Origin: a virus
Direction: 5' to 3' (one strand)
Length of the DNA stretch: 20,938 nt
IMG/VR virus record: IMGVR_UViG_3300044638_004272
Coordinates: 1-20,938 of that record
Below, piece by piece: positions 1 through 20,938 of the stretch (positions are counted from its first letter, which is position 1; the number at the start of each line of letters is the position of its first letter). The notes under the pieces were generated by a model. That model did not search any database. It saw only the letters and a program-made list of their open reading frames with translations, and was not told where the DNA came from. Both the position numbers and the translations under genes were made by a program.

Positions 1-449
1 GCAGCCCTCGCAGCAGCCAACGCAGCACCCGCAGCAGCCCTCGCAGCAGTCCACGCAGCAGCCCACGCAGCAGCCCTCGCAGCAGCATCCGCAGCAGCAT
101 CCGCAGCAGCCCACGCAGCATCCCTCGCAGCATTCAGCTCCTCGTCCGTTGCCATACCGTCACTATGCCGCCAAGCGACATCAAGTGCATTAATACTGCG
201 CTGGTCTGTCATCGAGTGTTGCACTTGTCTTGCGCACCAAACGGCGTACTTGCGCCAAAGACTGTCGTACTCTGGTAGGCAACGCAACACCCACAGCGTG
301 TCGTCCAGATCGTTAGACTCCAGTATATCTGTGACTTCGAACACTGCTGGCATATTTGCGTTGTCGCCGCCTTTTGACGCCAGCAGTTTTTCCCAGCTTA
401 ACCCACACGGGTTGTGCGCTTTAATTTTTTCCAGTGTTATTGTTATCAT
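1..449 (-). CDS. Phage Ala-rich tetrad-repeat protein, 3' end cut by window edge
   Basis: Partial gene reading off the left edge; 149 codons are visible. It starts MITITLEKIKAHNP at an ATG that overlaps the stop of the upstream gene as ATGA. The first ~100 residues form a Trp- and Cys-containing globular part (segments such as LWVLRCLPEYDSLWRKYA). After TDEELNAARDAAW it becomes a tetrad repeat of three Ala plus one variable residue (W, D, R or G), encoded by a 12-base unit of type GCTGCTGCGNNN. Similar Ala-rich repeat proteins of unknown function occur in many tailed phages (general knowledge, not searched). The repeat probably forms a long helix. SD AAGGAG lies 5' of the ATG. Function unknown. 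Confidence 0.8.
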   Translation of the reverse strand, partial: MITITLEKIKAHNPCGLSWEKLLASKGGDNANMPAVFEVTDILESNDLDDTLWVLRCLPEYDSLWRKYAVWCARQVQHSMTDQRSINALDVAWRHSDGMATDEELNAARDAAWAAADAAADAAARAAAWAAAWTAARAAAGAALAAARA

Positions 450-1270
450 TTATCCGTCTCCTTGCCTGCTTCCTTGGCTGCTGATTTGTGCTTTGAAAGC
501 TGCTCGTCGTATTTATGCGCGTCACACAGCCCATCATCAGTGCCACTTACATTGCATGTCACACAACGGTAAGTCTTCATTTCCGGTGCATGAGAATCAC
601 CTCCCTTGCCTTCGGCTTTAGGCCAGACCAGCCGTTCAGGGCAGCCGGTTTTGTGCAGCATCCCTTGTTCGACTCCGCAGCGCAAACATCGCATAACGTA
701 TTGTAATTCAGGCTCCACAAACGGGCTTCTTGCCGCAAGGTCGTAGCCCATGCCTGCCAAGACTTCCCGCAGCTCGGCTTCCAAATCGGGTATCTGCTGC
801 GCGGCTTTGTGTGCTAACTGGAGACGGTCGAGTAGCATCATGCGCTTGAGTTCAGCCTCTTTGATTTCCATGTGTTTGCGCTCGGCTTCTTTCTCTGCGC
901 GTTCCTTTTCTTCAATCCTTGCTAAACTTTCTGCTTCGCGTTTCGCAAGCATTTCAAAGTCAAGGTCGGCTCCGTTGTAGTCAGGCTCTTGCACCTTCTC
1001 GGCTAGGATGAGGCGGTAGTGGGTGATGTCGCTTGGATCGCCGTCTTTGTGCCAGCACCATTGATCAGCTCTGTGTGAATGCGCGCTGGAACCTCCAGAG
1101 GCAAATTTGATGTCACACATCACATCATCCGGCAGCGGACACTCCATCCCTTTGTGCGCTATCCAGCCATCGTCGTCGGCTTGGACAAGCTTCCAGTCTT
1201 TAGATGACCATAGCGTGTTATCGGTTAAAAACTTATGCTCTTTCGTTTCTTTGTTAATCAGGTATTGCAT
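446..1270 (-). CDS. Phage hypothetical protein with central coiled coil and C-terminal Cys clusters
   Basis: About 274 residues, unknown function. I chose the ATG giving MQYLINKETK because GGGAGGTGA sits about 7 bases before it; a GTG nine bases earlier overlaps the upstream stop as GTGA and is an alternative. The N-terminal part has a Trp-rich segment (DDGWIAHKGMECPLPDDV ... WCWHKDGDPSDITHYRLI) typical of a small domain found in phage accessory proteins. The middle (~95-170) is a highly charged heptad-like helix rich in E, K, R and A. The C-terminal third has paired cysteines (CLRCG ... TGCP and CVTCN ... LCDAH) that could bind zinc. It is coupled to both neighbours by overlaps of a few bases. 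Confidence 0.8.
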   Translation of the reverse strand: MQYLINKETKEHKFLTDNTLWSSKDWKLVQADDDGWIAHKGMECPLPDDVMCDIKFASGGSSAHSHRADQWCWHKDGDPSDITHYRLILAEKVQEPDYNGADLDFEMLAKREAESLARIEEKERAEKEAERKHMEIKEAELKRMMLLDRLQLAHKAAQQIPDLEAELREVLAGMGYDLAARSPFVEPELQYVMRCLRCGVEQGMLHKTGCPERLVWPKAEGKGGDSHAPEMKTYRCVTCNVSGTDDGLCDAHKYDEQLSKHKSAAKEAGKETDK

Positions 1271-1275
1271 CTCAC

Positions 1276-1539
1276 TCACCTCCCTTGCCTGCGTACAAAC
1301 ACGCGATCTTGACCCGCAGTATTTGATCCAGTTATCTCTCTTATTTCGCCTGTTTCAACGAGGTAATCAAGACAAGCCAGCATAGTCCATGAATTGCCTG
1401 TTACATTGCTTATCGCTTCGCCTGAGCGCACCGCGCCAGAAAGTTTAAGCTTTTGATCCACAGAGTCCCTGACCGCCAACAGCATTTTTATGCCTGACTC
1501 TGTAAACAGGCTGTGCTTTTGCTCTTTGTAGTCGTACAT
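1276..1539 (-). CDS. Small phage hypothetical protein, possible winged-helix fold
   Basis: 87 residues from the ATG giving MYDYKEQKHSL; a GTG one codon earlier is equally possible because the run reads GTGATG. The segment from SGEAIS to VETGEIREIT, followed by basic VFVRRQGR, resembles a small helix-turn-helix or winged-helix domain that ends with a variable wing, but no family is recognised. The SD is the G-rich run in GCAAGGGGGGTGAG. The C-terminal codons (RRQGR) are written by the same AGGCAAGGG sequence that ends neighbouring genes in another frame. Function unknown. Confidence 0.7.
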   Translation of the reverse strand: MYDYKEQKHSLFTESGIKMLLAVRDSVDQKLKLSGAVRSGEAISNVTGNSWTMLACLDYLVETGEIREITGSNTAGQDRVFVRRQGR

Positions 1540-2111
1540 CACTCACCCCCCTTGCCTGCTGATAGCAGTGCTTGGTATACCGCCTCAGGTGCTGCGTCCA
1601 TATAAGCTGACGCCATTTCATATGTATCAGCAGATCGAAACTTTTCCGCATATTCACGGATAACGGTTCGCATTGCTGACCACTGCTTTCCGGTTAGTTC
1701 AGGAACCACCGGCTGCGGGGTGGCATACAAAGCCATCCCTGCCGGTAACACCGCTGCGGGATCAAGCGCCTGAATGACGCACTCGCCGTGGAACCATCCT
1801 TTAATGGCTGCTATTGGCTTTGTGGTTGGTGGCTGCTGGGCGGCTTGCATCACTCGCACTACGTTGTCGTAGTAAACAAGCGAGCCTTGCGGGTCAGGCT
1901 CGATAACAATCTGGCATTCATCGTATACGATTTGTAAGTGTACATCGACTCGCTCAAGTGCCACCGGCTCCCCGCTTTGCAGTGCTTGACAAGCCTGTAG
2001 CAGACGATCAACAACTGGCTCCCAGACGGTCGGATACCGCCACGCCTCTGCCCTGTCCGCGTCAAACAAATCCGTTGCGGCGTTGATCAATTTCTGAATT
2101 GCGTCACTCAT
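1539..2111 (-). CDS. Phage hypothetical protein, paralogue of the next upstream gene at both termini
   Basis: 190 residues, starting MSDAIQKLINAATDL and ending ALLSAGKGGE. Both termini match the adjacent upstream gene (MSDAIQQ ... ALLSAGKGTV), as does an internal EPV segment followed by a QW helix. The central insert contains GWFHGECVIQALDPAAV and GMALYATPQP; Pro-rich LYATPQP-type motifs recur in small phage accessory proteins of the Ea22-like kind (family knowledge, weak). ATGA overlap with the upstream stop; the SD lies in GCAAGGGGACGGT. Not a known enzyme. Shared ends with different middles suggest duplication followed by segment exchange. Confidence 0.75.
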   Translation of the reverse strand: MSDAIQKLINAATDLFDADRAEAWRYPTVWEPVVDRLLQACQALQSGEPVALERVDVHLQIVYDECQIVIEPDPQGSLVYYDNVVRVMQAAQQPPTTKPIAAIKGWFHGECVIQALDPAAVLPAGMALYATPQPVVPELTGKQWSAMRTVIREYAEKFRSADTYEMASAYMDAAPEAVYQALLSAGKGGE

Positions 2112-2365
2112 ACCGTCCCCTTGCCTGCTGATAGCAGTGCTTGCGCTTGTGGAAGATACGGATTGCCGGGATCATTGCACTCTGCATATTCCACCATCCC
2201 GCGCATGACAACTCTCCATTGTGAAGGAACCACCGGCTCCCCTCCTTGCAGTGCTTGGAGTGCGGCGATGGCTTTGTCAATCATTTTTCGGTCGGGACAA
2301 TAGGCAGACATGCACGGTTTTGATTTGTCCATCGCCTCTATCGCTTGCTGAATTGCGTCACTCAT
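2108..2365 (-). CDS. Small phage hypothetical protein, shorter paralogue of its downstream neighbour
   Basis: 85 residues from the ATG giving MSDAIQQAIEAMDK; a longer reading (MFCRNLCQW...) runs back into the previous gene and is not needed, since GGTGGGG precedes the chosen ATG. It contains a CMSAYCP Cys pair, a helix MIDKAIAALQALQGGEP, and a C-terminal QW-containing helix ending in ALLSAGKG. It overlaps the upstream gene by 8 bases and the next by 4. The matching start and end with the 190-residue neighbour point to tandem duplication. Function unknown. Confidence 0.7.
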   Translation of the reverse strand: MSDAIQQAIEAMDKSKPCMSAYCPDRKMIDKAIAALQALQGGEPVVPSQWRVVMRGMVEYAECNDPGNPYLPQAQALLSAGKGTV

Positions 2366-2585
2366 TCCCCACCTCCACTGGCACAGGTTCCTGCAGAACA
2401 CTGTGCTCTAAATAAAAATCCCCACCCGTTGCCATAAGCCAAGTGGCAAGGAAGAAAAACGCAGAAACGCAGCAGAACCCCACTCTCTCGTCAGTTTTTA
2501 GGCTGGAGTTAAGGAGCATTGTTAAAAAAGCAACCACAGCCATAATTGCAAGGATCACTGTGGCAAACGGGAATAAGAAAATCAT
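2358..2585 (-). CDS. Small two-helix membrane protein
   Basis: 75 residues from the ATG giving MIFLFPFATVILAI, preceded by GGAGGGCGAG. Two hydrophobic segments are evident: residues ~3-25 (FLFPFATVILAIMAVVAFL) and ~35-53 (VGFCCVSAFFFLATWL), separated by a short charged turn (SSLKTDER). It is predicted to be an inner-membrane protein with two spans; a C-terminal acidic tail (VPVEVGNE) follows. Neither a holin nor a spanin can be assigned because no lysis genes are near. ATGA overlap with the upstream 21-codon gene indicates translational coupling. Confidence 0.7.
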   Translation of the reverse strand: MIFLFPFATVILAIMAVVAFLTMLLNSSLKTDERVGFCCVSAFFFLATWLMATGGDFYLEHSVLQEPVPVEVGNE

Positions 2586-2647
2586 CTCGCCCTCCTGCAC
2601 CTGATGCGGTGCAGTATCCAAGCCAAGTAATGTTGGTTGTGCTTCAT
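2582..2647 (-). CDS. Possible 21-residue basic micropeptide
   Basis: A 21-codon frame (MKHNQHYLAWILHRIRCRRAR) whose ATG overlaps the upstream stop as ATGA and whose stop overlaps the downstream start as ATGA. The chain of couplings is the main argument that it is translated; GGGCACGGGAA gives only a weak SD. The peptide is short, aromatic in the middle and very basic at its C-terminus. It may act only to pass ribosomes to the next gene. Confidence in a functional product is low. Confidence 0.4.
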   Translation of the reverse strand: MKHNQHYLAWILHRIRCRRAR

Positions 2648-2802
2648 TTCCCGTGCCCCTCTGGCTTCGGCTCTTCACCATAGCTTGCTTCCATCGCGTG
2701 GCGTACCTGCGCCACTTCCCGCTGCTGCATGATCCAAACAACTGCGATGATGCACAGCACCAGCACTAAAATCGAACCCATAATCTTGTCGTCATTTCTC
2801 AT
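2644..2802 (-). CDS. Small single-span membrane protein
   Basis: 52 residues: a short charged N-terminus (MRNDDKIMG), one hydrophobic helix at ~9-25 (SILVLVLCIIAVVWIM), then a polar tail ending EEPKPEGHGK. This is typical of small phage membrane proteins with N-out or N-in topology, without an assignable role. It starts inside the last codons of the upstream gene (11-base overlap) and ends by ATGA overlap with the next. No signal-peptidase or lipobox motif is seen (the Cys is mid-helix). Confidence 0.65.
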   Translation of the reverse strand: MRNDDKIMGSILVLVLCIIAVVWIMQQREVAQVRHAMEASYGEEPKPEGHGK

Positions 2803-2950
2803 GTTGTTGCTCCATCTTCAGCAGGGCTTGCAGGAACTTGATTGCGTTCTTTATGTCAGCTCTGGGGTTATCGCTCGGGCATTCGCTCAGTGCGTACTTA
2901 GTTACAACCACACTGCCTGCACGGTAAGAGCATTCTATGGTTTCGTTCAT
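2792..2950 (-). CDS. Small phage hypothetical protein
   Basis: 52 residues, MNETIECSYRAGSVVVTKYA ... ending KMEQQHEK. The first half looks like a beta-hairpin and the second (ADIKNAIKFLQALLKMEQQ) an amphipathic helix. The ATG overlaps the upstream stop as ATGA. No family recognised; the place in the coupled chain supports it as real. Confidence 0.6.
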   Translation of the reverse strand: MNETIECSYRAGSVVVTKYALSECPSDNPRADIKNAIKFLQALLKMEQQHEK

Positions 2951-3225
2951 TCCTCACCCCCCTGCTTCAGCACGTACTCCTTACCGCGTGCGTCTCCGCC
3001 CACTCTCTCAAGCTCCCCCTTGTCCATCATTTCCCGCACGACATTGTTAACCCCGTCACGCACTGACCCCACGTCGCGCTTGGCGAGCATAGGGTCGTTG
3101 TCCACAACTGCGCGCACTAACTGCGCGACCGTAAACGGTTGTGGGCCAACCTCGGCCTTAATAAACTCACGCAGGCGGCCTATCAGTGTGTTGGGTCTGT
3201 GCTTGTACTTGTTCATGTCAATCAT
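2947..3225 (-). CDS. Small winged-helix-like DNA-binding protein (putative)
   Basis: 92 residues from the ATG giving MIDMNKYKHRPN, chosen because GAGGAGA lies about 6 bases upstream; it overlaps the end of the previous gene by 8 bases. A helix RLREFIKAEVG, a second FTVAQLVRAVV, a third segment VRDGVNNVVREMMDKGELERVG and a terminal strand KEYVLK give the layout of a winged helix-turn-helix domain. This is inferred from the pattern only. It could regulate phage genes or bind host DNA. ATGA overlap with the downstream gene. Confidence 0.65.
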   Translation of the reverse strand: MIDMNKYKHRPNTLIGRLREFIKAEVGPQPFTVAQLVRAVVDNDPMLAKRDVGSVRDGVNNVVREMMDKGELERVGGDARGKEYVLKQGGEE

Positions 3226-3358
3226 CGCTGCTCTCCTCGTCATCCGGCTCTGGTGCCTCTGGGGCACCTTGGGCGAAGTATCTGTTGTTCTTCTTTGCAA
3301 AGCGTTGCTCTACCAATAGCTGCTGGTATTCGTAATCGTCTGGATCGTAGTCGTCCAT
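3218..3358 (-). CDS. Small acidic phage protein
   Basis: 46 residues (MDDYDPDDYEYQQLLVEQRF ... EPDDEESSDD), strongly acidic at both ends with a basic middle (RFAKKNNR). AGGAG stands 7 bases before the ATG. It is the first gene after an apparent terminator and may begin a transcription unit, although no clear promoter is seen in the short gap. Very acidic small phage proteins sometimes mimic DNA, but nothing here proves that. Confidence 0.65.
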   Translation of the reverse strand: MDDYDPDDYEYQQLLVEQRFAKKNNRYFAQGAPEAPEPDDEESSDD

Positions 3359-3382
3359 CGTGCATCTCCTAAGTTATCAAGT

Positions 3383-3406
3383 AAAAACCGCGCGTGGTTA
3401 CGCGGC
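3383..3406 (-). terminator. Intrinsic terminator containing the stop codon of the upstream gene
   Basis: On the minus strand GCCGCG, a loop, then CGCGCGG is followed by TTTTT. The TAA stop of the 96-residue gene lies inside the hairpin, so translation would run into the stem. Confidence 0.6.
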
Positions 3407-3688
3407 TTTATATACCACTGGGTTAAACATTATCGACCCGACTACGTTACCCTTGTTGATAAGCTCATACACTTCCCCGGTGTGGGTAGCGCCTTCACGA
3501 GCCATATCACTCAGGATCACGGTCATAGACCGGCCAAGTGTTGCGATGTACACCACTCGGGACGCATCATCGACGGACAACCAGTTGGCGTCCTTATCAA
3601 TGTTAACCCCGAGTTCCTCAAATCCCCGCACGAGCTTAGACTCTATGCGGATAAGTCTGTTCATAAGCTCTCGTTCAAAATTTGACAT
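3398..3688 (-). CDS. Phage hypothetical protein following the VWA gene
   Basis: 96 residues from the ATG giving MSNFERELMNRL, which has GAGGTAAT just upstream; an alternative ATG five codons earlier overlaps the VWA gene stop as ATGA. A helical N-terminus (ERELMNRLIRIESKLVRGFEEL) is followed by a beta-rich domain (WLSVDDASRVVYIATLGRSM ... TGEVYELINKGNVVGSI). No enzyme motif is seen. It is co-transcribed with the VWA gene, so it may work with it, and a terminator follows immediately. Confidence 0.7.
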   Translation of the reverse strand: MSNFERELMNRLIRIESKLVRGFEELGVNIDKDANWLSVDDASRVVYIATLGRSMTVILSDMAREGATHTGEVYELINKGNVVGSIMFNPVVYKAA

Positions 3689-3699
3689 AATTACCTCAG

Positions 3700-4824
3700 T
3701 CATAGTGGTACGTTAACGCGTGTGCCGAAAGGAACAGCTGGATGCGACCGGCCGATGTCCGCCCATATCACCGGTATCTCAGGCTCTTTGCATTCTGCAA
3801 GGTTGCCTTCCATGTCAGTGAAAAAGATAATGCCGCAGTACCGCTCGTCTGAGGCTTCTATATGGTCGAACACAGGTTTGAAGCGCGTGCCACCGCCGCC
3901 TTTAGGCTTAAGTTCTAACGGCTCATCCCGCTCAAAACGCTGAACTGAAGTAACCGAGTAGTCACAATATATTACCTCAACGAACGCTGGTTGCAAGTCT
4001 TCTATGATAGTACGCAGCTCTGCGCCGATCTGCGCTGCTTCCGCGTCCCCCATTGACCCTGACGTGTCGAAGCCGATGGCCAGCCCACCGAGCGCCTGCC
4101 CATGCAGCGATGGCATATATAATCCCTGCCACAAAAAGCGCTTGTTGGGGCGCCGGTAGGAATAATCACTCTTACTCGATTCAGTCATCATGGCCTGCAC
4201 CTCATCTTGCCAGCGCACGTTGCTCTGTCCAAGGTCTTGGATGATGCGGTCGATCAGTGCGGAACCATGCCCGCACTCCTTGGCCATCTTGGCTGCAGTG
4301 GCGATAGTCACTTCCATGTCCGCACGTGTCGCTTCGTCTTGTGCATCCTCGATGTCGCCGTTACCGTCGAACCCACCGGCGTTGGGCTTGCCCTCGCCTC
4401 CTGCTCCACCCTGCGGTGGCGGGGGGTTTTTCTTGAGTCGTGCGTACACTTCCTCAGAACTCATACCCTCGGTCACCCACGGCACATGCACACCCCCGGG
4501 CGGTAGCTTGTACCCACGCGAGAGTATGTAGGCGTTGATGATCGCGTCGTTGGCGTAATTCCACAGGCCCATATCACGGTCTTCTCTGCGCCACATGTGC
4601 ATCAGCACAACGTGCAGTGCTTCGTGCAGGCTCAGGCCGAACAGCTCCTCATCACTCCACTGCGCGCACCATGTCGGGTTGTACCGCACCCACGTGCCGT
4701 TGGTGCCGGCGGTCGGTACTTTCTCAGACAGCTCACGCTTAATGCGCGTCATCACCGCAGCGATAAACGGCTCACGCAAACCCATCCTGCTGTATGTCAG
4801 ATCAATTCGTTGTTCTATGTTCAT
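3700..4824 (-). CDS. VWA-like protein with N-terminal metallopeptidase-like domain
   Basis: 374 residues. The N-terminal domain carries HEALH at 67-71 (the HExxH zinc-binding pattern of gluzincin and minigluzincin folds) with NDAIIN at 92-97 as a likely further ligand region. A Pro/Gly-rich linker (~133-155) follows. The C-terminal VWA-like domain has the metal-dependent adhesion site DTSGSM at 253-258, GGGTRF at ~311-315 and FFTDMEG at ~335-340. This two-domain layout is known from bacteria and phages beside MoxR ATPases, and the MoxR gene lies about 0.9 kb upstream in the same operon. GGAG precedes the ATG by 6 bases. Likely role: substrate-binding partner of the ATPase; peptidase activity is unproven. 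Confidence 0.9.
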   Translation of the reverse strand: MNIEQRIDLTYSRMGLREPFIAAVMTRIKRELSEKVPTAGTNGTWVRYNPTWCAQWSDEELFGLSLHEALHVVLMHMWRREDRDMGLWNYANDAIINAYILSRGYKLPPGGVHVPWVTEGMSSEEVYARLKKNPPPPQGGAGGEGKPNAGGFDGNGDIEDAQDEATRADMEVTIATAAKMAKECGHGSALIDRIIQDLGQSNVRWQDEVQAMMTESSKSDYSYRRPNKRFLWQGLYMPSLHGQALGGLAIGFDTSGSMGDAEAAQIGAELRTIIEDLQPAFVEVIYCDYSVTSVQRFERDEPLELKPKGGGGTRFKPVFDHIEASDERYCGIIFFTDMEGNLAECKEPEIPVIWADIGRSHPAVPFGTRVNVPL

Positions 4825-4847
4825 ATCATTCTCCAGTAATTAAGTCT

Positions 4848-4863
4848 TAATCCCATGGGATTA
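4848..4863. repeat. Dispersed palindrome copy 1, TAATCCCATGGGATTA
   Basis: Perfect 16-base palindrome (18 with flanking T and A). It contains the TAA stop of the 96-residue gene and lies 24 bases before the VWA start. Confidence 0.9.
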
Positions 4864-5151
4864 ACTGTTACATGCAACAACACCACCCAGCCATGCTTTA
4901 CGTTCTTCCTCGGGCATAGCCATAAGTCTGTAAAGCGTGGTACTAACTTCTTCGTGGTTATCGCCAAAGTATTTCCACGCCAGAGCAAGGTCGTCAACGA
5001 TAGTATGCACCGTAGCGATTCGCCTCGACGATCGATTCGTATAGGGCGTAGTCACGCCAGCGGCGGTAGTATTCCCCTCGTGGTACTCTACCAGCCTGAC
5101 GATCCACTTGTCGGGATAGTCGTAGATAAACTCAATTTCATGGTGCTTCAT
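4861..5151 (-). CDS. Phage hypothetical protein
   Basis: 96 residues from ATG (MKHHEIEFIYDYPDKW); a GTG one codon upstream is an alternative start. GAGGTGATGTG gives the SD. A beta-strand-like start is followed by HTIVDDLALAWKYFGDNHEEV and an acidic/basic helix MPEEERKAWLGG. The TAA stop is part of the 16-base palindrome. It lies between the MoxR and VWA genes. Function unknown. Confidence 0.7.
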   Translation of the reverse strand: MKHHEIEFIYDYPDKWIVRLVEYHEGNTTAAGVTTPYTNRSSRRIATVHTIVDDLALAWKYFGDNHEEVSTTLYRLMAMPEEERKAWLGGVVACNS

Positions 5152-5384
5152 CACATCACCTCAAGTGTGAATGTCGCTTCCACGTACAGGTACGCTTCGT
5201 CTTTGCTGTCGAACCATCGGGTTGGTATCCCCAGATCGTCAGCAAAGAAAACACACCAACGTCCGAAATTTTCGTCAATCATCGTCGATTCGTACACCTC
5301 TGCGAACAGGTGTCGCGTGCTTGCGTTCGCTGTCAGTTGAAACTCTGCACGCGTATTGTTGCCGTTCCACTCCAGTCTTTTCAT
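5151..5384 (-). CDS. Small phage hypothetical protein, weak paralogue of its upstream neighbour
   Basis: 77 residues (MKRLEWNGNNTRAEFQL ... ATFTLEVM). Its end (TRWFDSKDEAYLYVEATFTLE) is similar in spacing and residues to that of the gene before it (RHFSDLGEAKLFLESLYALE), suggesting an old duplication. GGAGAAAGT precedes the ATG and there is a 4-base ATGA overlap with the upstream stop. Predicted alpha/beta protein of unknown role within the MoxR-VWA operon. Confidence 0.7.
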   Translation of the reverse strand: MKRLEWNGNNTRAEFQLTANASTRHLFAEVYESTMIDENFGRWCVFFADDLGIPTRWFDSKDEAYLYVEATFTLEVM

Positions 5385-5692
5385 ACTTTCTCCAACGCAT
5401 ATAGCGATTCCAAAAAGAGTTTTGCCTCACCAAGGTCACTGAAGTGCCGTGGGTGTATGTCGAACGTATCACGTGACGCAACCCAGCCCAGCGAGGCATC
5501 GACCATCGCGTCACCCCCAAGCGTACTACGGACAACTCCGAACAACGTGTCGATGTAGTACTCTATGCTGTTCGCGTTGTACCTATGGAGTGTACGCACG
5601 CTTAACGAAAACACCCCCGGTCTTGGGTTTGCCCACATCAGCTCGGTCTTGTGTGCTGGAGGATGTTTCACTCTCGTGTGTTTCACTCTCAT
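5381..5692 (-). CDS. Phage hypothetical protein after the MoxR ATPase
   Basis: 103 residues from the ATG (MRVKHTRVKHPPAHK) that overlaps the ATPase stop as ATGA. The first codons contain a near-perfect short direct repeat (GAGAGTGAAACA twice), encoding the doubled VKH. The remainder (SVRTLHRYNANSIEYYIDTL ... FLESLYALEKV) is of unknown function and resembles the next gene at its end. A longer in-frame start exists inside the ATPase gene but is not needed. Confidence 0.65.
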   Translation of the reverse strand: MRVKHTRVKHPPAHKTELMWANPRPGVFSLSVRTLHRYNANSIEYYIDTLFGVVRSTLGGDAMVDASLGWVASRDTFDIHPRHFSDLGEAKLFLESLYALEKV

Positions 5693-6702
5693 GATCGACC
5701 AAACGCCGCTTGGTTCTCGACGCCCCACTTGGTGTATGCAGCACTGTTGGCCAGTGACTTGTCACGCTTGTACGCCAGCTTGACGACCAGATTCTGAATG
5801 TCTCCGGGCATCTTGGACAGGAACTTGTATGCCTTGTCGAAGTTGGTGTAGTCCAAGCGGCTGGCCAGACCCATCGCGATGCAGTAGCGCACGTTGAGTT
5901 CCTTGGGTAGCTGCACATCCACGCCGTCGAGTATGTCATCGATACGTGGCATGGTCTCGTACACGCGCAGATGTGTCTCGAACACCATCGCAGCCTCTTC
6001 ACCAACGTCACCCTTAATCAGCTCAACACGATCCTGCATGGGTATGTCGAGGTCGAGCGTCGCGTCAACACCGAACCACGCGCGTGGCGATGGGAACGGC
6101 TGCATCTCTTGCGTGGAGACGAACTTGTGTAGCATGTCCGGGCGGTCGTACAGGAATGAGGTGATCTCAGCTTTCATGCCACGCGGTACTGCGTGCATCA
6201 CGAAATCATCCAGCGTAGTGTTGACCTCTACGTCGCACATACGGTTCTGAAGTGGGCCAGCAAGGTTAAACGTCACACCCTTATCACTCTTGCGGTTACC
6301 TGCGGCGACGATCATCCACTCAGGGGGTATGCCGAAGTCTTGCGGTGTCAGCGTGATCTGAAACGCGATCGCCTGCATCGCCTGCGGAGCCGAGGTAATC
6401 TCATCAAGGAACAGGATGCCCGCGCCGTCACGGGGGAAGAACTCGGGGCGCAGCCATCGCGTTGTCATTGTCTCCATGTCAGGCATCAACGCGCCCTGTA
6501 CATCTGTTGGCTCACGGCTGGCAAGGCGCAGGTCAATAACGCCGCGCCAGTTCTCTACGTGCTGCGCCAGAAGCTCGCTGGTCTGAAACACAACATCGGA
6601 CTTGCCAATGCCCGACGGCCCACGCAGGAACACAGGACGCTTGCGGGTGCGCTCATTCAGGTAGCGCTTAACGAGGATCGGGGTTACGTGTGATATACGC
6701 AT
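5689..6702 (-). CDS. MoxR-type AAA+ ATPase
   Basis: 337 residues. Walker A is GPSGIGKS at 28-35; Walker B is ILFLDEI at ~95-101; the sensor-1 region is IVAAGNRKSD at ~131-140, followed by GPLQNRM with an arginine typical of this clade. This order and size are those of MoxR AAA+ proteins, which act as hexameric chaperone-like remodelling ATPases paired with VWA proteins. The VWA partner lies downstream in the same operon. SD GGAGATAAGAT precedes the ATG, and a 16-base palindrome lies about 58 bases upstream. The target is unknown; related MoxR/VWA pairs occur in other phages, for example N4-like phages (general knowledge). Confidence 0.9.
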   Translation of the reverse strand: MRISHVTPILVKRYLNERTRKRPVFLRGPSGIGKSDVVFQTSELLAQHVENWRGVIDLRLASREPTDVQGALMPDMETMTTRWLRPEFFPRDGAGILFLDEITSAPQAMQAIAFQITLTPQDFGIPPEWMIVAAGNRKSDKGVTFNLAGPLQNRMCDVEVNTTLDDFVMHAVPRGMKAEITSFLYDRPDMLHKFVSTQEMQPFPSPRAWFGVDATLDLDIPMQDRVELIKGDVGEEAAMVFETHLRVYETMPRIDDILDGVDVQLPKELNVRYCIAMGLASRLDYTNFDKAYKFLSKMPGDIQNLVVKLAYKRDKSLANSAAYTKWGVENQAAFGRS

Positions 6703-6759
6703 ATCTTATCTCCAGTATTTAAGTATCTAAGTAGTTAAGTATTGTCTAACGGTACTGCT

Positions 6760-6775
6760 TAATCCCATGGGATTA
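6760..6775. repeat. Dispersed palindrome copy 2, TAATCCCATGGGATTA
   Basis: Perfect copy. The TAA stop of the 79-residue gene is its last three bases (minus strand), and it lies 58 bases upstream of the MoxR start. Confidence 0.9.
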
Positions 6776-7012
6776 GTCTTTCTCCAGCTCCATGGTTGCA
6801 AGCTGGGTCACACAAACAGCTTCGAGCCTCACCGAGTACCTACTGCCGTCCGGCTTTTTATACCTGTACGTGCTGCTGCCCCACGAATACTCGACCTGCA
6901 CACCAGCGCCGAGCAGTTTAAACACTTCAGAGGCAACCTCTATCGGCAACAGTACTCCATTCTCGCTGCCGAAGCAAACCACTGCATGAGTGAACGTGTT
7001 GTGTAGGGACAT
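6773..7012 (-). CDS. Phage hypothetical protein
   Basis: 79 residues (MSLHNTFTHAVVCFGSENGV ... QLATMELEKD). It is beta-rich, with an aromatic SWGSSTYRYKKPDGSRYSVRL strand pair. GAGGACTGAG provides the SD within the end of the upstream gene, and only one base separates the two genes. The stop codon lies in the palindrome. No family recognised; operon position links it to the upstream coiled-coil gene and the MoxR gene. Confidence 0.7.
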   Translation of the reverse strand: MSLHNTFTHAVVCFGSENGVLLPIEVASEVFKLLGAGVQVEYSWGSSTYRYKKPDGSRYSVRLEAVCVTQLATMELEKD

Positions 7013-7013
7013 C

Positions 7014-7892
7014 TCAGTCCTCCAGCATCGCGTCGATGGCGTTCAGCAGGTGCTTGGTGTTCTCGTTAAGCTCCTCACGCTTGCCTGAGTCATCGCGCAG
7101 TACCTGCGCCGCAGGCATCATCTCACCGATACGCTTGGCCAGATTAACCGTACGCTCCGGCATAATGTCTGCCAGCTCCATCAGCATGTCGATCTCAGCG
7201 TGGACGTTCTCGATAACAGAGTCACGAAAGATCGGCGGTTTAACAATCTCGACACCGCGCTTGTCGACTGACACACGGTCTTGCTTGCCCGTAACTTCCG
7301 CGAGGTGCGCCACCACTTTACGCAGTCTGGTCAGCGGGTCACGGTACACTGACTCCATGCTGTCTTTGACCTCAGATTCTACCTGCACACGCAGCAGATC
7401 AAGTTCCTCTGTCTGAAGCTGCACACGGAAGTCACCGTAGTCTGTGACTGGGCGATAGCTCACACGCATCTTGAAACCAGCCTTCAGCTCATCTAGGTCA
7501 GGGTACACACTCGCGTCGAACATATCACCTTGCGCGTCCTTGGCGCGGGTCATCACGTTGTTCCAGTTGTTAAGGAACGCTGTGACACACTGGCTGAACT
7601 CCAGCTCGTACTTGGCCATGCGGTCAGCAAACGTCATGAAACGCTTGTTCGGCAGCAGGAACTCACCGCGTGACCACACGTACGTGGTCGACTCGATGTA
7701 CGCACGTGCGCTGGACTCAACAGTCAGGATCGGCTGGATCAGCTGCTTGGGGTACAAGTCCTTGCGGTACTGCCCAGCGTTCTGTGCGTCGTTCGCAGCT
7801 TCTGCGTCGAGCGTTGCTTTCAGGTCTTTCATCGTCATCTGCGGCTTGCGTACAGTCAACGACACCAACATTGCGTGGTCTTTAATACTCAT
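7014..7892 (-). CDS. Helical phage protein next to MoxR/VWA, possibly DUF3150-like
   Basis: 292 residues from the ATG giving MSIKDHAMLVSLTV, which has AAGGAG 7 bases upstream; an in-frame ATG seven codons earlier lies inside the palindrome and is unlikely. After an N-terminal strand and basic segment (SLTVRKPQMTMKDLKATLD) most of the protein is charged helix, with long runs at ~120-190 (ELDLLRVQVESEVKDSMESV) and ~220-290. In many phages and bacteria a protein of this size and helical layout accompanies MoxR and VWA genes (DUF3150 type); assignment here rests on context and pattern. It is the first gene after the promoter at 7982-8010. Confidence 0.7.
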   Translation of the reverse strand: MSIKDHAMLVSLTVRKPQMTMKDLKATLDAEAANDAQNAGQYRKDLYPKQLIQPILTVESSARAYIESTTYVWSRGEFLLPNKRFMTFADRMAKYELEFSQCVTAFLNNWNNVMTRAKDAQGDMFDASVYPDLDELKAGFKMRVSYRPVTDYGDFRVQLQTEELDLLRVQVESEVKDSMESVYRDPLTRLRKVVAHLAEVTGKQDRVSVDKRGVEIVKPPIFRDSVIENVHAEIDMLMELADIMPERTVNLAKRIGEMMPAAQVLRDDSGKREELNENTKHLLNAIDAMLED

Positions 7893-7904
7893 TGCATTGC
7901 TCCT

Positions 7905-7920
7905 TAATCCCATGGGATTA
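7905..7920. repeat. Dispersed palindrome copy 3, TAATCCCATGGGATTA
   Basis: Perfect copy immediately followed, on the minus strand, by AGGAG, the SD of the 292-residue gene. It lies in the leader about 60 bases after the promoter at 7982-8010. Confidence 0.9.
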
Positions 7921-7981
7921 GTCAGTTATCAAGTTAAGGTCGATCATCTTGGTGGGTTACTTCTCCCACTCAAGAAACACT

Positions 7982-8010
7982 ATTATAGCACAGGTAATCC
8001 TGTGTGTCAA
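7982..8010 (-). promoter_or_regulatory. Consensus sigma70 promoter with inverted-repeat operator in the spacer
   Basis: On the minus strand the -35 is TTGACA (8005-8010), the spacer is 17 bases, and the -10 is TATAAT (7982-7987), all consensus. The spacer contains CACAGG-ATTA-CCTGTG (7989-8004), a probable repressor site. It directly follows the stop of the 53-residue gene and reads into the MoxR/VWA operon. Confidence 0.88.
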
Positions 8011-8011
8011 A

Positions 8012-8173
8012 TCAAGGTCGCAGCCTCATCATCAACATCTCCAGCGCGGTTCGCGCGCTTTCCCGCATCTGCTCGCGCTCTTCGGCCATATGCCTAATCA
8101 CATCAAGCAACTCCTCTCTGGTCAACTCTGTGTTCGGCCGGCCGTACCACATAAACTCAAATTGTTCACTCAT
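8012..8173 (-). CDS. Small phage protein with YGRPN-ELTREELL motif
   Basis: 53 residues (MSEQFEFMWYGRPNTELTRE ... LMMRLRP). The ATG overlaps the upstream stop as ATGA. An aromatic start with WYGRPNTELTREELLDVI is followed by an amphipathic helix (MAEEREQMRESARTALEML). Short proteins with this motif recur in tailed phages, with no known role (general knowledge). Its stop abuts the -35 of the next promoter, so it is the last gene of its operon. Confidence 0.75.
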   Translation of the reverse strand: MSEQFEFMWYGRPNTELTREELLDVIRHMAEEREQMRESARTALEMLMMRLRP

Positions 8174-8835
8174 ACCCGTGTCACCTCTCCCTGCAGTCCT
8201 TCCCACACCGGTATCAGCTCCAGCTGTGTGTGGTCTGTGTTGGTCAACTCAGAGTTGTATCCGTGTATCACCTCACGAACCAGACCGTTAACCTCTTGCG
8301 CGAGGTACTCTTCGCTGCCCTCAAGCCCCCACTCAAGCCCACCCAGCGACGCCGTGTGATCTGTGTGTTTTTCGCCGTCAGAGTCCAGCAGGGTTACCTG
8401 CAAGTACGCCCAGCACCAGTCGTTGTTGTACCAGCCCTTGACGTACTCGTAGTCAGATATGACGGCTTTCATCAGTGCGTCCTTGTCATCGGCGGGAACT
8501 CCCCACTGCGCCGCTGCAATTTTCAGCGTCTCCCACACGTCGTACCACTTGCTGTATCTACCATACCTGCTATCGCGAGTGCTCACCAGCCGAAACATCT
8601 TGGCACGGGCAACTTCCTCCATCGCCTGTGCGGAGCACTGCTCGTCGTCATCCCACCCCTGACGCTCGATCAGCTCATCGACATCCGTGGGGTCGTATTC
8701 AAAGTCCATGACAACACCATGCCCCTCATGCTCCTGCTCGGGTGGGCCGTAGTGGTCATCCGCAATGATCTGCACCTTACATTTAAGCTGCGTGGGGTGG
8801 TGCAGCACTGTGTATTCTTTGAGTATGTCCATCAT
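8170..8835 (-). CDS. Acidic phage hypothetical protein
   Basis: 221 residues, start MMDILKEYTVLHHP. It is acidic and rich in Trp and Asp/Glu. Recognisable pieces are DFEYDPTDVDEL, a central RYGRYSKWYDVWE helix, and a beta segment WCWAYLQVTLLDSDG followed by SLGGLEWGLEGSEEYLAQEV. The last arrangement, a strand pair then (S/G)LWG-type turn and helix, is seen in several phage accessory proteins. ATGA overlaps at both ends. Function unknown. Confidence 0.75.
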   Translation of the reverse strand: MMDILKEYTVLHHPTQLKCKVQIIADDHYGPPEQEHEGHGVVMDFEYDPTDVDELIERQGWDDDEQCSAQAMEEVARAKMFRLVSTRDSRYGRYSKWYDVWETLKIAAAQWGVPADDKDALMKAVISDYEYVKGWYNNDWCWAYLQVTLLDSDGEKHTDHTASLGGLEWGLEGSEEYLAQEVNGLVREVIHGYNSELTNTDHTQLELIPVWEGLQGEVTRV

Positions 8836-9494
8836 CTGTCCAACTCCCTCATGGCAAGCAACGCTTGCTTCAGTATGCGCCCATCCTCGTTGCTATGGTG
8901 CAAAAAGGAACCCAGTGTTACACGCAGGTTAATTGCGTTCTGCAGCGCGGTCTTCTGCTCGGTGGTGAAATACTCGTTGTAAATCTCCTCGGGCACGGTG
9001 TCCGTCATGAGAAGCATCGCACTTTTTAACCACTCGATGTACTGCTTCACTTGGAACACGTATGTCTTGGCGTTCCTTCGCGTGTTGAGTAATCCGTCGA
9101 GCGCTTTGCGTGTGTTGGATACGGCATTCTCCAGATAGTCCGGGTTCAACCGACCCACATCTTTTCCGATAAGCCACGGCATGTATGGCATCTGGTAAAT
9201 CCTTAGCGTGGGCTCGCACTGCGACGCGCGCCACCGCAGTTGTGATAGTTGTTTGTTTGTGGTTTTTGACCAATTGTGCGATGCCATGTGCAGCTCGCGC
9301 TCGTCGGTGAGTTTGTTGCGCACCAAGTTTGCCACCGTTGTTTTGTATGAGATAAACTCACCGATGGGTTGAAACCACCGTGACGTATTGTCGTTAGTGA
9401 CAAAGATGTTGGGTGCGTACCTGAAGTTACTCGATTCGTATGGATGGGTGTCGTCGCGCAGTGCTTTATCTACCATTTGTGCGTGGTTTAGCAT
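8832..9494 (-). CDS. Phage hypothetical protein
   Basis: 220 residues (MLNHAQMVDKALRDDTHPYE ... LAMRELDR). Mostly helical, basic and aromatic in the middle (HNWSKTTNKQLSQLRWRA), without signal peptide or membrane segment. AAGGAG precedes the ATG by 6 bases in a leader shared with two other genes and fused to the palindrome. No family recognised. It begins a sub-block of three coupled genes that ends at the 8.0-kb promoter. Confidence 0.75.
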   Translation of the reverse strand: MLNHAQMVDKALRDDTHPYESSNFRYAPNIFVTNDNTSRWFQPIGEFISYKTTVANLVRNKLTDERELHMASHNWSKTTNKQLSQLRWRASQCEPTLRIYQMPYMPWLIGKDVGRLNPDYLENAVSNTRKALDGLLNTRRNAKTYVFQVKQYIEWLKSAMLLMTDTVPEEIYNEYFTTEQKTALQNAINLRVTLGSFLHHSNEDGRILKQALLAMRELDR

Positions 9495-9505
9495 GTCGTT
9501 CTCCT

Positions 9506-9521
9506 TAATCCCATGGGATTA
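9506..9521. repeat. Dispersed palindrome copy 4, TAATCCCATGGGATTA
   Basis: Perfect copy joined directly to AGGAGAACGA-CATG on the minus strand, the start region of the 220-residue gene. Confidence 0.9.
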
Positions 9522-9530
9522 GTCAGTAAG

Positions 9531-9821
9531 TTAGTGAATCGGAGCGTTGTCTAAGTCCTGCTGGTCTTGCAAGTACACGGAGTAATTCGTTTTCACGGTG
9601 TACAGCATCACGTCGACCGGTATGTCGAAAATCGCAGCGATGGTGTACGCGTTAATCAGTAGCGCGTTGAGCGTGTAGGTCGCTGCCAGTGACTCAAGCT
9701 CGTCTGGGTCTTTCTCTGTTTCTTTGAGGAACTCACGCACTTTTTCCTGCACTTTCGCAGCTTCAGCATTGGCGAGTTTATGCAGTTCCTCGTTGTAGTT
9801 TATTGGTTTGCTTGTGTTCAT
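9531..9821 (-). CDS. Phage hypothetical protein, helical
   Basis: 96 residues (MNTSKPINYNEELHKLANAE ... QQDLDNAPIH). The N-terminal half is a charged helix (AAKVQEKVREFLKETEKDPDE) and the second half is more hydrophobic (LNALLINAYTIAAIFDIPVDV). It could be a small oligomeric regulator, but no motif is decisive. GAGGTGGTCAG gives the SD; ATGA overlap with the upstream stop. Confidence 0.7.
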   Translation of the reverse strand: MNTSKPINYNEELHKLANAEAAKVQEKVREFLKETEKDPDELESLAATYTLNALLINAYTIAAIFDIPVDVMLYTVKTNYSVYLQDQQDLDNAPIH

Positions 9822-10036
9822 CTGACCACCTCCACTTCGGCTTCAGTTTCCACCCACACACGGGCACCGCATGACAGCGGATCATCTGGGCTGTACACCA
9901 CACGGCTTGCGCCGTGCACCAGCACCTCGTTGCACTTGGTGTTGGCTTTGTACGTCTTGACGGTCAGCACCGGCAGGTCTGCACCTTTGGTGTTGGCACG
10001 GATGTTGTGCTGGTTCACGTGTATGCGTGTTTTCAT
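9818..10036 (-). CDS. Small beta-rich phage protein
   Basis: 72 residues (MKTRIHVNQHNIRANTKGAD ... ETEAEVEVVR). Short basic strands at the start and an acidic strand at the end suggest a small beta barrel. The HNIRANTK and GASRVVYSP pattern recurs in small proteins of proteobacterial phages as I recall it, without function. TGATG overlap with the upstream gene and ATGA with the next. Confidence 0.7.
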   Translation of the reverse strand: MKTRIHVNQHNIRANTKGADLPVLTVKTYKANTKCNEVLVHGASRVVYSPDDPLSCGARVWVETEAEVEVVR

Positions 10037-10296
10037 CAGTACACCACCATGTACTTGGACAGTACGTCAACGTCTTCGAGCGCCACCAACTGGCAGGAAT
10101 GCACCGCGTAGTGGAATGCACCGCCGCAGTCGTATACTCCTCGATTAGACCACTCGAGGTCTTCTTCATCATCGTGGCACTCACCCAGCAGGGCGTTGCG
10201 CTTGGCTTCTTCCTCGTTGTCAGCGATGACCAGTGATGTTGTGTCTTTGGCGTACTCGCCCGCTAAAATTTCTATAACAACGTAATAGGTGTTCAT
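10036..10296 (-). CDS. Small phage protein, DpnD/PcfM-like N-terminus (weak)
   Basis: 86 residues from the ATG giving MNTYYVVIEILAGE, which has AAGGAG 8 bases upstream and overlaps the previous stop as ATGA; an upstream in-frame ATG is rejected. The strand followed by SLVIADNEEEAKRNAL resembles the strand-helix layout of DpnD/PcfM-type small proteins, and the next gene upstream starts similarly. The rest has a Cys/His-containing DCGGAFHYAVHSCQ segment. Function unknown. Confidence 0.7.
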   Translation of the reverse strand: MNTYYVVIEILAGEYAKDTTSLVIADNEEEAKRNALLGECHDDEEDLEWSNRGVYDCGGAFHYAVHSCQLVALEDVDVLSKYMVVY

Positions 10297-10655
10297 TGCA
10301 CTTCTCCTTCGGCAGCTTCCTGCTCGTAATGCCATTCGGCTTGGGTTGTTACGCGCTCCCAGTCAAGGTTGAGATGAGAGCACAGGTGGATCAGGTCAGT
10401 TACTGCGTCGATGATTGCCTCTTCACTTACATCACCCTGCAGCATACTGCGGGCGTCAGTGGCTCGTTTGTTCATAAATTGTCCTTCTACTTCGGCTTGA
10501 CGTTCGTACACCGCTATGCACATGGCATCTCGCTGCACAGGGTCTGCGTTTATGATTTTCACTTCTGCTTTCAACTCTGCCTCATCGGCACTTGTCGCTT
10601 CTACGGCAACGCGGTACGTGATGTTCTCGTGGACTAGGACGTTGTAGGTTTTCAC
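10293..10655 (-). CDS. Phage protein with DpnD/PcfM-like N-terminus (weak)
   Basis: 120 residues, GTG start (MKTYNVLVHENITYRVAVEA). GAGGGGG precedes it by about 8 bases, and two bases separate it from the upstream stop. The N-terminal beta hairpin followed by TSADEAELKAEVK matches the pattern of DpnD/PcfM-type proteins. The C-terminal helical part (EEAIIDAVTDLIHLCSHLNLDWE ... AEWHYEQEAAEG) is common in phage and mobile-element proteins of unknown role. It probably belongs to the same family as its downstream neighbour. Confidence 0.72.
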   Translation of the reverse strand: MKTYNVLVHENITYRVAVEATSADEAELKAEVKIINADPVQRDAMCIAVYERQAEVEGQFMNKRATDARSMLQGDVSEEAIIDAVTDLIHLCSHLNLDWERVTTQAEWHYEQEAAEGEVQ

Positions 10656-10657
10656 AA

Positions 10658-11143
10658 TTAGACCCCCTCGTCATTGAGTATTGCGGCCATTTTCTCGGCT
10701 TGTGCCATTGTGTGGACGTAGCAGGGGTGGCCCATGTTGAAATCGAAATTCCCAGTCGCCCATTCACGATTCCCGCCGACGGCGATCCGTTTAAATACAC
10801 ACCAGCGCCGTGCTGATTTCATCCATTCTCCAGCATCAGGGTCTACCGCAAAAGCAGCAGCACAGATTTTCAGCGTCTGGCTCACCGCTTTACTTGCGAT
10901 CTCGGTATGGGCTTCGGTCTTGAAGCAGTTTCCATGGCTTAGTGCGTCAGCGTCCCAGCGCCCGAGGCAGTTCTGTGTACGTTCGCTATTTCCGTTGGGA
11001 GCAACGTACAGGTAGTATTCCCCATCTTCCGGCTTCCACCGCGTTGGCAGTGCGGGTTTGTCCGGTGCTTCGATGATTGCACGTAAAGCACGTGCCTCGG
11101 CTTCGATTGCTTCGATACGTTTTACTGCGTCTTGTTTGTTCAT
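10658..11143 (-). CDS. Phage hypothetical protein with N-terminal coiled coil
   Basis: 161 residues (MNKQDAVKRIEAIEAEARAL ... AAILNDEGV). A short coiled coil (residues ~3-26) is followed by WKPEDGEYYLYVAPNG, a typical phage accessory-protein strand pair, and then WCVFKRIAVGGNREWATG. GGAGAACAAGC precedes the ATG; ATGA overlap upstream. No catalytic motif. Confidence 0.75.
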   Translation of the reverse strand: MNKQDAVKRIEAIEAEARALRAIIEAPDKPALPTRWKPEDGEYYLYVAPNGNSERTQNCLGRWDADALSHGNCFKTEAHTEIASKAVSQTLKICAAAFAVDPDAGEWMKSARRWCVFKRIAVGGNREWATGNFDFNMGHPCYVHTMAQAEKMAAILNDEGV

Positions 11144-11583
11144 GCTTGTTCTCCGTTAAGTGCGTTGATTAGTATTTGTTCAGCGGACAAAAAGTCCTCG
11201 TTCTCCCAGCTTGGGTAATCGCAGGCTAGGATTACCTCTTTCAACTGCGCAGTAGTCAGCACTATAGTGTGCTGCTTGGTTTCTTGTATCAGTTTCATTG
11301 CATCCCACACCATCCGCTGGATGTGGTCTACATTCGGTTCGCATATCTCGACCGAATGAGCTTCTAGTGCTTTGTGCGCCGTGGCTAACAACTCACAGGC
11401 AATCTGTGCGTTGGTCTTGGGCTTGCGCCGGTACTCGAAATCTACACACCAGCACGGGTCACCCTTCATCACAAACCAGTCATGCTTGCGAGGGGCGCGA
11501 GCCTCCCATAACTCCCACGGCTTGTCCGTGGTCATTGCGTCTTGTGCGTATGCCGCCATCTTGTCTGCGTGTACGTGTTTCAT
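11140..11583 (-). CDS. Phage hypothetical protein, KHxHADxMxxYAQDA family
   Basis: 147 residues. The N-terminus MKHVHADKMAAYAQDAMTTD followed by PWELWE and a CWCVDFEYRRKP segment is a pattern I recognise from many proteobacterial phages, where it is annotated as hypothetical. The C-terminal half is helical (LTTAQLKEVILACDYPSW). AAGGAG precedes the ATG and also overlaps the final codons of the upstream HTH gene (ATGA). Function unknown. Confidence 0.8.
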   Translation of the reverse strand: MKHVHADKMAAYAQDAMTTDKPWELWEARAPRKHDWFVMKGDPCWCVDFEYRRKPKTNAQIACELLATAHKALEAHSVEICEPNVDHIQRMVWDAMKLIQETKQHTIVLTTAQLKEVILACDYPSWENEDFLSAEQILINALNGEQA

Positions 11584-11849
11584 TTCACACTCCTTAAGTG
11601 CTTAGGTACAGGTTGTTTGGTTTTCTGGAGGACTATGTTGTAGCCCAGTACTCTGGCAACAGGTGCAAGTTTGTCGATGCGTGGAGCCATGGTCTTGCCC
11701 GACTTCCACGCATACAACGTCACCCAGTGGCATCCTGCTTGGGCTGCGATATCCCGCAGCCCCTCATCTGAGTACTTCCATAGCTCATGTATCATGTCTA
11801 GGAATATCTCCTCGCGTGTGTCCGTGTTGAGCACTAGTTTTGCTTTCAT
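11580..11849 (-). CDS. Helix-turn-helix (XRE/Cro-like) DNA-binding protein
   Basis: 89 residues from the ATG giving MKAKLVLNTDTREE, with AAGGAG about 8 bases upstream; the earlier in-frame ATG would need start codons without an SD. Residues ~26-70 (SDEGLRDIAAQAGCHWVTLYAWKSGKTMAP ... ARVLGYNIV, given in pieces) match the Cro/C1-type fold: helix, IAAQAGCHWVTLYAW as helix 2-turn-helix 3, and a stabilising helix. A C-terminal basic tail follows. It is a candidate to bind one of the two operator families seen here, but nothing in the sequence links it to a specific site. Confidence 0.82.
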   Translation of the reverse strand: MKAKLVLNTDTREEIFLDMIHELWKYSDEGLRDIAAQAGCHWVTLYAWKSGKTMAPRIDKLAPVARVLGYNIVLQKTKQPVPKHLRSVK

Positions 11850-12067
11850 GGTTGGTCTCCTTCGCACAGGTGTGCAGTGTTGTTGTAATCAGGCCAACCG
11901 TGTTCGCCGTTGGTAGCGGCGAAGAGCTGGGTCATCTCGCAGTGGTGTTTCAGTTCAAGGTCTTGGTCGTCCGGCATGGGAATCACCAACCCCACCGCAA
12001 CAAGCAACACTACAATTACAAAGCCGCCTGCGATTCGCATAACTCCTAAAGAATAATCATCGTGCAT
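11846..12067 (-). CDS. Small single-span membrane protein
   Basis: 73 residues (MHDDYSLGVMRIAGGF ... HLCEGDQP). One transmembrane helix at ~11-31 (RIAGGFVIVVLLVAVGLVIPM), then a polar domain with Cys and His (HHCEMTQLF, TAHLCEG). AAGGAGAACGAG precedes the ATG and is fused to the palindrome. ATGA overlap with the HTH gene. Role unknown; possibly a membrane-anchored accessory factor. Confidence 0.7.
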   Translation of the reverse strand: MHDDYSLGVMRIAGGFVIVVLLVAVGLVIPMPDDQDLELKHHCEMTQLFAATNGEHGWPDYNNTAHLCEGDQP

Positions 12068-12078
12068 CTCGTTCTCCT

Positions 12079-12094
12079 TAATCCCATGGGATTA
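12079..12094. repeat. Dispersed palindrome copy 5, TAATCCCATGGGATTA
   Basis: Perfect copy. It carries the TAA stop of the 117-residue gene and runs straight into AGGAGAACGAGATG of the next. Confidence 0.9.
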
Positions 12095-12445
12095 GCTTGT
12101 CGGTTGTTGTTGCGCGTACATAACTGTTTCCACACGCCCGTCGTAGTAGTGCAAGCGGCCTTTTTTGCGGTAGTGACCAGCAGTCAACTGCGTGACCGGT
12201 GTGCCGTAGTTCGTCGGCACGTCATACCCATCGCTGTCGTCCACCCACCCCGTTGACCAGCGTGGCCCACAGCACTCGCAGTATTGGCTGTGTGGTTCAA
12301 AGAGCGCCTCTGCGCGCTCGGTCGCCTCGGCTGCGTTAGGCGCTTGTATATACACATCTTCTGCCACATCATCATCGACGATGAAGTAACCACCAGAGTT
12401 GTTCTGACTGTAGTGAAACCATTTCAGGGTTGTTACGTTGTTCAT
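12092..12445 (-). CDS. Phage hypothetical protein, QNNSGG family
   Basis: 117 residues. The N-terminus WFHYSQNNSGGYFIVDDDV, then VYIQAPNAAEATERAEALF and a CECCGPRW Cys cluster, is a combination I recognise from many phages of proteobacteria, where the function is unknown. The CxCC pattern may bind metal. AAGGAGAACGAG precedes the ATG in a leader identical to that of the 73-residue gene. The stop codon lies in the downstream palindrome. Confidence 0.82.
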   Translation of the reverse strand: MNNVTTLKWFHYSQNNSGGYFIVDDDVAEDVYIQAPNAAEATERAEALFEPHSQYCECCGPRWSTGWVDDSDGYDVPTNYGTPVTQLTAGHYRKKGRLHYYDGRVETVMYAQQQPTS

Positions 12446-12456
12446 CTCGTTCTCCT

Positions 12457-12472
12457 TAATCCCATGGGATTA
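12457..12472. repeat. Dispersed palindrome copy 6, TAATCCCATGGGATTA
   Basis: Perfect copy with the same fused leader (AGGAGAACGAGATG) as copy 5. The two leaders are identical across at least 28 bases. Confidence 0.9.
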
Positions 12473-12484
12473 GCTTGTCGGTTG

Positions 12485-12799
12485 TTAGATCGTTGTCAGT
12501 TTGCCGTGACCCTTGCGCATAAACGCGTACAGGTCAGTGTGCTTGTTGCGATACTCGGTCAGCGTGTGTGCATGTGCATGAGCCAGCGGGCTGGTCGCAG
12601 GCTGTCTGAACCGTGGTTGGCTGGATGACCCAGCCACGTTGTTACGCTGTGCAACGGCATGAGCGTCCTGCTCACCGCATGGCAGGCAGGTGGTATAACC
12701 CAGCGCACGGCGGCGCATTGGGTACGGTGCTGCACACTCTCTGCAGAATGTAATGTCGTCGGGGTCTATGTTCAGTAAGTCAGTTGTCGTTAATCCCAT
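12485..12799 (-). CDS. DksA/TraR-type zinc-finger protein
   Basis: 104 residues. Four cysteines at 19, 22, 38 and 41 (CREC ... TTCLPCG) with basic PMRRRALGY between them form the C4 zinc finger of the DksA/TraR family. TraR-like phage proteins bind RNA polymerase in the secondary channel and alter host transcription; that is family knowledge, and the coiled-coil tip residues of full DksA are absent. The remainder (SSSQPRFRQPAT ... RKGHGKLTTI) is basic and low complexity. The ATG lies inside palindrome copy 7 with AGGAG 8 bases upstream. It is the first gene after the 12.9-kb promoter, consistent with early expression. Confidence 0.8.
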   Translation of the reverse strand: MGLTTTDLLNIDPDDITFCRECAAPYPMRRRALGYTTCLPCGEQDAHAVAQRNNVAGSSSQPRFRQPATSPLAHAHAHTLTEYRNKHTDLYAFMRKGHGKLTTI

Positions 12800-12806
12800 G
12801 GGATTA
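12791..12806. repeat. Dispersed palindrome copy 7, containing a start codon
   Basis: Perfect TAATCCCATGGGATTA. The ATG at its centre is the likely start of the zinc-finger gene, with SD AGGAG just outside the palindrome. Confidence 0.9.
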
Positions 12807-12875
12807 GCTCCTGTGCAGTTGTTACGTGATTAAGTGTCTTGCACTCAAGCAGGACGATCTCCCACTTGAATGACT

Positions 12876-12904
12876 ATTATAGCACAGGTAACCCTGTGGG
12901 TCAA
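12876..12904 (-). promoter_or_regulatory. Sigma70 promoter with inverted-repeat operator in the spacer
   Basis: Minus strand: -35 TTGACC (12899-12904), spacer of 17 bases, -10 TATAAT (12876-12881). The spacer holds CACAGG-GTTA-CCTGTG (12883-12898). The layout is identical to the 8.0-kb promoter, including a TAGTG/TAGTC-type start and a downstream GTGGGAGA. It drives the operon starting with the zinc-finger gene. Confidence 0.87.
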
Positions 12905-12905
12905 A

Positions 12906-12966
12906 TGAAGGGGTCGGCACAAGGGGTCAAAACAAGTCTGTGGGACAACTGAAGGGGTCGGCACAA
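12906..12966. repeat. Direct repeat TGAAGGGGTCGGCACAA upstream of the 12.9-kb promoter
   Basis: Exact 17-base copies at 12906-12922 and 12950-12966, separated by a segment that also repeats GGGTCAA. It sits upstream of the -35 and after the RHH gene. It could be an activator site or the remains of a promoter duplication. Confidence 0.75.
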
Positions 12967-12997
12967 CGACCCCCCACTCACGCACACACGCACACGC

Positions 12998-13255
12998 CTA
13001 CGAATCGAACAGGGAGTCGAGTTCTTCAGCCAGATCACGGGCGGGTTTCTGCACCCGAGGAACGGGTGTTTGTTGTATCGGGTTGGCTGTGGCTTGGGTG
13101 TTTGGTTGCGCAAGCAGTTGCAGTTTCGATGGGTCTCGCAGATATGCACGCAGTATCGCACGCATAAAAACGGTCAACGGCAGTCCACTAGCAGCCGCAG
13201 CGCGTTGCAACTCAAGCATGGTTTCTGGGGTATCACGGTAGGTTAGTGCCTTCAC
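12998..13255 (-). CDS. Ribbon-helix-helix DNA-binding protein
   Basis: 85 residues, GTG start (MKALTYRDTPETMLELQRAA) with GAGGAG 9 bases upstream. The first ~42 residues show the ribbon strand KALTYRDT, helix A (PETMLELQRAAAAS), the turn GLPLT and helix B (VFMRAILRAYLRD), the Arc/CopG/MetJ layout. A Pro/Gln-rich linker and an acidic tail (AEELDSLFDS) follow. RHH proteins bind tandem short repeats as dimers and often control their own gene or plasmid partition. Directly upstream lies an array of such repeats at 13301-13489, which makes it a good candidate binding partner. Confidence 0.82.
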   Translation of the reverse strand: MKALTYRDTPETMLELQRAAAASGLPLTVFMRAILRAYLRDPSKLQLLAQPNTQATANPIQQTPVPRVQKPARDLAEELDSLFDS

Positions 13256-13300
13256 TTTAGATTCTCCTCAACGTAGGTTTTTAAGGGTTGATACCGCTTA

Positions 13301-13489
13301 GACTCTATTAGATGTTTAAGTGAGTCTATTAGATACCAACGAGATTCTCACGTCAAGAGGCTATTTGATGTCTTTTAGATACCTAATAAAGTCTAATAGA
13401 GGCTAATAGAATCTAATAGAGTCTTGTTGGTGTCTTAGTCGAGAGGCTTATTGATATCTCGGAGACTCTACTAGATATCTTTTAGACTC
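13301..13489. repeat. Helically phased repeat array upstream of the RHH gene
   Basis: CTAATARA occurs at 13383-13390, 13393-13400, 13403-13410 and 13413-13420, exactly 10 bases apart. The reverse complement TCTATTAG lies at 13304-13311 and 13325-13332. Looser copies follow, such as GACTCTACTAGATATC (13464-13479) and TTTTAGACTC (13480-13489). Tandem short sites on one DNA face suit an RHH protein. Confidence 0.85.
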
Positions 13490-13736
13490 TCGGTTTTTAG
13501 GCGTTTTTAGTTGGATTCAGCAAAATAGTCGGTTTTTACTAAAAAATTAGTCGGCTGAAGTTCATTTTTAGCGGTAGGTTTGGCGTGCAAGTGTTTGATA
13601 TCCCTTGTTTTAGTAAAATAGTAACTTTTTTGGGGCTAGAGGAGAGTTTGGAGGTGGGGGTCGGGGCGTTGGGCGGCAGGCAAATCGATTTTACGGTATG
13701 GACTAGAAAATAAAGTTACTAAAATAATTGGGTACT

Positions 13737-13782
13737 TTATTATTATTATTATTCTATTTATTCTAATATATATATATATATA
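13737..13782. repeat. Simple TTA and TA tracts
   Basis: (TTA)n at 13737-13753 and (AT)n at 13766-13782, with little G or C in between. This is an easily melted stretch in a genome that is otherwise of balanced or high GC. Confidence 0.9.
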
Positions 13783-13836
13783 ACAAGCAGTTAGCCGTGT
13801 GCCCCAGTGCCAAAACGCCAAAATTTAAACTGCGGG

Positions 13837-14046
13837 TAACATATTCTCTGACTAATTCTCATAAGTCATTGATTCTCTCGAATTAGTTTTTACTAATTTT
13901 TTTTGAAAGGCGCCAAGACGCACACACTAATTGAAATTCGACTATACAAAAATTTGTTGCGCTCGTAAGTCATTGATTCTTCCATCAAACTAGGGGTGTA
14001 AAAATGAAAACGCCAATCATCTGACGGTTAACATATTCCCTGACTA
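13837..14046. repeat. Duplicated motif set TAACATATTC-CTGACTA and TAAGTCATTGATTCT
   Basis: TAACATATTCYCTGACTA occurs at 13837-13854 and 14029-14046; TAAGTCATTGATTCT occurs at 13862-13876 and 13966-13980; AAAACGCCAA occurs near 13812 and 14008. The copies flank a segment between them in rearranged order. Confidence 0.85.
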
Positions 14047-14059
14047 GTGACAATTTGAC

Positions 14060-14075
14060 TAATCCCATGGGATTA
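14060..14075. repeat. Dispersed palindrome copy 8, TAATCCCATGGGATTA
   Basis: Perfect copy in non-coding DNA, not attached to a gene start; TTGAC directly precedes it on the plus strand. Confidence 0.9.
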
Positions 14076-14131
14076 ACAGAGCCGATAAATATGAGTTATT
14101 TTGGCTGGGCTGGTCGCATACTGGGCGGTCT

Positions 14132-14147
14132 TAATCCCATGGGATTA
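14132..14147. repeat. Dispersed palindrome copy 9, with GC-rich flanks
   Basis: Perfect copy flanked by GGCGG on one side and CCGCC on the other, giving a longer, slightly offset hairpin. Confidence 0.9.
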
Positions 14148-14165
14148 GCCGCCACGCTGGCCGCA

Positions 14166-14218
14166 TGATAGTAGTGATAGTACTGCCGCAGGCAGGGCTT
14201 GTGATAGTAGTGATAGTA
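14166..14218. repeat. TGATAGTAGTGATAGTA direct repeat, two copies
   Basis: 17-base exact copies at 14166-14182 and 14202-14218, each built from a 9-base unit TGATAGTAG. Read in one frame the unit is a run of stop codons. Further copies lie at 15003-15019 and, partially, at 15689-15698. Confidence 0.9.
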
Positions 14219-14235
14219 TTTGGCGGACAGCCGAA

Positions 14236-14254
14236 AGCCCGCTCGAGGCGGGCT
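14236..14254 (-). terminator. Hairpin terminator after the 192-residue gene
   Basis: AGCCCGC, five-base loop, GCGGGCT, then TTTC on the minus strand, 23 bases after the stop codon. The U-tract is short. Confidence 0.6.
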
Positions 14255-14276
14255 CCGGTCTGGCAGGACTAGCAGA

Positions 14277-14855
14277 TCACTTGATCTGCTGTAACTTGAG
14301 TCCCATCTCTTTCAGTGCGGCCGTGATTTTCAGCGCCTTGTCAGCGTCCTTGAAATACACTGGCAAGTTATGCAAGAACGCAGCAAAGGCTAGATCATCA
14401 TTGTTTGACGTGTCAGTCACCTGACTCGGGATTGTCGCCGGTTGCGCTGGCTTGCGTCCGCCACCTGCTGCGCGTGCCATCCCGTTTTCTTCACGCACTT
14501 GTTTGGCAGCGTCCTTCATGGCGTGCTTCGCCATATTGATCGCCTTGTCCGCCGTGGTGTGCGTTTCCACTTCCTGACCGTCTTTTTTCTCTGTGAATGA
14601 AATGGCGGTAGTCGGAGCCAGTGCCAGTGTCAACGCGTCCTTGAAGATAGCCTTCACATTGTGACCAGCGTCCGATAACTCGGGCGCATACTCTGCCATA
14701 ATCGCTGCCAGCACTTCCGGCAGCTTGCCTTCCGGCGGATTCTGTGCGGCCAGCTTGGCAGCAGACACGCAGTGCTTGTACATGTTAGTCGCTGCGTCCG
14801 CAGCTTTTTTGATGGACAAAACGACTTCGGTAGAACGTACGATTGAAATTGTCAT
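14277..14855 (-). CDS. Phage hypothetical protein, helical, alone between promoter and terminator
   Basis: 192 residues (MTISIVRSTEVVLSIKKAAD ... GLKLQQIK). An N-terminal helix with many Ala and Lys is followed by TLALAPTTAISFTEKKDGQE and an acidic-basic helix (AINMAKHAMKDAAKQVREEN), then a flexible RAAGGGRKPAQPATIPS linker and a C-terminal helix pair. Own promoter (14935-14962), structured leader and terminator show a separately controlled unit. No family recognised; it could be an abundant early DNA- or host-interacting protein. Confidence 0.8.
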   Translation of the reverse strand: MTISIVRSTEVVLSIKKAADAATNMYKHCVSAAKLAAQNPPEGKLPEVLAAIMAEYAPELSDAGHNVKAIFKDALTLALAPTTAISFTEKKDGQEVETHTTADKAINMAKHAMKDAAKQVREENGMARAAGGGRKPAQPATIPSQVTDTSNNDDLAFAAFLHNLPVYFKDADKALKITAALKEMGLKLQQIK

Positions 14856-14882
14856 AATTGCGATTCCTAAGTGAACAAGTAA

Positions 14883-14922
14883 GTGAGAATGCTTCTCACC
14901 TGAGCGGGCCGCCGATCTCGGC
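14883..14922 (-). promoter_or_regulatory. Structured leader of the 192-residue gene
   Basis: Two hairpins in the transcribed leader: GTGAGAA-loop-TTCTCAC (14883-14899) and GCCGA-GA-TCGGC (14911-14922). They could stabilise the mRNA or influence start. Confidence 0.55.
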
Positions 14923-14927
14923 GACTT

Positions 14928-14962
14928 GGGATTAATTGTACGTTAATCCCGCCATATGTCCA
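14928..14962 (-). promoter_or_regulatory. Promoter overlapped by a TTAATCCC inverted repeat
   Basis: Minus strand: -35 TGGACA (14957-14962), 16-base spacer, -10 TACAAT (14935-14940). GGGATTAA and TTAATCCC face each other (14928-14935 and 14943-14950) and cover the -10. A further half-site lies at 14987-14994. This is a likely operator for the protein that recognises the dispersed palindrome. Confidence 0.65.
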
Positions 14963-15002
14963 CACTTTTTTCACCTTATTCCCACATTAATCCCGCGGCG
15001 CG

Positions 15003-15019
15003 TGATAGTAGTGATAGTA
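15003..15019. repeat. TGATAGTAGTGATAGTA, third full copy
   Basis: Exact match to the two copies near 14.2 kb. It lies just beyond a terminator at 15031-15054 and upstream of the promoter at 14957. Confidence 0.9.
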
Positions 15020-15030
15020 ATCTCGAGGCG

Positions 15031-15054
15031 AAAAAAAGCCGGCTTGCGCCGGCT
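15031..15054 (-). terminator. Strong intrinsic terminator
   Basis: Minus strand AGCCGGC-GCAA-GCCGGCT followed by TTTTTTT, 18 bases after the stop of the 86-residue gene. Confidence 0.9.
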
Positions 15055-15072
15055 CTTGGTATATCAGGCTGG

Positions 15073-15333
15073 TTAGACCACGAAGTCTTCCGTGCTTATC
15101 AAGATCGAGCCCTTCACTTGCGGGCAGAAGAAGTTGATTTCGTACGAAGACTCAGATGAACCCGGTACTTTAAAGATCAGGACGTGCATCTTCTTACGCC
15201 CATCTTCTTTTAGCATCTTGCGGACTTTGGCAATGGCGCCTGTCAACGTGTTGTCGGCCGCCCAGCATATCGCGCACGACACGAAGTAATGATATTGTTT
15301 CTTTGATCCGCCAGCCTGTTTGAAAATTACCAT
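15073..15333 (-). CDS. Small phage hypothetical protein
   Basis: 86 residues from the ATG giving MVIFKQAGGSKKQYHYF; GAGG lies 8 bases upstream, and an ATG two codons earlier is possible but too near the SD. It has an alpha/beta pattern with a CAICWAAD segment, a basic helix (AIAKVRKMLKEDGRKK) and a strand HVLIFKV, then SSYEINFFCPQ. It looks like a small nucleic-acid-binding or single-stranded-DNA-like fold, but the sequence does not settle it. Terminator downstream. Confidence 0.75.
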   Translation of the reverse strand: MVIFKQAGGSKKQYHYFVSCAICWAADNTLTGAIAKVRKMLKEDGRKKMHVLIFKVPGSSESSYEINFFCPQVKGSILISTEDFVV

Positions 15334-15358
15334 GTTCATATCCTCAGTAAGTAAGTGT

Positions 15359-15376
15359 GCCGCCCTTTCGGGCGGC
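15359..15376. terminator. GC-rich hairpin between two minus-strand genes
   Basis: GCCGCCC-TTTC-GGGCGGC, a 7-base stem with a 4-base loop. No T-run follows on the minus strand, so it may attenuate or process mRNA rather than stop transcription. Confidence 0.45.
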
Positions 15377-15383
15377 TTGATTG

Positions 15384-15569
15384 TTATGCCCATCTATCCA
15401 TTATTAACTGCGCTGCTTCCCGTATGTATTGCTGCGCTCCCTTGCTCATCGCTGCGCGCAGTTCAGCATCTAACAGTCGACGTGCTGATTGAATGTTACC
15501 GAGTCGAGCGTGCAATGCTGCAGTCTGAACTGCGCGAACATGTTTCTTTATAGGCTTTGCGTTAGTCAT
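15384..15569 (-). CDS. Small basic helical phage protein
   Basis: 61 residues (MTNAKPIKKHVRAVQTAALH ... LIMDRWA). Two Ala- and Arg-rich helices (VRAVQTAALHARLGNIQSARRLLDAEL in pieces, then QQYIREAAQLIMD). GGGG precedes the ATG at AGGGGAACAAC. It is the first gene leftward of the divergent control region and so an early-gene candidate. Unknown role. Confidence 0.7.
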   Translation of the reverse strand: MTNAKPIKKHVRAVQTAALHARLGNIQSARRLLDAELRAAMSKGAQQYIREAAQLIMDRWA

Positions 15570-15618
15570 GTTGTTCCCCTAGTCAGTGAGTCAGTGTGTG
15601 TATCGATCCAACACGTAT

Positions 15619-15647
15619 AGATTAATCCCGCCACGGGATTAAGTCAA
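15619..15647 (-). promoter_or_regulatory. Possible leftward promoter with TTAATCCCG operator
   Basis: Minus-strand TTGACT (15642-15647), a 17-base spacer and TAATCT (15619-15624), a weak -10. The inverted repeat TTAATCCCG-N3-CGGGATTAA (15622-15642) fills the spacer. It would serve the 61-residue gene. Confidence 0.5.
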
Positions 15648-15680
15648 GGGGGTAGGGGGTATAGGACACCCACACCCCCC

Positions 15681-15703
15681 ACGGGATATGATAGTAGTCC
15701 CGT
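15681..15703. repeat. TGATAGTAGT part-repeat inside an ACGGGA/TCCCGT inverted repeat
   Basis: Partial copy of the TGATAGTA element (15689-15698) flanked by inverted arms of 6 bases. Confidence 0.6.
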
Positions 15704-15717
15704 CACTCGTATAACAC

Positions 15718-15796
15718 CCCCCATTTTTTGAACTCTAACAACCCACACAGAAACTCGTAGTTTGTTTAGAAATTGGCCCCCATTTTTTGAACTCTA
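15718..15796. repeat. Direct repeat CCCCCATTTTTTGAACTCTA, two copies
   Basis: Exact 20-base copies at 15718-15737 and 15777-15796, 59 bases apart, in the divergent control region. Possible binding sites for an activator of late transcription, or a remnant of duplication. Confidence 0.85.
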
Positions 15797-15886
15797 GTAT
15801 CCAACAGACTTCTCTGTAGCTTAATTCGTATGGCCCACCACATAATGACCCGCTAAAAAATCCCCGCCCCCTATTTTTCCCCTTAG

Positions 15887-15915
15887 TTGCGTGGCGAAAA
15901 ACCCCGTGCTACAGT
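15887..15915 (+). promoter_or_regulatory. Rightward sigma70-like promoter before the small terminase
   Basis: TTGCGT (15887-15892), a 17-base spacer and TACAGT (15910-15915). The ATG of the terminase begins at 15922, where transcription should start, so the message may be leaderless. Confidence 0.6.
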
Positions 15916-15921
15916 AATCGC

Positions 15922-16512
15922 ATGAAGAGTGCCGTGCTTGCTGACAATATCCTCAGAGAGTTGGCCCTTGCCGTAGCACGAAACAACGTAGGCGCGATGC
16001 GTCCGTTGCAGGAAGTGGCAGCAGGTGAAGGTTTAACACTGACGGAGTATCACGAAATCGCAAAAAACCCACAGTTTTTGCGGTATGTCGACATTTACAC
16101 AGCCGAAATGAAAGACTCAGGGTTCTCTTTCGCTGCAAAAGCACGAATTTTAGCTGAAGACCTCCTGCCGCACGCCTACCACATGGCTAAAGATGTGGAT
16201 GTGCCAGCCCCGGTACGCATGAAAGCGATCGAGAATCTGGTGACGTGGGGGGATTTGGCGCCGAAAAACAACCAGCCCAGCATCAATGGGCCAAGTTTCA
16301 GCATTACGATCAGTTTGCCGGACACTTCCACGGGGAAAGGGCACACGATAACGGTTGACCACCGCCCACAAAGTGACGACAATGAGTTGTCCACAGACTT
16401 TTCCGATGCTCCCCTCCTTGGAAACGACCGACACCCCCTTGTGCCGGTCGACTTTTTTGAGTCTGACGACTACGAGTACGCCGGTGACGATGTGATGGAC
16501 GCTCCGCTATGA
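15922..16512 (+). CDS. terS: Terminase small subunit (putative)
   Basis: 196 residues (MKSAVLADNILRELALAVAR ...). It lies directly before the large terminase with an ATGA overlap, the usual order. The helical N-terminal half includes LTEYHEIAKNPQFLRYV (helix-turn-helix-like) and YHMAKDVDVPAPVRMKAIENLVTWGDL, a pattern seen in phage small terminases, then a beta strand (FSITISLPD) and an acidic tail. Role: recognises phage DNA and delivers it to the large subunit. No SD precedes the ATG, and a -10-like TACAGT is 7 bases upstream. The family match is by pattern and position. Confidence 0.8.
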   Translation: MKSAVLADNILRELALAVARNNVGAMRPLQEVAAGEGLTLTEYHEIAKNPQFLRYVDIYTAEMKDSGFSFAAKARILAEDLLPHAYHMAKDVDVPAPVRMKAIENLVTWGDLAPKNNQPSINGPSFSITISLPDTSTGKGHTITVDHRPQSDDNELSTDFSDAPLLGNDRHPLVPVDFFESDDYEYAGDDVMDAPL

Positions 16513-17954
16513 GTGGCCTTGTTTACACCCCCGTACCGAGCGTAATTCCCTTTTTTACGGCCGAAAAGTTCATTTCTTTGATCGTGGGCCCGGTCGGAAG
16601 CACCAAAACAACCGCCGGAATCCTCAAAATACTCTACCACGCCTCCAGAATGGCGCAATGCCGTGACGGAATCAGGAGAAGTCGGTGCGTATGGGTGCGA
16701 AACACCCGGGAACAGCTGCGCGACACGTCGATTCCTGACTTTTTGAAGTGGTTTCCTGACGGTCAGGCGGGTACTTTTGCCAAAACTGACTATAAATACC
16801 TACTCAAAATGGGCGATATTGAGTGCGAAGTGCTGTTTCGAGGGCTTGACGACACCAACGACGTGCGCCGACTGCTGTCTTTGCAGGCGTCATTTGCAGT
16901 GTTTGACGAGTTCAGAGAGATCAATAAAGACGTTTTTGAGGCCATGCAGGGTCGTTTGGGCCGGTATCCTGACGGTATGATGGTGCCACACCGCCCGTCG
17001 TGGGGCGTGGACGACAAGGGAAACCCCATACAGGGGTGCGTAACCGACGACGGTAAGCCCAACGACCACCTGTGGGGGATGAGTAACCCGCCGGATTTCG
17101 ACACGTTCTGGGAAAAAATACTCACAGACCCGCCAGAGAACACTCACGTCACGATTCAGCCGTCAGGTCTTTCCGAGGAAGCTGATTGGATTCACTTGCT
17201 CAAGAGCAACTACTACGACAACTTGATGAAAGGCAAGACCGAGGAGTACATCGATGTGTACATCCACGCCAAGTTTGGTAAATCCCTTGCCGGACAGCCG
17301 GTGTACAAAAGCTCGTTCACCCGGGAGTTTCACGTTGCCAAAGACCCGCTCGAGCCCATCATGTCGCCGGACTATCCCATCATTATTGGGTTGGACTTCG
17401 GGCGCACCCCGTCGGCTATTTTCAAGCAGCGAGACCCACGTGGTCGGGTAATGACACTTTCTGAAGTCACGGCGACCAACATGGGCATCGAGACGTTTAT
17501 CGAGCAGAAGCTGATGCCGCACATATCCAACCACTACCCCGGGTTTGACTTTGTGTGCGCGCCAGACCCCGCGGGGTTTATGAAACAGCAGATGAATGAG
17601 CTCACGCTCGTTGATGCGCTCAAGGCTGCGGGGTTTCGCTGTGTGAAGCCGCCCACCAACAAGCCGGAGTATCGAATACAGGCGGTGGAGAGGTTGCTCG
17701 GGCGGCAGGTTGAGGGGAAGGCGATGTATCTGATCGACCCACGCTGCACCACGCTCATTAAAGGGTTTATCTCCGGTTACCGGTACAAGCAGAAACGCAA
17801 CGGCATCCTCGAGGACGCGCCGGAGAAAAATGAGTACAGCCACCCGCACGACGCCAACCAGTACGCTGATCTGGTGATCGACATGAATATACGGGGTGTG
17901 GGGGTGCGCTCTGGTAGACGCGAAGTTAAACGTGTATCCTACGCTTATTCATGA
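16509..17954 (+). CDS. terL: Terminase large subunit, ATPase and nuclease
   Basis: 481 residues. The N-terminal ATPase has Walker A GPVGSTKTT at 27-35 and Walker B FAVFDEF with D133-E134. The C-terminal RNase-H-like nuclease has its first acidic residue in GLDFGRTP (D296), a second in CAPDPAG (~350) and a late HPHDANQYADLV (~445-455). It drives DNA into proheads and cuts genome-length units. The short linker and the nuclease spacing are typical of phage TerL. It starts at the ATG that overlaps the small-subunit stop, with no clear SD of its own, implying coupled translation. Confidence 0.95.
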   Translation: MSGLVYTPVPSVIPFFTAEKFISLIVGPVGSTKTTAGILKILYHASRMAQCRDGIRRSRCVWVRNTREQLRDTSIPDFLKWFPDGQAGTFAKTDYKYLLKMGDIECEVLFRGLDDTNDVRRLLSLQASFAVFDEFREINKDVFEAMQGRLGRYPDGMMVPHRPSWGVDDKGNPIQGCVTDDGKPNDHLWGMSNPPDFDTFWEKILTDPPENTHVTIQPSGLSEEADWIHLLKSNYYDNLMKGKTEEYIDVYIHAKFGKSLAGQPVYKSSFTREFHVAKDPLEPIMSPDYPIIIGLDFGRTPSAIFKQRDPRGRVMTLSEVTATNMGIETFIEQKLMPHISNHYPGFDFVCAPDPAGFMKQQMNELTLVDALKAAGFRCVKPPTNKPEYRIQAVERLLGRQVEGKAMYLIDPRCTTLIKGFISGYRYKQKRNGILEDAPEKNEYSHPHDANQYADLVIDMNIRGVGVRSGRREVKRVSYAYS

Positions 17955-17967
17955 CAGGAGATAGCTC

Positions 17968-20061
17968 ATGGTGATGGCTCTGATACCGGTGGCAAGCGCC
18001 GCTGACCTTGAAGCGCGAGACCGTGCTAAAACCCAGCAGACACAGACTTTGCCCGCCATACAGGGCTTGGCCGGACACGTGCGCAAGCGCTGGACGACAG
18101 CGAAAGACGCCCGCCGTGATCTTGAGGAGCGGATGCTTAAGTGCCTGCGCCAGCGCCGTGGTGACTACGACCCGGATAAACTCGCTGAGATAAACAAGCA
18201 GGGGGGTTCCAAGATTTACGTGCAGCTCACCTCGGTGAAATGCCGTGGGGCGACCAGCTGGCTGCGCGATACCCTGCTCGGTTCGGGTTCTGATAAGCCG
18301 TGGTCACTGGCGGCGACGCCGGAGCCTGACCTGCCCCCTGAGTTACTGCAGGCGTTGCAGCAGCAGCTTGCCGAGCAGCTATTCCAGCAGATGCAGCAGA
18401 TGGGCCAAGCGCCGGATCAGGCGGCGCTGCAGAGCATAGCCGAAGATATGAAAGACACCGCCACACGCCAGCTTAAAGAAGAGGCTGATGAGCGCGTGGT
18501 GCGTATGGAGCGTAAAATTGAGGATCAGCTCGCCGAAGGCGACTGGCTCAAGGCGCTTAATGAGTTTCTCGATGACTTGGTGACGTTTCCGTTCGCAGTG
18601 CTTAAAGGGCCGGTCAAGCGCAAGCGCAAGAAAATGGCGTGGCAGGGTGGCGCGCTGGTTCCCTCAGAGCAGATTCGCAACGAGTGGGAGCGTGTTGATC
18701 CGTTTATGTTGTACTGGGCGCCGTGGGCGTCGAACATCCAAGACGGGTTTGTTATCGAGCGGCACAAGCTCACTAAGGAAGACCTGCAGTCACTGCTGGG
18801 CGTTCCGGGGTACAACGACGCTGCTATTCGCACGGTGTTGGCTGACTATGAGACCGGGGGGCTGCGAGAGTGGCTCTGGACTGATAGCGCGCAGGCTGAA
18901 GCCGAGGGTAAAGATGTTACCGAGACAGTTAATACCTCTGACCTGATCGACGCGTTGCAGCTCTGGGACTCAGTATCTGGCAAGACCCTGCGTGAGTGGG
19001 GTATCAGCGAAACGGACGCGCCAGACGAGGCGCTGAATTATCCCTGTGAGGTGTGGATGGTTGGTAGCACGGTGATCCGTGCGGTATTGAACTATGACCC
19101 GCTTGGGCGCAAGCCGTACTTTGTCACTGCCTACGAGAAGACCCCGGGCAGCATCGATGGTAAAGGTGTACCTGACCTGTGCCGCGACTCTCAGGATATG
19201 GTTAACGCGACCGCTCGGGCACTGGCGAACAACATGGGCATCAGTTCTGGCCCACAGGTTGGTATTAACGTCAGCAGGCTCCCGGCGGGGGAAGACATTA
19301 CTGAGATGTTCCCATGGAAAATTTGGCAGTTCGAGTCGCCGGAGTTCCCAGACCCAGCAGCCCCCATGCAGTTCTTCCAGCCGCAGAGTAACGCACAGGA
19401 ACTCATGCAGGTGTTCGAGAAGTTCGCCAGCCGCGCCGATGAAGATACCATGCTTCCACGGTACATGACCGGTGAAGCCACTCCGGGCGTAGGGCGTACA
19501 TCCTCCGGGCTGTCGATGCTCATCAGTAACGCTGGTAAAGGCATCAAGCAGGTTATTACCAACATCGACCGTGACATCATCGTGCCGGCCATCGAGCGGC
19601 AGTACTACGACAACCTGCGTTACCACGGCGACGACCCGGACATCGTGGGCGACTTGCACATCGTGGCGAAAGGCGCAGTCAGTCTGGTGCTTAAGGAAGC
19701 TGAAGCGATCCGGCGCAACGAGTTCTTACAGTTGGTGCTCAACAGCCCGACGGCGCAGCAGATTGTTGGTATGAGCGGTACAGCCGAGCTGCTCAGAGGG
19801 TCTGCACGCAACCTGAGCGGCAACGTCGATAAGATTGTCCCTGATGGGAAGCAGATCAGCACGATGGAGCAGCAGGCGCAGATTATCCAGCAGCTTCAGC
19901 AACAGCTGCAGATGATAATGACGCAGATGGGCGCAGCACCGGGCGCAGCACCCGGGCAAGGCACGCCGCCGGCGCCGAGTAGCCGCAACATACTGCCTGA
20001 TGGGTCAGCGGTAGGTGGTCGGGAAAGCAATTTAGTGTCGCCACGGCCTAATGGCAGGTAA
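17968..20061 (+). CDS. Portal (head-tail connector) protein
   Basis: 697 residues. SD AGGAG 8 bases before the ATG, 13 bases after the terL stop. N-terminal GHVRKRWTTAKDARRDLEER and KIYVQLTSVKCRGATSWL, a mid-region DPLGRKPYFVTAYEKTPGSI, NATARALANNMG and RTSSGLSMLI (a loop and helix typical of portals), and VPDLCRDSQD. Gln-rich helices occur at ~120-140 and near the C-terminus (EQQAQIIQQLQQQLQMI), with a Pro/Ala-rich tail. It forms the 12-mer ring for DNA entry and tail attachment. Size and surroundings suit a podovirus-type or related portal; the family was assigned from position and pattern. Confidence 0.88.
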   Translation: MVMALIPVASAADLEARDRAKTQQTQTLPAIQGLAGHVRKRWTTAKDARRDLEERMLKCLRQRRGDYDPDKLAEINKQGGSKIYVQLTSVKCRGATSWLRDTLLGSGSDKPWSLAATPEPDLPPELLQALQQQLAEQLFQQMQQMGQAPDQAALQSIAEDMKDTATRQLKEEADERVVRMERKIEDQLAEGDWLKALNEFLDDLVTFPFAVLKGPVKRKRKKMAWQGGALVPSEQIRNEWERVDPFMLYWAPWASNIQDGFVIERHKLTKEDLQSLLGVPGYNDAAIRTVLADYETGGLREWLWTDSAQAEAEGKDVTETVNTSDLIDALQLWDSVSGKTLREWGISETDAPDEALNYPCEVWMVGSTVIRAVLNYDPLGRKPYFVTAYEKTPGSIDGKGVPDLCRDSQDMVNATARALANNMGISSGPQVGINVSRLPAGEDITEMFPWKIWQFESPEFPDPAAPMQFFQPQSNAQELMQVFEKFASRADEDTMLPRYMTGEATPGVGRTSSGLSMLISNAGKGIKQVITNIDRDIIVPAIERQYYDNLRYHGDDPDIVGDLHIVAKGAVSLVLKEAEAIRRNEFLQLVLNSPTAQQIVGMSGTAELLRGSARNLSGNVDKIVPDGKQISTMEQQAQIIQQLQQQLQMIMTQMGAAPGAAPGQGTPPAPSSRNILPDGSAVGGRESNLVSPRPNGR

Positions 20062-20075
20062 CTCTGACAAAAGGC

Positions 20076-20106
20076 TTGACTTTTACGCCGTGGGCGTGGG
20101 TACAAT
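20076..20106 (+). promoter_or_regulatory. Possible promoter before the small gene after the portal
   Basis: TTGACT (20076-20081), a 19-base spacer and TACAAT (20101-20106). The start codon at 20112 falls where transcription would begin, as at 15922. Confidence 0.5.
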
Positions 20107-20111
20107 AAATA

Positions 20112-20366
20112 ATGAGTATTTTTATAGGGCATAAACCCAACCGGCAGCATATACAAGCGTTACGGCGCTGTAAGCAGCCAGAAAACGATAGCCTGCTGGA
20201 CTTATTTCGCACGGTGCTTGAGGACACAAAAACCTCGTTAATCGCCGCGGAAGACCCAGTACGTATACATCGTCTTCAGGGTAGGGCGGAAGTCCTGAGT
20301 GAGTTTCTCGATTCGGTGTCAAAGTCGGACGAGATTATGGAGCGGGTCGATAAACGACCTGCGTAA
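20112..20366 (+). CDS. Small protein between portal and scaffold
   Basis: 84 residues (MSIFIGHKPNRQHIQALRRC ... ERVDKRPA). Helical and charged: SLLDLFRTVLEDTKTSLI and RIHRLQGRAEVLSEFLDSV. Small helical proteins in this place are common in podovirus-like head operons, with unknown function (general knowledge). No SD is seen before the ATG; a promoter-like -10 lies 6 bases upstream. Confidence 0.72.
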   Translation: MSIFIGHKPNRQHIQALRRCKQPENDSLLDLFRTVLEDTKTSLIAAEDPVRIHRLQGRAEVLSEFLDSVSKSDEIMERVDKRPA

Positions 20367-20443
20367 CATCCGCAGCAAACCATTATGTATAAGGCACACC
20401 GTGATAGGAGCCCAAGCAGAGTTGGAGCTAAGAGGAGAATGAA

Positions 20444-20938
20444 ATGGCATTGCCAAAGCAAGTCGAAGCGCAGTTGAAGGAAGTCGAGGAGATTGAGAAG
20501 CAGCTGAGAGGGGAGACCCCGGAGCCTAAGCCCGAGGAGTCAACGGAAGCCCAACCAGCACAGCCTACATCTGAGCAGCCCAAACCAGCGGAGCCTAAGC
20601 CAGAAGTAAAGCCAGAAGCGCCAGTTACAGAAACGCCAGAAGAGACATGGCAGCAGAAGTACCGCACCTTAAAGGGTATGTATGATGCTGAAGTACCTCG
20701 ACTGCACGCGCAGGTAAAGGATTTGACCAAGCGGCTGGATGCAATCCAGAACGCCAAACCAGAGCCAAAACCTGAGCCTAAGCAACAACTGAAACTGGTG
20801 ACGGACGCGGAGGTAAGAGAGTTCGGAGCTGACCTTATTGAAGTCCAGCGAAAAGTAGCCCAAGAAGTAGCGCAGGAATTTAAAGACGACATCGAAAGTC
20901 TGAAATCCGAAAACCAAAAGTTGCGAGAGCAGCTTGAT
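20444..20938 (+). CDS. Capsid scaffold-like protein, cut by window edge
   Basis: 165 residues are visible with no stop. AGAGGAGAATGAA provides the SD. An N-terminal helix (MALPKQVEAQLKEVEEIEKQ) is followed by a Pro/Glu/Lys-rich linker (~25-66), WQQKYRTLKGMYDAEVPRL (a motif of phage scaffold or prohead-core proteins), a short Pro/Lys repeat (PEPKPEPK), and a coiled coil (EFKDDIESLKSENQKLREQL) running off the end. It is expected to assemble the prohead interior and precede the major capsid gene. Position after the portal supports this. Confidence 0.8.
   Translation, partial: MALPKQVEAQLKEVEEIEKQLRGETPEPKPEESTEAQPAQPTSEQPKPAEPKPEVKPEAPVTETPEETWQQKYRTLKGMYDAEVPRLHAQVKDLTKRLDAIQNAKPEPKPEPKQQLKLVTDAEVREFGADLIEVQRKVAQEVAQEFKDDIESLKSENQKLREQLD

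Follow-up and report, generated by a model that had tools for sequence, protein, structure and literature searches.

The DNA analysed here, a stretch of 20,938 nucleotides (the window), contains two near-consensus promoters, P1 and P2, which lie 4.9 kb apart in the same leftward orientation and both carry the dyad ACAGG-N4-CCTGT in the spacer between their −35 and −10 hexamers. Judged from sequence, they are best explained as strong leftward promoters of the host-sigma70 type in a podovirus-like phage. We consider it probable that a dimeric repressor of the lambda/434 type, likely phage-encoded and XRE-type, occludes the two promoters through these spacer operators.

The P2 block (7974–8017, minus strand) has its −35 hexamer, TTGACA, at 8010–8005 and its −10 hexamer, TATAAT, at 7987–7982, separated by the 17-bp spacer CACAGGATTACCTGTGC. 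In the P1 block (12868–12911, minus strand), TTGACC (12904–12899) and TATAAT (12881–12876) flank the 17-bp spacer CACAGGGTTACCTGTGC. The earlier note had described two TATAAT promoters with a 17-base spacer and a −35 of TTGACA or TTGACC at 8010–7982 and 12904–12876; its coordinates are exact, and both promoters are on the minus strand. A promoter scan of bases 1–20000 gave P2 a consensus match of 12/12 and P1 one of 11/12, values that no other site attained, the third best scoring 10. The same scan returned 17 promoter-like sites, compared with 12.9 in shuffles, and detected an extended −10 TG at these promoters. The two blocks constitute a 44-nt repeat of 89% identity, and their spacers are identical at 16/17 positions.

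Putative operators O1 (CACAGGGTTACCTGTG, 12883–12898, minus strand) and O2 (CACAGGATTACCTGTG, 7989–8004, minus strand) are exact dyads in the P1 and P2 spacers, respectively, and both match ACAG-N2-TT-N2-CTGT. The inverted repeat that the earlier note saw filling both spacers is indeed common to them: CACAGG-N4-CCTGTG is present without mismatch in each, and a scan of all 20,938 bases yielded no exact copies other than these two. Every other match has three mismatches, and the number found with up to three (8, against 11.4 expected) is at chance level. The pattern ACAG-N2-TT-N2-CTGT, picked after the sites were seen, matches the window three times, where 0.08 matches would be expected. The core ACAG-N6-CTGT is shared by O1, O2 and a candidate third operator, O3 (ACAGACTTCTCTGT, 15804–15817, plus strand), located outside any recognisable strong promoter, in the divergent region that precedes the terminase operon. 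One further element, TTGTCCCACAGACTTGTT (12931–12948, minus strand), is a degenerate left half of P1/O1, 44 bp upstream, within a 29-nt tandem duplication (family D7, 93%); it was rejected as an operator half-site, its 13/18 match being at chance level.

Because both dyads fall within the 44-nt repeat of 89% identity, they probably reflect one duplicated event rather than two independent ones. This bears on the alternative that the dyad is incidental, in which P1 and P2 would be unregulated strong extended −10 promoters, copied once, with an inverted repeat that nothing binds. The probability of arms of at least 6 in a random 17-mer, 0.0044, then counts only once; the extended −10 TG is in place, and relatives have promoters at the same positions without the dyad. 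We nonetheless regard an incidental dyad as unlikely, given that a promoter at a non-homologous position in a close relative keeps the arms while nearby spacer bases differ, that a third site is present in three related contigs, and that spacers are more alike than their flanks.

The close relative is contig L029 (the same contig as L173), whose terminase and portal are 99% identical to the window's. Its promoter TTGACT-CACAGACTTACCTGTGA-GATAAT, situated elsewhere than P1 and P2, upstream of a second p192-like gene, carries the same dyad, and its spacer differs from each window spacer at 3/17 positions, none of them in the ACAG or CTGT arms. The pattern ACAG-N2-TT-N2-CTGT, again as picked after the sites were seen, occurs twice in L029 against 0.03 expected. 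The place homologous to O3 carries ACAGACTTCCCTGT in L029 and in L175; O3 is missing through deletion from L174, in which the terminase is 100% identical to the window's over 445/481 residues. Among 12 loci of closer relatives picked by terminase, no other P1 was found. P1 and P2 probably answer to one factor, as the earlier note had supposed, because a third promoter, that of L029, has the dyad as well and because a third site, between genes, is retained in both L029 and L175. Candidate regulatory copies beyond the two promoters, which that reading called for, are O3 in the window and the site in the additional L029 promoter.

The promoters themselves are conserved well beyond these relatives. 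Of 31 distinct p192 loci, 28 have one at the P1 position, and 33/36 distinct loci have one before the DUF3150-like gene, the P2 position, the background density of promoters scoring at least 11/12 being 0.14 per kb; we read P1 and P2 as promoters because these positions are conserved. The relatives' spacers are mostly non-palindromic. A general occurrence of spacer dyads across the clade was rejected: among the 32 other distinct spacers the mean longest arm is 2.91, compared with 2.85 when all 34 spacers are shuffled. As far as these sequences reach, the dyad is specific to the lineage of the window. Across 19 genomes, the P1 and P2 spacers are more alike within a genome (10.1/17) than across genomes (7.5; 0/5000 permutations). 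The promoter flanks of the same 19 genomes show no such within-genome excess, so that copying of the entire promoter block by gene conversion is a disfavoured explanation of the likeness. Compared with spacers from 17 other genomes, the window spacers agree at 7/17 positions at most. The idea of a private spacer word for each genome was weakened by a cross-comparison that revealed clade-level types; as the within-genome likeness mostly follows two or three such types, it represents few independent events.

The window phage is a little-known water-borne virus of bacteria. Searches with DNA and protein of the P2 region, the terminase and the DUF3150-like protein found no close cultivated relative: P2 region DNA matched no known phage, the terminase had remote matches (29 records, at most 37% identity), and the DUF3150-like protein matched three cyanophage records at 30%. 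A direct scan of viral_contigs for the latter protein returned nothing; tblastn on separately gathered loci detected it. The window spans 21 kb, probably the smaller part of the phage genome, and its relatives include contigs near 60 kb.

The sites in the window resemble those of lambda/434-class repressors in that the dyad overlaps the core promoter and the arms are spaced as ACAR-N6-YTGT, the 434 operator consensus. As in lambdoid immunity of the 434/P22 class, an ACAG-N6-CTGT dyad lies between −35 and −10, in several copies per genome. Two differences stand out: each promoter of the lambdoid class has several operators, and the CI/Cro genes there are divergent, whereas the window has one full site per promoter, and its promoters share one direction and are 4.9 kb apart. 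Among the window proteins scanned, no CI/Cro pair with an S24 domain was recognised. An example of the class is the unrelated lambdoid contig L153. It carries genes for a 434-type CI (Peptidase_S24 and HTH_3; matching 434 Cro in the PDB at 2e-15) and for a Cro-like protein, with ACAG-N6-CTGT sites on either side. The arms of one such site, ACAGGCAAACCTGT, are those of O1 and O2; a second site lies within the 17-bp spacer of a TTGACA/GATAAT promoter. Compared with phage records, the L153 immunity region gave nothing close. MerR-type promoters also have an inverted repeat filling the spacer, but their spacers measure 19–20 bp and are untwisted by the activator, whereas both window promoters have 17-bp spacers and near-consensus hexamers. 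By analogy with the well-studied phages of the lambda group, a single repressor protein most likely turns both promoters off.

The operator–promoter combination was also sought in other phages. The exact form is absent from viral_contigs, a wider pattern gave three unrelated matches, and the widest gave 18 stretches, among which L029 alone has this clade's genes or palindrome. Seven of the 18 share the TTGACAAACAGCAAATCCTGTGCTATAAT family. Similar spacer dyads in unrelated phages, together with promoters of host sigma70 type, are what would be expected if a host regulator rather than a phage protein bound the dyad and tied early transcription to host state. We judge this quite improbable: the phage's relatives lack the dyad, and a strict-pattern search of the genome collection revealed no host regulon with it, only seven stretches (six in Clostridia, Oscillospiraceae or Eubacterium, one in Chloroflexota) that form no coherent aquatic host group.

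No repressor gene was recognised in the 21-kb window, which counts against a repressor at the spacer operators, as does the finding of only two O1-type dyads there. The candidate named by the earlier note is an 89-residue helix-turn-helix protein (11849–11580, minus strand; model pLDDT 86), encoded on the same strand as both promoters, downstream of P1 but before P2 is reached. Its predicted XRE-like fold fits the proposal, the Foldseek matches to SinR, HipB, P22 c2 and 434 Cro being individually weak but in agreement. Against it, nine loci from other phages, themselves partial, encode homologues at 87–96% identity, along with two partial ones, and the available DNA of these loci lacks ACAG-N2-TT-N2-CTGT; the homologue genes have no common dyad upstream; and tblastn gave no match in the other clade loci searched. 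As near-identical copies exist without the site, the binding role is weakly supported, and we doubt that this protein is the repressor of P1 and P2, a proposal that would specify the preferred reading and not compete with it. The second candidate regulator, an 85-residue ribbon-helix-helix-like protein directly upstream of P1 (12998–13255, minus strand), has a RelB-like match at E 0.017, below cut-off, a single-sequence model of low confidence and no credible relative among solved structures.

The first gene after P1 encodes a C4 zinc-finger (DksA/TraR-like) protein (12485–12799, minus strand; phrog_54 at E 5e-4, below NCBIfam cut-offs). P2 is followed by the DUF3150-like gene (7014–7913, minus strand; the ATG at 7892 is its probable start, from visual comparison with relatives), and farther downstream by an AAA ATPase (5689–6702, minus strand; phrog_1297, PF07728) and a VWA-like metallopeptidase-type protein (3700–4824, minus strand; PF13203 and PF09967), the query used for finding relatives. 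We infer that these operons are expressed early.

Each transcript would open with a predicted hairpin, at 12845–12869 for P1, where relatives' leaders show compensatory changes, and at 7947–7975 for P2 (both minus strand). The palindrome TAATCCCATGGGATTA, at 12791–12806 and 7905–7920, closes each leader 61–69 nt beyond the −10 and is predicted to fold as a short stem in both. P1 and P2 are consequently not separate from the TAATCCC family, contrary to what the earlier note proposed. Many copies of a short motif near gene starts, spread over the genome, are also a feature of the mycobacteriophage cluster A stoperators, described in PMC9283540 as asymmetric sites bound by the immunity repressor; the window differs in having two separate motif families, the TAATCCC one palindromic. 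A literature search for a TAATCCC phage palindrome found none, the sole match concerning a Pseudomonas two-component system.

These leaders raise the alternative of control at the transcript level, with the 5′ hairpin protecting the mRNA or acting as a put-like antitermination RNA and the dyad secondary; it could coexist with repression at the spacers. HK022 put RNA promotes antitermination by way of the beta′ zinc-binding domain of RNA polymerase. There are two put sites, according to PMC9378689, and putL comes right after the early promoter, its first paired base being A3. The window likewise has two copies of a predicted structured RNA at the 5′ end of the transcript, the start sites being inferred. 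Among 45 non-redundant leaders, 27 have their first hairpin starting 6–9 positions after the −10, against 7.0 for shuffles and a maximum of 14 among 200 shuffled sets, and the P1 leaders contain compensatory pairs. On the other hand, put RNAs are two stem-loops in ~70 nt, defined by function, whereas the window leader has one hairpin of ~25–40 nt before the palindrome with its predicted short stem; the P2 leader alignment gave no consensus structure, owing to misalignment; and Rfam has no match in the window. Transcript-level control is thus a possibility we entertain tentatively.

Under the preferred repressor reading, an operator with an ACAG-N6-CTGT core would sit between −35 and −10 of P1 and P2 in lambda/434-class geometry, and a dimeric XRE-type repressor, probably phage-encoded, would bind O1 and O2 and thereby shut RNA polymerase out of P1 and P2 simultaneously. 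The repressor may also target O3, which precedes the structural operon. With the promoters freed, each transcript would begin with its hairpin and proceed to the TAATCCC palindrome at the first gene.

Taken alone, the operator would be an ordinary solution, a repressor site within a strong phage promoter, and it is the context that adds usefulness. The same two promoters can be read in dozens of related contigs, with hexamers and position fixed and spacers varying by lineage, and a hairpin and a repeated gene-start palindrome follow each of them; this leads to testable predictions on early control in this phage group. A conceivable, though speculative, generalization is that a large uncultivated clade of water-borne phages uses the same conserved control cassette at two places in each genome. 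The cassette would comprise a near-perfect sigma70 promoter with a lineage-specific operator type common to both copies, a structured 5′ RNA and, at the first gene, a TAATCCC palindrome. If so, spacer types would mark repressor specificities and hence immunity-like groups, the type of the window's lineage being palindromic.

The 20,938-base window, with terminase and portal genes running rightward and a long block of small genes leftward, spans an entire IMG/VR record and is probably a fragment of a phage. A promoter scan of bases 1–20000 found only two sites that match at 11 or more of 12 positions, P1 (12904–12876, TTGACC/TATAAT) and P2 (8010–7982, TTGACA/TATAAT), both on the minus strand with leftward genes downstream. 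P1 is flanked by an 85-residue ORF and a zinc-finger gene. P2 begins beside the stop codon of a 64-residue ORF, with a DUF3150-like gene downstream. The two blocks are 89% identical across 44 nt, and the earlier note was correct in reporting a common dyad (arms of 6 bases, 4 bases between) in their spacers, CACAGGGTTACCTGTGC and CACAGGATTACCTGTGC.

Relatives were collected through a VWA-like protein (47 loci) and through the TAATCCC palindrome (99 stretches), and promoters were scored at ≥11/12 matches, with TACAAT equal to TATAAT, in distinct loci with enough sequence. Of 31 distinct loci, 28 have a P1-position promoter no more than 1500 nt past the p192 gene; of 36, 33 have a P2-position promoter no more than 1300 nt ahead of the DUF3150-like gene. 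These counts include some loci near-identical to one another. The loci with no promoter inside these limits are L029, L016 and L088 for P1 and L033, L126 and L052 for P2; P1 is present at 1.6 kb in L088, and P2 1.55 kb upstream in L033. The background in the same contigs is 0.14 promoters per kb, P1- and P2-type ones included. Such conservation of position strongly supports P1 and P2 as functional promoters.

On sequence grounds, the dyad is best read as a repressor operator that P1 and P2 probably share. One factor probably acts on both, since the dyad recurs within the window's lineage; it is mostly absent from relatives' spacers. In L029, whose terminase and portal are 99% identical to the window's, it occupies the promoter TTGACT-CACAGACTTACCTGTGA-GATAAT ahead of a second p192-like gene. 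A candidate third site, ACAGACTTCTCTGT (15804–15817, plus strand), sits in the gap that separates a leftward gene from the small terminase gene; the same position holds ACAGACTTCCCTGT in L029 and L175 and a deletion in L174. The pattern ACAG-N2-TT-N2-CTGT has three matches in the window against 0.08 expected (0/100 shuffles reach three) and two in L029 against 0.03, figures flattered by a pattern defined after the sites were known; it occurs in 26 of 190 collected loci, many of which overlap or were retrieved by a similar pattern. Spacers outside the window mostly lack a dyad (mean longest arm 2.91 in 32 spacers versus 2.85 in shuffles of all 34), and the palindrome is therefore not inherent to these promoters. 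A third promoter of related contigs, TTGACT-GTAYACGCATATGCGTG-TATAAT (L132:7819, L136:7838, L129:6157), between the DUF3150-like and ATPase genes, has its own palindromic spacer. The p192-like genes of L029 lie at 5954–6550 and 7381–7974, the second downstream of the operator-bearing promoter and with a copy of TAATCCCATGGGATTA within its coding frame. CCCCCATTTTTTGAACTCTA occurs twice, 59 bp apart (15718–15747 and 15777–15806), in the divergent region ahead of the terminase operon, adjoining the candidate third operator.

A counterpart of the dyad came from L153, a contig retrieved by a broad operator pattern. It holds a lambdoid immunity region in which a 210-residue HTH_3/Peptidase_S24 protein, whose nearest solved structures are 434 Cro and 434 repressor, is accompanied by a divergent Cro-like gene. 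ACAG-N6-CTGT sites flank the repressor gene on both sides; four sites fit ACAG-N2-TT-N2-CTGT, a further ACAG-N6-CTGT site (ACAGAAATAGCTGT) lies within the 17-bp spacer of TTGACA/GATAAT, and the inner arms of ACAGGCAAACCTGT are exactly those of the P1 and P2 dyads. The window's arms, arm spacing and placement in the spacer are therefore those of 434-class phage operators. The similarity is one of working, not membership: each window promoter has a single site, and the scanned proteins include no CI/Cro pair. The promoter TTGACA-AACAGCAAATCCTGTGC-TATAAT, common to contigs of other phages (L147, L148, L150, L156, L159, L160 and L161), likewise contains ACAG-N6-CTGT in its spacer.

The 89-residue HTH protein (11849–11580, minus strand), proposed earlier as the binder, is a doubtful repressor of P1 and P2. 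Its structure is predicted well (pLDDT 86) and resembles XRE folds, with no match below E 0.001, but its homologues (87–96% identity over 86–89 residues in seven loci, partial copies in two more) come from loci with ACAG-N2-TT-N2-CTGT in 0/9 within the sequence compared; nor was the TAATCCC palindrome found in the sequence compared from these phages. The gene just upstream of P1 (12998–13255, minus strand) encodes an 85-residue protein that looks ribbon-helix-helix-like by eye, with a sub-threshold match only, and a 166-residue protein of similar look occupies the matching position in L101. The true repressor may be encoded elsewhere in the genome, outside the window.

Across 19 hand-picked genomes with both promoters, near-identical ones kept, P1–P2 spacer identity within a genome averaged 10.1/17 against 7.5 for permuted pairs (reached in 0/5000 permutations); thinned to 14 genomes without the window, it was 9.6 against 7.7 (2/5000). 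In the same comparison the upstream and downstream flanks gave no within-genome excess. The full cross-table consists mostly of two clade-wide types plus the window's own, so the likeness reflects few independent events and is compatible with spacers tracking a trans-acting factor, nothing more certain.

In 27 of 45 non-redundant leaders downstream, the first hairpin (≥5 pairs) begins at position 6–9 when bases are numbered from the one that follows the -10; 200 shuffled sets gave 7.0 such leaders on average and 14 at most. These positions are about the expected transcription start. The window's P2 leader is among the 27 and P1 is not, because two extra outer pairs draw its hairpin from position 2. 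The mean folding z-score over all 68 leaders is -2.1. In ten P1 leaders selected as alignable, 96.2% of cells pair, with four pairs changed on both sides, and pairing falls to 28–49% in slid structures; the corresponding P2 set yielded no consensus structure. A 5'-terminal hairpin can protect mRNA, and such protection is the plainer alternative to a putL-like role. The closest known parallel to these promoter-plus-hairpin leaders is HK022 putL, which lies just downstream of an early promoter, with first paired base A3 and two stem-loops in ~70 nt (PMC9378689).

Both window leaders run into TAATCCC[AG][CT]GGGATTA, 61 nt (P2) and 69 nt (P1) past the -10; the promoters are therefore not, as had been supposed, distinct from the TAATCCC family, but belong with it to the same transcription units, one after the other. 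TAATCCCATGGGATTA is present in nine exact copies (4848, 6760, 7905, 9506, 12079, 12457, 12791, 14060 and 14132), most just ahead of gene starts, with 0.04 matches expected at ≤3 mismatches. In relatives the arms, fixed by the search pattern itself, are unchanged, and the central dinucleotide varies as R-Y. A stretched variant, TAATCCCGTGGCGGGATTA (15623–15641), and half-sites surrounding a promoter-like site (14962–14935) suggest that the palindrome is a DNA operator. Direct repeats of the TGATAGTAGTGATAGTA type (14153, 14189, 14990 and 15678) are similar to the direct-repeat operators that ribbon-helix-helix proteins use. A long region that lacks clear genes (~13260–14270) contains tandem 10-bp units of the CTAATAGAGG type (13383–13422), and L029 shares part of this region.

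The original observation is correct, and conservation indicates that the promoters are real. The finding is of a known kind, and its clade-wide setting holds more interest than the operator by itself.

Follow-up and report, generated by a model that had tools for sequence, protein, structure and literature searches.

Does a phased array of short repeats directly upstream of a gene for a ribbon-helix-helix (RHH) protein serve a virus as a partition site, as part of a replication origin, or as an operator of the adjacent gene? An earlier note had raised these options for the window, by which we mean the whole stretch of DNA analysed here, the 20,938-base virus record IMGVR_UViG_3300044638_004272 (positions 1 to 20,938). 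The repeats it described were all recovered: four copies of CTAATARA at exact 10-base steps on the plus strand (13383, 13393, 13403 and 13413), inverted copies at 13304 and 13325, and variant copies across approximately 190 bases, the first units lying 39–49 bases from the start codon of the gene (Table 1). The six copies of CTAATARA compare with 0.49 expected in the window, and none of 100 shuffles reached six. A consensus scan yielded a better repeat unit, the near-palindrome TCTAWTAGA, whose symmetry means that direct and inverted copies are almost identical sites. Four copies in the array are exact, eight have at most one mismatch (13304, 13325, 13371, 13392, 13402, 13412, 13467 and 13478; shuffled-array mean 0.44, maximum 3) and ten have at most two (shuffled mean 2.3, maximum 6). 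The other 20.7 kb of the window contain just two copies with at most one mismatch.

Table 1. Positions of the repeat array, the RHH-like gene, the promoters and the parts of the origin-like module in the window.
Feature	Position	Strand	Description and basis
Strong early leftward promoter	12876..12904	-	TTGACC-17-TATAAT, 11/12; downstream of RHH gene
RHH-like gene	12998..13255	-	85 aa, GTG start, GGAG upstream; Pfam RHH_1, fold matches, synteny
Array block A	13294..13333	.	Units 13294 (degenerate), 13304, 13315 (degenerate), 13325; TCTAWTAGA scan
Candidate RHH promoter	13328..13356	-	TTGACG-17-TCTAAT, 10/12 consensus positions
Array block B	13360..13420	.	Units 13360, 13371, 13382, 13392, 13402, 13412; contains the four CTAATARA
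Array block C	13446..13486	.	Units 13446, 13457 (degenerate), 13467, 13478; TCTAWTAGA scan
Module, left iterons	13503..13578	+	TTAGTTGG, ATAGTCGG, TTAGTCGG, TTAGCGG at 18-22 base steps; sequence and motif list
Module, conserved core	13586..13665	+	GCAAGT..TTGAT..TTTAG..ATAG..TTTT..AGAG..GGGG; alignment of 13 loci
Module, AT-rich stretch	13708..13790	.	(TTA)n and TATATATA; candidate unwinding element; sequence
Module, right part	13846..14219	.	TAAGTCATTGATTC at 13862 and 13966, ACTAA repeats, TAATCCCATGGGATTA at 14060 and 14132, TGATAGTAGTGATAGTA x2

Inside its three blocks, units of the array are mostly spaced 10 or 11 bases apart. Autocorrelation of positions 13286-13495 was highest at lag 21 (z about 5; 0 of 1000 shuffles), with further peaks at lags 10 and 11, then 32 and 42, and a depletion at lag 22; array segments scored highest among all 210-base segments of the window. 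Thus, the array is phased at about 10.5 bases, a helical phasing pointing to a row of protein-binding sites on one DNA face and not to slippage. GANTC (CcrM-type) sites are also clustered in the array (7 in 190 bases, Poisson p = 2 × 10−6), in no relative is there a similar cluster, and we discarded it as a by-product of the repeat's AGANTCT junctions.

The naming of the adjacent gene as RHH could be upheld only with qualification. Pfam RHH_1 was the best match of the 85-aa protein but, at 16.1 bits, stayed below the 20.5 cut-off (E = 8 × 10−4 when the window alone was searched). A structure model made from four sequences had confident helices at residues 10–23 and 27–40 and was poor in the remainder (mean pLDDT 64, no strand assigned); most of its top fold matches were to CopG, Arc, NikA and RHH antitoxins, every E being above 0.7 and none significant singly. 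In a profile search of 18 records, RHH_1 matched only the window, G009 and G010, once in each and at a constant position to the left of the origin-like module described below. The profile built from these three sequences led to a fourth gene, in L157, and this syntenic relative exceeds the Pfam NikA-like (RHH) cut-off (28 versus 27). Syntenic RHH genes are therefore known in four phages, and most relatives have none. Sequence alone leaves doubt, but fold prediction and synteny support the view that the protein is RHH-like. As a query it found no match in IMG/VR or in annotated phages, and a search of solved structures by sequence gave no meaningful match. The neighbouring leftward gene encodes a DksA-like zinc finger and has its own strong promoter; used as a query, it retrieved a single distant contig, L218, with a similar module and no RHH match. 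No toxin family was recognised among the genes scanned, which took in only part of the small ORFs.

A candidate promoter of the RHH-like gene overlaps the array: unit 13325 contains its −10 box, and its −35 box lies between blocks A and B. A stricter promoter scan does not list it. At the level of consensus, then, an array that begins 39 bases upstream of the gene overlaps the gene's own candidate promoter. Of the options originally raised, the autoregulatory operator is the best supported, by phased sites over a plausible RHH promoter and by the different promoter-region repeats of the L157 RHH gene. We consider it probable that the array is a cooperative autoregulatory operator array of the adjacent RHH protein. 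RHH dimers would occupy the near-palindromic TCTAWTAGA sites one helical turn apart on a single DNA face, and we infer that they assemble cooperatively across as much as some 190 bases. Dimers on block A would cover the −10 box of the candidate promoter and thereby repress the RHH gene. A length of 190 bases is long for simple autoregulation, which counts against the operator reading.

The array adjoins a noncoding module of approximately 0.7 kb (13503 to about 14220). It has counterparts at about 30 related loci, of which two or more belong to a single contig. Besides iterons and a core (across loci GCAAGTCGTTGATTT, then TTTAG..ATTAG..TTTT..AGAGAG..GGGG), it comprises an AT-rich stretch, inverted repeats, a 16-base palindrome and two TGATAGTAG motifs. 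The TTAG-type iterons are almost missing from the remainder of each locus and their sequence varies by phage: TTTAGATTGG in G008, TGAGTAGAT in G002, CTTTAGCAG in G007 and G010, AAAATAGAC in G015, and AATTAGT in the window, where five copies lie in the region and none outside. GC content is 36% over 13500-14099 versus 47–57% in the kilobases either side, and the module contains the lowest-GC 200 bases of the record in G001, G002 and G006 and the second lowest in G009. The gene run that begins at the module in G001 includes a family A DNA polymerase gene along with genes for a PD-(D/E)XK nuclease and an SNF2-type helicase. GC skew was inconsistent in four large relatives and does not settle the matter. 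With region-confined repeats and an AT-rich stretch, as in an iteron-type origin, and with its conservation in relatives, the module has the appearance of an origin of replication in a clade of uncultured phages of about 60 kb. Two module versions had no meaningful match in an annotated phage collection, a literature text search found none of four module sequence strings, and the gene right of the module (14277-14855) retrieved nothing from IMG/VR.

Other repeats in and around the module are recorded here as observations. The palindrome TAATCCCATGGGATTA occurs in nine exact copies in the window (4848, 6760, 7905, 9506, 12079, 12457, 12791, 14060 and 14132; 0.04 expected), with zero copies having one to three mismatches, and in several leftward genes its ATG lies at or near the start codon. 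It is present in 99 IMG/VR stretches, often in multiple copies, and relatives have variants of the form AATCCC[AG][CT]GGGATT; it resembles a regulator or promoter site specific to the clade. The two copies of TGATAGTAGTGATAGTA at 14166-14219 adjoin the end of the leftward gene 14277-14855, and nearly all relatives have a pair of TGA[TC]AGTAG motifs at this position. At the right end of the module, several relatives carry tandem 7-base GTCGTTC or GTCGTTT repeats or ACGTC/ATACGTC repeats (L193 at about 10051-10092, L189 at about 2961-2988, and counterparts in L187 and L188), which are absent from the window.

The strong early promoter of the window is the counterpart of the relatives' early promoter, which is of the same type and lies beside the module. 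In relatives without an RHH gene in which both elements were located, this promoter is 67–372 bases from the module core; the distance is 684 bases in the window, 644 in G010 and 1609 in G009, with the RHH gene in between, and in L157 the promoter lies directly beyond the end of the RHH gene. The slot between promoter and module holds an RHH gene in four phages and an HNH endonuclease gene in one (G006; HNH_3, 27.2 bits versus a cut-off of 24.8). A gene in L144 resembles the latter by appearance. Given this pattern of slot and promoter distance, the RHH gene and its upstream repeats look like an accessory cassette of gene plus operator between the early leftward promoter and the conserved module. 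Because the cassette sits between the two, the row of RHH dimers may also influence either the adjoining origin or the early promoter. Among the clade's early leftward promoters, that of the window being one, many near-perfect sigma-70 examples have 17-base spacers containing dyads such as CACAGGGTTACCTGTG or CCACACCACATAGTGG, possible repressor sites.

Among these relatives, the CTAATAGA array was found only in the window. Relatives without the RHH gene lack it, yet keep the module and its iterons, and the window carries both the array and ordinary module iterons; by this comparison, array and module are separate elements. The RHH gene of L157 has upstream repeats of its own. L157 has GCTTTACA three times in its 14-kb locus, all no more than 100 bases upstream of that RHH gene and two of them 11 bases apart, as well as TTAGGC at offsets 24, 46 and 70 upstream of that gene; G010 has the L157 motifs as single copies (at 68 and 85); and the left region of G009 is repeat-rich, with four copies of GCTTCGG and no one-turn phasing. 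This pattern suits operators that follow their RHH protein, with each array type seen in one phage; the missing phasing in G009 and the single copies in G010 count against the operator reading. No second phage with the array was found in which joint evolution of array and RHH protein could be followed; close relatives (terminase 99–100% identical) stop short of it, L005 beginning at 13627. The exact decamer-pair pattern occurred in 45 IMG/VR contigs; all longer arrays were in unrelated phages, and a home-made three-sequence profile found no RHH match there. In the unrelated phages L016, L020 and L029, perfect (TCTAATAGAA)n arrays vary in copy number between otherwise similar contigs.

The right part of the window contains a terminase gene (PHROG) and a portal gene (Pfam SU10_portal). 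The portal shares 36% identity with its counterpart in Rhizobium phage RHph_TM3_14A, and phages of Roseobacter, Pelagibacter, Vibrio and Aeromonas gave additional matches. A terminase search of bacterial and archaeal genomes found no relative and hence no clue to the host. Judged by related records of about 59–61 kb, the window probably covers about one third of a genome close to 60 kb long. Rfam and tRNA scans gave nothing, nor did gene 7014-7913 as an IMG/VR query. In the leftward cluster, adjacent genes for a VWA/metallopeptidase-like (DUF2201) protein and an AAA ATPase (3700-4824 and 5689-6702) resemble a MoxR-VWA pair.

These comparisons bear on three other readings of the array. It might represent the left iterons of the origin, bound by the phage replication initiator and not by the RHH protein, given that it adjoins the origin-like module, that module repeats also lie left of the core in G002 and G008, and that TATTAGA and the module iterons have TTAG in common. 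We think this unlikely, because the window has module iterons of its own and the iterons in the left regions of G002 and G008 show no one-turn phasing. Moreover, the left repeats of G002, G007, G008 and G010 return inverted on the module's right side, but only two copies of TCTAWTAGA with no more than one mismatch lie outside the array in the window. The suggestion of an origin region thus fits the neighbourhood and probably not the array itself, since the module exists without array or RHH gene and with its own iterons.

A centromere-like partition site, served by the RHH protein and a ParA-type ATPase, had also been proposed, and RHH centromere-binding proteins do use tandem repeats (PMC9499535). 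However, the ParA-type family PF13614 had no match in 18 related records, several of them 59–61 kb, although control genomes matched, and the window itself covers only that third of a genome; most relatives lack the RHH gene, and portal, terminase and the phages' own DNA polymerase hint at a phage without a plasmid stage. The partition reading is accordingly highly improbable. Finally, a functionless minisatellite made by replication slippage would agree with four copies exactly 10 bases apart, and the variable-number arrays of unrelated phages have no RHH match nearby. Slippage alone keeps one exact period, however, so the mixed 10/11 phasing speaks against it: diverged units in blocks A and C hold 10–11 base steps, and lag 21 exceeds lags 10 and 11 with lag 22 depleted. 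It would also make the array's place over the promoter of a DNA-binding-protein gene a coincidence, and is in our estimate quite improbable.

Returning to the operator array, its possible reach beyond the RHH promoter can be framed as a broader proposal, which we advance tentatively and rate as rather unlikely. If the module is indeed the origin, the cassette would act as a governor of phage replication: the RHH row would spread from the operator into the adjoining iterons, which share a TTAG core, and would restrain initiation or couple it to early transcription, as PrpA does on a plasmid (see below). Phages of the clade would then exchange RHH-operator cassettes at the border of an origin that diverges fast but keeps its architecture. 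Alone, the array is of modest interest, and the part worth following is the origin-like module with its cassette slot. The array led to a conserved, undescribed noncoding module in which phage-specific iterons are held in a constant frame, beside a slot for small regulatory or nuclease genes. If the module is an origin, its natural variants could be used to study the joint divergence of initiator and iteron specificity.

Arc and CopG operators bind two dimers, with neighbours about one helical turn apart. The protein described here is predicted to share their two-helix RHH core (CopG TM-score 0.73, target-normalised, 40 residues) but is too distant in sequence to claim membership, and its array offers as many as about 15 units in 190 bases instead of two dimers per operator. 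Omega/ParG-type systems likewise combine an RHH protein with direct and inverted tandem repeats; the parS of pSM19035, which needs at least four contiguous heptads (PMC9499535), differs in its 7-base units, compared with 10–11 bases here, and in the ParA partner that is missing from the 18 related records. The small viral RHH proteins SvtR (SIRV1), AvtR (AFV6) and F55 (SSV1) repress their own genes, F55 acting on tandem ATAGATAG repeats and AvtR protecting about 100 bases between promoters (PMC5569661). Repression of the RHH protein's own promoter is what we propose here; the likeness is one of description, those proteins work at archaeal promoters in archaeal hosts, and no origin-like module is described beside them. 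PrpA, an RHH antitoxin of plasmid pMBL6842, acts over the −35 and −10 boxes of its own promoter to repress it and, in addition, binds or competes for origin iterons, lowering copy number (PMC7848731). It belongs to a plasmid toxin-antitoxin pair, and no toxin was recognised among the genes scanned in the window; it nevertheless operates as proposed for an RHH row that restrains an origin. Thus, the viral proteins and PrpA make the operator proposal ordinary in kind, the array alone probably being an ordinary viral repressor operator, and PrpA makes control of the adjoining origin possible.
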